This document shows positions 1-64,000 of a stretch of 64,000 bases of DNA, piece after piece (the first letter of the stretch is position 1; every line of letters begins with the position of its first letter). Location of the stretch: the NCBI GenBank assembly GCA_025059745.1, contig JANXDH010000004.1:111783-175782 (forward strand), read 5' to 3'. Made by a program: the position numbers and the translations under genes. The notes under the pieces were generated by a model, which saw only the letters and a list, made by a program, of their open reading frames with translations, was not told where the DNA came from and searched no databases. This DNA comes from Aigarchaeota archaeon. Lineage in GTDB: Archaea > Thermoproteota > Nitrososphaeria_A > Caldarchaeales > Calditenuaceae.

Positions 1-1419
1 TGGATATACGTCCCTAGACAGTCGTTTGAGGAGGACGTCAGCAGGGGGTCGTACGGTGAGGTCTTCGCGGACAGGTTCCTGACTCCCTACACGGTCATAG
101 AAGGGGGGGGATTGATTGAAGAGTTGTTCGACCTTTACGCAGAGAGGGCGGTGAGACAGGCGATCCTAGACCTGATAAACGAACACGGTCTGGCGGCGGC
201 GAACATCACCTTCCTTCCGGAGTTCATAGTGATGAACAAGGTGCGGTCTAGGTCAACGGTATATCCACCGTCCCAAGGCCTCCTCTGGTGGGCGGATGAG
301 AGGAGGGGGAACGCGAGAGTCCTTAGCTTGGTAAGTGAACGTTTCAAGCCAGTGCTAAGTAGGTTCGAGAGGGAGGGGACGTTCTATGAGAGGGATGGGA
401 GGTACCACATACCGCACGACGTCGTGGTCAGCATTATGGAACGTGAGAAGAGGGGGCAGTCTTGGCCCATAAAGGTGGACACCAATGTTCTAGAGCTGTT
501 CAGGCTCGGGAGATTGCCGCTCTTCAATCCGTACTTCAGAATCGCAAACCTAGGTTCCATGGTCAGGTACCCGCAACTCCAAGTCGACCCCACGAGGTAC
601 CTCTACGTCAGGACCTCCTTAGGATACCAGAGGTTCAAGGAACAGGAGAGGATACGAGGCGTCTTCCCTAAGTCTCTGATGAGGGCGGGGTGCACGTTAA
701 AGGTGAGGCGTAAGGGATACCTCTTCAACTCGACCTATGAGGTGCAGATACTCGAGGAGAAGAGGGTCGTCGAGAGGTACTTTCTCAAGAGGTACCTAAG
801 CTGGACCGATCTCAAGTGGGTTGCGACCAAGCTGGTCACCTTCCCCATAAAGACGTTCTACATCTCACCCGCCACAAGGATGGGGAACGAACTCTTCTTC
901 ATAAGTTACCTAACCGATAAGGGCGTCAGGGTACCGGAGATAGCGTACGTCGACTGGAACAACAAGATCGTCTTGGAGGAGTTCATAGAAGGAAGGACCA
1001 TGACGGAGATCTGGGTAGAGGATGACGACTCGAGGGAATTGAGGGAGGCCTCTAGAACTGCGGGGGAGAGGGTCGCCTTCGTCCACTCGCTCGGTGTCGT
1101 TTTAGGCGACTGTAAACCCGATAACGTGATCTGTAACTCGAGGGGAGAGTGCTGGTTGGTTGATCTGGAGCAGGCGTCCTTCGGCGACGAGAGGGAGTGG
1201 GACCTAGCGGAGTGCATCTATTACCTCGGCCACTACGTGGACAGTGATAGGGCGAGTGAGTTCGCGGTATCTTTCGTCGAGGGATACCTGAGACTGGGAT
1301 CTATCGAGGTGGTAGAGAACGCTCTGAACGCAGCCTACAGATTCGCCCTCTCGTTCTGGACTCCTCCGTGGGTGTTGACGAAAGTATCAGACGCCGTGAG
1401 GGGAGCTATAAGAGCCTGA
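1..1419 (+). CDS. Nucleotidyltransferase-associated protein with C-terminal RIO/Bud32-like kinase domain (5' truncated by window edge)
   Basis: The reading frame is open from base 1, so the TTG at 112 in the ORF track is not the real start and the gene begins outside the window. The last ~200 residues look like a small kinase: a catalytic-loop-like LGDCKPDNVI is followed by a metal-binding WLVDLEQ, as in the RIO/Bud32/aminoglycoside kinase fold. The preceding part is not clearly recognised. The next two genes are nucleotidyltransferases, so a nucleotidyltransferase domain may lie in the missing N-terminus (inference). Its stop overlaps the convergent next gene by 14 nt. Substrate unknown; it could phosphorylate a protein, tRNA or small molecule. 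Confidence 0.6.
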   Translation, partial: WIYVPRQSFEEDVSRGSYGEVFADRFLTPYTVIEGGGLIEELFDLYAERAVRQAILDLINEHGLAAANITFLPEFIVMNKVRSRSTVYPPSQGLLWWADERRGNARVLSLVSERFKPVLSRFEREGTFYERDGRYHIPHDVVVSIMEREKRGQSWPIKVDTNVLELFRLGRLPLFNPYFRIANLGSMVRYPQLQVDPTRYLYVRTSLGYQRFKEQERIRGVFPKSLMRAGCTLKVRRKGYLFNSTYEVQILEEKRVVERYFLKRYLSWTDLKWVATKLVTFPIKTFYISPATRMGNELFFISYLTDKGVRVPEIAYVDWNNKIVLEEFIEGRTMTEIWVEDDDSRELREASRTAGERVAFVHSLGVVLGDCKPDNVICNSRGECWLVDLEQASFGDEREWDLAECIYYLGHYVDSDRASEFAVSFVEGYLRLGSIEVVENALNAAYRFALSFWTPPWVLTKVSDAVRGAIRA

Positions 1420-2416
1420 TATACTCGGCACCTGCACCTCGATAGGAACCTACCAGAACGTGGCGCCACCTCTCGACCCCGTTACTCATTGCTATCTCTA
1501 ACTCACCCCTCACCTCAGCTACGTCTCCCTCTCTCAGCAGACCTGCGAGCATCTTGTCATAGCACCAAATGGCCTCTATCCCGTACTCGTTATCGTCGTC
1601 TACCCCGTAGATCGATGGGGTGCACAACGATTGAGTGCAATCTGTCACCTCCAGTCGAACCTCCTTCGCACCCCTGCGTACGAAAACGTAGTCACCGTAA
1701 GAGAAGAGTGGGTCGTTCCTGACCGCGAAGATAGTAAACCTTTTACCTTGGAAGTTTCCTTTGTTGATGACCCTCGATGCGAGGGACCTGAGATCCGTCT
1801 CTGAGAGGGGATATCTACCCGTAGCCCGAGATACCCAGTCTGAGTCATCACCGTCCTTCACCAGTCTCATTCCATCAATTCTAGAGGTCGTTGACAGAGC
1901 CTCCATTAGCGCCTTAGTCTCCCTTAGACCGTAGATCAAGAGGTCTATATCGGAGTCATCGTGATACATCCTCATCAGTATCGAGCCCGTAACTCCGAAA
2001 GACCGTTCATCCACACCGCTCAGATCAGAGAGTAGACCACACAAGTGACGTACCATGCTCTCTAACCGACCGAGACGTTCGCCGTTCAATATCTCCTCCA
2101 TCGCGTCCCTCGCACGATAGACTCGAGTTATCCTCTCACCCGGCGGTGCTATGATCTCTGCGTCCACCGTGGCGTCCCGATAGACGTATGAGGGGTTGGA
2201 TGACTTCAGGAACTCTATCGAGTTCAAGTACTCGATGACTGTGTACTTCTTCAATACTCTCCTGTAGGTAGTAGTGCCCCTCCTCCACGGACCTTCACCT
2301 GGGACATACTTCAGGATGCTCCAGTACCTGTCTGGAGGATGGACGTCTCCCAGCGTCGAGAAGATGTAGCCCTCGACCGTCTCAAAGCAATCATAGTCCC
2401 TCAGCATCCCCGCCAC
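1406..2416 (-). CDS. Predicted nucleotidyltransferase (COG1665-like)
   Basis: 336 aa. A minimal Pol-beta-type nucleotidyltransferase signature lies near the middle: GSILMRMYHDDSDIDLLIYG, with the GS and the D-x-D (SDIDLL) that bind metal and nucleotide. The N-terminal ~110 residues and the C-terminal half are not assigned. The GTG start overlaps the TAG stop of the upstream paralog (GTAGTG), so the two are translationally coupled; an ATG nine bases inside is an alternative. It is a clear paralog of the 2416-3390 gene. Family assignment is good; the substrate is unknown. Confidence 0.65.
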   Translation of the reverse strand: MAGMLRDYDCFETVEGYIFSTLGDVHPPDRYWSILKYVPGEGPWRRGTTTYRRVLKKYTVIEYLNSIEFLKSSNPSYVYRDATVDAEIIAPPGERITRVYRARDAMEEILNGERLGRLESMVRHLCGLLSDLSGVDERSFGVTGSILMRMYHDDSDIDLLIYGLRETKALMEALSTTSRIDGMRLVKDGDDSDWVSRATGRYPLSETDLRSLASRVINKGNFQGKRFTIFAVRNDPLFSYGDYVFVRRGAKEVRLEVTDCTQSLCTPSIYGVDDDNEYGIEAIWCYDKMLAGLLREGDVAEVRGELEIAMSNGVERWRHVLVGSYRGAGAEYIRLL

Positions 2417-3390
2417 TACTTCCTAGTGAGGAGGCTTTTAACCATGATACCGTCATCGCGTACGTTGCCTACGAATATGCGGATGTCTGAGGACCTGAGG
2501 TCCATCTCGAGTCTTCCGGATACCAGAACTTCCTCGCCACTCTTCGCCTGCTCAGCGAACCTCGACCTAAAGGAAATGACCTCGGTCGCCTCCATAGCCT
2601 CGCTCCTGCCCTCTATGACTCTGGTGACCTCTACGATGTGACGGTTGGGTGTGAAGGCCGCATAAGTGTCGTCCTTGACGACGGCCTCCACCTTCACTTG
2701 TCCCATACTCCTCCACGCTCTGCTCCCGTACCTCTCCCAGTACTCGTCTGGTAAAGGCACTATCTTGGCAGAGTACGGTCTGTCATGAAAGATCCCGTAT
2801 AAGAGTTTTCTAGACTCGTGCCTTACCCAGACACTCAGGTCGTACGGTGAGGGCCTCCGCTTCTCCAACAGATCGCCGGGCTCCTTATCCGATACTGGCC
2901 GCAGAAGGCCTCTTGACCTGAGAGAGGACAACGCATCCAGTACCTTGAAGGATTCCTTCATTGAGTAAAACACTAGGTCTATGTCTGAGCCTTCGTGTTG
3001 CCTCCTTAAGAGGAGTGACCCGGATAGACCCACCGCTTCTCGAGAGATAGAATAGCTCTCAGTCAACAGATCGATCAGCTCTATCGCCCTCTGTACTACT
3101 CGATCTCTGCGGTCTACAACGCTCCACCACTCCCCCGCCCTGATGACCTTCGTAACCTCACTCGTGTTGAATATTGGTAGAACTTGGCCGGCGTGGTCAT
3201 CGAACCTCAGGACGTGGGGAGCCCTCTCCTTGAGGAGGACGTACCCCTCAGAGAGGCCGTCTATTCCCTTGAAGTCCTCGTCGTATCTCGGTACAGCGAT
3301 TACCGAGCCCGGCGGGTGCGATACTCCTTTCACGGCCATGTACCCGACGCCATTGACGTAGACGTAATCGCCCTCTACTATCGCGTCCAT
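2416..3390 (-). CDS. Predicted nucleotidyltransferase, paralog of the next gene
   Basis: 324 aa from the ATG at 3390. The ORF track extends this to 3675, but the extra 95 codons are unlike a protein N-terminus and overlap the divergent methyltransferase gene, so I trimmed them. It carries GSLLLRRQHEGSDIDLVFYS, the same GS plus SDID metal motif as its neighbour. The N-terminus (VEGDYVYVNGVGYMAVKG) resembles a small beta-rich domain also suggested in the neighbour. The two coupled paralogs plus the kinase-containing gene form a small group of nucleotidyl/phosphoryl-transfer enzymes. Function unknown. Confidence 0.65.
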   Translation of the reverse strand: MDAIVEGDYVYVNGVGYMAVKGVSHPPGSVIAVPRYDEDFKGIDGLSEGYVLLKERAPHVLRFDDHAGQVLPIFNTSEVTKVIRAGEWWSVVDRRDRVVQRAIELIDLLTESYSISREAVGLSGSLLLRRQHEGSDIDLVFYSMKESFKVLDALSSLRSRGLLRPVSDKEPGDLLEKRRPSPYDLSVWVRHESRKLLYGIFHDRPYSAKIVPLPDEYWERYGSRAWRSMGQVKVEAVVKDDTYAAFTPNRHIVEVTRVIEGRSEAMEATEVISFRSRFAEQAKSGEEVLVSGRLEMDLRSSDIRIFVGNVRDDGIMVKSLLTRK

Positions 3391-3430
3391 CACTAACCTT
3401 AAAATCACTACCGAGCAATAAAGTAACTTG

Positions 3431-4135
3431 ATGGTCAGATCGGTGACCTTCGACGGCCTTAAGGTCATCTTGCGTAGCGGCGTATATCCACCTAACAGAT
3501 CGAGCCTCGTCCTCCTTCGCGGCCTGTTCAACGTCGCTTCAGGGATCGCCATTGACGTCGGGTGTGGGTCCGGGGTACTCTCGATGGGTGCCGCAAGAAG
3601 GGGATTCACGTTGATAGTCGCGTCCGATCTATCATACCGCGCTGTGAAGACCGCAAAGGAGAACTCGGCCCTCAACGGCCTGTCTTGGGCTATCGATCAC
3701 GTTGTAGGTGACTCGTTATCTTTCTTTCGGAGGAATGCGGCCGATCTGATCGTTTTCAACCCGCCGATGACCCCTTCAATCGAACCCGTACCGTTATACA
3801 CTTGGGGAGGACGCGATGGTGCTGAGGTCGTTAGACGCGTGATGCGGGAAGTCGATAAAGTCCTTAAGAGGGGAGGGACGTTCCTCTTCACCCTCTGCTC
3901 TACGATCGGTAACAGTTACGTGGATGGGTTGGAGTCCATGGGATACTCGGTGACGGTCATTGATTATTACATCGAGAGGGCCAGTAGGTTGATTGTGAGG
4001 AGAATGAACTTAATTCGTGAGCTCCGCGACGCATCTCTTGTTTACATAAACGGTATGCCGCACATCAGAGTCATCGGCTTCTCTGCCTCAAAACGCGAGT
4101 TACTCACTCACGCCCAGACTTCATCAAGGGCTTGA
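3431..4135 (+). CDS. HemK/PrmC-like class I SAM-dependent methyltransferase
   Basis: 234 aa. Motif I (IDVGCGSGVLSMGAA) is the SAM-binding Rossmann loop, and LIVFNPPMTPS is the NPPx motif of N-methyltransferases acting on Gln/Asn or amino-purines. The N-terminal GVYPPNRSS stands where archaeal and eukaryotic Mtq2/HemK proteins have VYEPAEDS. The likely role is methylation of the GGQ glutamine of release factor aRF1, by family analogy; other small-molecule or RNA substrates are possible. I prefer the ATG at 3431 to the TTG three bases upstream. It is divergent from the nucleotidyltransferase gene with about 40 nt between. Confidence 0.65.
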   Translation: MVRSVTFDGLKVILRSGVYPPNRSSLVLLRGLFNVASGIAIDVGCGSGVLSMGAARRGFTLIVASDLSYRAVKTAKENSALNGLSWAIDHVVGDSLSFFRRNAADLIVFNPPMTPSIEPVPLYTWGGRDGAEVVRRVMREVDKVLKRGGTFLFTLCSTIGNSYVDGLESMGYSVTVIDYYIERASRLIVRRMNLIRELRDASLVYINGMPHIRVIGFSASKRELLTHAQTSSRA

Positions 4136-4185
4136 CGTACTGCACAGAGGTTTATATCTCAATGACCTGATGGGGTAACCAAGGG

Positions 4186-4875
4186 ATGAAGTACGAAATA
4201 AAACACAGACCTAGCTTCGCGCTGTTAGAGGTCGAGTTGGGGCCGGGCGAGTCCATTGTTGCCGAGGCTGGAGCCATGACGTACATCACGCCCAACGTGA
4301 GGGTGAAAACTAGGATCCGTGAAGGGAACCTCGCCGAGGCACTAGGGATCAAGCTGTTCGGTGGGCAGTCCTTCTTCGTGAACGAATACGTCTCCGAGGT
4401 CGGCGGTGGACGCGTCGCTCTGGCGGCCGCACCGTTGGGCGACATAGCTAGGATTGAGTTGAGGGGGAGTGAAGGGTTCATAGTCCAGAAATCATCCTAC
4501 CTCGCATCGAGCACATCGATTGATCTGGACGTAAAATGGCAGGGCTTCACCAAGGGGTTGTTCGGCCCGGGCGTCTTCATGATAAGAGTGAGGGGGGACG
4601 GGGACCTCTTCATCAACACTTTCGGCGCACTGGAGAAGTTGTCGTTGGGTACGAACGAGGGGTTGATCGTCGATAACTACCACCTCGTGGCATTCTCGGA
4701 GAGTTGTAGTTACAGCGTGAGTAAGTTTGGCGGCTTAAAGTCCACCCTGTTGGGCGGAGAGGGGTTGGTTGTCAACGTGAGGGGGCCCGGTGACGTCTAC
4801 GTGCAGACCAAGAGCCCCATGGAGTTCGCGAGTTGGGTAGCCAGCCTACTGCCTTCTCAGCGGGGCAGTAGATAG
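4186..4875 (+). CDS. AIM24 / TIGR00266 family protein
   Basis: 229 aa. The opening MKYEIKHRPSFALLEVELGPGESIVAEAGAM and the later EGLIVDNYHLVAFSES are typical of the AIM24/TIGR00266 family, a TRAP-like beta-sandwich found in all domains whose biochemical role is unsettled. Glycine-rich beta repeats run throughout (GGQSFFVN, GPGVFMI, GPGDVYVQTKS), with no signal peptide or membrane helix. A TATA-like TTTATATCTC lies just upstream of the ATG at 4186. The stop codon abuts the stop of the convergent KH gene with no gap. Confidence 0.75.
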   Translation: MKYEIKHRPSFALLEVELGPGESIVAEAGAMTYITPNVRVKTRIREGNLAEALGIKLFGGQSFFVNEYVSEVGGGRVALAAAPLGDIARIELRGSEGFIVQKSSYLASSTSIDLDVKWQGFTKGLFGPGVFMIRVRGDGDLFINTFGALEKLSLGTNEGLIVDNYHLVAFSESCSYSVSKFGGLKSTLLGGEGLVVNVRGPGDVYVQTKSPMEFASWVASLLPSQRGSR

Positions 4876-5445
4876 TCAATAAAATTTCGGTGATAGTTTC
4901 CTCCTCCTAGCGTAATTGTCAAGGAACCTGTAGACCGCCGAGTGAGGAGACCCCCTTACCAGCATGCGTACCGCCTCATCGGCGGCCTTTACGTCCTCCG
5001 GTGCACCTATGATCGCGACCTTATCTGAGTAGACGGAGATGTACGTGGAGGTAGTCTCCTCTATTATCCTCCTCGTTCTCCCGCTGGTACCGATTATTCT
5101 GGCCTTCACCCTCGCCAGGTTATTGGGGTTTCTGCCCAGGAACTCGCTCAGGTCTATGAGAGAGAGTACCTCGTTCTCCTTCGCGAGTCTCAGGGCCCTC
5201 TCTGGACTGAAGCCCGTGGCTATCGCAGTGAGTACGTCTCTTCCCTTCAGGAGCGCGACCGGGTCGCCTCCCTCACTCACCGGTCTGCTCAGCCGCACCT
5301 CCGCGACCGTCTGATCGCTTTTTAACTCTATTCTCACACCTAAAAGCGCCTCTATCCTTCGCTTGACTTCGCCGTTCTGGCCTATCAGTACTGGTAACCT
5401 ATCGGGAGGTACATTCACCACGAAGAAGCCGTGAGGTGAAGACAT
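4876..5445 (-). CDS. KH-domain RNA-binding protein, Pno1/Dim2-like ribosome biogenesis factor
   Basis: 189 aa with two KH modules. The first has LPVLIGQNGEVKRRIEALLG, containing a GxxG loop, near residues 17-40. The second, around residues 110-150, has ARIIGTSGRTRRIIEETTSTYISV. The layout, length and FSPERALRL segment match archaeal homologues of Pno1/Dim2 (COG1094), which bind pre-16S/18S rRNA near the 3' end and assist Nob1 cleavage and Dim1 methylation. The assignment rests on family resemblance. The gene is monocistronic as far as I can see and lies just downstream of the glnK region on the same strand. Confidence 0.8.
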   Translation of the reverse strand: MSSPHGFFVVNVPPDRLPVLIGQNGEVKRRIEALLGVRIELKSDQTVAEVRLSRPVSEGGDPVALLKGRDVLTAIATGFSPERALRLAKENEVLSLIDLSEFLGRNPNNLARVKARIIGTSGRTRRIIEETTSTYISVYSDKVAIIGAPEDVKAADEAVRMLVRGSPHSAVYRFLDNYARRRKLSPKFY

Positions 5446-5490
5446 CCATCTCGATAAAAGCCCGGTCTTAATATAACCGTATCCTCGAGG

Positions 5491-5832
5491 TCACTCTATA
5501 GCGGTTAAGCCACGTTCGCCCGTCCTAACCCTGAAGGCCTCCTCGACGTGCGTCACGAAGATCTTTCCGTCTCCTATCTCGCCGGTCCTCGCGTTCTCCA
5601 TGATGGTCTTGACCACTTCCTCAACCTCCTCATCGTTCACGATTATCTCGAGCTTCACCTTCGGCAGCAGGTCAATCTTGAACTCGCTTCCCCGTACCCT
5701 CCACGAGACGCCCGACTGGCGACCTCTGCCCCTGACCTCGTAGAGGGTCAGTCCGACGAAACCCTTCTGCTCTAAGGCCCTCTTCACCTCGTCGATCTTT
5801 TCAGGCCTGATTATAGCGTGTATCATCTTCAT
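5491..5832 (-). CDS. glnK: PII signal-transduction protein (GlnK/GlnB family)
   Basis: 113 aa, the usual PII length. It opens MKMIHAIIRPEKIDEVKRAL, has the T-loop GRGRQSGVSWRVRGSEF, and the B- and C-loop region TGEIGDGKIFV. PII trimers bind ATP/ADP and 2-oxoglutarate and plug the AmtB channel or bind glutamine synthetase. Position 51, tyrosine in uridylylated bacterial PII, aligns with valine here, so control by tyrosine uridylylation is not expected. It sits 10 nt after amtB in one operon, the standard arrangement for GlnK. Confidence 0.92.
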   Translation of the reverse strand: MKMIHAIIRPEKIDEVKRALEQKGFVGLTLYEVRGRGRQSGVSWRVRGSEFKIDLLPKVKLEIIVNDEEVEEVVKTIMENARTGEIGDGKIFVTHVEEAFRVRTGERGLTAIE

Positions 5833-5842
5833 CCTCGATCAC

Positions 5843-7057
5843 CTATGGTAGGTATTCTGCATGCTGCGTTATGTCCAGCCCGATCATCTCATCCGTGGTC
5901 TTCACTCTCATGCCGACCAGCGAGTCTATCACCTTCACTATGATGAACGTAGTGACTGCTACGTAAGCCCACGTAGCGGCCACGCCTATCACTTGTGACA
6001 GTAATAATGTTGGGTTACCGAGCAGCAGGCCGTTCGCACCAGCCGGGTTTATAGCTGCATCGGCAAAGATCCCGGTGGCTATAGCGCCCCAAGTTCCGCT
6101 GACACCGTGAACTCCCCAGACGTCAAGACTGTCGTCTATCCCCATCCTCGCGCGGAACGTCACTGCTATGTACGACAGCAGACCCGCAAACACACCTATC
6201 ACGAGCGAGGCGATCGAGTTGACGAACCCCGCGGCAGGCGTTATCGCCACTAAACCCGCAACGGCACCGCTGGCCATCGCTATACTGCTGAACTTCCCCT
6301 TGTTGATGTAATGCGCAATCATCCAGCTCAAGGCGCCAGCCGACGCGGAGACGTGTGTATTGAGGAAGGCCTGCGACGCAAGAGCGCCCGACGCTAGCGC
6401 GCTGCCTCCGTTGAACCCGAACCATCCGAACCATAGAAGTGCCGCACCTAAGATGACGAACGTCGGATTGCTCGGCTCAAACGAGCTGTTACCGTATCCT
6501 ATTCGTCTGCCCAGGGCTAGCGCAGTCACCAGCGCGGCGACCCCTGAGCTTATGTGTACCACCGTCCCACCCGCGAAGTCTAAGGCCCCCAGCCCCCTCA
6601 GCCAGCCTCCCAGACCCCATACCCAGTGGGCGATCGGAGCGTAGACGACTGTGGACCAGACGGCGAGGAAGAGGAGTAGGGCACCGAACTTTATCCTCTC
6701 GGCGAACGCGCCCACTATAAGTGCTGGCGTTATTATCGCGAACATCATCTGGAATATGGCGAACGTCGAGTGCGGTATGGTCGGTGCGTACCCCTCGTTC
6801 GGCTCTCCACCCACGCCAGAGAAACCGAACCACTCCAGACCGCCTATGAAGCCCCCCCTGTCCGGACCGAAGGCCAGGCTGTACCCCCAGAGCACCCATA
6901 TGACGGAGATAAGCGCTATGGCCACGAAACACTGCGCCAGCGTTGAGATGACGTTCTTCTTCCTCGTCAGACCAGCGTAGAAGAAGCCCAGTCCCGGCGT
7001 CATTATCATTACCAGTGCCGTCGAGATCAGTATCCAGCTTACGTCTCCTGAGTCCAT
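5843..7057 (-). CDS. amtB: Ammonium transporter AmtB
   Basis: 404 aa, about 11 hydrophobic segments. Family hallmarks are DSGDVSWILISTALVMIMTPGLGFFYAGL at the N-terminus, FAGGTVVHISSGVAALV around residue 165 with the first pore histidine, and DSLDVWGVHGVSGTWGAIATGIF around residue 310 with the second pore histidine. It moves ammonium across the membrane as a trimer and is gated by GlnK, encoded directly downstream. A TATA-like AGTTAAATAC precedes the start, and a small inverted repeat lies between it and the ATG. Confidence 0.95.
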   Translation of the reverse strand: MDSGDVSWILISTALVMIMTPGLGFFYAGLTRKKNVISTLAQCFVAIALISVIWVLWGYSLAFGPDRGGFIGGLEWFGFSGVGGEPNEGYAPTIPHSTFAIFQMMFAIITPALIVGAFAERIKFGALLLFLAVWSTVVYAPIAHWVWGLGGWLRGLGALDFAGGTVVHISSGVAALVTALALGRRIGYGNSSFEPSNPTFVILGAALLWFGWFGFNGGSALASGALASQAFLNTHVSASAGALSWMIAHYINKGKFSSIAMASGAVAGLVAITPAAGFVNSIASLVIGVFAGLLSYIAVTFRARMGIDDSLDVWGVHGVSGTWGAIATGIFADAAINPAGANGLLLGNPTLLLSQVIGVAATWAYVAVTTFIIVKVIDSLVGMRVKTTDEMIGLDITQHAEYLP

Positions 7058-7063
7058 GGTGCT

Positions 7064-7076
7064 TTCACTTTGTGAA
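7064..7076. promoter_or_regulatory. Short palindrome between the amtB TATA box and start codon
   Basis: TTCAC-TTT-GTGAA is a perfect 5-bp inverted repeat only 7 nt from the amtB ATG, downstream of the TATA-like element. This position suits a repressor operator in an archaeal promoter, for instance nitrogen control, but no known operator consensus is matched with certainty. Confidence 0.3.
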
Positions 7077-7225
7077 GAGTGATGTTTACCACATGTATTT
7101 AACTATACCTCTAAGTGTTCTATTTTTCCGATATTTTAAAAACAATTTGTTATAAAAAAGGCAGTTATCTGAACTTTTGTTAAATTAGGTAATACTTAGG
7201 TACTCCTTGCTTCTTGACTTCGTTT

Positions 7226-8332
7226 TTAATTACCGTCCAGGAGGCTCCATACTGGTGAGAGTTGCGATCCGTTATTGATATAGGTGAGATAGAAGTTGAA
7301 GACAACATAGAGGACCAGTATCGCTACTGTGACCGGGAGACCGTTACCGAGGCCGATTATGGGTTTCTTCCTCAATAGCTCCACAAAGAGGTTCGCTCCG
7401 TGGCCCGCTATGTAGATCAGGCCTGGAAGAGCGATAATTGCAACTCTCGGTTCAAACAGGCTCGGCCAGACAGCGGATAGCAGCAGAGAGGGAAATGCTA
7501 GAACGATGACGAGTTTCAAGCGTCTGTTGTCGTTATCCAGTAAGAAACCAAGCAGCCCGAAGAGCGTTATGTATGGCGTCAGCCCCTCTAGTAGATAACC
7601 TATTACTTTAATGGGATTGTAAGGAACTCCTTCATATTTAAATGAAAGGGCGAATCCTCCTGAGAGTATCCACGATAGGTAGTTGTCATTTAACGTCAGC
7701 GTGGCATAGATCTGCCAGAGAAGGGGGATGGGTACGCTGCCACAGAGATATATGAAAAGCCTCCTCTTATCGAAGAGTGATAATAGAAGGGTTATTGAGA
7801 GCACGGTTGCCAGCACGTTCTCCCTCGCTAACGATAGTACACCGCTCAGAAGTCCCAGAGAAATCATATACCTGTCGGATAGTTGTCTGTCTTTAACAAT
7901 TTTATTAACAATGAGATACTGTAAAAGCACCGAGGACATCAATCCAGGTAAGTCCGCGTTAGGTGCAGCTGCATTAAGGATTACCGCGTAATTTGAGGCT
8001 ACCAGGAACGCGGCCATGGATGCAGCCTCACTACCATATAGTAGGAGGGTGGTTCTACTCACCAGATATATCGTCGTGATGTAGCAGAGAGCACTCGAAA
8101 AGGATAGAATAACTCCTGTGGAGACGTAGGATGGGAACAGAGATGAGAGAAAGATGAGCAACGGCCTCACCGCAAAGAGAAGGCTATCATAATCCCCCGC
8201 TCTCGCAGCCTCCGCGGCGAGTAGGAGGTCGGTCTTCTCATACCTCTCAGGATAAAAGAACAGAGTCAAGGATTGAACAGATATTATTATTGTAACAATG
8301 TACGTGATGCGCACGTATCGCTTATCACTCAT
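7226..8332 (-). CDS. Polytopic membrane protein, possible GT-C-type glycosyltransferase
   Basis: 368 aa with about nine hydrophobic helices. The first loop after helix 1 has ERYEKTDLLLAAEAARAGDYDSL, acidic as in GT-C enzymes (ArnT/PMT-like) that use polyprenyl-phosphate sugars, but I cannot assign a specific family. A second loop contains ASNYAVILNAAAPNADLPGL, also typical of this fold. It lies at the edge of a glycosyltransferase island, consistent with transfer of a sugar across the membrane (inference). On the minus strand a run of six Ts (CCTTTTTTATAAC, ~7150) follows the gene and could end transcription. Confidence 0.45.
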   Translation of the reverse strand: MSDKRYVRITYIVTIIISVQSLTLFFYPERYEKTDLLLAAEAARAGDYDSLLFAVRPLLIFLSSLFPSYVSTGVILSFSSALCYITTIYLVSRTTLLLYGSEAASMAAFLVASNYAVILNAAAPNADLPGLMSSVLLQYLIVNKIVKDRQLSDRYMISLGLLSGVLSLARENVLATVLSITLLLSLFDKRRLFIYLCGSVPIPLLWQIYATLTLNDNYLSWILSGGFALSFKYEGVPYNPIKVIGYLLEGLTPYITLFGLLGFLLDNDNRRLKLVIVLAFPSLLLSAVWPSLFEPRVAIIALPGLIYIAGHGANLFVELLRKKPIIGLGNGLPVTVAILVLYVVFNFYLTYINNGSQLSPVWSLLDGN

Positions 8333-8499
8333 TTTGTCTCGTTGAAGTGAACTGAAGCGAGATAAAAAGGTACGTGTGTGGAAGTTACAGCGTCCGTTAT
8401 TCTAAGAGGACTCGCCCCTTACTGCTGATAGTATTTTTCGGGTGCTCTAAGTTCATCAGTAAACAGACACGCTTTTATTTGGGGGACCAATGATTTTGA

Positions 8500-9711
8500 G
8501 TGTTGACGAGTAATGTATCGGTCTATCAGATAAGAGCGGAATACGCGACGATAGACCGCCTCACGGGGCAAGACGTCAGGGCTAACGGCGTCCTAGAGTT
8601 GTTAACTTTTGGTCTGACGACTATGGGCCTCAGTCCCAGGGTAAATATAGTAAGGATTGGACACCCCTACAGACGATCGAAAACGTCAAATGAGGGGATA
8701 ATCGCGCTTGAACTCTCTAAACGGAGTAAGCTGCTCAGGTCTATCATCAAGCTGTTTGGTTGGAACCCCTACTTGAAGTCTAGTATTGAGTGGAGGTTAG
8801 GTGCCTATCAGACGGATCCGCGGAATTTTATGGACCTTTTAAGTAAGGACGAGGGCAAGAGAAAAATATTCCTTTTTGATGACGTGACGTCAGCTTTCGT
8901 TTTTAGTATTGATTATCTAAAAAGATTGAGGAGGGGAGGGGGTTTATTGATATATGATTCTCAGAACTATTACAGCTCGGCCCCCAAGAGAGTAGTCGAC
9001 AACGAGAGACGGTTTATGGAGATGATGGACTTGGTCATCACCTCCAGCTACAGGGACAGATACTATTATCAGAAGGCCTTCAGCGATTACGCGTCCAAGT
9101 TTCTCGTTATTCCGAATTGCTTCCCCCCCATCTCATACATCAGTTCACCGGAGCGCACCTTGTCGAGGGATGTCGCCGACTCAAAGATCGGGATCGCGAT
9201 AACAGGTCCATCAGGTTTGGGCAGTAAGGCCGCAGCCGAGTTCGTCAGCACCGTAGGTGCCGCCTTTAAGAACCTGGATCGTAAGGACGTTGTCCTGTAC
9301 CTGTATGGGAAGGTTTATGATTTGATCTCTCAGAGGGCCGATGCGATTAAAGGTGTGGAGGTGGTAAATATGGGACTGGAACGCGACAGAGCGAAATACA
9401 TCCACAAGCTATCCTCAGCGAGGATTGGAATAAATCACACGAACAAGCACTCCGCGGCGAATACAAAGAAGTTCGATTACGCCCTCGCGGGCCTAGTGAT
9501 ACTATCCAATCCTTTAGGAGCCAAGGGTGAGCCGCTCCCTTACGAATACACGTATATCGATGAGGGTGACCTGAGGGTGAAGCTTGAGTGGTTGATAGAG
9601 AACGTCGAGCGTCTTATGTCATGGGGTGAGGAGAATTACATGCAGGCCATACGTTATTCGATCACGGCGTTCAACGAGCTCAGGAGGTCCTTAGAGTCCA
9701 CCCTTCTCTAA
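8500..9711 (+). CDS. Glycosyltransferase, GT4-like
   Basis: 403 aa. GT-B architecture: the N-terminal half contains GGGLLIYDSQNYYSS and DLVITSSYRDRYYYQKAF, a typical acceptor-domain end. The C-terminal half has a hexose-binding region ending DYALAGLVILSNPLGAKGEPLPY, replacing the usual E-x7-E helix. The GTG start lies about 20 nt downstream of GCTTTTATTT, so it is probably leaderless. It starts the plus-strand part of the glycan island. The sugar donor is unknown. Similarity to the other GT4 genes here is low, so it is not a recent duplicate. Confidence 0.6.
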   Translation: MLTSNVSVYQIRAEYATIDRLTGQDVRANGVLELLTFGLTTMGLSPRVNIVRIGHPYRRSKTSNEGIIALELSKRSKLLRSIIKLFGWNPYLKSSIEWRLGAYQTDPRNFMDLLSKDEGKRKIFLFDDVTSAFVFSIDYLKRLRRGGGLLIYDSQNYYSSAPKRVVDNERRFMEMMDLVITSSYRDRYYYQKAFSDYASKFLVIPNCFPPISYISSPERTLSRDVADSKIGIAITGPSGLGSKAAAEFVSTVGAAFKNLDRKDVVLYLYGKVYDLISQRADAIKGVEVVNMGLERDRAKYIHKLSSARIGINHTNKHSAANTKKFDYALAGLVILSNPLGAKGEPLPYEYTYIDEGDLRVKLEWLIENVERLMSWGEENYMQAIRYSITAFNELRRSLESTLL

Positions 9712-9758
9712 TGCGCTGGAATTAAGTCTTTAAACCAGAACCCTTCTATGAGAGAGAG

Positions 9759-10715
9759 ATGATCTCGTTCGTCACGACCCTGAAGCCTCTCACGGGTCGC
9801 TTTAACGTCATACAGCTCAACGCAATCAGGAGCTGGTTGAGGGTTTGCAATGAGTGTGAGATAGTGGTGGTGGGCGATGAAGAGGGGGTTGAGGGTCTAG
9901 TCCGTAGATATCAACTGAAGCATGTTAAAGAGGTGAGGAGGGCCCCCTCGGGAGCGCCTTACCTCGATGACCTTCTAAGAGTGGCCGAGGGGGTTGCTTC
10001 TTTCGAAACGATCTGTCTCATTAATGCCGACATAATTCTATTGAGGGACTTTCTTAGAGCGTACCACATGGTGAGGGGCGCTTTTGATAAGTTCGTCGTG
10101 ACGTCGCGTAGATTTGACCTACCGATAAATTACGAGGTCGACTTCAACGGAGAGAATATAGACGAGGGCCTACGAAATGAGGCGCGCAGATCGTATGTAG
10201 GGAGGGTTTCACGCGGTACCGACTTGTTCCTGTTCAAGAAAGATACGTTCATCAACGTCCCTCCCCTCATCATTGGGCGACTCATCTGGTCGAGGTGGTT
10301 CATACTCGAGGGTTTATCGAATGGGATACCAGTGATTGACGCAACGCCGGTGATCACAGCGATACATCAGACCCATGATTACGCGCATATAAAAGATGAA
10401 AGAGTAGAGGCGGCTTCAAAATCAGGGCTCAGAGGTTATGATGCGATAGCGAGGGGGCTCGAGTACAAGTGGAACTCAAGGGTAGGAAGCGTGGCGGCCT
10501 ATTTCTCGGAGGCTGACTGTAACTATGTATTGACTCCGGACGGACCGGTCAAGAGGAGCGACCTGAACTACGTCATACGACATATCATCAAGTACCCCCT
10601 GATCAACCAGAGCACTCGAAGGGCCGCAACTCTATTTTACAGGGAGCTCGTACCTTCGAAGAGGGTGCGTGCATTAGTTAAGAAGCTAGGCTTCAGATCG
10701 GGGGTCCTCTACTGA
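9759..10715 (+). CDS. Putative glycosyltransferase (GT-A-like fold)
   Basis: 318 aa. ICLINADIILLRDFLRAY around residues 87-104 resembles the strand-plus-acidic motif (a DxD-like NADI) of nucleotide-diphospho-sugar transferases. The later QTHDYAHIKDER resembles a metal- or acceptor-binding histidine motif. The N-terminus MISFVTTLKPLTGRFNVIQLNAIRSW is seen in small polysaccharide glycosyltransferases. It is 47 nt after the preceding GT and convergent with the next. The specific reaction is unknown; glycosyltransferase is a family-level inference. Confidence 0.5.
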   Translation: MISFVTTLKPLTGRFNVIQLNAIRSWLRVCNECEIVVVGDEEGVEGLVRRYQLKHVKEVRRAPSGAPYLDDLLRVAEGVASFETICLINADIILLRDFLRAYHMVRGAFDKFVVTSRRFDLPINYEVDFNGENIDEGLRNEARRSYVGRVSRGTDLFLFKKDTFINVPPLIIGRLIWSRWFILEGLSNGIPVIDATPVITAIHQTHDYAHIKDERVEAASKSGLRGYDAIARGLEYKWNSRVGSVAAYFSEADCNYVLTPDGPVKRSDLNYVIRHIIKYPLINQSTRRAATLFYRELVPSKRVRALVKKLGFRSGVLY

Positions 10716-10719
10716 GGGA

Positions 10720-11859
10720 TCAAGTCGCGTCGATCGCCTGACGGTACGCCTCCATGTAACGCTCCGTGATTATCGACCAGTCGAATGTAAGCGCCTTCTC
10801 CCTCCCCCTCTTCCCCATCTCAGCCCTCAGCCCCTCGTCAGAGATTAGTAGCTCCAAGTACTTGGCGTACTCGCTAGGTTCAGAGGGTATAAAGCCCTCG
10901 CTACCATGCTCCAAGGAGAACGGCCCCGCGCGCGAGGATATAGAAGGGAGGCCCGACGACATAGCCTCCAGCAGCACCAAGGGGCCGGCATCATCTCTGG
11001 TACACGTTATAAAGATGTCGCTCATCCCGTAGAACGCGGGCATCTCATGGAAGGGAGCGGACGTCCTGGTGTAGCTCACACCGAGGGCCCTCAGCTTCTC
11101 GATCACACCCTTGTAGTATTCCAAGTACCCGTGGTCTACTGGCCCTACCAGCATGAGGTGTATCCTTCTTCTGGTCCTCTCGTCAAGGTGACCGATCACC
11201 TCGGCAAGTATGTCGTGTCCCTTTATGGGTATCCAACGGCCGACCGTCAGCACCACGATCTTGTCCTCGGGCACACCGTACTTAGAGCGCGCCTCCGTCT
11301 TGGCTTCGTTCGTCAGAGGCCTGAAGAGGTCCGTGCTCACACCGTTCGGGATGAAGAGGACCTTCAGTATCCGAGCGACGTCCTGATTCACCGCGGTCCT
11401 CACCTTCGCGTACTTCATCTCGTTTATTATTGCGTTACGGTACTTTGGTATCGAATGTGGATGTATGTGGTACGTCCAAACGCTGGCTATATCGGTCATC
11501 TTGACCGCGAGGCCCCAGCCACATGTACCGACCGTCTTATACAGCTGTGGATACGAATAGAAGGTCGGCGCGTGGACGTGGACTACATCATGGTGATGGA
11601 ACAGCCTCATGAGGTACGTCAGGTCGTTGAATTCACGGAGTAACTTGAAAGGGACGAGTTTAAAACGCGTGGGATTGGTATGAACGTCTGTCCCGTAGCA
11701 GTAGACCTTGAGGGAGTCGTGGTACCACAGCCCTTTAGCGACCTTGCTCATCCCCGACCAGCACGCGATGGAGACGTCATGACCGGCTGACCTCTGCCTC
11801 CTCGCGAGCTCGTAAGAGACGGGAAAAGGATAATATCTACTATAGTGCAGTATTCTCAT
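10720..11859 (-). CDS. Glycosyltransferase family 4
   Basis: 379 aa, clear GT-B/GT4 enzyme. The linker and donor domain show FIPNGVSTDLFRPL, VVLTVGRWIPIKGHDIL and the E-x7-E-type loop TRDDAGPLVLLEAMSSGLPSI. The C-terminus has the usual FDWSIITERYMEAYRQA helix. It is a paralog of the upstream gene (12904-11867), with which it shares an operon across a 7-nt gap; the openings MRILHYSRYY and LKIIHFSRGPGG align. It likely adds one sugar to a surface glycan or glycolipid from a nucleotide-sugar donor in the cytoplasm. Confidence 0.8.
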   Translation of the reverse strand: MRILHYSRYYPFPVSYELARRQRSAGHDVSIACWSGMSKVAKGLWYHDSLKVYCYGTDVHTNPTRFKLVPFKLLREFNDLTYLMRLFHHHDVVHVHAPTFYSYPQLYKTVGTCGWGLAVKMTDIASVWTYHIHPHSIPKYRNAIINEMKYAKVRTAVNQDVARILKVLFIPNGVSTDLFRPLTNEAKTEARSKYGVPEDKIVVLTVGRWIPIKGHDILAEVIGHLDERTRRRIHLMLVGPVDHGYLEYYKGVIEKLRALGVSYTRTSAPFHEMPAFYGMSDIFITCTRDDAGPLVLLEAMSSGLPSISSRAGPFSLEHGSEGFIPSEPSEYAKYLELLISDEGLRAEMGKRGREKALTFDWSIITERYMEAYRQAIDAT

Positions 11860-11866
11860 CGCGGTA

Positions 11867-12904
11867 CTATCTCTGATCGAGAGCCATGTGATAAACTTCT
11901 AGGTACCGTTTAGTTATCAAGTCCCAGTCGAATGCCAACGAACTCTCTCTGGCGTTCTGTCCCATACGTCTCCTCAACCCCTCATCGGTGAGTAAGAGTT
12001 CTAAATGCTCCACGAACTGATCGTTATCTCTCGCTACGAAAGCGTTGAAGCCATGTACAGGATACGCGGAACCCATATCGAACATCACTACCGGGTCGTA
12101 TTTTCTTGCAACAGATTTTGCGCGTTTATAATGTGACTTCATGTATCTATCGTTCTCGTTGAGGAGTCCTGCAATCACTACTTGGACTTGTCTTCTCACG
12201 CTCTCCTTCAATTTCCCTAAGATCTCCATCAGGAGGTCGTGTCTCTTTACAGGATACCAGTTTCCAACGCTCAAGATCACAGCTTTCTCGCCTCCAATAA
12301 ACCACCTCCTATATTCATCTATTTCCTCTCTCTTGAGTGGCTTAAAGAACCTAGTATCGACCCCGTTCGGTATGTGATGACAGTTTATGAGGTCAGTTAC
12401 AAATTTCGATGGGGCCGTCACCTGATGGGCAAAGCTCATCTCCCCTCTCAATGCCTTATAATGTTTGATTATAGAAGGTAGCCCCGAGTGAATGGTGAGG
12501 ACCACGCCAAGGTCCTTGTTTAGGCGAGCCGCATAACCCCAACCAGATAATCCGAGGGAGTAAAGTTTAGGCCACTGATAGAAAATCGGGCCGTGAACGT
12601 GGAATACGTCGGCCTTCCTAAGTATTGGGGAGAGATATATCAGGTCGTTTAGTTCACGAAAAAGCCTAAACGGGATTAGATTGAAGAGCTCGAAGTGTTG
12701 TTTCTTTCCTATCTTCGTGCGATAGATATCTGGACCGAACGTCTTAACGCTCTTACTGTTATAGATGATGAGGTTATCTTGAGTTGTAATGCGAGGGTAG
12801 CAGTATATCTCCACCGCGTGCCCCATCTCTAACTGCCTCCGGACAACCTCATTCATCACGCCGCCCGGACCTCTTGAGAAGTGAATTATCTTTAAAGGGT
12901 CCAC
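11867..12904 (-). CDS. Glycosyltransferase family 4, partly diverged
   Basis: 345 aa. IPNGVDTRFFKPL and VILSVGNWYPVKRHDLLMEIL mark the GT4 donor domain, but the E-x7-E loop is missing: the sequence goes from MFDMGSAYPVHGFNAFVARD straight into the last helices. This is a deletion of about 30 residues relative to its paralog downstream, and activity is therefore uncertain. I set the start at GTG 12904 rather than 12958. A TATA-like AAGTTTATAAC lies about 22 nt upstream of 12904, and the protein then begins in step with its paralog. Confidence 0.65.
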   Translation of the reverse strand: MDPLKIIHFSRGPGGVMNEVVRRQLEMGHAVEIYCYPRITTQDNLIIYNSKSVKTFGPDIYRTKIGKKQHFELFNLIPFRLFRELNDLIYLSPILRKADVFHVHGPIFYQWPKLYSLGLSGWGYAARLNKDLGVVLTIHSGLPSIIKHYKALRGEMSFAHQVTAPSKFVTDLINCHHIPNGVDTRFFKPLKREEIDEYRRWFIGGEKAVILSVGNWYPVKRHDLLMEILGKLKESVRRQVQVVIAGLLNENDRYMKSHYKRAKSVARKYDPVVMFDMGSAYPVHGFNAFVARDNDQFVEHLELLLTDEGLRRRMGQNARESSLAFDWDLITKRYLEVYHMALDQR

Positions 12905-12998
12905 GTGACTATAAGATGAGTGACTGTTATAAACTTTGGTACGAGGCGGTCCAGTCACCTATTTTTTCTCCTAACTCAGGGTGCTAACGTCTACCACG

Positions 12999-13011
12999 AT
13001 TATATATTTCA
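12999..13011 (+). promoter_or_regulatory. TATA box of the epimerase gene at 13036
   Basis: GATTATATATTTC is centred about 31 nt before the ATG, in the range expected of an archaeal promoter with little or no leader. Confidence 0.5.
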
Positions 13012-13035
13012 GTAACTAGGTCAAGGACTGAATAA

Positions 13036-14082
13036 ATGAGGGTGCTGGTCACGGGAGGGTTAGGCTTCATAGGCTCCCATATAGTTGAGTATTACCTGAA
13101 AAAGGGCTGGAGGGTGACGATCCTTGATAATTTTTATAGCAACGCCGGGCACAGCAACAAGTCCAAGGGGGTACTCTACAACCTTGACCACCTCAGGCGT
13201 AACTACGGGGAGATCGAATTGGTCAACAGAGACGTGAGAAGTTTTGATAGTGTAAAAGAGGCTGCTAAGGACGCGGACTTCATCTTCCATACAGCAGCAC
13301 AGGTAGCCGTTACCACCTCCCTAAAGGACCCTAGGACGGACTTCGAGACCAACGCACTGGGGACCCTTAACGTACTTGAGGCCGCTAGATTAAACGATTC
13401 AGCTGTAGTATTCTGTAGCACGAATAAGGTGTACGGGACGAACATAAACAAGATCCCCGTAAGGGAGTATGAGAAGAGGTACGCTTTTGCTGATGAGGAC
13501 TACAGCAATGGGATACCGGAGACGTTCCCTATAGATGCGTGCTGGCACAGCCCCTACGGTTGCTCGAAATTGGCTGCAGACATCTATGTTCAAGATTATG
13601 CCCACACCTATGGGTTAAGGAGTGGGGTCTTTCGGCTCTCCTGCGTATACGGAGAGAGGCAATTTGGCGTGGAGGACCAAGGATGGTTAAGCTGGTTCGT
13701 GATAGCGACGCTGACGAACAGACCCATCACGATCTACGGCGACGGCAAGCAGGTTAGAGACGTGCTGTTTGTAACTGATCTAATAAGAGCGTTCGATAGT
13801 TTCCTCGCTTCAAACCTAAAGCATGAAGTCTTCAACTTGGGAGGGGGGCCACAGAATACCCTCTCGTTGCTCGAGCTCTTTGACTTTATCGAGAAAGTGA
13901 GCGGAAAACGTCCTAGGGTATCTTTTGCGGATTGGCGCCCTGCAGATCAGAAAGTCTACGTATCCGATATAAGAAAGGCGGAGAGGCTCCTAGGGTGGAG
14001 ACCTAACGTGAACCCCTCGGATGGGGTCTCTAGGATATTCCGCTGGACCTCAAATAACATAGATCTGTTCACAGAGAGCTGA
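13036..14082 (+). CDS. SDR-family sugar epimerase resembling CDP-paratose/CDP-tyvelose 2-epimerase
   Basis: 348 aa, extended SDR. The NAD-binding GGLGFIGSH is at residues 7-15, the catalytic serine region is CSTNKVYGTN, and the catalytic pair is SPYGCSKLAAD (YxxxK). The segments CSTNKVYG and GERQFGVEDQGWLSW are hallmarks of the CDP-paratose 2-epimerase group (RfbE/TyvE), which interconverts paratose and tyvelose, 3,6-dideoxyhexoses. Related UDP-sugar epimerases share parts of this, so the exact substrate is uncertain. No CDP-sugar dehydratase or reductase is seen nearby. The ATG lies about 25 nt after a TATA box. Confidence 0.7.
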   Translation: MRVLVTGGLGFIGSHIVEYYLKKGWRVTILDNFYSNAGHSNKSKGVLYNLDHLRRNYGEIELVNRDVRSFDSVKEAAKDADFIFHTAAQVAVTTSLKDPRTDFETNALGTLNVLEAARLNDSAVVFCSTNKVYGTNINKIPVREYEKRYAFADEDYSNGIPETFPIDACWHSPYGCSKLAADIYVQDYAHTYGLRSGVFRLSCVYGERQFGVEDQGWLSWFVIATLTNRPITIYGDGKQVRDVLFVTDLIRAFDSFLASNLKHEVFNLGGGPQNTLSLLELFDFIEKVSGKRPRVSFADWRPADQKVYVSDIRKAERLLGWRPNVNPSDGVSRIFRWTSNNIDLFTES

Positions 14083-14085
14083 CCA

Positions 14086-14414
14086 CTAACTGCTTTTGAA
14101 CCTCCAGATGACAGTCATGACGTTATCGGTCCTTTTACTCGTAACCCCCTCTCCGATCCTACTCTCTAAGTATCTAACCGCTTCTTCCTTCCTCTTTCCG
14201 TCATACTCTCTGTCGTGAAACTGTACCACCAATTCCTCTACGCCGTATTGCGGTAAAAGATAGGTCTCTTGAGGGGTTGATGTCCGCATCACTCACAATT
14301 GATCTTCACTACTTGTGGATTATACTCGCTGACCAAGTCTAGCAGACTGGTGACAGTTACCGAAACATACTTAACTACTTCCCCCCTCACCACCAGTCCA
14401 AACTGCAAGGGACT
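14086..14414 (-). pseudogene. Degenerate FkbM-type methyltransferase remnant
   Basis: The minus strand reads SLLDLVSEYNPQVVKINCE and then hits a stop. This is the conserved motif of FkbM methyltransferases, normally followed by GAE. Downstream, in another frame, comes YLLPQYGVEELVVQFHDREYD, which is where the FkbM C-terminal strand belongs; the ORF track lists this part as a 68-aa ORF. At least two frame changes and a missing N-terminal half make it a pseudogene. It lies 3 nt from the stop of the epimerase gene. FkbM enzymes O-methylate sugars, which fits a lost decoration of this glycan. Confidence 0.6.
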
Positions 14415-14465
14415 TCAGCGAGCTCATGTGTTCTCACGAAGGACAGGTTCTAGTTTACATAACTT

Positions 14466-15641
14466 TTACTTGTTGATATATCCGTTAACTATCTCGAGCA
14501 TCTGCTTTGTTATCAGGCGGACGTCGAAGTCCGCAGACCTGAGCGGCCCCCGCTCTCTATATCTCTTCAGAAGATTATCATCTTGAAGGGTGGAGATCAT
14601 AGTCTCGGCCCATACATCCTCTTCCTTGGTTAGGGGGGATTCTGGTCCACGCATGATACCGTCGGGTACGGGCATAAGAATTCCGTAGTCTGCGAACTCG
14701 GGTGACGCGAGTGAGCCGAACTTATAACTCGTCCGGGGTGCCAGGGCCTCCCTCGGGCCGCTCAGGCAGTCAGAAGAGACGACTGGGGTGCCGCAAGCAA
14801 GCGCCTCTAATAAAGCTAGACTGAACCCCTCTTTGATTGATGGAAACGCGAAGAGGTCTGATCTAGCCACCAATTTGGGCGGGTTCAACCGTGGCCCCAT
14901 AAGCACTACCCGTCCTCTCAATCCCAGTCTCTCCACGTATGAGTGGAGCCTCCTTTCAAGAGGGCCGCCTCCTATGATTATCAGCTTGGACTTCCTCAGC
15001 TCCTCCGTGACCTTCTTGAACGACCTTATGAGGTGCCACTGACCTTTCTGCCAGACCAAACGACCCACGTTGACGATCGTTGGATCACCGAGAGCGCTCT
15101 CTTCCTCGGGCGTGATCTCCTCTCTGCTAAGCTTCTTGATGAGTTCGTTATCTATCGGATTGTATAACACGTGCGTCTTTGATGGGGCGGCGTAGTGTTG
15201 ACGTATCAGGACGTCCCGCAACGCTCGTGATACGGCGAGTATGCCGTCTGCGACGTGGTAAATCGTCAGGAATTTGACCGCGTTGATACCGTAAAAGATA
15301 GGGTGTCGGATGTTCAGGCCGGTCGGGTAATTTTGAAACCATAAGAATTTTCGGACTCGATGGGGAGTTAGGGCGTTTAAGGTGTGGGCGCTAGTGAGCA
15401 AGCTTATGACCGCGTCAGGCCTGTAATTGTTCAAAAAGCTCACATAACTGATGAAGCGAGTGATCCTTCCCGCACTTCGATCTTCCAAAAGGTACAAGGG
15501 ACAACTCAGATCGTACATGACTGGTCTACGAAAGATGATGACCGCTACCTCTGTAGACCTCGAAAGTTCTTTACTGATCAACGCGACGGCCCTCTCGGCG
15601 CCGCCTATCTCTAGGGAGGGTATAAGGAACGCTAGACGCAC
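14466..15641 (-). CDS. Glycosyltransferase family 4
   Basis: 391 aa. The glycine-rich start MRLAFLIPSLEIGGAERAVALI is characteristic of GT4. The donor domain has TIVNVGRLVWQKGQWHLI, KLIIIGGGPLERRL, and the E-x7-E region SIKEGFSLALLEALACGTPVV. It closes with YGILMPVPDG and a C-terminal helix, typical of enzymes acting on polyprenyl-linked or lipid-linked glycans. It shares the minus strand with 15678-16805, with a short gap. Donor and acceptor are unknown. Confidence 0.82.
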   Translation of the reverse strand: MRLAFLIPSLEIGGAERAVALISKELSRSTEVAVIIFRRPVMYDLSCPLYLLEDRSAGRITRFISYVSFLNNYRPDAVISLLTSAHTLNALTPHRVRKFLWFQNYPTGLNIRHPIFYGINAVKFLTIYHVADGILAVSRALRDVLIRQHYAAPSKTHVLYNPIDNELIKKLSREEITPEEESALGDPTIVNVGRLVWQKGQWHLIRSFKKVTEELRKSKLIIIGGGPLERRLHSYVERLGLRGRVVLMGPRLNPPKLVARSDLFAFPSIKEGFSLALLEALACGTPVVSSDCLSGPREALAPRTSYKFGSLASPEFADYGILMPVPDGIMRGPESPLTKEEDVWAETMISTLQDDNLLKRYRERGPLRSADFDVRLITKQMLEIVNGYINK

Positions 15642-15677
15642 TCTAATCTACTATCTAACGCCACTTTTTAATCGTTT

Positions 15678-16805
15678 CTAACTGGTGTTGTTGTACCCAT
15701 TGATCAGGACGTTAACGATCTCCTCTCTGAATGTGACTGAGTCGAACTCTGATGCCCTCCGCCTCACCTCTTCTGAATAACTCGAGAGGTCACCCTCGCT
15801 GATCAGGTTGCGTATGGCTTCAACCATCTCGTCCACGTCACCCCAGCCCACACAGTATCTGCCCTCACAGCATATGTCGTACCAAGGGCCGCCGTCCTTA
15901 TAGATCACCGGGATGCACCCGGACGCCATGGCCTCCACCACGGATATCCCGAAGAACTCTTTTCTGGCTGCGTGGAGGTATACCTTCGCCTCAGAGAGCG
16001 TTTTTGTTACTACCTCACGGGTCGCGTTCTTCAATAGAACGACATTGCTCGGCGCCATTCTCTTTATTTTTTCATAGTATAGCAGGTTCCTCGCATTGTT
16101 GACGAAACCCATTATATGGAATTTCACATCGGGTAGACGTCTTGCGGCCGATACAACGTCCTCGTAACCTTTGTCCGGATCGAAGCGGCCGACGGTGGCT
16201 ACGACGTCCCCCTTATCTCTCCAACGTAGAAATTTGAGCTTTCTCGTGTTGACCGGCGGGTAGATCACAACGCTCCTCATTCTTTTAAAGCTAGTCTCAG
16301 CGATACTCTGGGTGTATCTGCTATTGAAAACGATCAGGTCTATGTTCTTAAGATATTCGGAAAAGACGCGCGTCAGTAAATCATCATAAATTTTTATCAT
16401 TGATCTGAACGTGAGAAGCCTGTCAGAGTGCGCATAAATCACGTTATAGGAGCTCTTTAGGGGGCTCAGGAACAAGAGCTCCGTTGGCTTGTAATAAAAT
16501 ATCGTGTCCGAGTTCGTTATCTTGTAGAACAGAAGGGCCTTTCTGAGGAAATTCGCGGGCAGTAGTAAGAACGTCTTCTCGTTCAGGGGTTTGATGCCAC
16601 GGAGAGGGTTACCTGTAATCTCACAAGATCCTAGTACGTCGCGATCGATGCCCAAGCTCTCTGCGAGCCTGATCAAGGTAGTGTGGTCAGAGACGATGAG
16701 CGGTTTCACGGACCTCTCTTTCAAAGAGAGGAGGGTATTCAGGAGTACCTGTTCCCCTCCCCCCCACTCAGTTATCGAGCAGGCCGTTACGGTGATTCTC
16801 TTCAA
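15678..16805 (-). CDS. Glycosyltransferase family 4 (ALG11-like GT-B)
   Basis: 375 aa. The start ITVTACSITEWGGGEQVLLNTL has the GGGE acceptor loop. FNSRYTQSIAET, VIYPPVNTRKL and VVATVGRFDPDKGYEDVVSA lead into the E-x7-E motif AARKEFFGISVVEAMASGCIPV. The YPPVN plus RFDPDKG combination resembles archaeal and eukaryotic ALG11/ALG2-type mannosyltransferases, suggesting but not proving a mannose donor. It sits upstream of another GT4 gene on the same strand. Confidence 0.8.
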   Translation of the reverse strand: MKRITVTACSITEWGGGEQVLLNTLLSLKERSVKPLIVSDHTTLIRLAESLGIDRDVLGSCEITGNPLRGIKPLNEKTFLLLPANFLRKALLFYKITNSDTIFYYKPTELLFLSPLKSSYNVIYAHSDRLLTFRSMIKIYDDLLTRVFSEYLKNIDLIVFNSRYTQSIAETSFKRMRSVVIYPPVNTRKLKFLRWRDKGDVVATVGRFDPDKGYEDVVSAARRLPDVKFHIMGFVNNARNLLYYEKIKRMAPSNVVLLKNATREVVTKTLSEAKVYLHAARKEFFGISVVEAMASGCIPVIYKDGGPWYDICCEGRYCVGWGDVDEMVEAIRNLISEGDLSSYSEEVRRRASEFDSVTFREEIVNVLINGYNNTS

Positions 16806-16898
16806 TTTTCAGAGACTTGTACCCAGTTCTTTTTTATAATCGTTATACGTACGCTTAGTTCAGGTGGTATATACGACCCCGGAGTTACTGGTACCAAC

Positions 16899-18215
16899 CT
16901 AGCGGTCGGCCTCGTTTACTCCTAGCGGTATGTACGTGACAGAACCCTTTGCCACGGAGTTCTTATCGAGTATCCTCCAACAGTCAACTATCACCTTCCC
17001 CTTTCCGTTTATAGTTTTGAACTCAGTCCACGGTGTCGCTATCACTATGATGTCGCAGTTCCTGACGCACTCTTCCTTAGACCTCTCATAGACCACCGAA
17101 TCCTTCAAGACGTTCTTGGCGTTCTCAAGTGCCAGCGGATCGTAGACGTGGACCTCATACCCTTTCCTACGAAGCTCCATGGCTAGGTGTAACGATTGAG
17201 ACTCGTCTATAACAGGAGTGTTGGGCTTGTATGAGAGCCCGAGGATACCAATTTTTTTGTTGTTAGATTTAGTTACCTCTTCGATCATCCTGACGATGCG
17301 CTCTGGTTGTACCGTGTTGACTCTGTGCGTGGTCATCGCCAGCTCGGCTTGTCCTCCGATCGATTCAGCAAACCTCACGAAAGCTATATTGTCTCTAGGG
17401 AAGCACGGTCCGCCGTATCCGAGCCCTCCCCTCAGATACCTCGGGCCTATCCGACTGTCCTTGCCGAGGATCCTCGTTACCTCGTCCACATTCGCCTTCG
17501 GTACTCTCTCACATATCTCGGCCAAGGTGTTCGCGAAGGTGATTTTCATCGTAATGAACGAGTTTATCGCTATTTTAGCTATCTCGGCGTTTATAAAATT
17601 AGTCCTCTCGATGGGGGGGTTGTTGGTACATACCTTCTTGTAAATACTGGACAGAAGGTTACCAGCCCTCTCATCACTCTCCCCTATGAGGACGAAGTCG
17701 GGTCTGAGAAGGCCGTTGATGACGTCACCTAGCGCGATGAACTCAGGGTTATAGCAGAGTCCGAGGTTCTTCCCAGTCCTCCTCCCCGAGTATTCCTCTA
17801 GAGTGGGTCTGACGATGGTGTCCATAGAGCCTGGCATCACGGTGCTATTGAGCGCGACTAAGTGGTAGTTTCGCTTAGTAGATAGAACCTTTCCTATCTC
17901 ACTCATCGCCTCAACTACGTACTTGGAAGAGAACGAACCGTCTGGATCGCTGGGCGTTGGGACCACAACGAAGGTTACTCCGGTGTTGGAGATCGCTTCA
18001 CCGTAATCTGTCACGGCTCTGAGCCTCTTTCGGTTCATTCTGAGAAGTCTATCGAGTTTAGGTTCGTAGATGGGGGATCTACCCTTGTTGATCTCTTCTA
18101 CCTTCTTGTCGTCTATGTCGACTCCTATGACCTTGTACCCTCTATGAGCGAGAACGGTAGCGATGCAAAGCCCTAGCTTGCCTAGCCCGACGATAGATAT
18201 GCGGGAGACATTCAA
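16899..18215 (-). CDS. Nucleotide-sugar 6-dehydrogenase (UDP-glucose/UDP-ManNAc dehydrogenase family)
   Basis: 438 aa. N-terminal Rossmann domain with ISIVGLGKLGLCIATVLAHRG, the family signature VVVPTPSDPDGSF, and the catalytic cysteine in GLGYGGPCFPRDNIAF near residue 265. The C-terminal domain has KIGILGLSYKPNTPVIDESQS. These enzymes oxidise C6 of a nucleotide sugar twice with NAD to give a uronic acid. The subfamily (UDP-Glc versus UDP-ManNAc) cannot be fixed by eye. The gene is 6 nt downstream of the epimerase at 18222-19259, so both belong to one operon supplying sugars to the island. Confidence 0.85.
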   Translation of the reverse strand: MNVSRISIVGLGKLGLCIATVLAHRGYKVIGVDIDDKKVEEINKGRSPIYEPKLDRLLRMNRKRLRAVTDYGEAISNTGVTFVVVPTPSDPDGSFSSKYVVEAMSEIGKVLSTKRNYHLVALNSTVMPGSMDTIVRPTLEEYSGRRTGKNLGLCYNPEFIALGDVINGLLRPDFVLIGESDERAGNLLSSIYKKVCTNNPPIERTNFINAEIAKIAINSFITMKITFANTLAEICERVPKANVDEVTRILGKDSRIGPRYLRGGLGYGGPCFPRDNIAFVRFAESIGGQAELAMTTHRVNTVQPERIVRMIEEVTKSNNKKIGILGLSYKPNTPVIDESQSLHLAMELRRKGYEVHVYDPLALENAKNVLKDSVVYERSKEECVRNCDIIVIATPWTEFKTINGKGKVIVDCWRILDKNSVAKGSVTYIPLGVNEADR

Positions 18216-18221
18216 GATCCA

Positions 18222-19259
18222 TCACGAGGCGCGAAACGCAGCTATCTTCCTCAACTTTAAGTGCCAATCGATGGTTAATTTGAGGCCCTCTTCTAGGTCC
18301 ACTTTTGGTTCCCACCCCAGCATCGCCTTTGCGCGCGATATATCGAGAGCCCTGCTCAGCGGCCCTTCAGGTTTGTTCCTATCGAAAAACACCTTACTGG
18401 GTTTATGACCGCTAAGGTTGAGGATCATACTAGCTACGTCCTTGATCTTGTATCGTTTGTCCCAACCGAGGTTGATCGGAGTCGCGTCAGTGACCTTCTC
18501 TGTAGCCAGAATGGTCCCCTCGACTATATCCTCGACGTAGGTGAATCCCCTCTCTTGCTCACCACTCCCCCAGACCACGAAGGGGTCCTCACGGTTGAGC
18601 GCTCTCTCGATTAACGCGGCGATCGCGTGAGAGGCATCAAACTGGCCGGGTCCATATACCGTTAGATACCTGCATACTGAAGACTTGAAACCCTTCTCCA
18701 GGTAAAGCGCCCTAAGCTGGAGCTCACCCATCAGCTTCGCAAAACCGTAGAGGTTGTCACTGCTATTCCAACCCTCTCCAGTAGAGAGGATGTCGTCCTC
18801 TTTCAAAAGGTAACCAGGTTTGTTAAGAGAGGGGGCGTAGACGCAGGCGCTTGAAGAGTAGTGCAACCTGTCAACTCCGGCCTCGTAGCTCGCCATAATG
18901 ACGTTGTGATCGATAGCGAATATCTCAGAGGTCTCTACCTGATACCTGTCAACGAACTCCCTTCCTCCGAATAGTGCACTTAGGTGGAATACGATATCGT
19001 AGTCTTTGGCAAGATTTTGGAAGGCATGCCTATCCGTCCTCAGGTCCATGATGACTAAAGACGGTTCACCGTAGCCGTGTTTCTTATAGATCTCGTTGAG
19101 ACGTTCGAGTTTGGCCTGCCATACCCAATGCTTGTTGGGGATGAAAAGTTTGTCAACGACCGTCACCTCACCCCCTAACCCGAGTAACCTGTCTACAAGG
19201 GCGCCACCTATGAAGCCTGCACCACCAGTGACGATGATCCTCTTCCCGGACCATTTCAT
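18222..19259 (-). CDS. NAD-dependent sugar epimerase, GDP-mannose 3,5-epimerase-like SDR
   Basis: 345 aa, extended SDR. GGAGFIGGALVDRLL binds NAD, SSSACVYAPSLNKPGYLLKEDD holds the catalytic serine, and NLYGFAKLMGE holds YxxxK. The SSACVY plus LKE/EDD arrangement resembles GDP-mannose 3,5-epimerases, though UDP-hexose epimerases are also close. A TATA-like TTAAATAC lies about 30 nt before the ATG. Co-transcribed with the nucleotide-sugar dehydrogenase. Substrate uncertain. Confidence 0.72.
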   Translation of the reverse strand: MKWSGKRIIVTGGAGFIGGALVDRLLGLGGEVTVVDKLFIPNKHWVWQAKLERLNEIYKKHGYGEPSLVIMDLRTDRHAFQNLAKDYDIVFHLSALFGGREFVDRYQVETSEIFAIDHNVIMASYEAGVDRLHYSSSACVYAPSLNKPGYLLKEDDILSTGEGWNSSDNLYGFAKLMGELQLRALYLEKGFKSSVCRYLTVYGPGQFDASHAIAALIERALNREDPFVVWGSGEQERGFTYVEDIVEGTILATEKVTDATPINLGWDKRYKIKDVASMILNLSGHKPSKVFFDRNKPEGPLSRALDISRAKAMLGWEPKVDLEEGLKLTIDWHLKLRKIAAFRAS

Positions 19260-19333
19260 GGCCTTGGTACCTCATCACTGCCCCAAGTATTTAAGATTGT
19301 GTACAGATAGATTTGAAGCCCTATTCAGGAATA

Positions 19334-19357
19334 GACTCGCTCGTCACCACGCGAGTC
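19334..19357 (-). terminator. Stem-loop between two glycan genes
   Basis: GACTCGC-(10 nt)-GCGAGTC is a perfect 7-bp inverted repeat in the 139-nt gap after the gene at 19399-20328 and before the promoter of the next. A role as terminator or RNA-stabilising hairpin is plausible, but there is no U-tract, which archaeal terminators usually have. Confidence 0.3.
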
Positions 19358-19398
19358 CAGCGTACGACTTTCGCGCCCGGTAAGTTAGCGCATCTCGA

Positions 19399-20328
19399 CT
19401 ATAGGTCTGTCTTTGTGCGGGCCTTCATCTCGTTCACGTACATCTTCAGGCCGGAGTAGAGGTCTATCTCCGGGACGTAGCCGGTGGCATTCCGCAATTT
19501 TGAATAATCGCCGATAAAACTGCGCGTGTCGTATGGGTTCGGTTCCTTAATGGTTATGGTCGAGGTGCTATCTGCCAATCTGATGACCGTTCTCGCGACG
19601 TCGATCAGTTTATGGCCGTTGCCGCTACAGACGTTAAAGGTTTCACACGCAACTGATTCAGGTTCGGTTGAAATCTTCTCTACGAGCTTTGTGACGGCCT
19701 TCAAGAAGTCTACGAGGTGACAGAAATCGAGTACCTGGTCGCCTCCGTAAATTACTATCGGTTCGTTCCTAAGAGCTGATCCTATGAACGAGGGGATGGC
19801 GCGTCCTGGGTGATCGCGTAACGATCCGTATATGTTCGTTAACCTAAGTATGATGTATCTTAGCCCGCGTGAACCCAAGCTTTTGATGAGCGTCTCGGCC
19901 ATGGCCTTGCTCGCCCCATAGATCGAGATGGGTCTCAGGGGCTCAGATTCGGAGACAGGTATTCTCTGGGGGTTGCCGTACACCTCTCTACTGGACAGGA
20001 AGACTAACCAAGGTCTTTTAGGAGACTTCAGACACCACTCAGCTACATTCAGGGTTCCAACAACGTTGGTCATGACGCACGACTGTGGATCAGACTCACA
20101 TAATCCGACCCGAGAGACGCCTGCCGCATGAATCATCACGTCACAGTCACTCGGGAGCGTTGAGAGGGACGACAGGTCGTTTACGTTAGCACGAACCCTT
20201 GATATGAGGGCGTTGTTGCGGGCTTCTAAGTTCTTCCCAAACGCAACTACCCGATGACCCCTCAGAGATAGCTCATCGCTTATGTGATGGCCTAGAACAC
20301 CACCCCCACCCGAAATAATGATGTTCAC
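19399..20328 (-). CDS. NAD-dependent epimerase/dehydratase (UDP-glucose 4-epimerase-like SDR)
   Basis: 309 aa. The nucleotide loop ISGGGGVLGHHISDEL departs slightly from the GxxGxxG consensus. LSSREVYGNPQRIPVSESEPL carries the catalytic serine region and YGASKAMAETLI the YxxxK pair. FCHLVDFLKAV replaces the usual YVHVDD. It probably epimerises or dehydrates a nucleotide sugar for the glycan island. A TATA-like TTTATAAAC lies about 22 nt upstream. It is divergent from the CBS gene at 20421, and the 92-bp gap carries a TATA box for each. Confidence 0.7.
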   Translation of the reverse strand: MNIIISGGGGVLGHHISDELSLRGHRVVAFGKNLEARNNALISRVRANVNDLSSLSTLPSDCDVMIHAAGVSRVGLCESDPQSCVMTNVVGTLNVAEWCLKSPKRPWLVFLSSREVYGNPQRIPVSESEPLRPISIYGASKAMAETLIKSLGSRGLRYIILRLTNIYGSLRDHPGRAIPSFIGSALRNEPIVIYGGDQVLDFCHLVDFLKAVTKLVEKISTEPESVACETFNVCSGNGHKLIDVARTVIRLADSTSTITIKEPNPYDTRSFIGDYSKLRNATGYVPEIDLYSGLKMYVNEMKARTKTDL

Positions 20329-20420
20329 CGGGCTGAGAGAAGGGAGATAGTTTATAAATTGTCTGCTAAAAAACCAGCGGTAAAAACAATAAATATTATT
20401 ATATCAAGTAAATTTCCGAG

Positions 20421-20837
20421 ATGCCGGTAACGGTTAGAGTTAGGGACGTTATGGAGACTACAATACCGACCGTAGACGCCAACACGACCGTAATGGATAC
20501 AGTGAAGAGGATGGTATCCGATAACGTGTGGTCATTCCTAGTGACGAAGGATGGGCTCCCCGTGGGCGTCGTGACGGAGAGGGACATACTGAGGAGGTGT
20601 ATCTCAAAGGGTTACAGTTTGAACATGAAGATAGGTGACATAATGAGCTCTCCCATAATAACTATCGGACCGGACGAGCCGCTCGGTAAGGCGCTACAGC
20701 TGATGACCGAGAAGAACATAAGAAGGCTCTACGTCATCGAGGGAGGTAAGATCATCGGCAGGATAACACAGACCAAAGGCGTCGAGACTACTCTGAACGT
20801 CCTGCTCACGCTTCAATCGATACCGTATCAGTTCTGA
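20421..20837 (+). CDS. CBS-domain pair protein
   Basis: 138 aa consisting of one tandem CBS (Bateman) module: VRDVMETTIPTVDANTTVMD and GVVTERDILRR form the first domain, IGDIMSSPIITIGPDEPL and IRRLYVIEGGKIIGRITQTKG the second. Such modules bind AMP, ATP, SAM or similar ligands and act as energy sensors. There is no attached effector domain. The upstream tract AATAAATATTATTA supplies a TATA box about 26 nt before the ATG. It is followed closely by a second CBS protein, suggesting related regulatory roles. Confidence 0.8.
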   Translation: MPVTVRVRDVMETTIPTVDANTTVMDTVKRMVSDNVWSFLVTKDGLPVGVVTERDILRRCISKGYSLNMKIGDIMSSPIITIGPDEPLGKALQLMTEKNIRRLYVIEGGKIIGRITQTKGVETTLNVLLTLQSIPYQF

Positions 20838-20882
20838 GGCAAGTCGGTAGAAGTCTTCGATATGATAGATGGTTTAAAGTGA

Positions 20883-21515
20883 GTGGTGGTCATCCGTTAT
20901 ATAGAGGTCAGCGTAACTAGGGATATGCAATCAATCGACCACGAGGTCCTTCTACAACCCGTTTCAAAGCACATGCGCAGAGACTACATCTCATTAGATG
21001 TGAGCTCAACAGTCGTCGAGGCCGCGCGCTTAATGAAATCTAGAGGTTATGGGAGCGTTATAGTGACCAGAGACAACGAGCCGGTGGGCATAGTCACAGA
21101 GAGGGACATCCTGTACAAGGTAGTCGCCGAGGGTAGAGACCCGAAGATCACGAAGTTAGAGGAGATTATGTCGTGGCCTTTGATAACCGTGACTCCTCAG
21201 ACGCTAGTGGTCGAGGCGTTGGCTACTATGTCGTCAAAGGGGATTAGAAGGCTCGTCGTTGTCGAGGGTAATAGGGTAGTTGGGATGTTGAGTCAGCTGG
21301 CGTTGGTCGGTGATGTGATAGGAAAAACTCCCGTGGTGCCTGAGGTCGAGGCCGAGAAGCTGATCAGATGTCCGTACTGTAACAGTAAGTTTGAGCTAGT
21401 TAGTGACCTCTCAAAGCACATCGATGACGTCCACATAATGGAGGACCTCTCCTCGGTTGGTATGAAACCGGTGGCCGAGACTTACATCAAGATAAAGGGA
21501 AGGAGGGTCAAGTAG
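20883..21515 (+). CDS. CBS-domain pair protein with C-terminal C2H2-like zinc finger
   Basis: 210 aa from GTG 20883; an ATG at 20925 (MQSIDHEVLL) is an alternative start. The CBS pair spans roughly residues 30-150 (ISLDVSSTVVEAARLM, PVGIVTERDILYKVV, ITKLEEIMSWPLITV, GIRRLVVVEGNRVVGML). The tail has CPYCNSKFELVSDLSKHIDDVHI, a classic C-x2-C...H-x4-H zinc finger, which points to nucleic-acid or protein binding. A ligand-sensing CBS module controlling the finger is an inference. Its stop overlaps the convergent surface-protein gene by 8 nt. Confidence 0.75.
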   Translation: MVVIRYIEVSVTRDMQSIDHEVLLQPVSKHMRRDYISLDVSSTVVEAARLMKSRGYGSVIVTRDNEPVGIVTERDILYKVVAEGRDPKITKLEEIMSWPLITVTPQTLVVEALATMSSKGIRRLVVVEGNRVVGMLSQLALVGDVIGKTPVVPEVEAEKLIRCPYCNSKFELVSDLSKHIDDVHIMEDLSSVGMKPVAETYIKIKGRRVK

Positions 21516-24021
21516 TCCGTCTCTTCGATGGACGTTGCGACCATAATATGATAACGTATGCGGCTATCATGATGGGTATCGACGATGCTATGATCAGTAG
21601 GGTCACTTGGTCAACGTAAGTGTCTAGGATACCGATGTATATTATGGGTAGCGTGATAGAGAGTTCTCTACCAGACAAAAAGGCCTTTACAGAGACCGTA
21701 TCAATTCTTGCGATGACCACTGGTGTGAACTGAAGGTTGGTGGGCAGGTCCTCTATTACGAAGTTACCATTCTGGTCCGATGTCCCGGTAACGTACAAGA
21801 CGTCCTTGATCCTCACCTCTATGTTCACGTCGCTTAAAGGCTGTCCCCTTAAATCTAGGACCCTGACTACTGCTCTCGTTGGCTCTAATTTTATGATCGA
21901 TGGGTTTCCGTCATGAGCGATCCTGAAGTTACCGAGCTTCAGGCCCTTATAGGAGATGGAGACGTTGTAATCACCGAACGGTACTGGTACTTGACTCTCC
22001 AACACGTTCCCGCGTAACGTAACGTCTAGAACGCCGCTTACACTTATTCTGGTGCCGTTAAGAGGGCGGTCGTCACTCCAATATAGATAGATCGTCATCT
22101 TGCCGAGGGGGTACCTGCGCGGGCCATCGATGAGCGAGGGGGTGACTGTCGACTCGAAGATCGTTCTGTTACCGTACCTCACTGTAAGGACTGAGGGCAC
22201 ATCGGGTAGGTTCTTCAGGACTGCCTCGCTCCCCATCCCTTTCAGAACGCCCCATGGACCTATCAACTGCCACTCCACGAATATCGGCGCCCCGCTGTGG
22301 TCGAGGAACGAGAGCTTGGGCGGTATCACCCGGGCCACTAACAGATTGTCTCCGGGCACTCTTATCGAGAAGGTCCCGACGCTCTCACCGAGGTAAATGA
22401 CCTCGACGCGGTGTGACCCTATGGGCACTCCGATGATCTCTGCCGAGCCGCTCCAGTCAGTTTCCTTTGTAACTGAGCCGAGACGTACCTGAGCGCCCTC
22501 TAACGTTTCGCCCTTCGCGTTGAGGACCTTGACGTCCGCCTTATAGATCGGCAGCTCAAGACGTGTAGCGTTAACACCAGAGGGGACTGCTTCGATGGTC
22601 GCGATGATCAGTTGTGACGTTACTTCTGAGAAAACGGTCGCTCTCACCCTGTAAACGGCCACCGGCATCTGTTTAATCGATAAACGTCCGTCAATCGTCT
22701 TCACCTCATAGATCGTAGACTCCTTCGTGGGTCCTAGGATCTCGAAGGTCGCTGGTAGGTAATTGTTCGATCTATCTACCGCGACCACGTAGAGGTCGTT
22801 CACGTTACACCGTAACGGTAGCTCTCGCGGCACGACGGCGGATGGGTTGAGAGTGGGATGATACCCTATCCATAGGTACCCGCTGTATACCTCTACTCCC
22901 TTCCATCTAATCGCTATCGAGTAGTTACCATTAGGCGCTAATGTGAAAGTGGCCAGCCCCCTCTCTGATAGCTTCAGGTGCCTCTGACCCGACGAAACGT
23001 ATGTAATCGTGACCTCTGCGTTCTCGAGCGAGTCGCCCAATGCGTCTGTTGGCCTTATGGAAAACTCGTTGAGCTCTGTTCTGATCTCGCCCCTCGCCAA
23101 CCCCACAGCAGTTGCAAGCGAGTAGTATACGAGGACGTTCTTCTCGTATTGTGTGTCGGATATGATCTTGATGAAGTAATCGTAAAAGTCAGGTAACCTC
23201 TTTATTCTAATGGATCCTCGATCGTCCGTCCTGAACTCAAACCTGACATGAGGGTAAAAGGCCGCCTCCAACGTAACGATCGCGTCGCTCACAGTTAATC
23301 TGCCGTTTCTATCGTAGACGGTCAACGTGAACGTCCTATAAGGGTTGATAGAGAACTTACCACTTATCGAGTACGAATATTCCCACATTCCCCTCTCGCC
23401 GTAATCGATCGTCACCAAGACTTGTGGTGGTTTATCGAACGTATCGCTCGGTAACGTTGATGGGACGTCCACGGTGAAAACGAGGACTGAGGAGGATCCT
23501 CTATCTTCGCCCCTCAAGATGAACTCAACCGGGTCAAAGGCCTTTAAGGTGAAGCTTCTGCTGAGCTCTTCAGCGGTAGGTACCGGTTCGTCGAGTCTTT
23601 CTATGAAGTTCAGTCTGACTTTACCGATCTTCACGCTATCGCCCCTGCACACCTGTGAGAGCGAGAGCGTCCACTTGGCGTATATTCGTCCATCGCGGAT
23701 AACTGTGTCTGAACGTGATAGCGTGTAATTTTGTATGAAACCTCTTGACTTAAGCTTGAGTGCCCTCTCCTCGTATACACCGGCCTCGTAGTCCCATGCC
23801 TCGCCCAGGGGTAACGTTCCATTGTACCTCTCGCGGCAATCGGTGTTGGTGATGATTAGCGAGAGGGGGCCGGTCTCGCCGGCATAGAGCTCGTGACCGA
23901 GCAGTTCAACGTCTAAAGGCCACATAGGAGGCCCCCACGAGGAGTACGAGGCCGGTATCTGGAGCAGATATAATGTGCATGTCACGAGTATTAGCGCCGG
24001 TAAGTACGCGATAATTTTCAC
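21508..24021 (-). CDS. Large secreted membrane-anchored protein with repeated beta-sandwich domains
   Basis: 837 aa. An N-terminal signal peptide (KIIAYLPALILVTCTLYLLQIPAS) and one C-terminal helix (VDQVTLLIIASSIPIMIAAYVIIL) followed by RPSKRR place most of the protein outside the cell. Repeats of the type LEGAQVRLGS...SGSAEIIGVPIGSHRVEVIY and LSDVNIEVRI...NGNFVIEDLP look like carboxypeptidase-regulatory/CnaB-type Ig-like domains. At least five can be picked out. It carries several N-x-S/T sites that could receive the glycan made upstream (inference). A cell-surface or S-layer-associated stalk protein is likely. Confidence 0.65.
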   Translation of the reverse strand: MKIIAYLPALILVTCTLYLLQIPASYSSWGPPMWPLDVELLGHELYAGETGPLSLIITNTDCRERYNGTLPLGEAWDYEAGVYEERALKLKSRGFIQNYTLSRSDTVIRDGRIYAKWTLSLSQVCRGDSVKIGKVRLNFIERLDEPVPTAEELSRSFTLKAFDPVEFILRGEDRGSSSVLVFTVDVPSTLPSDTFDKPPQVLVTIDYGERGMWEYSYSISGKFSINPYRTFTLTVYDRNGRLTVSDAIVTLEAAFYPHVRFEFRTDDRGSIRIKRLPDFYDYFIKIISDTQYEKNVLVYYSLATAVGLARGEIRTELNEFSIRPTDALGDSLENAEVTITYVSSGQRHLKLSERGLATFTLAPNGNYSIAIRWKGVEVYSGYLWIGYHPTLNPSAVVPRELPLRCNVNDLYVVAVDRSNNYLPATFEILGPTKESTIYEVKTIDGRLSIKQMPVAVYRVRATVFSEVTSQLIIATIEAVPSGVNATRLELPIYKADVKVLNAKGETLEGAQVRLGSVTKETDWSGSAEIIGVPIGSHRVEVIYLGESVGTFSIRVPGDNLLVARVIPPKLSFLDHSGAPIFVEWQLIGPWGVLKGMGSEAVLKNLPDVPSVLTVRYGNRTIFESTVTPSLIDGPRRYPLGKMTIYLYWSDDRPLNGTRISVSGVLDVTLRGNVLESQVPVPFGDYNVSISYKGLKLGNFRIAHDGNPSIIKLEPTRAVVRVLDLRGQPLSDVNIEVRIKDVLYVTGTSDQNGNFVIEDLPTNLQFTPVVIARIDTVSVKAFLSGRELSITLPIIYIGILDTYVDQVTLLIIASSIPIMIAAYVIILWSQRPSKRRTT

Positions 24022-24162
24022 GGTTTTTGGTACTGGTTCTCGTTAGATATCTTTGTTTCTGTCCCTCTCCTCACATCAGCTCCTTGTCTTACCGAGGGTT
24101 ATCTAGTTCTATCCGTAGTAACCGGGTTACCTTAATGATGCAGGACCGCTGATGATTTTGGC

Positions 24163-24585
24163 GTGGGAAATAACGATCAAGTGATAGAGGAGGTGGTGAG
24201 GCGTTACAGAGAGTTGAAGGAGAGGAGAGGTCACGAGGAGGTGGTGAGGCTGATAGATTCGCTGAAGGGTTTCGCCCCACCCGGTGTCGAGTGGGGGATA
24301 GAGTTCGGGAGAATACCAGGCGTTAGTTACATCCTAGAGGGGGGAAGAGTGGTCGCCCTAAGGGTATCGAGGGACGAGTTCGGGCCTTTCATGCAAACCA
24401 GCCTGAAGCAAGTCGACGTCAAGAACGTGCCCTCGGAGGCCCTCAAGGAGGTGAGCGAGAGGCCCGAGAACTTCATCACCAAGGTTGTAGATCACCTAAG
24501 CGGTTGGCTGGAGAGAGCACCCACGGATCACCAGTTGAGGGGGAAGGTGGAGGCGCTGGTGAAGGGGTTGAAGAACGAGTTGTAA
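24163..24585 (+). CDS. Uncharacterised soluble protein
   Basis: 140 aa from a GTG start. I do not recognise the family. The N-terminal ~45 residues are charged helices (VIEEVVRRYRELKERRGHEEVV). The middle has a beta-rich segment, VEWGIEFGRIPGVSYILEGGRVVALRVS, and the C-terminus is helical again. It has no signal peptide, membrane helix or metal motif. Convergent with 24589-25098, with only 3 nt between stop codons. Codon use (AGG/AGA arginine) matches host genes. Confidence 0.5.
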   Translation: MGNNDQVIEEVVRRYRELKERRGHEEVVRLIDSLKGFAPPGVEWGIEFGRIPGVSYILEGGRVVALRVSRDEFGPFMQTSLKQVDVKNVPSEALKEVSERPENFITKVVDHLSGWLERAPTDHQLRGKVEALVKGLKNEL

Positions 24586-24588
24586 ATC

Positions 24589-25098
24589 TTATGGATTTTC
24601 GTTCAAGTACTTCGATAGGATGCGCTGGGCCTCCATCTTTCCTAACTCGGAGAGCCTGTAGAGTCTGTTGCCGTCAGCGCCCTCCTCGACCACAAAGTAC
24701 TCCTTGAAGGGCCGCCTATAGAACTCGGTGTCTAACCATTCCTTGGATACCTCTCTCCCCAGCTCCCTCGACCTCTGATTGATCTGGTCCCTGCTCAAGG
24801 GAGACTCGTGATGCAACAGCAGGAGGACTAGTTCCTTTTTGCTCATATTTTGAAGGGAGCTGAGGATTTGAGGGGGCATCTTTTTCTCAGTGGTCGACGG
24901 GGGTCTCTCAGTAGCGATCCCCTCGGGTATGATCGATCCAGCTAGCTTTATGCTCTCCTTCAACCTCTCCACGACTGACTCGGGTGAGGTGCCGCTCGCG
25001 GAGATTTTCAATCCCCCTGGTAGGGTGACCTCTACTGTCAGAGTAACCCTCTCCTCTTCTTTGCTCAGTTTCTCACCAGATGTCATTACAGATATCAT
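24589..25098 (-). CDS. Uncharacterised protein with C-terminal winged-helix-like region
   Basis: 169 aa. The N-terminal ~55 residues (VTLTVEVTLPGGLKISASGTSPESVVERL) look like a small beta domain. After a proline/serine-rich linker, MSKKELVLLLLHHESPLSRDQINQRSRELG...WLDTEFYRRPFKEYF and RLYRLSELGKMEAQRIL resemble a winged helix. A DNA-binding or regulatory role is possible, not shown. It lies on the same strand as, and just downstream of, the DP1-Orc1 pair. Confidence 0.5.
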   Translation of the reverse strand: MISVMTSGEKLSKEEERVTLTVEVTLPGGLKISASGTSPESVVERLKESIKLAGSIIPEGIATERPPSTTEKKMPPQILSSLQNMSKKELVLLLLHHESPLSRDQINQRSRELGREVSKEWLDTEFYRRPFKEYFVVEEGADGNRLYRLSELGKMEAQRILSKYLNENP

Positions 25099-25164
25099 CA
25101 GAGGTCGGGATTTAAAGTTTAGGGTCGAGAGAATGTGATCTACAGGCCGTCTCTGTGATAGTTC

Positions 25165-26631
25165 TCAACCGAACTTCCTTATGTAGGCCGTGGAGGTCCT
25201 CAGGTCGTAGATGGCCGCTGTGCCGACGGTGGGAATTAGACCAACCGCCCTCTGGTATGACGTCTGTTCCTGCCAGGTACCCGAATTGACCAAGGAGACG
25301 CCCTTGTACGTCGTCATAGAAGCGACGTGGACGTGGCCCGTAGCGAAAAGACTGGGTACTTCATCAATAAAGAGGTGGTCGACCTTGGTCGGTAAGACAG
25401 GGGTGGAGTCACCGAACGTTGGTGCGAGGGTCCTACACCTAATGAAGAAGGTCATCAACCTGTTGAGGTCGTTTACCAGATTGCTATAAGAGTACCCCGT
25501 GCTCGAGTGGATGACGTCGTCGAACGTCTGGCCGTGGAAGAAGAGCATGGTGTTTCCGCCTATCCTCAACTTGGCTGGGTTGCCGCAGTACGATACCTCC
25601 CTCGAGCTGTCAAGTATCTCCCTGAACCTCTGCTGTACGGGGGGTTGCGGAATGGTCTTCCTTACTGGCTCATGGTTCCCCGGGACGTAGATTATCTTGA
25701 TGTCATCTCTGACCTCCTTCAGTAACCTTCCGGCCTCTCTGAATTGATCGGATAGTGACGCCAGTGCCAGCTCCTTCTCTTGACCGGGATAGACGTAGAC
25801 GCCATCGATCAGGTCCCCGTTTATTACCAAGCACTTCACCCTCGATGCCTCTCGGGAATGGAGCCAGTCGAGGAACTCCTGAAAAGCGTCCTCAGAGAAC
25901 CTCTTACTACCTACGTGTAGATCGGATATTACACACACTTTCACGTCAGGTCCCTTCGGTCTCTCAGAGACGTTCGCTATGTCAGGGTATATGATCTCTT
26001 TGATGACGCTCGTGTTGTCCCTCTTCACCAGCCTCACTGCTACCACTACGTCAGGTACTACCTCTTCGAGAGGTTCCTGAAGTCTCCTCTCCGACGCCGG
26101 CACGTAGGCCTTGATGGATGAGGTGGGGTCCTCCAACACTAATAGAGCGCCAGATTTCGTATCGATCTTCTCGGTGACCGAACCTACAACGTAGATCTCC
26201 CTCTGTGAGGTCCTTGAGGCCTCTGATATCGATACTATGGGGAGTCCCCTCTCCTCGATGACCCTCCTCAACCTGTAGTACCTCCCTATGAGGTACGTCG
26301 TGGTCTCTTCAATATCGCCCTCTATCCATATGTCGGTGTAGTCGGGCGAGAGCACCTCTATGGTCGCTTCGTTCGATGTCTCCAACACCTCTCTCGTCCC
26401 GGCCCTCCTCGTGAGGTAATCCGATACGTGTCCGTTCTCGATATACGGAGCTTTGAACCCAGAGCTTCTCAACCAGTTTATGAGGTCAGACAGGAGTGAC
26501 TCAGGGTCGTCCGCGGCCTCAAGGAGAGAATCGATGGCCTGGGGCGTCAGTAAGTAACCGTCCTCAGTGGCCTTAGAGATTAACCTCCTCTCAACCCGCT
26601 GACGCTCATTGCTGGTGTACCTCAAGCTCAC
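25165..26631 (-). CDS. DNA polymerase D small subunit DP1
   Basis: 488 aa. The C-terminal ~270 residues are a calcineurin-like phosphoesterase: VCVISDLHVGSKRF, VINGDLIDGVYVYPG, IIYVPGNHEPVRK, MLFFHGQTFDDV and LFATGHVHVASM supply the metal ligands of the Mre11-like 3'-5' exonuclease. An OB-fold lies before it (EIYVVGSVTEKIDTKSGALLVLEDPTS). DP1 is the proofreading subunit of the replicative PolD, whose catalytic DP2 is encoded at 52.8-56.2 kb. It overlaps the end of orc1 by 26 nt in one transcription unit, a common archaeal arrangement. Confidence 0.93.
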   Translation of the reverse strand: MSLRYTSNERQRVERRLISKATEDGYLLTPQAIDSLLEAADDPESLLSDLINWLRSSGFKAPYIENGHVSDYLTRRAGTREVLETSNEATIEVLSPDYTDIWIEGDIEETTTYLIGRYYRLRRVIEERGLPIVSISEASRTSQREIYVVGSVTEKIDTKSGALLVLEDPTSSIKAYVPASERRLQEPLEEVVPDVVVAVRLVKRDNTSVIKEIIYPDIANVSERPKGPDVKVCVISDLHVGSKRFSEDAFQEFLDWLHSREASRVKCLVINGDLIDGVYVYPGQEKELALASLSDQFREAGRLLKEVRDDIKIIYVPGNHEPVRKTIPQPPVQQRFREILDSSREVSYCGNPAKLRIGGNTMLFFHGQTFDDVIHSSTGYSYSNLVNDLNRLMTFFIRCRTLAPTFGDSTPVLPTKVDHLFIDEVPSLFATGHVHVASMTTYKGVSLVNSGTWQEQTSYQRAVGLIPTVGTAAIYDLRTSTAYIRKFG

Positions 26632-27871
26632 CTATATCCCAGTCGAGGAGTGATGAAAGTATTTCATCCTGCTCTATAACGCTTTTCACCTCGTCCATCG
26701 GCACCTTCAGGGAGATCTTTCTGGTCCTCCCGTAACGGCCGAAGCTCACGACGTCGGATGATATCACGCCAAGCATATCCAGCTCGCTGAGAAGTCCGCT
26801 CACTCTCCTATCAGTTAACGGATCGACGTTAAGTTGCAGGCATAAGCTCTTGTACGCCTTGTAGACGTTTCCCGAAGTAATCTTTCCGACCCCGGACCTC
26901 ACCAGATGGTATACAGCTAATAGCACTATCCTCCCGTGAAGTGGAAGCGTCGAGAGGGCCTCATAGACCCTCCCCTGTTCTATCACGCCCAGAGCTATCT
27001 TGACGTGTCTCTCCTCCACGGTTTCTGATTGATTCCTCTCGGCTATTTCCGCAGCGACTCTAAGTAGGTCGAGGGCCCTTCTAGCGTCACCGTGCTCAGA
27101 GGCCGCTAGCGCGGCACAGAGGTTGATCACCGACTGTTGAACTGCGCCCTCTCTGAACGCGAGGCTCGCGCGCTCCGTTAAGATGTCGATCAACTCTATG
27201 GCCGTGTATGGGTGAAAGACTATCTCCTCCTCGCTCAGGCTGCTCAATACTCTTGGATCGAGCATCTCCTTGAACATCAGGTCGTTGGACACGCCTACTA
27301 TAGAGAGCTTACCGGACTCCGAACCTTCATTTATCCTAGTCAACTCGTATATGAGTGAGTCGCCATAGTTCTTCACGAGGACGTCTATCTCGTCTAGACA
27401 AGCCAGTATCAAGCAGGGGCTCTGGAGGAGAGCCGATCTAAATCTGTTGTAGACCTCGGCCTTCGATAAACCCGTGAATGGGACCTTGACGTTCACCGAT
27501 GAGCACAGCTCCGAGAGTATACGGTACTCAGTGCCTATGAGTCTGCAGTTCATGTACACGAACTTCAGGTTCGCGTTTATGGCCTCGGCCTTCTCGCTGA
27601 ACCTCCGAAAGACGTGCTTCACCACCGCGGTCTTTCCCGTACCAGTCTTACCGTAGATGAAGATGTTGCTCGGTCTCGATAGGAGGAGGCTAGGGGAGAG
27701 GATCTCGCCCAGTCTCCTTATGTGTTCCCATCTATGAGGGAGGGAGCCCGGTATATAATCGGCCCTTAGCACCTCTCTGTTAACGAGTAGGGAAGTTTTT
27801 GAGACTGAGTAAGAGAGTATATGATCGAGCGGGTCCGAGGGACCCCGATCTTTCCTATGGAGGTCCTGCAC
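26606..27871 (-). CDS. Orc1/Cdc6 replication initiator
   Basis: 421 aa. AAA+ domain with Walker A IYGKTGTGKTAVVKHV near residue 70, Walker B LILACLDEIDVLV and sensor 1 LSIVGVSNDL, then GDARRALDLLRVAAEIAE (sensor 2 region). The C-terminal winged helix has SGVGKITSGNVYKAYKSLC and TDRRVSGLLSELDMLG. It binds origin recognition boxes and loads MCM. The GTG start is about 24 nt from the TATA-like AGTATATTC, so the mRNA is probably leaderless. It lies directly beside the proposed origin. Confidence 0.95.
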   Translation of the reverse strand: MQDLHRKDRGPSDPLDHILSYSVSKTSLLVNREVLRADYIPGSLPHRWEHIRRLGEILSPSLLLSRPSNIFIYGKTGTGKTAVVKHVFRRFSEKAEAINANLKFVYMNCRLIGTEYRILSELCSSVNVKVPFTGLSKAEVYNRFRSALLQSPCLILACLDEIDVLVKNYGDSLIYELTRINEGSESGKLSIVGVSNDLMFKEMLDPRVLSSLSEEEIVFHPYTAIELIDILTERASLAFREGAVQQSVINLCAALAASEHGDARRALDLLRVAAEIAERNQSETVEERHVKIALGVIEQGRVYEALSTLPLHGRIVLLAVYHLVRSGVGKITSGNVYKAYKSLCLQLNVDPLTDRRVSGLLSELDMLGVISSDVVSFGRYGRTRKISLKVPMDEVKSVIEQDEILSSLLDWDIGELEVHQQ

Positions 27872-27894
27872 AGATATAGTAGTCCAAGGTAGAA

Positions 27895-27903
27895 TATACT
27901 ATA
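27895..27903 (-). promoter_or_regulatory. TATA box of orc1
   Basis: The minus strand reads AGTATATTC about 24 nt before the GTG start of orc1. A short inverted repeat, CTCAAC-AAGA-GTTGAG (27910-27925), lies immediately upstream and could be an operator or the autoregulatory site of the initiator. Confidence 0.5.
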
Positions 27904-27984
27904 GTTGTTCTCAACAAGAGTTGAGTCTTTATTCTATTTATCTTTATTATTTTTCCCTCCATCCTTTTTTACTAAAAATAAACC

Positions 27985-28004
27985 CTCCAATAGAAACTAT
28001 GGGG
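27985..28004 (+). promoter_or_regulatory. Origin recognition box-like site 1
   Basis: CTCCAATAGAAACTATGGGG keeps the CCA, GAAAC and terminal G-run of the archaeal ORB (approximately TTCCAGTGGAAACAAAGGGG, from memory), with two A-for-G changes in the dyad and two in the spacer. Confidence 0.5.
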
Positions 28005-28155
28005 TGCGGGTCCTAGACTATCAATCAAATATCTTCACAATTCTTAGGAGCCCTCCCTATACAAACCGGCTTATATCCTCTCATCAATCCTCTATCAACC
28101 ATAGGACCTCTATTATCAGTCATTTACTGTGAAGCTTCTGGGTAAGGTCAGATAA

Positions 28156-28175
28156 CCCCTCTTTTTCCACTGGAG
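28156..28175 (-). promoter_or_regulatory. Origin recognition box-like site 2
   Basis: On the minus strand CTCCAGTGGAAAAAGAGGGG matches the ORB pattern at about 17 of 20 positions, including the full CCAGTGGAAA dyad and the G-run. It is inverted relative to site 1, as in well-studied archaeal origins. Confidence 0.6.
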
Positions 28176-28481
28176 CACGTGGAGACGCTCCTGGTACGCT
28201 TCACTATTAGTGTTCTATGTGAATGCGGAGGGTCTTCTCCGTGACCCTAGAAGGATAATGGTAATACTATCGTATTCCGAGACGGGACATCTTTTACTGT
28301 TCTTGGAAACTCCCAAATATCTCGAGAATCCTTGGGTCTATAACCGGAATACAATATCGGGCAAATCAACGCAATACTGATAGAGTCTCTAATTGATACC
28401 CGGGTAAGGTGAAGCAGTCAATACACTTCACAAAAACCGTGCGAACTCTATCACACTCCTCGTCAGAATCGTGTGAAGAAG

Positions 28482-28862
28482 TTAATTCTTAGACCCCCCT
28501 TCACCTGATTTAATCGCGTCGTTCTTCTGTATGAGGGTCAGGACGTAATCTATCGCTCTGCAGAGGCTGTAAATTTCATCGGTCTCCATCGCCTTCGAGA
28601 GTCTGATGCTGAGCTCCTCTAACTTATTCACTAAAACGACGTCCAGCCTCCTCAGTAGATAAGGCAGTATCGCCCTCTCAACAGAGTCCTCGTCTCTTAC
28701 CTTCACTACGGGCTTTCCACAGACTACACACCTCAACTCTCCCTCTACATCGAAAAGCGGATTACCGCAGACTGGACAGACGTCGCTAAGCATCCTCGCG
28801 CCCCCCTTCAGGGCGTCCACCATCTTCCTCATCGATTCCTTCTCCTCTGCGGTCAAGATCAC
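28482..28862 (-). CDS. Zinc-ribbon protein, UPF0148/COG1645-like
   Basis: 126 aa. An N-terminal helix KESMRKMVDALKGGARML precedes a zinc ribbon, CPVCGNPLFDVEGELRCVVCG (C-x2-C...C-x2-C), then a helical tail. This is the layout of the archaeal UPF0148 family, related to the human autoantigen p27/SSSCA1. The molecular role is unknown. It lies between the proposed origin and tRNA-Pro and is transcribed toward the origin. Confidence 0.75.
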   Translation of the reverse strand: MILTAEEKESMRKMVDALKGGARMLSDVCPVCGNPLFDVEGELRCVVCGKPVVKVRDEDSVERAILPYLLRRLDVVLVNKLEELSIRLSKAMETDEIYSLCRAIDYVLTLIQKNDAIKSGEGGSKN

Positions 28863-28991
28863 TAAGTATATCGATTTGCAGCTACTTATAAACTCCGTAG
28901 ACGCGTCGACGGTTTACCAGTAAACAGCGGCTTAATTCTCCTATTACAAAATAATAAAAATATTTTATGGCGTTCATCCATAAAATGGTCC

Positions 28992-29067
28992 GGGGCCGTG
29001 GTCGAGCATGGTCTAAGATACCTGGCTCGGGCCCAGGAGGTCGCCGGTTCAAATCCGGCCGGCCCCA
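28992..29067 (+). tRNA. tRNA-Pro (anticodon CGG)
   Basis: 76 nt cloverleaf. The acceptor stem GGGGCCG pairs with CGGCCCC followed by discriminator A. The anticodon arm is CCTGG-CTCGGGC-CCAGG with anticodon CGG, and the T arm is GCCGG-TTCAAAT-CCGGC. No CCA is encoded and there is no intron. An upstream AAAAATATTTTA at about -30 is the likely TATA box. The morphogenesis cluster begins within 20 nt of its 3' end, so this gene is a natural candidate attachment site, but I find no second copy of its 3' end. Confidence 0.95.
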
Positions 29068-29083
29068 ATGAGTTCGTGTTGAC

Positions 29084-29091
29084 CAAAAATA
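29084..29091 (+). promoter_or_regulatory. CAAAAATA TATA element of the terminase operon
   Basis: CAAAAATA ends 23 nt before the GTG at 29115. This is one of nine copies of this octamer in the cluster, nearly all 22-28 nt from a start codon. Confidence 0.6.
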
Positions 29092-29114
29092 TTTAGCAGC
29101 CGGACATAAGATAC

Positions 29115-29408
29115 GTGACCGCCGTTGAACTGAGGCCGTTGATATCGAAGCTTTTCGAGATCGCGGTTAGACACGCAGAGGCCCTCGATCGGTTAGAGGT
29201 CGGCAGTAAGGAGGCCGCCTCCGTAACATCATCGTTATGCAAGCTCTTGAACGCGCTCGGCAAGTATCACGGACTATTATCAGAGGAAGAAAAGGACCTC
29301 GCCTTGATGCTGAGCAAGACGAGGAGGACCACGAAAAAGCATCACGACGCGGTAAGCAGCGCGAGAGAGCACCTGGAGATCGCCCTCAGGGAACTGGACG
29401 AGATATGA
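29115..29408 (+). CDS. Small helical protein, first gene of the terminase operon
   Basis: 97 aa, GTG start placed 23 nt after a TATA element, so leaderless. The sequence is almost wholly amphipathic helix (LISKLFEIAVRHAEALDRL, DLALMLSKTRRTTKKHHDAVSSAREHLEIALRELDEI), probably a helical hairpin or coiled coil that oligomerises. By position, before TerL, it could be the small terminase subunit, but no helix-turn-helix is evident and I do not recognise the family. Its TGA overlaps the ATG of the next gene (ATGA). Confidence 0.55.
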   Translation: MTAVELRPLISKLFEIAVRHAEALDRLEVGSKEAASVTSSLCKLLNALGKYHGLLSEEEKDLALMLSKTRRTTKKHHDAVSSAREHLEIALRELDEI

Positions 29409-29788
29409 GACCGGAGGAGCTGAGAGCTCTCGACCTGAAACCCGGCAGCAAAATAATCGTCACTTGGTTCGATGCGGCAGAGGTGAGGAAGAAATTTAAG
29501 TCACCGTCCCTACAGGACATGGAGGCAATAACCGAGGTTCAGACGTCAGGTATATTCCTCTACGTCCACGAGGCCCTGCTCTGTCCCGAGATACCGCACC
29601 TAATAATCTACGAGGGCAGATTGAAGGACAACTATCACGTCTATACGTCGATACCCCTGCCGCTCGTGAGAAACATCGAGGTGATCAAGAGGACCAAGCG
29701 GTCCCTGAAGGTGTATCCCAACCTCTACGTGATTAACATCGGCGGGAGCTGCAGCAAGAGAGTGATGAGAGTCAAGTATGGATGTTGA
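29405..29788 (+). CDS. Uncharacterised protein upstream of the terminase
   Basis: 127 aa. The ORF track begins at 29237, but the ATG at 29405 overlaps the previous stop (ATGA), and the sequence from there (MRPEELRALDLKPGSKIIVTWFDAAE) reads as a sensible N-terminus. The fold looks beta-rich: LKPGSKIIVTWFD, TSGIFLYVHEALL, HVYTSIPLPLVRNIEVIK. The opening resembles small SH3-like or DUF-type barrels. It overlaps TerL by 11 nt. Family and function unknown. Confidence 0.55.
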   Translation: MRPEELRALDLKPGSKIIVTWFDAAEVRKKFKSPSLQDMEAITEVQTSGIFLYVHEALLCPEIPHLIIYEGRLKDNYHVYTSIPLPLVRNIEVIKRTKRSLKVYPNLYVINIGGSCSKRVMRVKYGC

Positions 29789-31019
29789 GAGACTCCTCGA
29801 CCCTCCGACCTTTGCCGGCGAGGTGCTCTCGCTTCCTACCTTCCCCTACCAGTCGGAACTCCTAAGGGATCGTTCGAAGAGGATAATCGTTTGTGCGGGC
29901 AGACAGGTCGGTAAGAGCACGGCCGCCGCGATCAAGGCTATCCATTTCACCGTTACTAATCACCATGCGACCACGTTGATCGTCTCGGCCAGCGCCCGTC
30001 AGAGCGGACTGCTTTTTGAGAAGGTGAGGGAGCTGATAACTAGGTCCAGGGTCTTGAAGAGGAGCATCAGATCCCAGAGCGCCACCAAGATCGCCTTCTC
30101 TAACTCCAGCTGGATCATAGCGCTGCCCTGTGGCCGATACGGCTCGACGATCCGCGGTTACTCCGCAGACCTCTGCATAATCGATGAAGCCTCATTTGTG
30201 CCGAGCGAGGTGATAGAGATGGTTGTCCTGCCGATGTTAGCTGCTACGGACGGGACCTGTTGGATGCTCAGTACCCCTTGGGGGATGGACCACACGTTCT
30301 ACAGGGCCTGGACATCTGATGTCTGGAAGCGATATCACTGGCCCTCCAACCTCTCCCCCCTCATCACCGAGTCCTTCCTCTCGGAACAGAGGTCGTTGAT
30401 AGGCGATGAACGATTCAGGGCGGAGTATATGGCTGAGTTCGTGGGGGACCAAGATAGCTTCTTCCCCATAGGACTGCTGCGAAGGTGCGTAAGGGACTAC
30501 CATTCGTCTCTCGAGCCGGGTCTGAGATGGGGCTACGATCCTGGAGGTAGGTCCAGCAGTGCGGCGATAGTCGCGCTGAGACGCGAATGTGAGAAGTGCT
30601 ACGTTGTGTTCAAGAAGACACTGAGAAACGTCCCTTACGTCTCCGTCAATGCCTTGCTCGCCGAATTTCACAGGGAATTCCCCTTCGAGAGACTCGTGAT
30701 AGATGAGACCGGACTTGGCGGGCCTCTCTGCGAACACCTGAAGGACCTCGGAGTCCCCGTGGAGGGCGTTAAGTTGACTCAGGAGAGGGTCAGCGAGATC
30801 TTCTCAAAGCTCAAGATCGCTATGGAGGAGGGGCGGCTATTCCTGCCTCAGGACCTAGAGCTCCTCAATCACCTCAACGCGGTGATCGCTAGACCGGACT
30901 CTAGAGGTGGCTTCCGGTTCGATAAGAGGCCGGGGACCTTCGATGACCTCGCTTACGCATTGGCACTGGCCTATCACAATCTAAATAGCGGAGGGAAGCT
31001 CTACACTATCTCCTTCTGA
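29778..31019 (+). CDS. Terminase large subunit (DNA-packaging ATPase/nuclease)
   Basis: 413 aa. ATPase domain with Walker A VCAGRQVGKSTAAAI near residue 40, Walker B LCIIDEASFVP near 135 and coupling motif WMLSTPWG near 160. The nuclease domain has acidic positions in WGYDPGGRSSSAAIVALR, LVIDETGLGG and FDDLAYALALA. TerL docks on the portal and pumps DNA into the prohead, cutting the concatemer. This is the diagnostic gene of the cluster and appears intact. Its end overlaps the counter-oriented membrane-protein gene by 14 nt. Confidence 0.95.
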   Translation: MDVERLLDPPTFAGEVLSLPTFPYQSELLRDRSKRIIVCAGRQVGKSTAAAIKAIHFTVTNHHATTLIVSASARQSGLLFEKVRELITRSRVLKRSIRSQSATKIAFSNSSWIIALPCGRYGSTIRGYSADLCIIDEASFVPSEVIEMVVLPMLAATDGTCWMLSTPWGMDHTFYRAWTSDVWKRYHWPSNLSPLITESFLSEQRSLIGDERFRAEYMAEFVGDQDSFFPIGLLRRCVRDYHSSLEPGLRWGYDPGGRSSSAAIVALRRECEKCYVVFKKTLRNVPYVSVNALLAEFHREFPFERLVIDETGLGGPLCEHLKDLGVPVEGVKLTQERVSEIFSKLKIAMEEGRLFLPQDLELLNHLNAVIARPDSRGGFRFDKRPGTFDDLAYALALAYHNLNSGGKLYTISF

Positions 31020-31563
31020 TGAGGTTCGTTGCATGCCTCCTTCGATAACCTCTCAACATAGAGAACGAGACCCTATTATCGACGCCCTTTAAAACGATCA
31101 AGAGGAGGACTGCACAGAACATCAGAGCAGCGGCCAGTGGTAGGAGTATGGGGGCTAGATATCTAAAATCGCTCCTCGTCATGACCAAGATAGTCAACGC
31201 GGCGCCGTAAACGCCCGAGGCGATACCGATGAGTCGCTTTACGTTCACGTTCTCTATCTTATAAGCTAGATAGAAGACGGCCGCGAACGAGAGGACGACC
31301 GATACCAATGAGACCGCAAGCCCCTCGGGACTATAGTGCAACCTCACCTCATACCTCGGACTGTAGTAGTGCAACCTCCCATCGATGTATCTGCACTCGG
31401 AAACTGAGCACAGGAAGTCGATGGACCCTGCCGCGGAGACCTCATCTATCCCCACCCAGCTGCCCCTCTCTACCGTCTCCACAACCGGACTCGCGTGATG
31501 GACCGAGAAGTATAAGCTCAGGCCGAGGGCCACGAACGCCAAGAACCACCTTAGACCCCTCAT
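31006..31563 (-). CDS. Four-helix membrane protein in counter-oriented cassette
   Basis: 185 aa. Hydrophobic segments at residues ~5-22, ~85-105, ~112-130 and ~138-160, with a ~60-residue loop between the first and second containing two cysteines (FLCSVSECRYIDG). The loop is probably outside the cell. The ATG overlaps the stop of the preceding gene. It has no recognised family. Located between terminase and tail genes in reverse orientation, where tailed viruses often keep lysis genes, so an egress role is possible (inference). Confidence 0.55.
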   Translation of the reverse strand: MRGLRWFLAFVALGLSLYFSVHHASPVVETVERGSWVGIDEVSAAGSIDFLCSVSECRYIDGRLHYYSPRYEVRLHYSPEGLAVSLVSVVLSFAAVFYLAYKIENVNVKRLIGIASGVYGAALTILVMTRSDFRYLAPILLPLAAALMFCAVLLLIVLKGVDNRVSFSMLRGYRRRHATNLIRRR

Positions 31564-31817
31564 CTCCTCCTACCTACTAGCGTCTTCAAAAGCTGCTCCA
31601 GTATCACGGTACCGAACCCTAGTTCAGCAGCGTCCTTGGCCTCGAGAGAGACAGACGGGTCGACTGTAGTGTATCCGAGCGCAACCAGTATGGAGAGCAG
31701 CAACGTCCTCAGGAGCTTGAGGGGTGAGAACCTCTCATCACTCTTCAGGTACCCCAGAAGACCGTACAAGAGGGCAGCAAGGAGCGAAAGGACTATCGCC
31801 TCGGGATCTACTATCAC
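31560..31817 (-). CDS. Small two-helix membrane protein, holin-like
   Basis: 85 aa. Two hydrophobic helices (AIVLSLLAALLYGLLGYL and LLRTLLLSILVALGYTTV) separated by a charged turn KSDERFSPLK, then a cytosolic tail rich in K/R at the end (LLKTLVGRRR). Length and layout match small holins, but archaeal holins are poorly defined. The GTG start is exactly 23 nt from a minus-strand CAAAAATA, so it is probably leaderless. It overlaps the downstream four-helix gene by ATGA. Confidence 0.55.
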   Translation of the reverse strand: MIVDPEAIVLSLLAALLYGLLGYLKSDERFSPLKLLRTLLLSILVALGYTTVDPSVSLEAKDAAELGFGTVILEQLLKTLVGRRR

Positions 31818-31835
31818 GAGTCTTAACTTGAGTTT

Positions 31836-32060
31836 CTACGTATTTTTGTTAATGAGGTACCTGACCCCCTCACCGAACCCCAACCCGGAGAGGAACGCGA
31901 AGGCTGTCACGGCGTCGCTCACCCTACCTTCTAGCAAGAGTAGTGAGAAAGTGACCGCGGCTATCATCGCTACGCCCCCTATGACCAGGGCCATCACGTC
32001 GTCCTTGCTGATCTCGACGACGGTTCTCCCCCTCTTATAGGTGATCCGCTGTCTCTTCAC
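31836..32060 (-). CDS. Small two-helix membrane protein
   Basis: 74 aa. A basic N-terminus (KRQRITYKRGRTVVEISKDD) is followed by two helices (VMALVIGGVAMIAAVTFSLLLLE and AVTAFAFLSGLGFGEGVRYLI). It resembles small holin-like or phage membrane proteins, with no firm family. The GTG start lies 25 nt from its own CAAAAATA, which overlaps the start codon of the divergent tail gene. It is separated from the downstream pair by a second promoter, so expression of the two may differ. Confidence 0.55.
   Translation of the reverse strand: MKRQRITYKRGRTVVEISKDDVMALVIGGVAMIAAVTFSLLLLEGRVSDAVTAFAFLSGLGFGEGVRYLINKNT
31841..31848 (-). promoter_or_regulatory. CAAAAATA TATA element of the membrane-protein pair
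   Basis: On the minus strand CAAAAATA lies 23 nt from the GTG at 31817. Confidence 0.55.
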
Positions 32061-32095
32061 GTCAAAAATACTTCTCGACCCATCATATTTTTGTG
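32058..32095. promoter_or_regulatory. Face-to-face leaderless promoters with interlocked start codons
   Basis: The 38-bp interval reads CAC-GT-CAAAAATA...TATTTTTGTG. The plus CAAAAATA (32063-32070) serves the GTG at 32093. The minus copy (32086-32093) serves the GTG at 32060. The minus TATA box ends at the first base of the plus GTG codon, and the plus TATA box starts two bases from the minus start codon. Confidence 0.6.
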
Positions 32096-32518
32096 AGCCT
32101 ATCGAGGATAAACGAGATCGAGGAGGCCCTGAAGAGCCGAATCGAGTCGGTCGACGGACTCTCCGGCAGGTCCTTCATCGGACAGTACTCCTCCCCCCAG
32201 GTTCACCCTAGGGCCGAGATATATGCGGAGAGCGTCGACTTCACCGACTACACGATCAACGGGAGGGGAATGGAGGCTAACTTGAGGTTCAAGGTGGTCC
32301 TCTGGTACGTATCGGCCTCTGCGAAGGAGGGATACGAGGAGATGAAGCGCCTCGTCTGGGGGATATACGACGCCCTGATGTCAGAAAGGTCGATGGGCTT
32401 AGAGACCGATGTGAGGGTCACTCCCAACACATTCAGGATGGAGTCGGGGATCACCGCGGACAACAAGTACGGGTTCAGGTGGGAGGTCTCTTTAAGCGTC
32501 CTTATACCCGTCATATGA
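32093..32518 (+). CDS. Tail-terminator-like or minor head-tail protein
   Basis: 141 aa. An N-terminal helix (RINEIEEALKSRI) is followed by alternating beta strands (PRAEIYAESVDFTDYTI, ANLRFKVVLWYVSAS), a helix (GYEEMKRLVWGIYDALMSER) and a last strand pair (YGFRWEVSLSVLIPVI). This pattern and length resemble tail-terminator proteins (lambda gpU-like). It is directly before the tube gene, the usual place. Start by leaderless GTG, 22 nt from CAAAAATA. Assignment by context and fold pattern. Confidence 0.6.
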   Translation: MSLSRINEIEEALKSRIESVDGLSGRSFIGQYSSPQVHPRAEIYAESVDFTDYTINGRGMEANLRFKVVLWYVSASAKEGYEEMKRLVWGIYDALMSERSMGLETDVRVTPNTFRMESGITADNKYGFRWEVSLSVLIPVI

Positions 32519-32525
32519 TGGACCT

Positions 32526-32533
32526 CAAAAATA
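32526..32533 (+). promoter_or_regulatory. CAAAAATA TATA element of the tail-tube operon
   Basis: CAAAAATA ends 23 nt before ATG 32557, favouring that ATG over the GTG at 32554. Confidence 0.55.
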
Positions 32534-32556
32534 TCGAGGGAGTGTTAAGTTGAGTG

Positions 32557-33474
32557 ATGAATTACATAGGCCTTGGTAAGCAACCAAGCTTTGGAACCAG
32601 CGTCGACCCTTCAAAGTTCATCGAGGCCACGTCCTATTCTATTACCCCCATAGAGGAGAGGGAACTCGTAGAGACCGCTACGTCGAGGACCCCCTTGGAG
32701 TGGTACGGTGTGAAACCCCACTCGGAGATAGAGGTGGAGGCCCTGATACAGCCCCAGGGAGGTCTAGAGTATTTATTGCTCTCAACGTTTCAGAGACACT
32801 CAACGACCGCGGTCGACCTATCCCTTGACGTGTATCGGCACGAATTCACCCCTTGGACCGGCGGCAACCTGACCTACTTCACCGTCGAGGGGTCGTATGG
32901 AGGGACCGCTCTTAGGGCGAGGGACTGCATAGTCGACTCGCTATCCTTCTCATTCTCCTCTGAGGAATTACCTCGCATCTCGGCCGCGATGATAGGCAAC
33001 AGCGCCACGATTGTATCCCGGGCGTCTCACTCCCCGAACTTGGTAAAACCCTTCACCAACTCTGACGTGAAGGTAGAGATTGAGGGAGCGGAGGTTGAAC
33101 TCAGGGAACTCAGCATAGAGATCAACAACAACATCGAGGACATCTACGACTTATCATCGTCGCTAGTTGGCGTAGGGCTGGGGCTATTGGAAGTTTCCGG
33201 AGAGTTGAACGTTAGATTCCTCAACCAGTCTCATCTTGAGAGGTTCATCACACGCGATGAGGCGAGCTTGGTGGTGAGGCTCAGAGGTCCACCGATCGGT
33301 GGAGATCACAGGTACGAGCTCCAGATAAGTATACCGAGGGTAATATACGACGCGTGGGAAGGGGAGGTGAGCGGGGCTGAACTGACCACCCAATCGGTGC
33401 GCTTCAAGTCGGTTAAACCAACGAACGATGAGACTATTAGGGTAGTCTTGGTCAACAGGACCTCTACCCTGTAA
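32557..33474 (+). CDS. Major tail tube protein
   Basis: 305 aa. The N-terminus (YIGLGKQPSFGTSVDPSKF) followed by paired beta segments (IEERELVETATSRTPLEWYGVKPHSEIEVEALIQPQG) and LSFSFSSEELPRISAAMIG is typical of siphovirus-type tail tubes. It may have two tube-like beta domains, as it is about twice the shortest tube proteins. It polymerises around the tape measure to form the tail conduit. Position between terminator and chaperone genes supports the call. Confidence 0.75.
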   Translation: MNYIGLGKQPSFGTSVDPSKFIEATSYSITPIEERELVETATSRTPLEWYGVKPHSEIEVEALIQPQGGLEYLLLSTFQRHSTTAVDLSLDVYRHEFTPWTGGNLTYFTVEGSYGGTALRARDCIVDSLSFSFSSEELPRISAAMIGNSATIVSRASHSPNLVKPFTNSDVKVEIEGAEVELRELSIEINNNIEDIYDLSSSLVGVGLGLLEVSGELNVRFLNQSHLERFITRDEASLVVRLRGPPIGGDHRYELQISIPRVIYDAWEGEVSGAELTTQSVRFKSVKPTNDETIRVVLVNRTSTL

Positions 33475-33495
33475 GGCCACTGCAGGAGAACTATC

Positions 33496-33771
33496 ATGAA
33501 AGTGAAGCTCGATCAGCACGAGTACACGGTGATCCTAAGGGCCAGCGCCTGGCCGCACCTCAGTACTCTCGCGCGGGCGTTCTCTGACAACCCACCAGAC
33601 CCACAAGCGTTGGAGAGAGCGGAGGAGGAGGTACTCAAGACGTGCGTGAGGCCTCAACCATGTGAGGAACACGCGAACCAGATCCTAACTAAGATACTCC
33701 TAGAGTTCGTTAGGGAGATGAGGTACGTTACCGCGACCTTTCGGGGAGAACTCGTTGATTCTGTTCAGTAA
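33496..33771 (+). CDS. Tail assembly chaperone-like protein, first frame
   Basis: 91 aa. An SD-like GGAG lies 7 nt before the ATG. The fold looks alpha-helical after an N-terminal strand pair (MKVKLDQHEYTVILR), with VLKTCVRPQPCEEHANQILTKILLEFVREM. Genes here, between tube and tape measure, usually encode chaperones that load the tape measure. The next ORF starts within its last codons in another frame, as in the lambda G/GT pair. Assignment is by context. Confidence 0.55.
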   Translation: MKVKLDQHEYTVILRASAWPHLSTLARAFSDNPPDPQALERAEEEVLKTCVRPQPCEEHANQILTKILLEFVREMRYVTATFRGELVDSVQ

Positions 33772-33916
33772 ATTGGGAGAGCGGTATGGCAGGCGGCCTA
33801 GCGACTTCCTCAAGGGACACTTAGGTGACCTGCTCTTCGACCTGCTCTCGACCACGGTCGCAGCACGCGAGGAGATCGCTTCCATGAAGAGGAACAGAGG
33901 AAGGCGACCCAGATGA
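33755..33916 (+). CDS. Tail assembly chaperone-like protein, overlapping second frame
   Basis: 53 aa, too short for the ORF track. From TTG 33755 it reads ILFSKLGERYGRRPSDFLKG, then LLFDLLSTTVAAREEIASMK and a basic tail. An SD-like GGGGAG lies 6 nt upstream. It overlaps the previous ORF by 17 nt in the +1 frame and overlaps the next gene by ATGA. It could be translated independently or as a +1 frameshift extension of the first ORF, paralleling G/GT in tailed phages. Arginine-rich ends fit the neighbouring genes. Confidence 0.5.
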   Translation: MILFSKLGERYGRRPSDFLKGHLGDLLFDLLSTTVAAREEIASMKRNRGRRPR

Positions 33917-34332
33917 GCAGTACAGTGATAGAGGTGAGGGGTTTGGAGTACCTGATAAGAGAGTTGGAGAGGAGAGGCGGAGGAGACATCATAGAGGCCT
34001 TCCTGAGGGAGATAGCCCGCGAGACAAGCAGGAGGGCCGGACAACTCGCACCGCGCAGAAGTGGCGCTCTCGCGTCTTCTATTTCTTTCACTAGAAGGGG
34101 GAGGACCTCCTACTCGGTGGGTTCATCACTTGAATATGCGCCCTACCTCGAGTTCGGCACCAGACCCTTCATCGTCGACTCTCCAGTCTACGTAACTGGT
34201 GTCGGATGGAGATACATCTACCTTCACCCGGGAATAAGGCCGAGGCCTTATCTGATGAACGCGGTGCGTCTGTCCTTTCACGAGAGACGGAGTGTCTTGA
34301 ACTCGGTGCTCAGTGGGTCGACCAGCAAGTGA
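33913..34332 (+). CDS. HK97 gp10-like head-tail/tail completion protein
   Basis: 139 aa. The central APRRSGALASSISFTRR and YAPYLEFGTRPFIV are diagnostic of the HK97 gp10-like family (tail completion/minor tail). The end LHPGIRPRPYLMNAVRLS matches the conserved PGxxPxPFxxPA segment. It probably acts at the head-tail joint. ATG overlaps the previous stop, and its own TGA overlaps the GTG of the tape measure. Confidence 0.8.
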   Translation: MSSTVIEVRGLEYLIRELERRGGGDIIEAFLREIARETSRRAGQLAPRRSGALASSISFTRRGRTSYSVGSSLEYAPYLEFGTRPFIVDSPVYVTGVGWRYIYLHPGIRPRPYLMNAVRLSFHERRSVLNSVLSGSTSK

Positions 34333-35771
34333 GCGAGCGTTACTCCATAGAGGTAGAGTTCAAGGGCGTCGATGACGTAAGCGATGAGATCAAGTCAGTT
34401 AGTGAGGGACTGAGGAGCATCGGTAGTATCAACGAGGACCTGACCAAGAAGGCATCGGAGGTCCTGAAGAAAGCGAGGGACGAGAAGAGGACCTACAAGG
34501 CGCTGGCCGAGGAGTCTCAGGTCTTTGGTGAGAGAGCGAAGTTCATGGCGGACCAACTGAACACCGTCGCCGGGTTCGCGGGGAAGATCAATAACGTTTT
34601 CACTCAGTATAACACGCTCCAGATCCGGGTGAACACAGCCCAGCTGGCCCTGAACGAGGCGCTCGAGAACCAGAGCAGACTCCTCGCTCAGATCAACTCG
34701 CAGTTCGATAAGCAGTACACAACTATAGAGGAGGCGCTCGAGGGACTGGGAGAGATGCGTGCAGCGTATCTCGAGGCCGGGCAGTCGACGAAGGCGGTCG
34801 ACGAGGCCATTAAGCAGCTTGAGCAGAGCAAGAAGAACGTGGCTAAGGCGTCAAACGAGGTCACGAACGCGCAGCAGCAGATGAACGCGCAGATGGTCAC
34901 TCTGGGGGTTCAGGCGATTGGGTTGGTGCCGCAGTTCATGGAGATGGTCAACTCGCTCAACACGTTCAGGAAGCTCGTCGGAGACCTGCCTTCCCTCCTC
35001 GGTGGCGTGAAGGCAGCGTTCACGGGCCTCCATGCGGCCATGGGTCCTATTGGCCTCATTCTCATCGCGATGGGCGCGATCCTCCCATTGATTATCACAC
35101 ATTGGGATCAGATCAGGGCCGCCCTCGAGGAGGCTGGTAGAGTCGTATGGAACGTATTAGGTCCAGCCCTCGAATGGATTTGGAATAACGTCCTCAAACC
35201 ACTGGGCGAATTCATAGAGGCCAGCTTTAAAAAGGCTCTCGACTCATTGGGCTCTACCCTCAAGTGGTTAGACGAGAACGTAGTCAAGCCGCTCAGTGAA
35301 GGGCTCGATAAGTTCTGGAATGAGGTACTGGTCCCCCTCGGAGAGAACCTCGAGAAGGAGTTCAAGAAGTATTTGGAGGCATGGGTGGACGCGTTTAATT
35401 GGGCGAGGGATCGAATAAAGGAAATATGGGATAAGATCGTCGACGCGATCCGGGGGGCCATTGGTTGGATTAAGGAAAAAATAGACGACATCATTGGGAA
35501 GATCCGTGATGCCTTCAAATGGCTCGCGGATAAACTCGTGGGTAATTCCATCATCCCGGACATGTGGAGGGACATCCGTGATTGGACGGAATGGGGTATC
35601 GGCGAGGTAGAAAAATTAACGGCAGGCATCGGAGGTGATATCATGGGTCCGAAGGTCCTCGGCGGGATAAGCGTCGTCGTGAACGTCAACCAATCGAATG
35701 CGACCGCGGATGAGATAGCCGCGGCCGTATCGCGGGCTCTAATGAAGAACTTGAAGGGGATGGGTAAGTAA
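34329..35771 (+). CDS. Tail tape measure protein
   Basis: 480 aa from GTG 34329, which overlaps the previous stop; the ORF track start at 34206 adds 41 codons that only shadow gp10. N-terminal long coiled coil with Q/E/A/N-rich heptads (residues ~15-220), then a hydrophobic hairpin (LGGVKAAFTGLHAAMGPIGLILIAMGAI). Tryptophan-spaced helical repeats follow (LEWIWNNVLKPLGEFIEA, LKWLDENVVKPLSEG, FNWARDRIKEIWDKI). At about 1.5 A per residue the tail would be near 70 nm (inference). It sets tail length. Confidence 0.8.
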   Translation: MSERYSIEVEFKGVDDVSDEIKSVSEGLRSIGSINEDLTKKASEVLKKARDEKRTYKALAEESQVFGERAKFMADQLNTVAGFAGKINNVFTQYNTLQIRVNTAQLALNEALENQSRLLAQINSQFDKQYTTIEEALEGLGEMRAAYLEAGQSTKAVDEAIKQLEQSKKNVAKASNEVTNAQQQMNAQMVTLGVQAIGLVPQFMEMVNSLNTFRKLVGDLPSLLGGVKAAFTGLHAAMGPIGLILIAMGAILPLIITHWDQIRAALEEAGRVVWNVLGPALEWIWNNVLKPLGEFIEASFKKALDSLGSTLKWLDENVVKPLSEGLDKFWNEVLVPLGENLEKEFKKYLEAWVDAFNWARDRIKEIWDKIVDAIRGAIGWIKEKIDDIIGKIRDAFKWLADKLVGNSIIPDMWRDIRDWTEWGIGEVEKLTAGIGGDIMGPKVLGGISVVVNVNQSNATADEIAAAVSRALMKNLKGMGK

Positions 35772-35793
35772 GTGATGCGTCGCCTCCTTCATC

Positions 35794-35886
35794 GTGGAGA
35801 AAATTGAGGTCTATAACGATATCGACGGCCGCATGGTCAACTTCTTGAAGGTTCTCCAAGATAGGGAGGCCATCCATGCTTCATGA
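35794..35886 (+). CDS. Possible 30-residue peptide after the tape measure
   Basis: GTG 35794 opens a short ORF, EKIEVYNDIDGRMVNFLKVL, ending inside the next gene. It fills the gap between tape measure and the small membrane protein and has good amphipathic character. No clear ribosome site is seen. Weak candidate only. Confidence 0.2.
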   Translation: MEKIEVYNDIDGRMVNFLKVLQDREAIHAS

Positions 35887-36094
35887 ATTGTTTAAGAAAT
35901 GGCGGGAAAGGCTATCCTTCGTCTTCATTTTTACATCATTCTTCATTTTAGTCGACGAGTACGTGAAAGAGGGCTATATCTTCGACCCTCGTGATGTAGT
36001 CGCGCCCTCGATAACACATGAACAATTATTCCTAATATTCCTGATAGCCGGCTTGTTTCTCGGTATGCGTAGACGCATGGTCTTCTTCTCATAA
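35876..36094 (+). CDS. Small two-helix membrane protein in the tail module
   Basis: 72 aa. Helix 1 is LSFVFIFTSFFILVDEYV, a polar stretch EGYIFDPRDVVAPSITHE follows, then helix 2 HEQLFLIFLIAGLFLGM and a basic end MRRRM. It is not recognised. Position beside tape measure and fibre genes could mean an entry or egress role, but there is no motif evidence. Codon choice begins to shift from AGG/AGA toward CGN arginine from here on. Confidence 0.5.
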   Translation: MLHELFKKWRERLSFVFIFTSFFILVDEYVKEGYIFDPRDVVAPSITHEQLFLIFLIAGLFLGMRRRMVFFS

Positions 36095-36100
36095 ATATTT
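36091..36100 (+). promoter_or_regulatory. TATA box of the fibre operon
   Basis: ATAAATATTT lies 21 nt before ATG 36122, giving a leaderless start and an internal promoter for the fibre/hub genes. Confidence 0.5.
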
Positions 36101-36121
36101 AAAAAGAAATAGATTCAGTGT

Positions 36122-36853
36122 ATGAGTAGCCGGGAAAACTATACAGTCCCTCCAATAATTACACCCGCCGATTGGAATCGGTTCGCCTCCCGCTTTCGTG
36201 TACGCGGTACGGGGGGAATATTTTTTACAGGAACCGATACGACTAAAGGGGTCGTCGTTGGAGGTGCACAGCCAGGGTTCGGTATATCGAGTGAAAATAT
36301 GATCGATCTAGGTGTAGGGCAGACGAGGAACGACGAATCGGGGAAAATCGCCTATGCGGTATTCTCTGCGGGCTTGGACATCGTTGGTGTGGCCGTCACG
36401 CCTCCACGGTTAATTACTTTATGGGATAGCGTCGTCATTAGCGGATATGGGGGCCCCTCCTATGCCTTGAGGATTAATAATAGCCGTTCGCCTAACAACG
36501 ACATTCTCTTTCAGGGTCAGGCGGCCACCAACACAGCAACCCTCCGCGACTCGCCCTTCTTCGTGTTCCGTGGAGCGTGGTGGGATGGTGCCCAGTCGAG
36601 GGACCTCGATTATATGGTTAAAATCGTCATGACCGGTACAGGGCCCACGGCCAGGTTGACTTTCGCCCGTTTTATCAACGGTTCCGATCCCTCTCCCGTT
36701 GAACTGGTCGCAATCGCCTCTAATATTGGTAGTGAGGAGACGGCCCTGCTTCTGACCCGAAATATTGGTGGAACCCTCTCGGTAGTGCGCGTACTCCTCG
36801 GCCCGCCCGATAGTGGGGGAACCGGCTTCCGCGTCTTAAGAGTGGTGAATTAA
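36122..36853 (+). CDS. Beta-rich putative tail fibre/receptor-binding protein
   Basis: 243 aa. The start SSRENYTVPPIITPADWNRF resembles the short N-terminal attachment segments of virion fibre proteins. The rest is beta-strand rich with many G/T/S turns (TGGIFFTGTDTTKGVVVGGAQ, VVISGYGGPSYALRI), consistent with a jelly-roll or lectin-like head. There is no enzymatic motif. Arginine codons are 13 CGN to 5 AGR, against about 3 CGN to over 20 AGR in the capsid gene, so this cassette likely has a different origin. Function inferred from location. Confidence 0.5.
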   Translation: MSSRENYTVPPIITPADWNRFASRFRVRGTGGIFFTGTDTTKGVVVGGAQPGFGISSENMIDLGVGQTRNDESGKIAYAVFSAGLDIVGVAVTPPRLITLWDSVVISGYGGPSYALRINNSRSPNNDILFQGQAATNTATLRDSPFFVFRGAWWDGAQSRDLDYMVKIVMTGTGPTARLTFARFINGSDPSPVELVAIASNIGSEETALLLTRNIGGTLSVVRVLLGPPDSGGTGFRVLRVVN

Positions 36854-36865
36854 ACGAGGTGATAG

Positions 36866-37090
36866 GGGTCGCCTAAGGAGGTCGTAATTCGTTTAAGCGA
36901 TGCGCTACTTGAAGACCTCGAACGATGCCTCCACTACATGGCCGAGCAACAGGGTCAGAAGGTAACCGATATGGACAAAACAATCAACGAGCTAACCCTC
37001 GCTCTCATTCGCGGTTGGGTAATTCAGACTATGGCTAATGTCATTCTACCAAAGAGGTATGGTGTGGGGGATGAGGGTCGAGAGAAATAG
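36866..37090 (+). CDS. Possible ribbon-helix-helix protein without a normal start codon
   Basis: The frame opens after a TAG at 36863 and reads SPKEVVIRLSDALLEDLERCL, then a helix ALIRGWVIQTMANVI, which looks like an RHH/CopG-type DNA-binding protein. No ATG/GTG/TTG precedes the VVIRL strand. An SD-like GGAGGT (36877) lies 4 nt before ATT 36887. The first ATG (36938) would remove the strand. So it is either an ATT start or a degenerate gene. It overlaps the start of the hub gene. Confidence 0.35.
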   Translation, partial: GSPKEVVIRLSDALLEDLERCLHYMAEQQGQKVTDMDKTINELTLALIRGWVIQTMANVILPKRYGVGDEGREK

Positions 37091-39017
37091 AGGCGATGGA
37101 TGGGAGGACATCACTGCCAAAACACTTCGGGTAAAATGGGACCTCTCTCAAAAAGATCAGGAAAAACTCGATGCCGAATTTATCCAGAACGTAAACGTGG
37201 GTGAACAAATTCGCATCCGTGAAGATATGGCGAGGGACGTTTTCGCGGATGGCATCCTCGACCTCTACGAGGTGTTCAGTGGTATAGTCTATGAATCAGT
37301 GAGGCAACACCATGGCGGCAACCCTCCACAATGTAACGTTACGGCTTATAGCGAGCTGATACTCTACGACAAGCACTTAGTCTTTAGGTCATACCCGACG
37401 GGGACGAAGGCCGGGGCGATAATCCGCGATTTGGCGTCCCTCGAGAGCAACGTCAACACTTCTAATGTGGACGACGGCCCATCACTCACATCACCATGGC
37501 AGATCGAGAACATGGTGGCCTTGAAGATTATGCAGGACGTAGCCCGCGGGACTAACTACTGGTTGAGGATGAAGCCCGGTAGAGTCCTGTACTTTAAGCC
37601 GAAGACCACGGGCTCCCCCGTCGCTACCCTCGATTCCTCTAAAGTGATCTCGGCCGATTATACTGAAGACCGTTGGAGGTTAAAGAACCGGGTCATATAT
37701 GTAGGGGCTAATGGGCGAGTCCTCGCGGACGTCTCTGAGGGGGCAGGCGACCTACCGATAGTCGTACACGACCCGTTCTTAACCGATGGTGCTGAGGCCG
37801 CACGGAGGGCAAATATCAGGTTGGCCTTGAATAAGGAGTATGGCCGTCAACTCAGGGTCGTGATGCATAGAACCCATTTCGAGTCCATGGATGTAGACCT
37901 AGGGAGCACGATAAGGGTAAACCTGCCATCACTCGGTCTAAATGATGTTGACATGTATCTGGTCGGGATGGAATGCGACCCTCAGAGTCTACAATACACT
38001 CTAACTTTAGGCGGACGGCTTGAGCTATTAGAGGACTTTTTAGATGAAGCCATCGGAGGGGATGTCGCGGGTCGCTTCGGGCCCTCCGTAAGTGTCGCGG
38101 GGGAGGTATCGACGATGAGGTCTAACCTCTTTTTCACTCAAAAGATCATATCGATCACATCGCATAGGTACGTGACGTACCTCAACCGGCCACCCCTCAC
38201 GATCCACGGCGGCCAGAACGTCACTATCAGGACGGATACGGGAGAGGTTGAATTAGCATCCGGCTTCACGACCGGCCATTGTACGATCAGTTTCCTGCCG
38301 CCCACTGAGACCTTCCGTAGGTGGGGTTACGTCGAATGGGTTAGTTTTATGAACCAAGGTAGCGTGAGGGTACGGTTGCTTGACACATCGGGTAATGAGC
38401 TGGCCTCTAAAGACGATCGGGGTTCGGGCCCCTCTCTCACTAAAAGATTGCCGTTGAAGAAGTGGCCCGGCCGGCCTCAGGAATTCACGAGACATCCCGC
38501 GATAAGGAATTGGGGGTCTACTAATACGGCCAACGCTAGCACCTCATTCGCGGGCGTAATATCGGGCTCGTGCATCAGGCTCGCGCCGAGCACATCGGGA
38601 ACGATGGGTGAGATATTCTATAATAAGACGAAAAATTTAGGGCTCAACCTCTCGTGGGCCCGCTATATGAGCGTCTTTTTCCTCGCATTCGTAGCCAATA
38701 CGACGGTAAAAATTAGATTACATACGAACGCAAATAATTATTTTGAGGCGACCGTACCGATAGTTGAGGCCGGCCGATGGAGGGAGTACGTGATATATAT
38801 GAGCACTCTATCGTCATCAGGCTCTCCTAACATGAGCAACATCAACTGGATCAGCATATTGGCGGACTACCCGATCCTCATCGATAGCGATTACGTTTTT
38901 CACCAGTATCCCCGTGGAGAGCTGAGGGTGAGGTTCGAGCTGAGTAGGCCGAACGCCTCGGCCGTCTCACCAAAAATAAGGCGTGTAGTAATAACATATG
39001 AGGAGGTGGTGGTATGA
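37059..39017 (+). CDS. Baseplate hub/tail-tip protein with C-terminal carbohydrate-binding-like region
   Basis: About 652 aa. ATG 37059 is preferred; 37038 and 37071 are alternatives. Residues ~1-330 follow the hub (gp27/gp44-like) pattern: GDGWEDITAKTLRVKW, LYEVFSGIVYESV, VTAYSELILYDKHLVFR, NRVIYVGANGRVLADV and VDLGSTIRVNLPSLG. The C-terminal ~270 residues are beta-sandwich like (NQGSVRVRLLDTSGNELA, FFLAFVANTTVKIRLHTNANNY) and could bind surface sugars. It probably forms the tail tip. Its stop overlaps the next ATG. Confidence 0.65.
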   Translation: MVWGMRVERNRGDGWEDITAKTLRVKWDLSQKDQEKLDAEFIQNVNVGEQIRIREDMARDVFADGILDLYEVFSGIVYESVRQHHGGNPPQCNVTAYSELILYDKHLVFRSYPTGTKAGAIIRDLASLESNVNTSNVDDGPSLTSPWQIENMVALKIMQDVARGTNYWLRMKPGRVLYFKPKTTGSPVATLDSSKVISADYTEDRWRLKNRVIYVGANGRVLADVSEGAGDLPIVVHDPFLTDGAEAARRANIRLALNKEYGRQLRVVMHRTHFESMDVDLGSTIRVNLPSLGLNDVDMYLVGMECDPQSLQYTLTLGGRLELLEDFLDEAIGGDVAGRFGPSVSVAGEVSTMRSNLFFTQKIISITSHRYVTYLNRPPLTIHGGQNVTIRTDTGEVELASGFTTGHCTISFLPPTETFRRWGYVEWVSFMNQGSVRVRLLDTSGNELASKDDRGSGPSLTKRLPLKKWPGRPQEFTRHPAIRNWGSTNTANASTSFAGVISGSCIRLAPSTSGTMGEIFYNKTKNLGLNLSWARYMSVFFLAFVANTTVKIRLHTNANNYFEATVPIVEAGRWREYVIYMSTLSSSGSPNMSNINWISILADYPILIDSDYVFHQYPRGELRVRFELSRPNASAVSPKIRRVVITYEEVVV

Positions 39018-40162
39018 CCGAGTACCTCATCCTCAACCAGGCCCGCACCTACCCGGTCGTATGGGAATATGGGAAGGAGGTGGTTAGCCCAAATAATTTC
39101 ACCATCCCTGTCAACACAGAGCAATCACATTGGTATTTAAACTTTGGTACCAATGTCGGTGCGGAATACTACTACCTGAGCAGTTCTAATCAGTCTTATG
39201 CATACTATAGCTTTAGGACTAGTACGCTTTCTACGAACGCGCAGATCATCGGTTCATTCATTAGGAGGGTAAGAGTCCTATGGGGTTCGGCCGGAGGCGA
39301 TACTCCGACTGTAACTTTAAGCGTGTGGGAAGCAGATCCTTCTACCCTGAATCCCACGAACCGAATTAGAAATTTGGGCCAGTTTACTAGAGGGCCTTCT
39401 GGGGGGCAAAGTTTCACCTGGTCTGTTGACAACCCATTGGATGGTGTCCCGATTACACTTGGAAATGCGTATAGTGTCCGGCTTGGTGACCCGGTCTCCT
39501 ATGAGGCGCCCACTACCCTCTGGTCGCTCGAACTGTATGGCGCTCCCTCCTCCTCTCCAAGCGGTAAATTTACCGCTGCTAAGACAGAGGTTCGATATAC
39601 CACCGATGGTGTGAACTGGGTTACGTACACCAGAAATAATCGCTCATGGGGGGGATGGGAGGTTGAGGTCGTTACCGTCCTCCGCGCGCCAACATCGAGC
39701 GGGACAATTTTCCGTTCGGATGAAGCGTGTAATCTATACGTCTATAAGTCGCAGTCCATACCTACTGGTATTACGTTCCTTCGTGAGTTTCTGAATAATA
39801 CGCAATATAATTTACCAACCACCGCTCCAGGAGTCCAGGTACCATTTCCTAGTGATGAGCAACTAACCTATACCTTCGACTACATCACGACCGCGAATGT
39901 TAACACTCAGATCGCGACTACGCTCTATCCGAGGATAGTCTACGAAAAGAACCCGGTAACCGTGGACATGTTCAACGCCTCCGAGGCCTATCTGATCCGG
40001 CTCGAGTATTTAGCGACGGACACGAGGGTACGGCTGAACGATAGCCCGCTCCAGGAGTTTACGGGTAGCTCGGGCGCGACCACCTTCGACCCACCCCCCG
40101 TAGTGTGGAAACTTGAAAACTTAAGCGGTAGAGTCCGCGCGGTCATGATGGTGCTGGAATGA
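39014..40162 (+). CDS. Putative tail fibre/receptor-binding protein
   Basis: 382 aa, beta-rich throughout with aromatic and T/S-rich strands (NTEQSHWYLNFGTNVGAEYYYLSS, PTVTLSVWEADPST, NAYSVRLGDPVSYEA). The middle segment resembles small carbohydrate-binding or fibronectin-like modules, and the last ~100 residues a tail-tip domain (DSPLQEFTGSSGATTFDPPP). There is no catalytic motif. ATG overlaps the hub stop and its stop overlaps the next ATG (ATGA both ends). Variable fibre genes are expected here. Host-surface binding is an inference. Confidence 0.55.
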   Translation: MTEYLILNQARTYPVVWEYGKEVVSPNNFTIPVNTEQSHWYLNFGTNVGAEYYYLSSSNQSYAYYSFRTSTLSTNAQIIGSFIRRVRVLWGSAGGDTPTVTLSVWEADPSTLNPTNRIRNLGQFTRGPSGGQSFTWSVDNPLDGVPITLGNAYSVRLGDPVSYEAPTTLWSLELYGAPSSSPSGKFTAAKTEVRYTTDGVNWVTYTRNNRSWGGWEVEVVTVLRAPTSSGTIFRSDEACNLYVYKSQSIPTGITFLREFLNNTQYNLPTTAPGVQVPFPSDEQLTYTFDYITTANVNTQIATTLYPRIVYEKNPVTVDMFNASEAYLIRLEYLATDTRVRLNDSPLQEFTGSSGATTFDPPPVVWKLENLSGRVRAVMMVLE

Positions 40163-40458
40163 GGGTACGCATAGAGAACGTTGATTTAGAGAGCGGGCTA
40201 CCCATCGAGATAGCTGAAGCGATTAAGAAGACGGCCGTGCTAGAGGAGAAGGTCAGGACTCTCGAGTCTGAAAAAGAGGCGCTCAATGAAAAACTCAAGG
40301 CCCTTGAGGGGAGGACGACGGCCATCCTACGAGTAGAGGACGAGGTTAACGGCCTCTATCAGAAGATAGCTGCACTTGAGGAGGAAAACGAAGAGCTGAG
40401 GGGGATACTGGAGAAGCTCATCGAGCGATCGCCCACATCCTCTCAAACTCAGAAGTGA
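40159..40458 (+). CDS. Coiled-coil protein ending the fibre operon
   Basis: 99 aa. After a short strand segment (MRVRIENVDLESGL) there are two long heptad-repeat stretches (AEAIKKTAVLEEKVRTLESEKEALNEKLKALE and VNGLYQKIAALEEENEELRGILEKL). It probably trimerises as a fibre stem or chaperone. Its last 41 nt overlap the convergent nuclease gene. ATGA overlap with the preceding fibre gene indicates co-translation. Confidence 0.55.
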   Translation: MRVRIENVDLESGLPIEIAEAIKKTAVLEEKVRTLESEKEALNEKLKALEGRTTAILRVEDEVNGLYQKIAALEEENEELRGILEKLIERSPTSSQTQK

Positions 40459-41002
40459 ACGACCGCGCGACACCGGCGTCATTTATCACCACCACGTTCT
40501 CATCGTTCTCTGCCTCTGCGGCCCTCGAGAAGTTGTAGCTCCCAGTTATCACGATCGTCCCATCGATCACGACGAACTTGTGGTGCATAGAGTTGCTGTT
40601 ACCGTCGAGCTTCACGTCGAGGCCACTATTTCTCAACCTCATGTACTCGGACCCCGTCTGGTTGGCGTTCAGTCTCTCTACCAGCACCCTCACCGTTATC
40701 CCCTTTCGATGCGCGTTTATGAGTGCCTCCGCGAGAGGGTCGCTGGTGAAAGAGAAGACGGCCACTAAAACTGACGAGCTGGCCCTCTCTATCAAGGAGA
40801 TTATCAACCGGTCACACTCTTCGGTCCTCGAGAAACAGACCTCAAGGACATCCCTCTGAACCACCGTGGTAGCGGTGAACCAAGTCTGGGTGGTGGTGAG
40901 GACGACGGTTCTGCTCATCGAAGACGCAGCGCCCGCTCCGATAACGATCCCGACTATCAGTAAGAGCAGCAATAGGGTGACTCTTGACCTAGGGCCTGCC
41001 AC
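40418..41002 (-). CDS. Phospholipase D-family nuclease, membrane-anchored or secreted
   Basis: 194 aa. One N-terminal hydrophobic helix (VTLLLLLLIVGIVIGAGAASS) precedes a single PLD domain with the HKD motif MHHKFVVIDGTIVITGSYNFS and the trailing EAENDENVVVI. One-motif enzymes of this type (Nuc-like endonucleases) dimerise to form the site. The catalytic domain would be outside the membrane. In this cluster it could cut DNA during entry or act on the envelope at exit, both inferences. A TATA-like GTTATATACT lies upstream. Confidence 0.8.
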   Translation of the reverse strand: MAGPRSRVTLLLLLLIVGIVIGAGAASSMSRTVVLTTTQTWFTATTVVQRDVLEVCFSRTEECDRLIISLIERASSSVLVAVFSFTSDPLAEALINAHRKGITVRVLVERLNANQTGSEYMRLRNSGLDVKLDGNSNSMHHKFVVIDGTIVITGSYNFSRAAEAENDENVVVINDAGVARSFTSEFERMWAIAR

Positions 41003-41039
41003 GACTTAACTGAGAGAGGGAGATTAATGAAGTATATAA

Positions 41040-42212
41040 CTACGTCTGGTCAACTCCATCCTCTAGTATCCAACCGAGCTCCCTGAGCATGCGCCTAGCC
41101 TCAGTCCTCGAGATCACAGGCGGGTTGTAGCTGTCACCGCGCGCGGCTAGCAAGATATCGGATATCTTGTACTCTGGGAGCTCTGGCTGGCCCCAGTGGA
41201 GCTCGACCCTCTCAGGGGTTAGCCTGCTGAAGACCTTGGTCTCGATCACGTGCTCTATGTACTCCCTTATCGCCCTCACTTGGTACTCGTTTACTCCTAC
41301 CGCCTCTCTAGCGCTCGCCTCCGTGAAGCCGGGCGTGGTGAAGAGCTTTATCACGGGTGACCTGAGGGCCGCGGTGAAGACGTTCTCGAAGTAGTGATAG
41401 TATTCGAACCTTATCCTCTCCGGAGCCTTTAGATCCTCGACTTCTATCTTCCTGTTGGTTATCACGTCTGCAGCAGGCTCCCTCAGGATCTGCTCGAACT
41501 CGGGTTTGATCTGACTCTCCAGCACCTCATCACCCACATCGAACTTGATGATCCTGCGTGGCACGGCCTTGTCCATGTAGAGTATCAGGTCCCTCCTCAA
41601 CGTCGCCTCGCTATCGAAGACGCTCGGTACGATCCTCCCCCTCCAGTCCCTCTGGGTCGCTATCAACTGATACGCAAGTCCGTACCCCCACGGTGAGGCG
41701 CTGTCTATTCTGTTCCACCTGAAGTGTATCAGCATGTCCGCGGGGACCGTTCTATACTCCACGTGCGAACCGACTTGGATGACAAGGTTGTACCTGACAG
41801 GCTCAAGGGTCTCTAGGTCTACCTCGACGCGCGGGCTACCGTTGAACCACCTAAGCGGCACCCTCTTTAGCGATACAAGCTCATCACCATCGTAGACGTA
41901 CTCGAGGAACGAGTTTCCGGTGAGCAGCATCTCTCTCACTAAGTCGTAAAGCATACTCTTGAGGTTCACGGACTCTACGAACTCCTCTACCCTCTTCTTC
42001 GCACTCGTGCTCCTCGAGGTGACGTAGAACCCAGGGCCGAGCACGGCATAGGCCAGCGTATCGACCGCCAACGCCACCGCCGGATTCCTGTAAGTCTCGA
42101 GGGCCTTTGCCCAGTTAGGCCAATCGCCCTCTATTCCGTCAGAGAAGACCGATACCACCTTCCCACCACTGCTCTGCTTCGACCTACCCTTTATAAGCTC
42201 CATCAGTCTCAA
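41040..42212 (-). CDS. Portal protein, HK97-type
   Basis: 390 aa. Features of the family: NPAVALAVDTLAYAVLGPGFYV near residue 45, LTGNSFLEYVYDGDELVSLKRVP near 95, ADMLIHFRWN, SPWGYGLAYQLIATQRDW and the C-terminal GFTEASAREAVGVNEYQ. The portal dodecamer is the DNA gate at one capsid vertex and the terminase dock. TTG 42212 is 27 nt from a CAAAAATA; ATG 42203 is an alternative start. It is reversed relative to TerL, protease and capsid genes, unusual for this conserved module. Confidence 0.85.
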   Translation of the reverse strand: MRLMELIKGRSKQSSGGKVVSVFSDGIEGDWPNWAKALETYRNPAVALAVDTLAYAVLGPGFYVTSRSTSAKKRVEEFVESVNLKSMLYDLVREMLLTGNSFLEYVYDGDELVSLKRVPLRWFNGSPRVEVDLETLEPVRYNLVIQVGSHVEYRTVPADMLIHFRWNRIDSASPWGYGLAYQLIATQRDWRGRIVPSVFDSEATLRRDLILYMDKAVPRRIIKFDVGDEVLESQIKPEFEQILREPAADVITNRKIEVEDLKAPERIRFEYYHYFENVFTAALRSPVIKLFTTPGFTEASAREAVGVNEYQVRAIREYIEHVIETKVFSRLTPERVELHWGQPELPEYKISDILLAARGDSYNPPVISRTEARRMLRELGWILEDGVDQT

Positions 42213-42216
42213 AGTC

Positions 42217-43674
42217 CTATAGATTGACCGCGCGGTTAGTATTTTTGACGTCCTGACCCCTCTCCCATATCAGGTAGACGGTGGGCAGTGGCCTCATCTT
42301 CAAGGCCTCGGCCATTAGATCCAAATCCGGTCCCCCCTCGATAAGGAGCCTCATGACCTTCTTCCTCGACTTGAAGTAACCGAAGACCTTGACCAAATAG
42401 TCGTAGACCTCCCTCCTCCTGCCCTCATCCATCCTCCTTAGTACCGATAGATTATATCTCTTCGACGCCATCATGCTCAGGTCAAACCCCCTCTCCGCGA
42501 ACCATTTAGAGGCCTCTTGGTAGAGGGGTGGATTTTCGGAGACCCTCCTCATGCCTGCGTGCTCGAAGAAGGGGTTGTAGCGGGCCATGACTGCCAACGT
42601 CTCAACGTACTTCACGCCCACCCGCGGTAGTGTCTCGCGGACCAGCCTCACCCCCAATCCGATGCCCCTGAACTTTGGAGCTACCACGACCCTCGCTATC
42701 CTCCTGAACTCTCTACCAAGAAAGTCATAATATCCCCTCCTGTCAGAGACGTACAACCTCTTCAGCCAAGGTAAGGCCGTGAAGCGCCCGCTCACGACGC
42801 TGGAGCACATCGTGTAGACTATCACACCAACGACGTCTCCGTTATAGACGGCCTTGAAGACGTCTGTTACGTAACCAGGCCTCCTAGAGAGGTAATGGAA
42901 GCGCTCCAATGCCTTGTAGTCGTTCATGTCTCCCCGAGCGATGTAGGTCGATGATATCAGGCTACAGGTTCTTGGGGAGCAACTCAACCTCTTTATCTCC
43001 GCACCGACCTCACCGAACTTCTTCCTTATGAGGAGGGTGGGGTTCAGGTCGTAAAGAACGTCGTCATGCGTCGTGGCCACCAATACGGTCTTTCCCCTTT
43101 TCCTCGCGACCTTCTGGAGCAGGTAAGCGACTACCTTCGCCGTATCTCTGTCGAGCGTTGAGGCGAACTCGTCTAGGACCCAGACCCCTGCGTCCGAGTC
43201 AAGGAGCCTCGCGATCCTGTACCGGTACCTCTGACCATCGCTCAACTCCTTGTACCTCCTGATGAAGAGCGCAGCCTCGTTCAGGCCCGCCATACTCAAC
43301 TTCTCGATGGCATCGGAGACGTCCCTCCCCACACCGTGTATCAGAACCTCGTTTGGGTCGATTTCTATTGATCCAGCCTCGAGGACTCTCCCGAAAGACC
43401 GGTCTTCACTCAACGCCCTCGCCAACTCCCTCAGGAGTATAGACTTACCGCTGCCCGACTCACCGGTCACGAATATCACGTCACCCGGAAAGACCTCGAG
43501 CTCAAAGTCCTTGTAGACTATGAACCTCCTCTCCTCGTCGAGGCCGAGACCGAAGGCATCGGCCACAGCCGCCACTCTCTTGGTAAACTTAACGCGAGTC
43601 GAGAAATCCCTCGATAGCTTCAACTTTAAGAGGGGTACCTTCTCAACTATGGGGAGCTTAAGGGATATAAACAT
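42217..43674 (-). CDS. ABC-type ATPase fused to a GNAT acyltransferase domain (COG2401-like)
   Basis: 485 aa from ATG 43674, 25 nt from a CAAAAATA; the ORF track start at 43809 runs into the divergent gene. The ABC half has Walker A VTGESGSGKSILLRELA, signature ELSDGQRYRYRIARLL, Walker B VWVLDEFAS and H-loop VLVATTHDDVL. The C-terminal half has GNAT features: VGVIVYTMCSS, IARVVVAPKFRGIGLGVRLVRETL and ARYNPFFEHAGM. There are no membrane segments, so it is not a transporter. The acceptor substrate is unknown; a nucleic-acid-modifying role like phage Mu Mom is a hypothesis. Confidence 0.75.
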   Translation of the reverse strand: MFISLKLPIVEKVPLLKLKLSRDFSTRVKFTKRVAAVADAFGLGLDEERRFIVYKDFELEVFPGDVIFVTGESGSGKSILLRELARALSEDRSFGRVLEAGSIEIDPNEVLIHGVGRDVSDAIEKLSMAGLNEAALFIRRYKELSDGQRYRYRIARLLDSDAGVWVLDEFASTLDRDTAKVVAYLLQKVARKRGKTVLVATTHDDVLYDLNPTLLIRKKFGEVGAEIKRLSCSPRTCSLISSTYIARGDMNDYKALERFHYLSRRPGYVTDVFKAVYNGDVVGVIVYTMCSSVVSGRFTALPWLKRLYVSDRRGYYDFLGREFRRIARVVVAPKFRGIGLGVRLVRETLPRVGVKYVETLAVMARYNPFFEHAGMRRVSENPPLYQEASKWFAERGFDLSMMASKRYNLSVLRRMDEGRRREVYDYLVKVFGYFKSRKKVMRLLIEGGPDLDLMAEALKMRPLPTVYLIWERGQDVKNTNRAVNL

Positions 43675-43699
43675 CCAAGACCGATTACCCCTCACTCGG

Positions 43700-43707
43700 T
43701 ATTTTTG
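43700..43707 (-). promoter_or_regulatory. CAAAAATA TATA element of the ABC-GNAT gene
   Basis: On the minus strand CAAAAATA lies 25 nt from ATG 43674. On the plus strand TCAAATATA (43722-43730) lies 23 nt before GTG 43754 of the protease, so this 80-bp gap is a divergent promoter pair. Confidence 0.55.
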
Positions 43708-43753
43708 CTCAAGCAACATCATCAAATATAACGTGAGGGAAGTGGCTAGGCAT

Positions 43754-44704
43754 GTGGAGGAGTCCCTCAGGATAACTGGAGTCTTAGCAACCCCACGCGT
43801 CAGCCGCAACGGCAGACTCTACCTACCGAAGGAGCTCGAAGACGCTGTGAAGAGGACGAACGGTCGAGAGATACCGGTCTATTGGGAGCACGTGAGGGCA
43901 GAGAGGGCGATAGGGAGGGCCAAACTGATCTGGAACCCGGAGAAATTACAGGTTGAGTACGAGGCGATAATAGAGGACCCTCGGGCCGAGAGCGTGATAA
44001 AGTCGGCCCCCATGAAGGTGAGCCTAGGAGCCGACTACGAGAGGATAGATTACCTCGATGACCTAGCGATAGTGAGAGGCCTTCGGTTCAGGGAGCTGAG
44101 TCTGGTCGCGGTACCTGGAATACCTGAGGCTGACCTGAGGGTAGTAGAGGCACAAATAGGCATAAGCGAGCGCGTGGTACCGTTCGAGGAGACCCCAACG
44201 ATAGACGCGAGCATGAGATGGGACAAGGAGCACGCACTCGCCTCCCTCAGGAGGTGGGCCGCAAAGGGCGACTCCAACGATATCGACTGGGTTAAGTACG
44301 CGAGGGGGTTTGCGTGGTACGATGACTCTAACCCTGAGGACCCCCAGTCATATAAGCTCCCTCACCACGTAGTTATAGACGATCAGCTATACGTGGTCTG
44401 GAGAGGAGTGGTCTCAGCTATGGCCCACCTGATGGGCGCCAGGGGGGGCGTGGACGTTCCTCAATCCGATAGGAGGGGAGTCTACTCGCATCTTGCCAAA
44501 CATTACAGACAGTTCGGTAAGGAGGTCCCATCTTACGAGAGGCTTGCCGAACTCATAAGTCACGTGAACTCGGCCGAGGAGAAGGGTAACTGGAGTGCAT
44601 CATTATCTAAGTTCGAAGAGTTCTGTAGATCGATAGGCCTATCTGGGACCCCCCGGGAGGTTATCGTCCTGGACTTCATGGGTGAGAAGGTGAGGATCAG
44701 GTGA
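43754..44704 (+). CDS. Capsid maturation (prohead) protease with C-terminal scaffold-like domain
   Basis: 316 aa. I place the start at GTG 43754, 23 nt from TCAAATATA; the ORF track's earlier start overlaps the divergent gene. VYWEHVRAERAIGRAKLIW has a likely catalytic histidine, and MKVSLGADYERID the serine, with FRELSLVAVPGIPEADL as the final strand, matching the S78/HK97 protease fold. The C-terminal ~120 residues (FAWYDDSNPEDPQSYKLPHH, RGVVSAMAHLMGARGGVDVP) form a domain often fused to these proteases. It trims the capsid precursor during maturation. Confidence 0.75.
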   Translation: MEESLRITGVLATPRVSRNGRLYLPKELEDAVKRTNGREIPVYWEHVRAERAIGRAKLIWNPEKLQVEYEAIIEDPRAESVIKSAPMKVSLGADYERIDYLDDLAIVRGLRFRELSLVAVPGIPEADLRVVEAQIGISERVVPFEETPTIDASMRWDKEHALASLRRWAAKGDSNDIDWVKYARGFAWYDDSNPEDPQSYKLPHHVVIDDQLYVVWRGVVSAMAHLMGARGGVDVPQSDRRGVYSHLAKHYRQFGKEVPSYERLAELISHVNSAEEKGNWSASLSKFEEFCRSIGLSGTPREVIVLDFMGEKVRIR

Positions 44705-44711
44705 CCTTTCT

Positions 44712-44719
44712 CAAAAATA
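44712..44719 (+). promoter_or_regulatory. CAAAAATA TATA element of the capsid gene
   Basis: CAAAAATA lies just past the protease stop and 23 nt before ATG 44743, giving the capsid gene its own leaderless transcript. Confidence 0.6.
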
Positions 44720-44742
44720 TCGAACGCGATGTTATGGTATCG

Positions 44743-45849
44743 ATGAACGAGACTAAGGCCCAACAAAGGGACGACGTCAGAGAGGTGAAGGTAACGCTAG
44801 ACGCCACGGAGCTCCAGAAGGCTCTAGCAGAGACCCTCACGAAATACCTCCAAGAACACAGAAGGATCAACTCCCCGACCACCGAGAGACGTATAGTCGG
44901 TGAGGACTCCAAGGACGACGGGTTAGTGAAGCTCTACGAGTGGGCGAAGAGCGCGGTCAACGAGTCCGTACTGGGGGTGCCGAGTACTTTCCATTACATC
45001 GTCGATCTGATCCATGAGATGCCCGGCCTCTTCTACGATCCTACGCAGTTCTTTGACGTGAGGGAGATACCGGAGGGCTCAGATTCAGCACGGTGGTTCA
45101 TCATCCCTTTAACAACCTACTCGGAGACGCCAGAAGGGTCGGATGTAGCAGAGGTCTCACAGACCATCACATCAGTCTCTACTACACCCATAGAGAGGAG
45201 CACTAGGCAGGTACTGAAGTACAGCGACCTCGAGAACGCGACCATAGATTTGATCGCGGGCATAACTAGGAGCATGACCTTGGGTGCGTTGAGGGACTCG
45301 TTCAAGAGGGCCGTCGACACCATCTCTCAGGACTCAAATATCTCGACGATCTATGGTGACGGCTCGGTCGACTCCGAGTCCGAGGTGACGGCTGAGATGA
45401 AGCTCTCCCCCTCCACCCTCGCGTCTGCCAGGAGAAGACTCATGGAGGGAGCCGGTATAGATCCAGGTGTTGAGGTAGCGGCCTTGATCTCCCCGAAGCA
45501 GTACACGGACCTCCTGATGCACCAGGAAGTGAAACAACTCTTGAGCTATGGTAGTGATGAACCGGTGAAGAGGGGCCAGATACCCACAATCTACGGCATA
45601 AGGTTGTATCCCTTCGATGTTCCATCAGGTACCGGCGCTGGCACCCCACCCGCTACGACTTACAGGGCGATCGTCTTCCACTCGCCGTCAAACGTTATCG
45701 AGAGACCCATCGGTCTCGCCATCAAGAGGAAATTGCTGATAGAGAACGTGAGGGACGTGAAGAAGAGGCAGATCGACATGGTGGCCACCTATAAAGACGC
45801 TGTAGCCGTGAAAGACAAGAAGAGGGTAGTGCGCATCATTACTGCCTGA
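44743..45849 (+). CDS. Major capsid protein, HK97 fold
   Basis: 368 aa from ATG 44743. The ORF track start (44701) would place the promoter inside the coding region. The first ~60 residues (REVKVTLDATELQKALAETLTKYL) form a charged helical delta-like segment. The mature part begins near VPSTFHYIVDLIHEM and includes VSTTPIERSTRQVLKYSDLENATIDLIAGI (E-loop/spine) and LEVAALISPKQYTDLL-type P-domain strands (VAALISPKQYTDLLM). The next part, GIRLYPFDVPSG, fits the A-domain. Confidence 0.8.
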   Translation: MNETKAQQRDDVREVKVTLDATELQKALAETLTKYLQEHRRINSPTTERRIVGEDSKDDGLVKLYEWAKSAVNESVLGVPSTFHYIVDLIHEMPGLFYDPTQFFDVREIPEGSDSARWFIIPLTTYSETPEGSDVAEVSQTITSVSTTPIERSTRQVLKYSDLENATIDLIAGITRSMTLGALRDSFKRAVDTISQDSNISTIYGDGSVDSESEVTAEMKLSPSTLASARRRLMEGAGIDPGVEVAALISPKQYTDLLMHQEVKQLLSYGSDEPVKRGQIPTIYGIRLYPFDVPSGTGAGTPPATTYRAIVFHSPSNVIERPIGLAIKRKLLIENVRDVKKRQIDMVATYKDAVAVKDKKRVVRIITA

Positions 45850-45883
45850 TACGCCACCACATTCACTTTCATTTATCTCTCAA

Positions 45884-45891
45884 CAAAAATA
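45884..45891 (+). promoter_or_regulatory. CAAAAATA element of the connector operon
   Basis: CAAAAATA followed by TATTATTTTTAAATTA lies 28 nt before ATG 45920, in the short gap after the capsid gene. Confidence 0.5.
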
Positions 45892-45919
45892 TATTATTTT
45901 TAAATTAATATAATAAGAG

Positions 45920-46258
45920 ATGACGTACGCAAATCTTGAACGAGTAAAGGCGGTGTTGAGGATAACGGGGAACGAGGAGGACAACGTACTCTCAACGATA
46001 TTGCAGGAAGTAGACGCGGAGATAAACACGATACTGATGAAGTATACGCAGTTACCCATAACGGACGAGAGGATCAGGACTATCTTGGCAGGTATCGAGG
46101 CAGAGTGGGCTGGAGGCGTCTACAGGTCCTACGTGGAGCCCTCCGTGATGACCTACCCAGAGCACCCACCGCGCGAGCACGTCCTCATAACCAACGCCAA
46201 GAGGAGGCTAAGGGAACTGATAGAGGTACACCTGAAGAAGAAGGTGGACACTATATGA
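45920..46258 (+). CDS. Head-tail connector protein, gp6-like
   Basis: 112 aa, all-helical. YANLERVKAVLRITGNEEDNVLSTILQEVDAEINTIL has the pattern of HK97 gp6-like connectors (a short D/E-rich helix pair then a long helix), and RIRTILAGIEAEWAGGVYRSY matches the conserved end. Position directly after the capsid gene is canonical. It joins the portal to the tail. Stop and next ATG overlap (ATGA). Confidence 0.7.
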   Translation: MTYANLERVKAVLRITGNEEDNVLSTILQEVDAEINTILMKYTQLPITDERIRTILAGIEAEWAGGVYRSYVEPSVMTYPEHPPREHVLITNAKRRLRELIEVHLKKKVDTI

Positions 46259-46536
46259 GGGAGGTGATCTACGACCTGAGGGAGTTCGCTCTCTCCGTGA
46301 GGGGGAGGGAGGAGTCGGTGCGCATGAGTTTCTACCACCAGAGGGATGGTGAAGTCGAATTAGTCAAGGCGACGCTCTTCTGTCCTCTGGACTCCCATGT
46401 CCTCGTCTGGGAGGACGAAGGGGCCTTAGTGCCTCTACATGACTCGAGGGCATATGTAGAGTACGAGCTGAACGTCCTGAGGAGAATAAGGGACGAACTC
46501 GGTACCGAGCCGAAGAGGGGTAGGTGGGAGGGGTGA
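46255..46536 (+). CDS. Probable head completion/stopper protein
   Basis: 93 aa from ATG 46255, which overlaps the connector stop; the ORF track starts upstream in an unrelated segment. Predominantly beta (EVIYDLREFALSVRGREESVRMSFYHQ, SHVLVWEDEGALVPL) with a C-terminal helix, consistent with small stopper or adaptor proteins. Recognised from size, place and secondary structure only. Confidence 0.45.
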   Translation: MREVIYDLREFALSVRGREESVRMSFYHQRDGEVELVKATLFCPLDSHVLVWEDEGALVPLHDSRAYVEYELNVLRRIRDELGTEPKRGRWEG

Positions 46537-46709
46537 CACGGGAAGAGCTTTACAACTTCCTCCTCAAGGTCATGAGGGGCATCAACGGCAGGATCTACAG
46601 GTTGAAGTGCGACAGGCACAACTCGTCGCTCGAGATTACGGGATATCTACTTCGATGCGGGTGCGTCATTCCTGAAGATACCGATCAGGGTCGACGCGAA
46701 GAAAGTTGA
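46533..46709 (+). CDS. Small protein ending the connector operon
   Basis: 58 aa from GTG 46533, which overlaps the TGA of the previous gene; 46524 is an upstream alternative. It has a helix (REELYNFLLKVMRGINGRI) followed by LKCDRHNSSLEITGYLLRCGC, three cysteines and a histidine that could bind a metal. The convergent zinc-finger gene overlaps its last 44 nt. Function unknown. Confidence 0.4.
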   Translation: MTREELYNFLLKVMRGINGRIYRLKCDRHNSSLEITGYLLRCGCVIPEDTDQGRREES

Positions 46710-46968
46710 ACTTCGTCTCGGTCAACATCCTCTTCTTCTCCCTCTCCTCCTTTCTGTATGGGTTGCGCCTCAATCCCCTCAATACGGTCTTGCAGCAAGG
46801 GCACAGCTTCCTCCCCCTACTATCGACGAAGTAGTACCCGACCTCATCGGGGAAGCTCACCTCACAGAACGCACAGTAGTTGTAGTCCCTTCCGTTGCTC
46901 TTGAACCTCGCTGATAATAAAACTTCCGGCATCACCCTACATATCTCATAGCAGATCTTCAGAACCAT
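46666..46968 (-). CDS. Small zinc-binding protein
   Basis: 100 aa from ATG 46968. CAFCEVSF and CPCCKTVLRGL give two C-x2-C knuckles around YYFVDSRGRKL, a zinc ribbon-like fold. Two further cysteines lie near the N-terminus (ICYEICRV). The basic tail (RRNPYRKEEREKKRM) suggests nucleic-acid contact. A regulator of the cluster is possible but unproven. Confidence 0.5.
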   Translation of the reverse strand: MVLKICYEICRVMPEVLLSARFKSNGRDYNYCAFCEVSFPDEVGYYFVDSRGRKLCPCCKTVLRGLRRNPYRKEEREKKRMLTETKFNFLRVDPDRYLQE

Positions 46969-47035
46969 CAATAATTTATTATGAGAACTCTATGTAAAAA
47001 CGTTCGTCGACACGTTCTCGTGAGATGGGGTACAA

Positions 47036-47227
47036 TCAGAGTGACCTCCTCTTGTACGCGACCCTCGCAAACTTCACTCCCTCAAGGCTTCCTTGAGCAG
47101 ATAGCGATACGAGTATCACGACCGCCTCGGAGATAGACGTCCTCCACTCAGCCGCGAACCGTTCTACGAGGTCGTATACGTTAGCGGGGAAGTAAACCTT
47201 CACCGCGACGCACTCCTCGTGCCTCAT
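47036..47227 (-). CDS. Ribbon-helix-helix-type small protein
   Basis: 63 aa. CVAVKVYFPANVYDLVERFAAEW provides the strand-helix and TSISEAVVILVSLSAQG the second helix of an RHH (CopG/Arc-like) domain. A TATA-like AAATATTTTACA lies about 20 nt upstream. It is the last gene of the cluster and the only likely DNA-binding regulator with a normal start codon. It could repress the CAAAAATA promoters (inference). Confidence 0.55.
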   Translation of the reverse strand: MRHEECVAVKVYFPANVYDLVERFAAEWRTSISEAVVILVSLSAQGSLEGVKFARVAYKRRSL

Positions 47228-47302
47228 GGTTACAATAATCTTGAGATGTAAAATATTTGAGCGTAAGGACTCGCGGTAGACGGAAAATGAAAATAGAAAT
47301 CT

Positions 47303-48394
47303 CTAGTAATCTCGTAAATTTGTTTGTCCTCGCATGGGATGGAGGAGAAAGAGTTTCGCTCCGGCCCTCCTGACTCTCTTATCCCCTAAGGAGCCCACCA
47401 ACTTGAGGAAGAGGGAGTTGAGGTTGACCAGTATGGGCTCGAGGTCTTGGTTGAGGTGGGTGAGGGTCCTGGATCTGCTGACGATCGTGAGGTCATCAGT
47501 GATAACGATGGCCGCGATGCCCCTGTGGTACGCTCCCATCTGCTGCAACCTCCTGTGCAAAGAGAGCAGCGGTTCACGGAGCTGGGCCATTATCTCGTTC
47601 ACATCGTTGGTATCCTCCTTGAGGGTGATTATCCTGCTGATCTCGGACTTCTCGAGCCTCGGTTCGACGGCCTCCCGGTGCTCCCCCTTGCTGGCTAGAT
47701 GAAGGTAGAGGCCGAGCTTTCGACCGAAGTTGGAGATGAGTAACTGAGGGTCCATCCTGGCCAGCTCATCCACGGTGTTAACGCCGAACTCTCTTAACCT
47801 AGACGAGATCTTCTTGCCCACGTAAGGCAATTCGCTCACCGGTCTCCCGGCGAGGAAGTCTCTGACCTCTGAGGGCTTGATGAGCATCAGGCCGTCCGGC
47901 TTCGACCTGTCGCAGGCCATCTTGGCTATCAGCTTGTTCGGCCCTATCCCTATGCTGACAGAGAGGCCCAGGTCCCTCCGTATCTCCGACTTCACGTCGC
48001 TCATCAACACCCTCGCCGAATCGAAGTCGCCCTCGACGACATCGGTTACGTCTAGGAACCCCTCGTCTATGCTCGCAACCTCGAGCACCCCTCCTACCTT
48101 GCCGACTACCGCGAAGACTCTCTTGGACAACTCCTCGTAGTAGCTCTTATCGATCGGTAAGAAGACGGCCTCGGTCCCCTTCAGACTCTCCATCGCATCA
48201 GCTATCACCATGCCCGCCTTCACACCGAACTGTCTGGCCACGTAGTTCGCAGAAGCCACCGAACCGCTGATCGCGGTCCTACCTGAGTACACGCAGACTA
48301 CCACAGGCCTCCCCCTAACCTCAGGTCTCCTCAACTCCTCGGCCTGTGCGAAGAAGTAATCGACGTCAATACATGAGACCACCTGTATCCTCAA
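47303..48394 (-). CDS. dinB: Y-family DNA polymerase IV (DinB/Dpo4-like)
   Basis: About 363 aa from TTG 48394; the ORF track extends to 48460. The N-terminus LRIQVVSCIDVDYFFAQAEE has the first metal aspartate. EVASIDEGFLDVT supplies the SIDE motif, and SIGIGPNKLIAKMACDRSKPDG is the conserved thumb entry. The little-finger domain runs through ISRIITLKEDTNDVNEI. There is no clear PCNA box at the C-terminus (HPMRGQTNLRDY). It bypasses DNA lesions. It is adjacent to the provirus edge but resembles host polymerases. Confidence 0.9.
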   Translation of the reverse strand: MRIQVVSCIDVDYFFAQAEELRRPEVRGRPVVVCVYSGRTAISGSVASANYVARQFGVKAGMVIADAMESLKGTEAVFLPIDKSYYEELSKRVFAVVGKVGGVLEVASIDEGFLDVTDVVEGDFDSARVLMSDVKSEIRRDLGLSVSIGIGPNKLIAKMACDRSKPDGLMLIKPSEVRDFLAGRPVSELPYVGKKISSRLREFGVNTVDELARMDPQLLISNFGRKLGLYLHLASKGEHREAVEPRLEKSEISRIITLKEDTNDVNEIMAQLREPLLSLHRRLQQMGAYHRGIAAIVITDDLTIVSRSRTLTHLNQDLEPILVNLNSLFLKLVGSLGDKRVRRAGAKLFLLHPMRGQTNLRDY

Positions 48395-48431
48395 GCCCCC
48401 AGATGAAACCGTCGAGAGGGCCCGATAAGGG

Positions 48432-49061
48432 TTAAGGGTAACCGTCCCTGATGAGCCCAAACCTCTTCAAGAGGACCTCCCAGTTCAGCCTGGTTAGCAA
48501 GTACGCGAGGGACAATGAGAGTGCAGCTACGGCTGTCGCTGTCAATAGGGTCAGCGTGGTGGAGGAGTAGATTGCACCGCAATCGACCAAGAGACACGCG
48601 AGATCGGACGAGTAGAAGACGAGGAAAGAAGCAGAAGTCGTGATCACCAGCTTTCCTGCGAAGACCACAGGGAGAAAGTATATTGAGCTGTAATTTGCTA
48701 AGGCCAAGGGGAGATAAACGACGTCGTCTGGCAGTGGGGTTGCGGCCGCGCCGAGGACAGCGATCCACCCGTATCTAGAGAGCAACCGCTCGAGCGGAAG
48801 CACCCTCCTCCTCGTATCGTCCTTCAGGAACTTCCTCCCCCTCTTGTATACCACAAACAGGATAGACTTCCCAACCGCCGCGCCGAGGGCGCTGAGCAGA
48901 GAGACGGGGAGCGGGTCCAACCTACCCGCGATCACCGCGAACGTTATCGGAACCAGATAGGGGCCGCTGACGAACGGCAAGAGGCTGCCGACGAGGCTCG
49001 CTAAGAACACCCCGAAGTACCCGTAGGCTAGGAGGTCCTCGAACAGTACTACGTCCATCAC
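48432..49061 (-). CDS. DedA/VTT-family membrane protein
   Basis: 209 aa with five or six hydrophobic segments. VFLASLVGSLLPFVSGPYLVPI has the re-entrant G/P-containing loop of the VTT (SNARE-associated/DedA) domain, and AVLGAAATPLPDDVVYLPLALA is the second, charged, loop. Family members flip or traffic polyprenyl or phospholipids (established for DedA/VMP1/TMEM41B relatives). Here it may act in lipid or lipid-carrier recycling. It lies upstream of dinB on the same strand. Confidence 0.75.
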   Translation of the reverse strand: MMDVVLFEDLLAYGYFGVFLASLVGSLLPFVSGPYLVPITFAVIAGRLDPLPVSLLSALGAAVGKSILFVVYKRGRKFLKDDTRRRVLPLERLLSRYGWIAVLGAAATPLPDDVVYLPLALANYSSIYFLPVVFAGKLVITTSASFLVFYSSDLACLLVDCGAIYSSTTLTLLTATAVAALSLSLAYLLTRLNWEVLLKRFGLIRDGYP

Positions 49062-49104
49062 CTTAAACTTTGGATTCTGGTATTAGAGTGTTTTATCGGC
49101 TCTG

Positions 49105-49911
49105 TCATACCCTTCTAGCTGATAATACGCACCACTTATCACCAGCGTTGATGCACTTGACCTCCTTGCACTCGTACTCCTTCCCTGTCAGCTCTTTCAA
49201 GTATCCGGAGAAGCTGCCCCTGAAATAGTTTGAAGTGTGGCCCTTCACTAATTTGCCCACGAGCGTGCACTCTATGAGAGACTCAAGGGTGAGTTCGTAT
49301 CCTTGAGTGGTCTTTACCATCGATGTAGACGTTGCGTAACCAAGTGCCTTTATATGTTTGGCGAACATCTTGATGCAGTCCTCAACGTCCTCCATGAGGA
49401 ACCTATGCTTCCCCGCGACGAACTTTCCGGCTGATAACCCAACGTGATAGAAGATAGCGGCCATAGCCTCCTTACCTAACATACCATAAAGCCTCTCAAG
49501 GATCCCTAGCAACGTCACATCAACTACTATTATAGCTCTGGTGAAGAGGAAGGAGTAAGCCTGATGGTACTCGTTGATCACGTAGCCCGGTATCTCACTC
49601 TGATAGAGTTTTACGTCAGTAACCAACCAGTTGTCCCTCAACTCATCAACGACGCTCTTTAACCCCGACTCCCCCGCGTCAGTGTAGTCTACTATTATCG
49701 AGTTGCTCGCGAGCTCCTCGAGTGCACCGACACCGGATGACATCAGGCCTAGCACGTTCAACCTTCGCCTCCCCATCATATCGAGCACAGAAGCGAGCGC
49801 ACCCGGCACGTTCTTAACTGTGACGCCTATCGAGGCGAGCTTCCTGTTGGGCTCGTAAAAGGAGAGCGGTAACTTCAAGTAATTGATCTTTTCGTCGTCA
49901 CTAAGAGTCAT
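49105..49911 (-). CDS. ACT-like plus V4R-domain sensory protein
   Basis: 268 aa. The N-terminal ~80 residues (LASIGVTVKNVPGALASVLDMMGRRRLNVLGLMSSG) resemble an ACT ligand-binding domain. The C-terminal part (FYHVGLSAGKFVAG...ECTLVGKLVKGHTSNYFRGSFSGYLKELTG, then CKEVKCINAGDKWCVLSA) is a V4R (4-vinyl reductase) domain, with the usual C-x4-C/C pattern. V4R proteins bind small hydrophobic or amino-acid-like ligands. It is probably a regulator with unknown effector. Confidence 0.75.
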   Translation of the reverse strand: MTLSDDEKINYLKLPLSFYEPNRKLASIGVTVKNVPGALASVLDMMGRRRLNVLGLMSSGVGALEELASNSIIVDYTDAGESGLKSVVDELRDNWLVTDVKLYQSEIPGYVINEYHQAYSFLFTRAIIVVDVTLLGILERLYGMLGKEAMAAIFYHVGLSAGKFVAGKHRFLMEDVEDCIKMFAKHIKALGYATSTSMVKTTQGYELTLESLIECTLVGKLVKGHTSNYFRGSFSGYLKELTGKEYECKEVKCINAGDKWCVLSARRV

Positions 49912-50013
49912 GATAATTAAATATCTTTAAAGAGATATAAATATAAAACGTGCGTATTTCGAGTGGAACACTATTTTATAATAGCATAGTACGAGCTATT
50001 AAAAAAGATCGAA

Positions 50014-50088
50014 TGCGGCCGCCGGGATTTGAACCCGGGTTGCGGGCTCGGAAAGCCCACGTCCTAGTCCAGGCTAGACGACGGCCGC
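50014..50088 (-). tRNA. tRNA-Gly (anticodon TCC)
   Basis: 75 nt. Acceptor stem GCGGCCG pairs with CGGCCGC, discriminator A. The anticodon arm TGGGC-TTTCCGA-GCCCG gives anticodon TCC. The T arm is CCGGG-TTCAAAT-CCCGG. No CCA or intron. A Glu reading (TTC) would break the anticodon stem. A T-run follows its 3' end (minus strand). Confidence 0.9.
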
Positions 50089-50171
50089 CCCAGCGGTATA
50101 CTGATTGAGATACCGATCGAAATTTAAGTTTCATCAAAAAATACTCTCGATGATTAAGTGGGTCTTCACAG

Positions 50172-50972
50172 TCACGATATCTCGAACACGACGTTGACAG
50201 AGACCGTATACGTCTGCTCACCTGGGAATATCGGCGTCGTCACCTCACCAGCAGCCTGACGAGGGGGGGCATATGCACCGGCCGCGGGGAAGTACTCCGA
50301 CACGATACTCACAGATAGAACCCTAGCTATCGAGATGCCCAGACCCCTCGCGACCTCGTTCGCTCTGCTCCGCGCGTCGTCTATCGCCCCCTTCATGGCC
50401 TCCGTCTTCAACTGTCTCATCAGCTCGTCCGAGAAGGATGCCCTTATGCCGTCGACCTTGTTAGCGCCAACTCTCACTGCACCATCAAGGACCTCAGGAG
50501 CCACCCTCATTAGATCTCCCCTCAACGTCACCTCTATCGAATTGATCGCAGAGTACCCTGCCAGCACGGGCTCGTTAGACTTGTCGTAGACGTATATCGG
50601 CTGTAAGGAGACCAGGGTGGTCCTTATGTAGCGGTCGGGTATCCTGAAGTTCCTGAGAGCGGCGATCACAGCGTTCATGTTTTCGTTGTTCCTGGACATG
50701 GCCTCGACGGCGGTCTTCCCCCTCGTCTCAACTCCGAGATTGATGACCAGCTGATCCGGTGTGGCCCTCACCGTACCCACGCCCACCACGTTCAGGACCC
50801 TCTGCTGACCTCCGTTACCGAACGCGGACGTCACCACCCCTCCTCGCTCAGCAGGTGCGGCCTCGCCCAACCTCTCAGAGATCCCTCCGATAATAATCAA
50901 CGAGACGAGAGTGGCGGCCAGCAGGGCCGCCAGGACTATCCCGTTCAACACCAGAATTCTTCGCTCTTCCAT
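50172..50972 (-). CDS. SIMPL-domain (DUF541) protein, membrane-anchored
   Basis: 266 aa. An N-terminal hydrophobic helix (ILVLNGIVLAALLAATLVSLIIIGG) anchors it, and the rest is the SIMPL domain: LNVVGVGTVRATPDQLVINLGV, TTLVSLQPIYVYDKSNEPVLAGYSA, EAMKGAIDDARSRANEVARGLG and TYTVSVNVVFEI. Family members form periplasmic or extracellular oligomeric rings of unclear role, sometimes linked to oxidative stress. The domain would be outside the cell. Confidence 0.85.
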   Translation of the reverse strand: MEERRILVLNGIVLAALLAATLVSLIIIGGISERLGEAAPAERGGVVTSAFGNGGQQRVLNVVGVGTVRATPDQLVINLGVETRGKTAVEAMSRNNENMNAVIAALRNFRIPDRYIRTTLVSLQPIYVYDKSNEPVLAGYSAINSIEVTLRGDLMRVAPEVLDGAVRVGANKVDGIRASFSDELMRQLKTEAMKGAIDDARSRANEVARGLGISIARVLSVSIVSEYFPAAGAYAPPRQAAGEVTTPIFPGEQTYTVSVNVVFEIS

Positions 50973-51081
50973 GGCACCTCATTGATATCGAGCCCTTTAG
51001 ATAACCCTAAAGAGTTGTACGCCCGTTCTACGGTTTAGTACGGGCCCTAAAATATTAGGCAGCCCCACAATCTCCTTCTCG

Positions 51082-51513
51082 TTGAAGGAGGATAGAAAGA
51101 GGGTCGAGTCCGACCTGAGGGGTAGGACACTCGAGGTCTACATACTACTGTTGAGGAGCAACGAACCGGTCGGAGTCAGGGAGGTTCAGAGGAAGCTGGG
51201 CATGTCGAGCCCAAGCGTCGCACAGCACCACCTAGACAAGTTGGTGGGGCTGGGGATCGTGACAAAGGACGAATCCAACCGCTACTCGGCCACAAGACTA
51301 GTGGACGCATCGATACTCTCTCACTTCATCAAGGTCGGTAGGTTCATCATGCCCCGGATGACCTTCTACGCGTCCTTCTTCGCCACGTTTACCGCACTCT
51401 ACGTCTTCCTCACGTCCCCCTCACTCGATCCCTACGCGATTACACTGGGCATAACTTCGACGGCGATATTTGTGATGGAGAGCGTAAGGGCTTGGGTGAA
51501 GAGGCCCTGGTGA
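51082..51513 (+). CDS. Winged-helix regulator with membrane segments
   Basis: 143 aa. TTG start about 25 nt after CCTAAAATATTAGG (TATA), so leaderless. A winged helix at residues ~15-70 (LEVYILLLRSNEPVGVREVQRKLGMSSPSVAQHHLDKLVGLGIV) is followed by two hydrophobic helices (MTFYASFFATFTALYVFL and YAITLGITSTAIFVM). A membrane-held DNA-binding protein could relay an envelope signal to transcription (inference). It is coupled to the next small membrane gene through a GTGA overlap. Confidence 0.65.
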   Translation: MKEDRKRVESDLRGRTLEVYILLLRSNEPVGVREVQRKLGMSSPSVAQHHLDKLVGLGIVTKDESNRYSATRLVDASILSHFIKVGRFIMPRMTFYASFFATFTALYVFLTSPSLDPYAITLGITSTAIFVMESVRAWVKRPW

Positions 51514-51812
51514 GCAGATCACTCCTAAGGTACGTCGTCCTCCCAGCGCTCCTAGGGTCTGCGCTCTCTGTCACGCTCTTCACACTTCAAAACCTCCTCT
51601 TTGCGACCCCCGATCTCGCCGAGGTGCAAGGACACGTCGCATCTACTTTCATGGAGGACGACATTCAACAGGAGATGGGGCCCGCATCGACGGTTACAGG
51701 TCGGACGTATGACGGTTACACCTTCATCGTGGTAGCGACGCTATCGCTTGTAGTCGCCCTAACTGTCTACACATCGACCTTAAAAGCGCTCAAGAGACCG
51801 TCCGGTCACTAA
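51510..51812 (+). CDS. Small membrane protein coupled to the winged-helix regulator
   Basis: 100 aa from GTG 51510, overlapping the previous stop. Two helices (RYVVLPALLGSALSVTLFTL and FIVVATLSLVVALTVYTSTL) flank a ~45-residue loop (LAEVQGHVASTFMEDDIQQEMG) likely outside the cell. It may be the sensor partner of the regulator. Convergent with the TerC gene, overlapping by about 23 nt. Confidence 0.5.
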   Translation: MSRSLLRYVVLPALLGSALSVTLFTLQNLLFATPDLAEVQGHVASTFMEDDIQQEMGPASTVTGRTYDGYTFIVVATLSLVVALTVYTSTLKALKRPSGH

Positions 51813-52713
51813 CGTCCCCTCCCTTAAACACCGATATCATGAACGTCAACACGAATACCAACCCAATTATTACCAGCGAGACCAACGGTGGTACGCTGAA
51901 GAACTCGTTGATGAAGAGCTTTACACCAAGGTACATCATTATGACCGACAACCCCTCGTTGAGGTACCTCAGTCTGATGAGCGAGCCCACGATAAGGAAG
52001 TAGAGGGACCTCAGGCAGAAGACGGCCAGGATATTCGACGTGTAGACGATCGAGAAGTCCCTGGTGACTGTGAGTATGGCGGGTACCGAATCGACCGCGA
52101 ATATTATGTCCACCACTTCTATTGAGACGAGCGACAAAAGGAGAGGGGTGCCTAATACCCTACTTCCTTCTCTCACGATGAACCGGCCATCGACCCGATC
52201 CTTTACTGGTAACCTCTTCAATATGGACCTGAACGGTCTGCTATACAATATGTTACCGCGCAGGTCGCGTTGAGAGAAGAACCTGTATCCAGTGTAGAAC
52301 AGTGCGACGCCTAGGGGATAGATCATCCACGATATGCGCTCGAGGAGAAGTATCAACCCCGTTATGAAGAGGCCTCTCAGTACTATCGCACTCACTATGC
52401 CGATAAACAAGACCCTCCTGTGATGCTCGAGGGGAATCCTGAAGGCGTCGAAAATCACCGCGAAGAGAAAGACGTTGTCTATGCTGAGGGAGACCTCGAT
52501 CAAGTAACCGGTATAGAAGGTTATCATCGCGTCCCCGCCTCCCTTAGTCCATAGGAAGTAGCCGAAGCCGACCGCGATCAGGACCCAGACAGTCATCCAG
52601 ACTGCTGAATCCGAGACCGTCCACCTCCTCATCCTCTGAAGGAGTGCGAGGTCCACGATCAAGACGGTGACTATTATCGAATGAAAGACTATCCACTCGG
52701 TTAAATTTAACAA
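51790..52713 (-). CDS. TerC/Alx-family integral membrane protein
   Basis: 307 aa with seven or more helices. FYTGYLIEVSLSIDNVFLFAVIF and FIVGSLIRLRYLN-like segments, plus SLVSIEVVDIIFAVDSVPAIL near residue 205, are TerC hallmarks; the conserved Asp residues of the two SIDN/FAVDSVPA motifs are present. Members such as Alx export manganese or guard metal homeostasis. The metal here is not determined. Confidence 0.88.
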   Translation of the reverse strand: MLNLTEWIVFHSIIVTVLIVDLALLQRMRRWTVSDSAVWMTVWVLIAVGFGYFLWTKGGGDAMITFYTGYLIEVSLSIDNVFLFAVIFDAFRIPLEHHRRVLFIGIVSAIVLRGLFITGLILLLERISWMIYPLGVALFYTGYRFFSQRDLRGNILYSRPFRSILKRLPVKDRVDGRFIVREGSRVLGTPLLLSLVSIEVVDIIFAVDSVPAILTVTRDFSIVYTSNILAVFCLRSLYFLIVGSLIRLRYLNEGLSVIMMYLGVKLFINEFFSVPPLVSLVIIGLVFVLTFMISVFKGGDVSDRTVS

Positions 52714-52760
52714 CCTGTGGACAATATCACTAGAGAGCGCACTATATTAAGTTCCTCAAT

Positions 52761-55700
52761 TTAAAAGAACCTCTTCAGAGAGCTCTGCCTGTCCTTACCC
52801 ACGTTACTCCTCTTGAATATCGACTCGAAGTTCTCCATCGCCACTATCACCCCCTCCCTCAGATATGGGTCCTTTATGTATTCGGTCAGGAGCTCCTCGG
52901 CGAGCTCTAGGTACTTAGAGACTGTGCCCCTGTAGACGGTCTGGGAGATCTCGCCCCCGCAGAGCCTACAGTTGACGCTGAGAGGAGGCCTCCTGTACTT
53001 CGCACCACACCTCTTACAGATGTAACTCTGGGAGAAGTAACTCTTCATGTTACCGAGTATATCGGGGAGTATGTGGGAGGCCATGACACGTTCGGCGACA
53101 GAGACCTCGTTCACCGCGGAGATCTTCTTCGCGAGCTCGAGTTGGACCTTCACCTTATCGAGCATGGTCTTGAGTCGCTTGTAGTTGGAGTCCGATACCT
53201 CGGTCACCACTTGACTCGTCGGGGTCGTATACCTCGCTCCTACGCACCACCCGCCCCCCTCCCTCATCAGGTCAGAGGCCAGTTTGACTACTCCCTCGAG
53301 CTCCACCGCAGGCCTCCCCTCTGAAGCGGCCCTGTAGAACTCAAGCGGGTACCTCTCGATCACCTCGAAGTTGTAGGCCTGTTCGTCAACCTCATCGTGG
53401 AGGACTACGGGGGTTATCAGTAACGGAGCATCCATCGACCCACCGATCCGGTCGGGGAGGTACATCCTGCTGAAGTTGATGAGGACGTCGAGCAGGAGAG
53501 TGACGCTGTCCTCGTCTCCGTCGCAGTCCCTTCTCTTTGAACCGTGGAGGATGGGGTGAGCGTACATAACGTTTGCGTCGACGAACCCTATGATCCTGCA
53601 TACCACGCTACCGTACGTATGGGGCGAGAGCACGGCCACGAGGTGACCTATCAGGTCTTCCGACTCCTCTAACATATAATACGCCTCCAACCCCAGCGAC
53701 CTCAGGTAACCGTCGATGAACCTCGAGACCTTGAAGAGGTGATCGACCAACCTCTTGGGCACTATGACGTCCTGCACCATGAGCTCCAAGGTCTGATCCC
53801 ACGAGACGAGTGGGTCACCGAAGACGTCAGATACGTAACCGAGCTCGCGGAGCCTCTCGGGCGGTACACCTATCTGTTTGGGAGAGAAGTGGGTGAGAGG
53901 CGCGTTGGTCGTGTCGAACCTCACAGTACCGTCCTTGTATACGAAGAGATCGAGGTTGGCCCTAAGGACTCCCTTCACTAGGTCCTCCGGCTGTTTCGCC
54001 AGACTGTTCAGTCCCCTGACCCCCTTGAGACTCGGAGGCTTCGGCTCTGAGGCCTTACGCAGAGACTCCTCCACGAGCCCCCTCAAGTCAACGTACTTCC
54101 TGCTACTGTGCCTGAGAGGCCCCTTACAGTTGTAACAGGTCTTCTGGAGGATCTCGACGTACTCGACTCCACAGCGTTCACAGGTCGACACCATGATGGT
54201 TGGTCTCCCACACGACTCGCACGTAGTCTTCCAAGTCTTCTCTCCGCACGCAGTACAGACCCTGTTGATCAGCTCCACAACAATATGCCCCGCGCCACTC
54301 GCCCCCCTCAGGACGTCCCTCGTCATGCCGCCCGCCAGACCTACGGGGAAGAGCACTTGGGAGGGCGGCCTCATCCTCCTCTGCCCGGATTTCTCAGGCC
54401 TCCCGACCCTCGCGGATATAGTGCTCCCTATCTTGGGCCTGAAGGGCAGACCGGTTAGCGACTCGAGGAACTCTCTCACATCACCGGTTCTCCGCTCCAA
54501 GTCGTTGAACGGCCTCAGCGCGAAGATAAGTGACTTGAGGACGCTAGAACTCAGGACTATCTTGTGGTCCCTTACCCTGTGAGTGACTAAACCGATCTCT
54601 AAGAGCCTCTTGACCTTGGCGTCGTACTCCACGAGAGCATCTGACTCGAACCTCTTGAGGCCTCCAGAGATCGAGTCCCTCAGCCACCTCCTCAGGTACT
54701 CCACATCACCCACATCCCACGCCTCCCAGGCGGGCAAGTATCGTGGATGCAGGGGCACGCGGAGCTTGGTGCTTATGAGCGCGGCCTCTTCGACCGTTGG
54801 GACACTATAGAACGGCTCCCTCACGAAGTCGCTCAACCTCTCCTTGAGGCGATCATCGATCCACGGAGAGTCGCGTAGTGAGCTGATACGAACCTCCTCG
54901 GCCCACCACTCCTCGCAGTAACCGGGAGGCCTTAATCTAACGTTGTTCTCCACGCAGTCACCGAAACTCACCAGTACGTCACCGTTGAAGAGGATCTCCT
55001 TCGCTCCCTTTTCGGCCTCCTCTAGTTTGGCCTTGTTGTCGACCCTTATCACGGACCCATCACTCATGAGCACCACGGGTGGTTCTATGGAGTCGACCGG
55101 TACCGAGACGCCACTCTTCCCGGGGTAGTCGACCCTCAGCTGGGTGCCGGTAACGATGAAGTTCTCTAGCAGTCGCATGGAGTAAGGGTGTATCCCGATC
55201 GCTGACATGCCGTTGTTCGGAGACCTTCCGTATCGTAACCTGAAGCCCCACCTCATGCTTGAGGTCGAGAGTATTGGTCTGCCGCCCACGACCTCATCGA
55301 TCGAACTCACCCTGCTAGAGCTGGACGAGGACGCCCTCTTCATCTGTTCTATCACCTCGTGGAGCCACTCCCACCCTTCGAGCCCGCAGAGCTCCACCAT
55401 CCTGAGAACCTTCTTGGCCCTGCCGACGATACCGTCGTTGACTACTATCAGCGCACCGCCCCTCAGATAGGGTGTCTCGATCCTCTGCGACTTCCTCAAG
55501 GCGGGGACGTATATCGGATCGGTCGCTATGCCCGTTATCTCGATCGGCAGATTCCTCAGGACTAACTCCAGCACCTCCTCGGGGACGTTGTACTGGAACC
55601 TCCCGACCCTCCTCCTGTAAAGCCTTACCTCCTCTATGAACCTCCCCACCTCGTCATCGGTGATCACGTACCTCGACAGGCCGACTGATCTCCTTATGTA

Positions 55701-56249
55701 GTCTGCAAGTACGACCGCACCGGCAACCTCAGTACCACCTGCCGACCTCATGGGGCCGGCGAAATAGACCGCCATGTACTTGCTACCATCGAAGTTTGAC
55801 TTGATCCTGACGTTGACGATACCCTCCGTGGGCGCGGCGGTTATGCTCGGCGGCGTCATGGTCGCTAGCGAGGCCCTCAGGACGACGAGTAACTCCGCCT
55901 CGTTCACGTCTTCTCTCTCGGAGATCAACTCATCGGCGAGCCTGAACGGCACCAGGACTGGTGGGAACTCGGACCTTATCCTCCTTATCTTCTTCGCGAT
56001 ACCTTCTGGGCCTATCAGGACCTCCACCCTCTCGGCCATGTCCCTCACTGGAACCGTCTCGACCTCCATGACCGGTGAGTTACTGTGGGCCCTCACCTTA
56101 GACGCGAGGTCAAACTCCTCCTCAAAGCGGGAGAGCAAAGCTTCGTAGTAGCTCTTCTGGTAGGGTAGGTAGGGTCTACCCGGATCGAACCTCCGCGCGA
56201 CCTCCTCCGAGTTCGACGGCTGGTGCGTTATGAACCCCCCACCCCTCAA
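52761..56249 (-). CDS. DNA polymerase D large subunit DP2
   Basis: 1162 aa, continuous, with no intein. The catalytic region carries YAHPILHGSKRRDCDGDEDSVTLLLD, the double-psi beta-barrel with the acidic triad of PolD, and the C-terminal zinc modules VCTACGEKTWKTTCESCGRP, CERCGVEYVEILQKTCYNC and CKRCGAKYRRPPLSVNCRLCGG. The C-terminal ending (SSLKRFF) is a likely PCNA-interacting peptide. It is the replicative polymerase catalytic subunit and partners DP1 encoded at 25.2-26.6 kb. Confidence 0.97.
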   Translation of the reverse strand: MRGGGFITHQPSNSEEVARRFDPGRPYLPYQKSYYEALLSRFEEEFDLASKVRAHSNSPVMEVETVPVRDMAERVEVLIGPEGIAKKIRRIRSEFPPVLVPFRLADELISEREDVNEAELLVVLRASLATMTPPSITAAPTEGIVNVRIKSNFDGSKYMAVYFAGPMRSAGGTEVAGAVVLADYIRRSVGLSRYVITDDEVGRFIEEVRLYRRRVGRFQYNVPEEVLELVLRNLPIEITGIATDPIYVPALRKSQRIETPYLRGGALIVVNDGIVGRAKKVLRMVELCGLEGWEWLHEVIEQMKRASSSSSSRVSSIDEVVGGRPILSTSSMRWGFRLRYGRSPNNGMSAIGIHPYSMRLLENFIVTGTQLRVDYPGKSGVSVPVDSIEPPVVLMSDGSVIRVDNKAKLEEAEKGAKEILFNGDVLVSFGDCVENNVRLRPPGYCEEWWAEEVRISSLRDSPWIDDRLKERLSDFVREPFYSVPTVEEAALISTKLRVPLHPRYLPAWEAWDVGDVEYLRRWLRDSISGGLKRFESDALVEYDAKVKRLLEIGLVTHRVRDHKIVLSSSVLKSLIFALRPFNDLERRTGDVREFLESLTGLPFRPKIGSTISARVGRPEKSGQRRMRPPSQVLFPVGLAGGMTRDVLRGASGAGHIVVELINRVCTACGEKTWKTTCESCGRPTIMVSTCERCGVEYVEILQKTCYNCKGPLRHSSRKYVDLRGLVEESLRKASEPKPPSLKGVRGLNSLAKQPEDLVKGVLRANLDLFVYKDGTVRFDTTNAPLTHFSPKQIGVPPERLRELGYVSDVFGDPLVSWDQTLELMVQDVIVPKRLVDHLFKVSRFIDGYLRSLGLEAYYMLEESEDLIGHLVAVLSPHTYGSVVCRIIGFVDANVMYAHPILHGSKRRDCDGDEDSVTLLLDVLINFSRMYLPDRIGGSMDAPLLITPVVLHDEVDEQAYNFEVIERYPLEFYRAASEGRPAVELEGVVKLASDLMREGGGWCVGARYTTPTSQVVTEVSDSNYKRLKTMLDKVKVQLELAKKISAVNEVSVAERVMASHILPDILGNMKSYFSQSYICKRCGAKYRRPPLSVNCRLCGGEISQTVYRGTVSKYLELAEELLTEYIKDPYLREGVIVAMENFESIFKRSNVGKDRQSSLKRFF

Positions 56250-57418
56250 TAGGACTCCGCTATGTGTCTCAGCACCTCGTTCGCGAAGGGGTACTTGACC
56301 GCGAGCTCCTTCCTCGTTATTATCTCCCTCTCTATCTTATCGAGCGCGTACCTCACCGCCAGATCCGCCCTCCACCCCTCACCTGAGCCGGTAACTTGAC
56401 ACTTGTTCGTGAAGAGCCGGGCCCTGCAGTGGATCAGGTGCTGTGGGCCGTGCTTCTCCCTGTGAGCCTTGAAGTGGAGCGATAAAGTGCCCTCCCCCAA
56501 GGCCTTACTGAGCCTGGACGCGAACCTGCCTGCGACGTCCAAGATGGCGTTCTTCTCGGCCTCCGAGAGGTCCATGAGCTTGTGACTGATCTGCACTGTT
56601 ATTCCGGCCGTAGCCTCGCTCGACATCTCGACTATCGGTTCCAACACGTCGATCACGGAGAGTATGCCCTCTACCTTACCGTCCTCCACCACGACCAGAC
56701 ACGATATATCATGTTTTATCATGCGGTCTAGAGCGACGTAGAGCGACTCGTTAGGACGCGCAGTGATGACCGGCCTCGACATGATGGATTTCACGCTGTT
56801 GCCGAAGACCGAAACCTTCTCCCCGGTCACCTCTCCCCACGACGCCTTCTCCCTCGGTCTTATGACCTTCTCTATTATGTCGTGGAGCGTAACTATTCCC
56901 GAGAGCGACCCCCTCTTGGACGTGACGGGGAGACGCGAGACTCCCTCCCCTCTCATGATTGACGCAGCCTTTCCGATGGTCTCGTCCTCTCTTATCGTAA
57001 GCGGGTCCTTGGTCATCGCCTCCCGAACTCTAACTTTCTTCAATAGGTCTCTCAGAGAAGTGCCGATCTGCCTCACGGTAACGATGCCCACAGGCCTCTT
57101 GCCCTCTAAGACAGGTAACGCCTTTAAGTTGTTCTCGTACATCAGCTTAGCGCTCTCTATGACGCTATCGTTCGGTGAGATGTAGGGTACCTTGATGGCG
57201 GCGGATTTCGCTAGGGCCTTCGTTGGGTTGACGTGAGGCCTGAGCAACAACCGTTCGGTTATAGCACCGATGAAACGATCCTCTTGGTCTAGTACGAGCA
57301 CCATGTAAGCCCTCTTCTCTGAGAAGACCTTGGCGACCTTACTGATAGGTTCATCGGCGTAGACGTAGTGATAGTCGGCCTCTAGCACGTCCCTCACCAG
57401 TAATTGCTCAGCGCTCAA
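56246..57418 (-). CDS. Four-CBS protein with C-terminal S30AE (ribosome hibernation factor)-like domain
   Basis: 390 aa. Two CBS pairs: VRDVLEADYHYVYADEPISK and IGAITERLLLRPHV; IKVPYISPNDSVIESAKLM; VREAMTKDPLTIREDETIG; VKSIMSRPVITARPNESLY. The C-terminal ~110 residues (VQISHKLMDLSEAEKNAIL, HLIHCRARLFTNKCQVTGSGEGWRADLAVRYALDKIEREI) resemble the S30AE/HPF domain that sits in the small ribosomal subunit. Ligand-controlled ribosome binding is the natural inference. It overlaps the DP2 start by 4 nt, so the two are coupled. Confidence 0.7.
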   Translation of the reverse strand: MSAEQLLVRDVLEADYHYVYADEPISKVAKVFSEKRAYMVLVLDQEDRFIGAITERLLLRPHVNPTKALAKSAAIKVPYISPNDSVIESAKLMYENNLKALPVLEGKRPVGIVTVRQIGTSLRDLLKKVRVREAMTKDPLTIREDETIGKAASIMRGEGVSRLPVTSKRGSLSGIVTLHDIIEKVIRPREKASWGEVTGEKVSVFGNSVKSIMSRPVITARPNESLYVALDRMIKHDISCLVVVEDGKVEGILSVIDVLEPIVEMSSEATAGITVQISHKLMDLSEAEKNAILDVAGRFASRLSKALGEGTLSLHFKAHREKHGPQHLIHCRARLFTNKCQVTGSGEGWRADLAVRYALDKIEREIITRKELAVKYPFANEVLRHIAESY

Positions 57419-57518
57419 TTCGGTCCTCGACCTCCCATCGCTCTTACTGACTGGTAAAATTTATCGTTATGCTGAGATTTCTAACGTAATAATCAATGTA
57501 AGGTAATGAGGGAGTCCT

Positions 57519-59480
57519 CTACCGGGGGAACAACAAGGACATTATCTCGTCGAGCTGCGCGGTGGCGACGCAGACGTACCTATCCGCGCCTCCGTAGTAG
57601 AGGAAGACCGTGTTGTCCCTGAGGACCGCACCGCAGGGGAAGACCACGTTGTTCACGTAACCCTCCCTCTCATACCACTCCTCTGGTTGGAGGATCGGGG
57701 TGATCGTCCTGGCCAAGACCTCATCAGGCTTCTTGCGATCCAAGAGGGCTGCACCGACCCTGTACACACCATCGTGAGATACGCCGTGGTAAAACATCAA
57801 CCACCCCTCCTCGACCTTCAAGGGTGGTGCGGCCAACCCCACCTTCTTTCCGTCCCACATCCCGGGTCTGTTCGAGAGGAGCGGCAACATCAACAGCCTC
57901 TCCACGTCTACGGTCTCGAGGGAGTCTAGGTAGTCGTAGACGACATTTATCCCACCAGCCCTATGAATGTAGAAGTACTTGTCATCTATCCGCTCCCTTA
58001 GGACGCAGGCGTTCTTGTCATCGATCCACGGGGGCGATGCGAGGATCGGGGGCGTCCACTCCCACTCCATGTTCAAGAAGTTCCTGACGCTTATCGACGT
58101 CAGGGCGACACGCGGAGGGTCTATCCCATCGAAGGCTGTGTAGAACATGTAGAGCTTGTCGTTGATCTTTACTATACGCGGGTCCTCGCAACCCGAGTGA
58201 CCGAGGCCCCTCTTCATCTCGAACTCCTCTCGGGGGACGTAGACCGGCTCATCGAGTATCTTATCTATGTTGAGACCGTCCTCGCTCACCGCCATGCCTA
58301 TTGTAGAGGTCTTGTCCTCCGAGAAAGCCCTGAAAAGGATGTGTATCTTTCCCTCCAGCTCGATAGCGGCCGGGTTGAAGACGGAGAACCCCCTCCACCA
58401 GTACCTCCTGTCAGGCCATATTATCGGGTTCTTCTCGTGTCTCTTGAAGACTGGGGCCACTCCACCGTCTAGCATCAACCTCAGCTTAGATAACATTATC
58501 GTGGCTTGACAGCACGAGGTATCTGACGCACCGTAATATATCTTGACCGTCCTCCCCTCGAGTAAGGCGGAGGTGGGGAATACCACGCGTGGTACTATGC
58601 CGTAGACCTCATAGACCTCCTCGGGCGTCATGAACGGGTAACTGGTCCTCTTGATCACCCTTCTAGGGTCGTCTAAATCAAGTAAGAGCGCCTCCACGCC
58701 GAAGACCCTCTTGATAGGTTCGCCGAAGTAGTTCTGAATATAGCTATAGATCAGTAACCACCCCTCCTCCAGCTCTATAGGTGGAGCACCTACCTCTATG
58801 TGGTCCAACTCAGACCTCCGGGGATCGGGCCTGATTACATGATCCATGTATCTCCTATACCACTCCGCCATCTCTTCGCTCCACCGCGACGGATCGTCGG
58901 AGAGCTCTGCCACACTTATGTAAGCTGGAGGCTTGTCAGTATGCACCGTCAAGACTGCAACGAGTCTCTTCCTGATCCTCCTCGGGAAGATCGCCATGGC
59001 CTTCGCATTGAAGGGAGTGACCAGGTATTTCTCAGAGACCCTCCTCAGATCGTCACTTATGGCGACTGCGACTCTTATCCAATCGGCGGTGGGCGGGAGT
59101 ACCGCAATCGCTGTGTAGGTGATGTAATATCGTCCATCGACCTTAGTGATCCTTGGGTCCTCACAACCGAACCGCTCCCAACCGTGCTCGGGATAGATGA
59201 ACCTCCTCCTGTCGTAAAAGTGAACGCCGTCTCTGCTCTTCGCGATCCCTATCGAGCTGATCGTCACGCTCCCTCTAGAAGTCGCGGGAGGCGAGAGAGC
59301 TCGGTAGAGCATGTAGTAGGTCCGCCCTCTCTTTATCACCGCGGGGTTGAAGACCGCGTAGGACTCCCACGAGTTCCCAACGTTGGGCAAGAGTATCGGG
59401 TTATCGTGGTGCCTCCTGAGGTTTACGTTCTGTGAGGTCAGAGTCCCCATCCTGACGTTCAATGGTAGCTTGCTAGACAC
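57519..59480 (-). CDS. Tandem GH130-like beta-propeller glycosidase/phosphorylase
   Basis: 653 aa with two GH130-type five-bladed propellers in line. Copy 1: RHHDNPILLPNVGNSWESYAVFNPAV, SSIGIAKSRDGVHF, FGCEDPRITKVDGRYYITYTA. Copy 2, from about residue 330: RHEKNPIIWPDRRYWWRGFSVFNPAA, STIGMAVSEDGLNI, SGCEDPRIVKINDKLYMFYTA. GH130 enzymes phosphorolyse or hydrolyse beta-mannosides. Two full domains in one chain are unusual. It is followed downstream on the same strand by no related gene, and upstream by a single-copy homologue. Confidence 0.75.
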   Translation of the reverse strand: MSSKLPLNVRMGTLTSQNVNLRRHHDNPILLPNVGNSWESYAVFNPAVIKRGRTYYMLYRALSPPATSRGSVTISSIGIAKSRDGVHFYDRRRFIYPEHGWERFGCEDPRITKVDGRYYITYTAIAVLPPTADWIRVAVAISDDLRRVSEKYLVTPFNAKAMAIFPRRIRKRLVAVLTVHTDKPPAYISVAELSDDPSRWSEEMAEWYRRYMDHVIRPDPRRSELDHIEVGAPPIELEEGWLLIYSYIQNYFGEPIKRVFGVEALLLDLDDPRRVIKRTSYPFMTPEEVYEVYGIVPRVVFPTSALLEGRTVKIYYGASDTSCCQATIMLSKLRLMLDGGVAPVFKRHEKNPIIWPDRRYWWRGFSVFNPAAIELEGKIHILFRAFSEDKTSTIGMAVSEDGLNIDKILDEPVYVPREEFEMKRGLGHSGCEDPRIVKINDKLYMFYTAFDGIDPPRVALTSISVRNFLNMEWEWTPPILASPPWIDDKNACVLRERIDDKYFYIHRAGGINVVYDYLDSLETVDVERLLMLPLLSNRPGMWDGKKVGLAAPPLKVEEGWLMFYHGVSHDGVYRVGAALLDRKKPDEVLARTITPILQPEEWYEREGYVNNVVFPCGAVLRDNTVFLYYGGADRYVCVATAQLDEIMSLLFPR

Positions 59481-59553
59481 CCCTCCAACACCCCCAAAGT
59501 CATAGTAATACCCATCGGCATCAGCCGTGTCACAGAATCTTCACTTATTACCA

Positions 59554-60555
59554 TTACTTACGTGTGATATTACTGAGTAATTCGTCGAGGCCTATCTCGG
59601 CCAAACATACGTAACTATCGGACGCACCGTAATAGACCAAGAGCCTACCTTTAAGGACCACGGCCCCCGTGGCGTAGATGACGCCAGGCTTGAAGCCGCA
59701 CCACTCGTACCACTCTTCCGGCACCAGCAAGGGTGTGTTGTGCCTACCTATGACCGTAGTTGGGTCAACTAGGTCTAGGAGCATCGCACCGAGTCTGTAA
59801 CCGCCGATCTCCCTCACCGGGCTGCCGTGATAAAGCAACAACCACCCGTCCTTGGTCTCGATGGGCGGTGCAGCAGCGCCCCTTATTACCGCGTCCCATC
59901 GCTCCCTCCTACCCATACCGTACCCTCCATCGAATTTACTGCGTATAACGACACCCTCAAAGTCCTCCACGAACGCTATCTGCACCCTCGGTGATAGGCT
60001 ATGTAGTATGGCGAACTTACCCTCGAACTTCTTCGGGAAGAGCATCCAATTCTTGTGTTTCTCGCCCTCAGGGGAGATGACATGGGGCCTGCCCCACCGC
60101 CACTCCTTCCCCAAGAAGTCCTCAAGGGATATAGAGTTGATCGCCACCCTGATGTTGTACCCATCGTAGAGAGTGTAAGTCATGTAGACCGTGTCGCCAA
60201 TCACTACTACACGCGGGTCCTCCGAGCCGACGAAACCCCCACCAGATGGACTCATCATTTGCAGCAGGTTCGATGTGGGGAGCCTGTGTTGATAGACCGG
60301 TTCCCGCGACCTCTCATCGATCCTCAGCCCGTTCCGACTCCTCGCGTACCCTAGTCGCGAGACGTAATCTCTCCCGATCGCGCGGTACAGGATGTGAACC
60401 TGGTCGCCCACCGTCATGACTCCGGGGTTGAACGTCTGCTCGCTCTCCCACCAATTATCCTCGAGCGGTATTATCAGAGGATTACCCTTATATCTAGTTA
60501 AGGTGAGCTCCCACTTCCCGGCCTTTGAGGCCTCGATCCCTTTCTGCGCGCACAT
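59554..60555 (-). CDS. GH130-like beta-propeller protein, single copy
   Basis: 333 aa, one five-bladed propeller: RYKGNPLIIPLEDNWWESEQTFNPGV, SRLGYARSRNGLRI, FVGSEDPRVVVIGDTVYMTYTL and PIETKDGWLLLYHGSPV. It is clearly related to each half of the downstream protein, with the EDPR motif conserved. Beta-mannoside phosphorylase or hydrolase activity is expected from the family. No signal peptide, so cytoplasmic. The 73-nt gap suggests co-transcription with the tandem gene. Confidence 0.78.
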   Translation of the reverse strand: MCAQKGIEASKAGKWELTLTRYKGNPLIIPLEDNWWESEQTFNPGVMTVGDQVHILYRAIGRDYVSRLGYARSRNGLRIDERSREPVYQHRLPTSNLLQMMSPSGGGFVGSEDPRVVVIGDTVYMTYTLYDGYNIRVAINSISLEDFLGKEWRWGRPHVISPEGEKHKNWMLFPKKFEGKFAILHSLSPRVQIAFVEDFEGVVIRSKFDGGYGMGRRERWDAVIRGAAAPPIETKDGWLLLYHGSPVREIGGYRLGAMLLDLVDPTTVIGRHNTPLLVPEEWYEWCGFKPGVIYATGAVVLKGRLLVYYGASDSYVCLAEIGLDELLSNITRK

Positions 60556-60656
60556 AAAAATTTTCCCTCACTACTAAGTTCGGAGTGATTCCTTAAAAAC
60601 TTATAGGATAAGAGGCAGCTGATCTATATCAGTATAAAGAAATAGATCGTAAAAAT

Positions 60657-62231
60657 CTATTGGAGGGTCTTACTGACGTAAGGACCGTCAAGAACGTACC
60701 CCCGCGAGTAATAGTACTCCCTAACACCGACGCCGCTGATCACTACTACCTTCCTGAGGCCGAACTCCTCTGATGCGACCCTCTCGGCCTCGAACAACAG
60801 CCTGCTACCCACGCCCCTGTGCTGCCACCCACGCCCGCCCCCCTCACCGACAGGCACCATTTGGCCGTAGACGTGGAGCTCCCTCACCAAAGCTGCTCCC
60901 CTCAGCTCGGGCCTCAGAGGCTCTGATGGGATCCGGAGGCGAACGAACCCAATGAGGACGTCGTTGGCAACATCCTCGAAGGAGATGAAGTTCTCGATAC
61001 CGCCGCTGGCCTCGTAAGATAACCTCATCAGTCTTAGATGCTCCGGTCTCGGCTCGTACTTAGGACCCTGGCGACCGACCTCCCTGCACCTTATACACCT
61101 GCACCTGATCCCCCTCCTAGCGGCCTCCCTCTCGACTAGCTGACGCAAATTACCGAGTCTGTTGCCGTCGATTATCGCGTGTGGCGGTATCTCTCTCTGT
61201 ATCCTGTTGACCCTCACGTAGACCGGTATGTACCTCATGCTCTCCACGAGTACTTTCACCAGTTCATCGGCTGTATATGGTCTGTACCACCCCTTGAGCC
61301 ACCACTTGTGAAGCTGAGTGCCGGGTAACACGAGCGTCGGATAAATCTTGAGCGCATCGGGTTTGAACGCATCGTTCGTAAATAACTCCCTGAAGACCTC
61401 TATGTCCCTCTCCGGTGACGACTCAGGGAGGCCTGGCATGACGTGGAAGGTCACCTTGAAGGCGAGGTCTTTTAGGACCCTAGTCGACTCGACGACGTCT
61501 CTGAGCGTGTGTCCTCTGTTGAGAACGCTGTAAGACCAGTCGTCGAGGGTCTGGACGCCCAACTCAACCCTAGTAAAGCCCATCTCGAGGAGCCGGTTGG
61601 CGTGCTCGTATTTCGCGTATTCGGGTTTAGTCTCCGCGGTCATCCCCACGACCCTCCTCTCGGCCCCCTCAGCCACCCTCAGCCCCTCCTCCAACGAGCT
61701 GGACTCAACCCCATTCAGTTCGTCAAGGCACCTCTTCACGAGGGACCTCTGGACGTGGAGGGGGAGCGCTGTGAAAGTACCGCCGACCATAATCAACTCG
61801 ATCTTATCGACCGTGTGTCCGGCGTCCTCTAACTTCTTGACCTGGTCCCTAATGACGGACCCAGGGTCGTAGCTGTAACGTTGGCTCAACTTCACTATAT
61901 GCTCCTCGCCCGTGTAACTCTTGGGGGCGTTCCACGCTGGACCTCCGGGACAGTAAGCGCACGAGCCGTGAGGACAGTTGTAGGGTGGTACTGCAACCGT
62001 AATGACCGTCACGCCCGAGAGCGACCGACCGGCCTTCCTCCTGAGGACCTCCCTGATCGAGTCTCCACCGCGCCCCCTGATAGACCTCAAAACGTCTAGG
62101 TCGCTCGGTACGATCTTCAGGCCTAACTCCTTAGCGACTATCAACTTCAACCTCTGGAGCTCCTCCTTGGTGGCCACGCGCTCGAGCGAGGCCCTCTCGG
62201 CGATCAATCTACACGCATCCTCCATCTCCAT
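60657..62231 (-). CDS. elp3: Elp3, tRNA uridine-34 carboxymethyltransferase
   Basis: 524 aa. Radical-SAM cluster motif CPHGSCAYCPGGPAWNAPKS near residue 90, and the KTI-type IELIMVGGTFTALPLHVQ and RVELGVQTLDDWSYSVLNRGH. The C-terminal GNAT domain ends RGVGSRLLFEAERVASEEFGLRKVVVISGVGVREYYYSRGY. Elp3 installs cm5U at wobble uridines of tRNA using acetyl-CoA and SAM. No other Elongator gene is nearby, as usual in archaea. Confidence 0.95.
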   Translation of the reverse strand: MEMEDACRLIAERASLERVATKEELQRLKLIVAKELGLKIVPSDLDVLRSIRGRGGDSIREVLRRKAGRSLSGVTVITVAVPPYNCPHGSCAYCPGGPAWNAPKSYTGEEHIVKLSQRYSYDPGSVIRDQVKKLEDAGHTVDKIELIMVGGTFTALPLHVQRSLVKRCLDELNGVESSSLEEGLRVAEGAERRVVGMTAETKPEYAKYEHANRLLEMGFTRVELGVQTLDDWSYSVLNRGHTLRDVVESTRVLKDLAFKVTFHVMPGLPESSPERDIEVFRELFTNDAFKPDALKIYPTLVLPGTQLHKWWLKGWYRPYTADELVKVLVESMRYIPVYVRVNRIQREIPPHAIIDGNRLGNLRQLVEREAARRGIRCRCIRCREVGRQGPKYEPRPEHLRLMRLSYEASGGIENFISFEDVANDVLIGFVRLRIPSEPLRPELRGAALVRELHVYGQMVPVGEGGGRGWQHRGVGSRLLFEAERVASEEFGLRKVVVISGVGVREYYYSRGYVLDGPYVSKTLQ

Positions 62232-62253
62232 ATCTCAACCACCATGCACTAAC

Positions 62254-63951
62254 TCATCCGTACCTATATCTAACTCCGTGGCCCTTTCTCTCGTGGTTGA
62301 AGTCGACGACCCCTCGAGGCCCTATCGCACCACACGTCCCGCAGGCAACACAAGCCACGTGGTCGAACCTGAGCTTCGCCCTCCCTATGTCCTTTATCAT
62401 CTGTGAGTGAGCCAATCTCCTTGCTTCACCGCTGCTCATACCTTGACTGAGGTAGTGGTTCATGTTGTAGAGGTAGAGGTCCCTGTAGGACGCGAATACT
62501 CCCTTGTCTAAGACGAGTGTGTAGCAGTTGACTGGACATGCGGGGACCCACGGCTTGAAAGGCATCGAGGAGGCCCTCTGGGTATCCACCTTGATGTGCA
62601 CGTAACTCTCGTCCTCATAGTAGTTCAATAGTCCTGTCCTCTCTTGGACCCTTTGAACCGCATCACGGTATTCGCTCGCCCTCACCTTGGCATCCAGAGT
62701 CACCCGCTCGGCAAGCACGGTCAGGGCGAATCTGGCAAAGAGTCCATAGGCCACCCCCCCCTCAGATAACCTAGAGGCCCTCCCGGACCGCCTGACGTCG
62801 TCATAGATCGGTGCGAGGAGCGTCTTGTAGTAAGCCAGCTGTTCTTCGTTGAACGCCCCCCTCTCTGCCGCCCTTATATAGGTCTGAGCTGCCATTACAC
62901 CGGACGCGACGGCCCTCCGCATACCATCTATGAGGGCACCTATCTTTACGAAGGCACCCAGCGCATCACCGGTGACTAGGAACCCGGACCTGTAAGGCCT
63001 CTCTAACATGCACTTGTAACCCTTGGGTATGTTGTGGGCTGAGTACTCCACCAGCTCTGCACCCTCTATGAGCTCAGAGACCATAGGGTGTCTCTCTAGA
63101 TCTTCTAAGACGTCTAGAGGTTTACCGAACTCTTCGACCTTTTCAACCATTCGTCTCAACATAGAGTCCAGCGAGACGACTATGCCGATACTTAGGGTGT
63201 CGTAATTCGTGTAGAGGAAGGCACCACCATCGATACCCTTCATGAACTCCCCCATGTAGAAGATGGCCCTCCCCTCCCGACCAGAGACTTTGAACCGTTC
63301 CTCGATGGACTTAGGCGGGAGTTTGAAGACGTGCTTGACGCCGTGGTAGAGCTCACTAGGTCCGAGCCTACCCCTGAGTCCAGCCGCCTCGACTAGGTTT
63401 GAGGTGACACCACTCGCGTCTATCACTACGTTCGCCCTCAACTCATCATCATCAGTCACTACCCCCTTGATCGCACCGTCCTCCTCTATCAACCCCTCTA
63501 CAGTCGTGGAGCTGGCTACTACACCACCCGCCTCCCTCACCTTCTCCACGGCCCACTTATCGAACTTCGCCCGTAGGACCGAAAAGGCCGGACCCTGAAC
63601 CTCATGAAGACCAGTTACTCCGAGGGAGTTCAGCCTCGACCTCTCATCTATCCTCCACCTCTTGTAACTGACCTTTCCGTCGTTCACAAGGGCGTCTGAG
63701 AGCACCCAGACCTCGTGAGAGATCATCTTCCTCTCCCACGGTGCATCTCTCTCGAAATTTGGGAAGACGTCACCGAAGCTGTAACCCTTGACGTACTCGG
63801 TATAGAGTACCCCTCCGCTCGAGTTCCTCTCTCCGGGGACCTGAGACTTCTCCAAGAGCGCAACGTCGACGCCGTTTCTGGCGAGAGTCAGGGCCGCCGC
63901 CGACCCAGCGAGCCCTCCACCGACCACTATAACCTCAAAGTCTATACCCAT
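62254..63951 (-). CDS. Electron-transfer flavoprotein-quinone oxidoreductase, FixC-FixX fusion
   Basis: 565 aa. The N-terminus is FixC-like: VIVVGGGLAGSAAALTLARNGVDVALLEKS (FAD). DASGVTSNLVEAAGL and FLVTGDALGAFVKIGALIDGMRRAVASG are the FAD and substrate loops. The last ~110 residues are a ferredoxin-like FixX: CPVNCYTLVLDKG, then CVACGTCGAIGPRGVVDFNHERKGHGV. Normally these are two genes. It carries electrons from ETF (FixAB) toward quinone. The partial gene upstream looks like the ETF alpha subunit. Confidence 0.88.
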   Translation of the reverse strand: MGIDFEVIVVGGGLAGSAAALTLARNGVDVALLEKSQVPGERNSSGGVLYTEYVKGYSFGDVFPNFERDAPWERKMISHEVWVLSDALVNDGKVSYKRWRIDERSRLNSLGVTGLHEVQGPAFSVLRAKFDKWAVEKVREAGGVVASSTTVEGLIEEDGAIKGVVTDDDELRANVVIDASGVTSNLVEAAGLRGRLGPSELYHGVKHVFKLPPKSIEERFKVSGREGRAIFYMGEFMKGIDGGAFLYTNYDTLSIGIVVSLDSMLRRMVEKVEEFGKPLDVLEDLERHPMVSELIEGAELVEYSAHNIPKGYKCMLERPYRSGFLVTGDALGAFVKIGALIDGMRRAVASGVMAAQTYIRAAERGAFNEEQLAYYKTLLAPIYDDVRRSGRASRLSEGGVAYGLFARFALTVLAERVTLDAKVRASEYRDAVQRVQERTGLLNYYEDESYVHIKVDTQRASSMPFKPWVPACPVNCYTLVLDKGVFASYRDLYLYNMNHYLSQGMSSGEARRLAHSQMIKDIGRAKLRFDHVACVACGTCGAIGPRGVVDFNHERKGHGVRYRYG

Positions 63952-63956
63952 ACTAT

Positions 63957-64000
63957 CTATTCCCCCCTCAAGGCTTCTATGAATTTGGGCAGGACCTCGT
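63957..64000 (-). CDS. ETF alpha subunit (FixB)-like, 3' fragment at window edge
   Basis: The minus strand reads EVLPKFIEALRGE then TAG, matching the typical C-terminal end of electron-transfer flavoprotein alpha subunits. Only about 13 codons are in the window. The stop is 5 nt before the FixC-FixX start, as expected for a fix operon. Confidence 0.5.
   Translation of the reverse strand, partial: EVLPKFIEALRGE

Follow-up and report, generated by a model that had tools for sequence, protein, structure and literature searches.

A coupling of a GNAT acyltransferase with an ABC ATPase is known from bacterial phages, namely from proteins of the COG2401 type (PHROG 293, 886 and 11143) in phages such as pT24, SSU5, nickie, RHEph10, Jace and LE4. 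For this arrangement, with pT24 named, section 3.4.7 of PMC7824862, citing Iyer et al. (2013), predicts an uncharacterized acyl modification of DNA bases. No experimental test of the predicted DNA acylation was found in the literature searched. Among other GNATs, Mom of phage Mu (PF25680; structure 8bv8) is the product of a late gene; it has no ABC ATPase, and it carries a PRNSES loop with S124, the residue mutated in the inactive form 8bv8. TmcA and NAT10 are RNA cytidine acetyltransferases that combine a helicase-type ATPase and a GNAT in one polypeptide, and RimI-type cellular GNATs are universal host proteins lacking an ABC domain. According to PMC5512222, two further phage-encoded GNAT families are believed to have protein substrates. 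Here we analyzed a 64,000-nucleotide stretch of DNA from a hot-spring archaeon of the Aigarchaeota, referred to below as the window, which encodes an ABC ATPase-GNAT fusion beside viral head genes.

The ABC ATPase-GNAT protein and its operon

The ABC-GNAT gene occupies positions 42217 to 43674 of the minus strand and encodes 485 amino acids, with an ATG at 43674 and the end of the open reading frame at 42217. A longer reading from a TTG, extending to 43809, is a mechanical frame extension only. The ABC ATPase domain (residues about 48-222; 43009..43533) matches Pfam ABC_tran (1.3e-12) and, in fold searches, ABC nucleotide-binding domains, and the GNAT acyltransferase domain (residues about 232-380; 42535..42981) matches Acetyltransf_1 (1.5e-4); both matches pass the curated cut-offs. 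Walker A (TGESGSGKS, residues 70-78; 43441..43467), the ABC signature (LSDGQ, residues 144-148; 43231..43245), Walker B (LDEF) and H203 are complete and conserved in 46 homologues, with G71, S73, G74, G76 and K77 of Walker A and the entire signature being invariant. The CoA P-loop of the GNAT domain (RGIGLG, residues 336-341; 42652..42669) is also conserved in the 46 homologues, R336 and G339 without exception. The homologue alignment and the AlphaFold model further delimit a C-terminal helical extension (42220..42534), the last part of which is a conserved Y467-L-x-W470 strand. With 46 homologues as input, the full-length AlphaFold model reached a pLDDT of 90.2 and a pTM of 0.85. The fusion that the sequence-only reading had placed at the same coordinates is thus borne out by the domain matches, the intact motifs and the model, and we regard ABC-GNAT as a real, functional-looking gene belonging to a widespread viral family.

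In both profile and fold searches the ABC domain resembles transporter-type nucleotide-binding domains, which are its best matches, and many phage records label such proteins as ATP-binding subunits of ABC transporters. This role is hardly credible for the window protein, because its ABC domain is joined to a GNAT and, among the matches listed of 157 NCBIfam families, its scores stay far under the cut-offs of the transporter families. In addition, no permease gene adjoins ABC-GNAT in the window, and no conserved permease neighbour was found in the loci of its archaeal relatives. A separate DNA-binding domain was not seen in the protein. PADLOC gave generic ABC matches to mad3/mad8 only, which we did not read as a defence system.

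ABC-GNAT is the first gene of a minus-strand unit and is followed by the genes for the portal protein (41040..42212; PHROG portal, 1.2e-6; alternative ATG start at 42203) and a PLD-family nuclease-like protein (40418..41002; Pfam PLDc_2, 3.9e-31; NucT/DrmC-like) with an N-terminal hydrophobic segment. At the junction, the ABC-GNAT stop and the portal start are separated by 4-13 bases on the same strand. Sequence inspection revealed a TATA-like box, CAAAAATA (43700..43707, minus strand), probably an archaeal TATA box with a leaderless ABC-GNAT transcript, since its centre lies only ~29 bases 5' of the ATG. The gene had previously been assigned a promoter of its own. The box is indeed present, but because the portal and PLD genes follow right after ABC-GNAT on the same strand, it would be the promoter of the whole portal operon and not of ABC-GNAT alone. 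In the sister proviruses L043 (8823-9380), L044, L045 and L064, the gene 3' of ABC-GNAT codes for an SNase-family nuclease that likewise has a hydrophobic stretch at its N-terminus; a possibly exported nuclease, PLD or SNase, would here sit beside a possible DNA-modification gene.

Divergently from this unit, the plus strand encodes a presumed prohead protease (43733..44704), which has no Pfam or PHROG match and shares 47 % identity with an L061 gene in the protease position beside the major capsid protein (MCP), and the MCP itself (44701..45849; PHROG major head protein, 2.2e-5). The large terminase of the same provirus (29778..31019; PHROG, 2.6e-42; Pfam Terminase_6N) and the tail tube, tape measure and tail genes are located on the plus strand at 29.2-40.5 kb of the window. 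Judged by this gene content, the region around ABC-GNAT is a head-tail provirus. The apparent operon with the portal gene, together with the packaging or virion modules in which the relatives lie, agrees with the earlier proposal that the protein is part of the virion programme. The head-tail genes start just after a tRNA-Pro gene (28992-29067; region 28992-46800). No integrase was recognized among the genes checked in the provirus at 28992-46800, and no exact repeat of at least 12 bases was found between the provirus flanks tried. The window provirus has no ParB gene; a weak match lies ~58 kb outside the window.

Distribution in archaeal genomes and viruses

ABC-GNAT matches were found in 49 of 201 related genomes, the weaker ones being partial or restricted to the ABC domain, and the distribution of the gene among related archaeal genomes is patchy. 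When the loci around full-length copies were read from whole genomes, 18 of 20 contained head-tail genes, that is, structural genes matching, or clustering with, the terminase, tail tube, tape measure, portal, protease, MCP and other such genes of the window. As for the remaining two, L046 is syntenic with these 18 loci. In L062 (G014:C1:379000-395000), ABC-GNAT is accompanied by tyrosine-type integrase and primase/helicase-like genes, their functions being read from the sequences, but not by virion genes, and this element is possibly a satellite or remnant. Among the loci found in a scan of genome contigs, two lacked a clear viral gene, L065 and L068, the former of which retains a neighbour of the 'c5' family described below. 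Homologues lying mainly far from viral genes and having a known host role were looked for, and this pattern did not occur; by their neighbourhoods, the relatives are overwhelmingly viral. An alignment-based scan of viral contigs yielded 312 stretches encoding ABC-GNAT relatives (a single-protein scan of the same contigs yielded zero), but this collection is viral by selection and would be circular as proof, and the viral assignment was drawn from the whole-genome loci only. Two or three ABC-GNAT copies per genome were seen for some of the archaea (G200, G140 and G107), implying several proviruses in one host.

The sequence-only reading had suggested looking for COG2401 proteins next to portal genes in other archaeal viruses. 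Their place in the packaging or virion module was confirmed, but the usual neighbour is terL and not the portal gene. In 62 of 117 clustered archaeal viral loci, which are mutually related so that the counts are not independent events, terL lies directly upstream of ABC-GNAT on the same strand, and in 13 of the 117 a tail gene (c3) precedes it. The gap between terL and ABC-GNAT is at most 21 nt in 59 of the 62 pairs, and 21 pairs overlap by 4 bases. A 929-aa frame in G101 that resembled a terL-ABC-GNAT fusion is a frame overlap only, the matches lying in different frames. In three sister proviruses a ParB gene is found ~4 kb from ABC-GNAT.

The 4-base overlaps with terL and the operon with the portal gene would also fit an accessory ATPase for packaging or head assembly that performs no acylation and uses its GNAT domain just as a scaffold or to sense a ligand. 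We consider such a role very improbable. The best-conserved positions of the family include the CoA P-loop and the putative substrate residues, which argues for catalysis, and most tailed viruses package their DNA without such a protein.

In archaeal viruses, terL and ABC-GNAT are associated with a further small family, termed 'c5', which has no Pfam match. Its members are about 115-180 aa long with the consensus GDLIEVEWLDAS...VPVKSWGIFLG and include a homologue in the window (29237..29788, plus strand; profile search E 4e-10) as well as L156:645-1049 and L065:9235-9615. In 63 archaeal viral loci, 'c5' is located just upstream of the TerS/TerL genes, usually ~2 kb before ABC-GNAT. The 'c5' relative in L065 directly adjoins ABC-GNAT, with no virion genes visible, and this side-by-side position suggests that the two genes form a functional pair.

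Relatives in bacterial phages

In total, 78 phage records match the window protein, with E values down to 2e-56 and homology in both domains. Its match to Tenacibaculum phage pT24 covers residues 57-348 (tblastn E 2e-17). The ABC and GNAT domains are encoded by separate neighbouring genes in SSU5, nickie and the Rhizobium phages, while Jace, Pmp13, LE4, EastWest and NHagos encode shorter fusions of ~360-400 aa; COG2401-type genes of either form usually follow a ParB_N gene. A ParB_N gene is found immediately or almost immediately upstream in SSU5, nickie, RHEph10, BUCTxx99 (Stenotrophomonas), Jace, Pmp13, LE4, EastWest and NHagos, and a terminase lies nearby in most of these phages. Vibrio vB_VmeM-32, pT24 and P12024S have no annotated ParB neighbour.

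The COG2401-type phage proteins share with the window protein the same two domains and the invariant H, Y, R and G, and they are encoded near a terminase in several lineages. Conversely, the window protein shows their characteristic features, with intact ABC motifs, a fused GNAT bearing a CoA P-loop, and homology to pT24. Unlike the phage members, the archaeal form is a long fusion extended at its C-terminus, is coupled to terL or portal and has no adjacent ParB gene here; the long form and the terL/portal coupling are its distinctive points.

In RHEph10, the ABC and GNAT genes flank a Tad2-like anti-Thoeris gene (L174:6615-6917; PF11195, E 5e-23), so that the three may belong to an anti-defence island. 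Two 'DNA methyltransferase' labels in these neighbourhoods look wrong: for nickie gp158 (L009:4322-5014) Pfam shows a weak ParB_N match only (E 0.0028), and the RHEph10 gene at L174:4899-5561 was noted as a ParB-like nuclease.

Comparison with Mom and other GNATs

Since the sequence-only reading had brought up Mom, the C-terminal half was modelled and compared with Mom and other GNATs. The GNAT domain alone (model mc0ab18beb1dc; pLDDT 90.2) found its best match among 350,542 PDB chains in 8bv8, Mu Mom S124A (E 7.6e-6, prob 1.00), and its CoA loop is intact. The lead of Mom is small (7.6e-6 versus 1.4e-5 for small-molecule/protein GNATs), with agmatine, Naa60 and other acetyltransferases coming next. 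TmcA and NAT10 were found at ranks 17 and 35, and RimI, Ard1 and Naa60 were also matched. In a viral structure library, the full-length model matches the Mom protein of Salmonella phage FSL SP-031. In the PDB it matches TmcA (2zpa) over both domains, whose order is the same in the two proteins, with low overall TM-scores.

The TmcA match over both domains and the presence of NAT10 in the GNAT list would be compatible with a modification of RNA or tRNA, in which the ATPase would open the RNA at the expense of ATP for the GNAT to acetylate one of its bases, for instance against a tRNA-targeting defence; the Tad2 neighbourhood in one phage points the same way. We judge this improbable, as the ATPase of TmcA is of the helicase type and not an ABC ATPase, the TM-scores are low, and nothing obvious connects the neighbouring packaging genes with RNA. 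At the sequence level, no relation was found between the window protein and TmcA or NAT10, whose substrate is RNA.

At the profile level, hhalign gave 93-94 % for archaeal RimI and 83-92 % for Acetyltransf_4, but 5-27 % overall for Mom (11-27 % for a combined Mom profile). As Mom itself is a very divergent GNAT (about 4 % for Mom versus RimI), the profiles do not settle the matter in either direction. No match to PF25680 was obtained for the window protein at E 0.1. On these profiles and on its canonical RGIGLG loop, which differs from the PRNSES loop of Mom, membership in the Mom family was rejected.

A different picture emerges at the residue level. When 15 divergent members from archaea and bacterial phages were aligned, with identities as low as ~20 %, only H260, Y261 (42892..42897, minus strand), R328 (42691..42693, minus strand) and G339 proved invariant. 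All 34 Mom sequences compared have the HY pair (H58-Y59 in Mu) and R111. R328 precedes R336, the start of the CoA loop, by eight residues, as R111 precedes P119, the start of the Mom loop, an equivalence given by register from the loop and not by superposition; hhalign aligns HY on HY between the family and Mom but shifts the arginine. The HY pair occurs in 45/45 and the arginine at -8 in 44/45 ABC-GNAT family members, compared with 1/60 and 0/60 cellular archaeal GNATs scored alike, and both are absent from the RimI set (0/26 each). We consider this signature, which is a resemblance, the strongest new evidence that ABC-GNAT and Mom may act on similar substrates.

The main rival explanation is protein acylation, directed at a virion or packaging protein (portal, terminase or capsid) or at host proteins, for example a chromatin or RNA-polymerase subunit, with the ABC domain as a chaperone-like switch. 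RimI-type GNATs, with which the domain shares a generic GNAT core and CoA loop, are its closest profile, and RimI, Ard1 and Naa60 recur among the fold matches. Co-transcription with portal or terL would fit the modification of a structural protein equally well, and the two other phage-carried GNAT families provide a precedent. We nevertheless hold protein acylation to be rather unlikely, because the HY and R(-8) residues are missing from the RimI set, ParB and Tad2, encoded nearby in phages, suggest roles in DNA transactions and anti-defence, and no structural neighbour is constant, the gene lying beside terL, portal, protease-MCP or tail genes. RimI-type GNATs also differ in lacking the ABC domain and in being universal host genes, in contrast to the patchy viral ABC-GNAT family.

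A predicted DNA-base acyltransferase linked to packaging

On balance, we lean towards the window protein being a viral ATP-gated DNA-base acyltransferase that acts late, before packaging. The same activity is proposed here because section 3.4.7 of PMC7824862 predicts DNA-base acylation for the pT24 family and the window protein matches pT24. Viral DNA that has just been replicated would most likely be acylated at an exocyclic amine of its bases (adenine N6 or cytosine N4) late in infection, just before or during packaging, so that the injected genome would resist host restriction. ATP would induce head-to-tail dimerization of the ABC domains, by which the DNA is clamped and distorted. The GNAT domain would hold acyl-CoA by its P-loop and acylate a flipped base. 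H260-Y261 and R328 would be placed at the substrate site in the manner of Mom, and ATP hydrolysis would then release the DNA. In this scheme we infer the DNA substrate, the acyl donor, the target base, the clamping of DNA and the protection from restriction.

Several lines of evidence argue for DNA acylation. In the structural comparisons, Mu Mom is the top match of the modelled fold, and TmcA and NAT10, ATPase-coupled cytidine acetyltransferases of nucleic acids, are matched as well; the predicted substrate residues carry the HY/R(-8) signature common to Mom. The genomic context is consistent with this reading, with DNA-binding ParB_N, terminase and Tad2 in phages and terL or portal in archaeal viruses, and the earlier prediction for the pT24-containing family in PMC7824862 was made independently. 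By analogy with Mu mom, the presumed late expression of ABC-GNAT fits base hypermodification. Against DNA acylation stand the GNAT profile, which is nearer to RimI-type protein acetyltransferases than to Mom, the narrow margin in the fold search, the canonical CoA loop unlike PRNSES of Mom, the missing ParB gene in the window provirus and the transporter-like ABC domain, beside which no separate DNA-binding domain was seen.

The earlier proposal of an ATP-dependent DNA-modifying enzyme acting during packaging is therefore upheld in part: the Mom fold match and the module context speak for it, but RimI-type profiles are stronger, the lead of Mom is narrow, and the timing comes solely from gene order. 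It does not stand as a new idea, since DNA-base acylation by an ABC ATPase-coupled GNAT was already predicted in section 3.4.7 of PMC7824862, and the window protein belongs to the family for which this prediction was made.

The activity of the ABC-coupled GNAT has been a prediction on paper since about 2013. The residues H260, Y261 and R328 shared with Mom, the conserved place in the packaging module and the hundreds of archaeal viral contigs with the gene now provide handles for it. More tentatively, and with the odds somewhat against it, a large group of archaeal tailed viruses (>300 contigs in one scan) could hypermodify its DNA with an acyl base by means of a Mom-like GNAT that is gated by an ABC ATPase and coupled to terL or portal of the packaging motor. 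If true, this would be a DNA modification chemistry so far undescribed in archaeal viruses and would define the mechanism of an ATPase-gated DNA acyltransferase. Archaeal tailed viruses would then shield their genomes by acyl base modification, which would bear on how they evade archaeal restriction.
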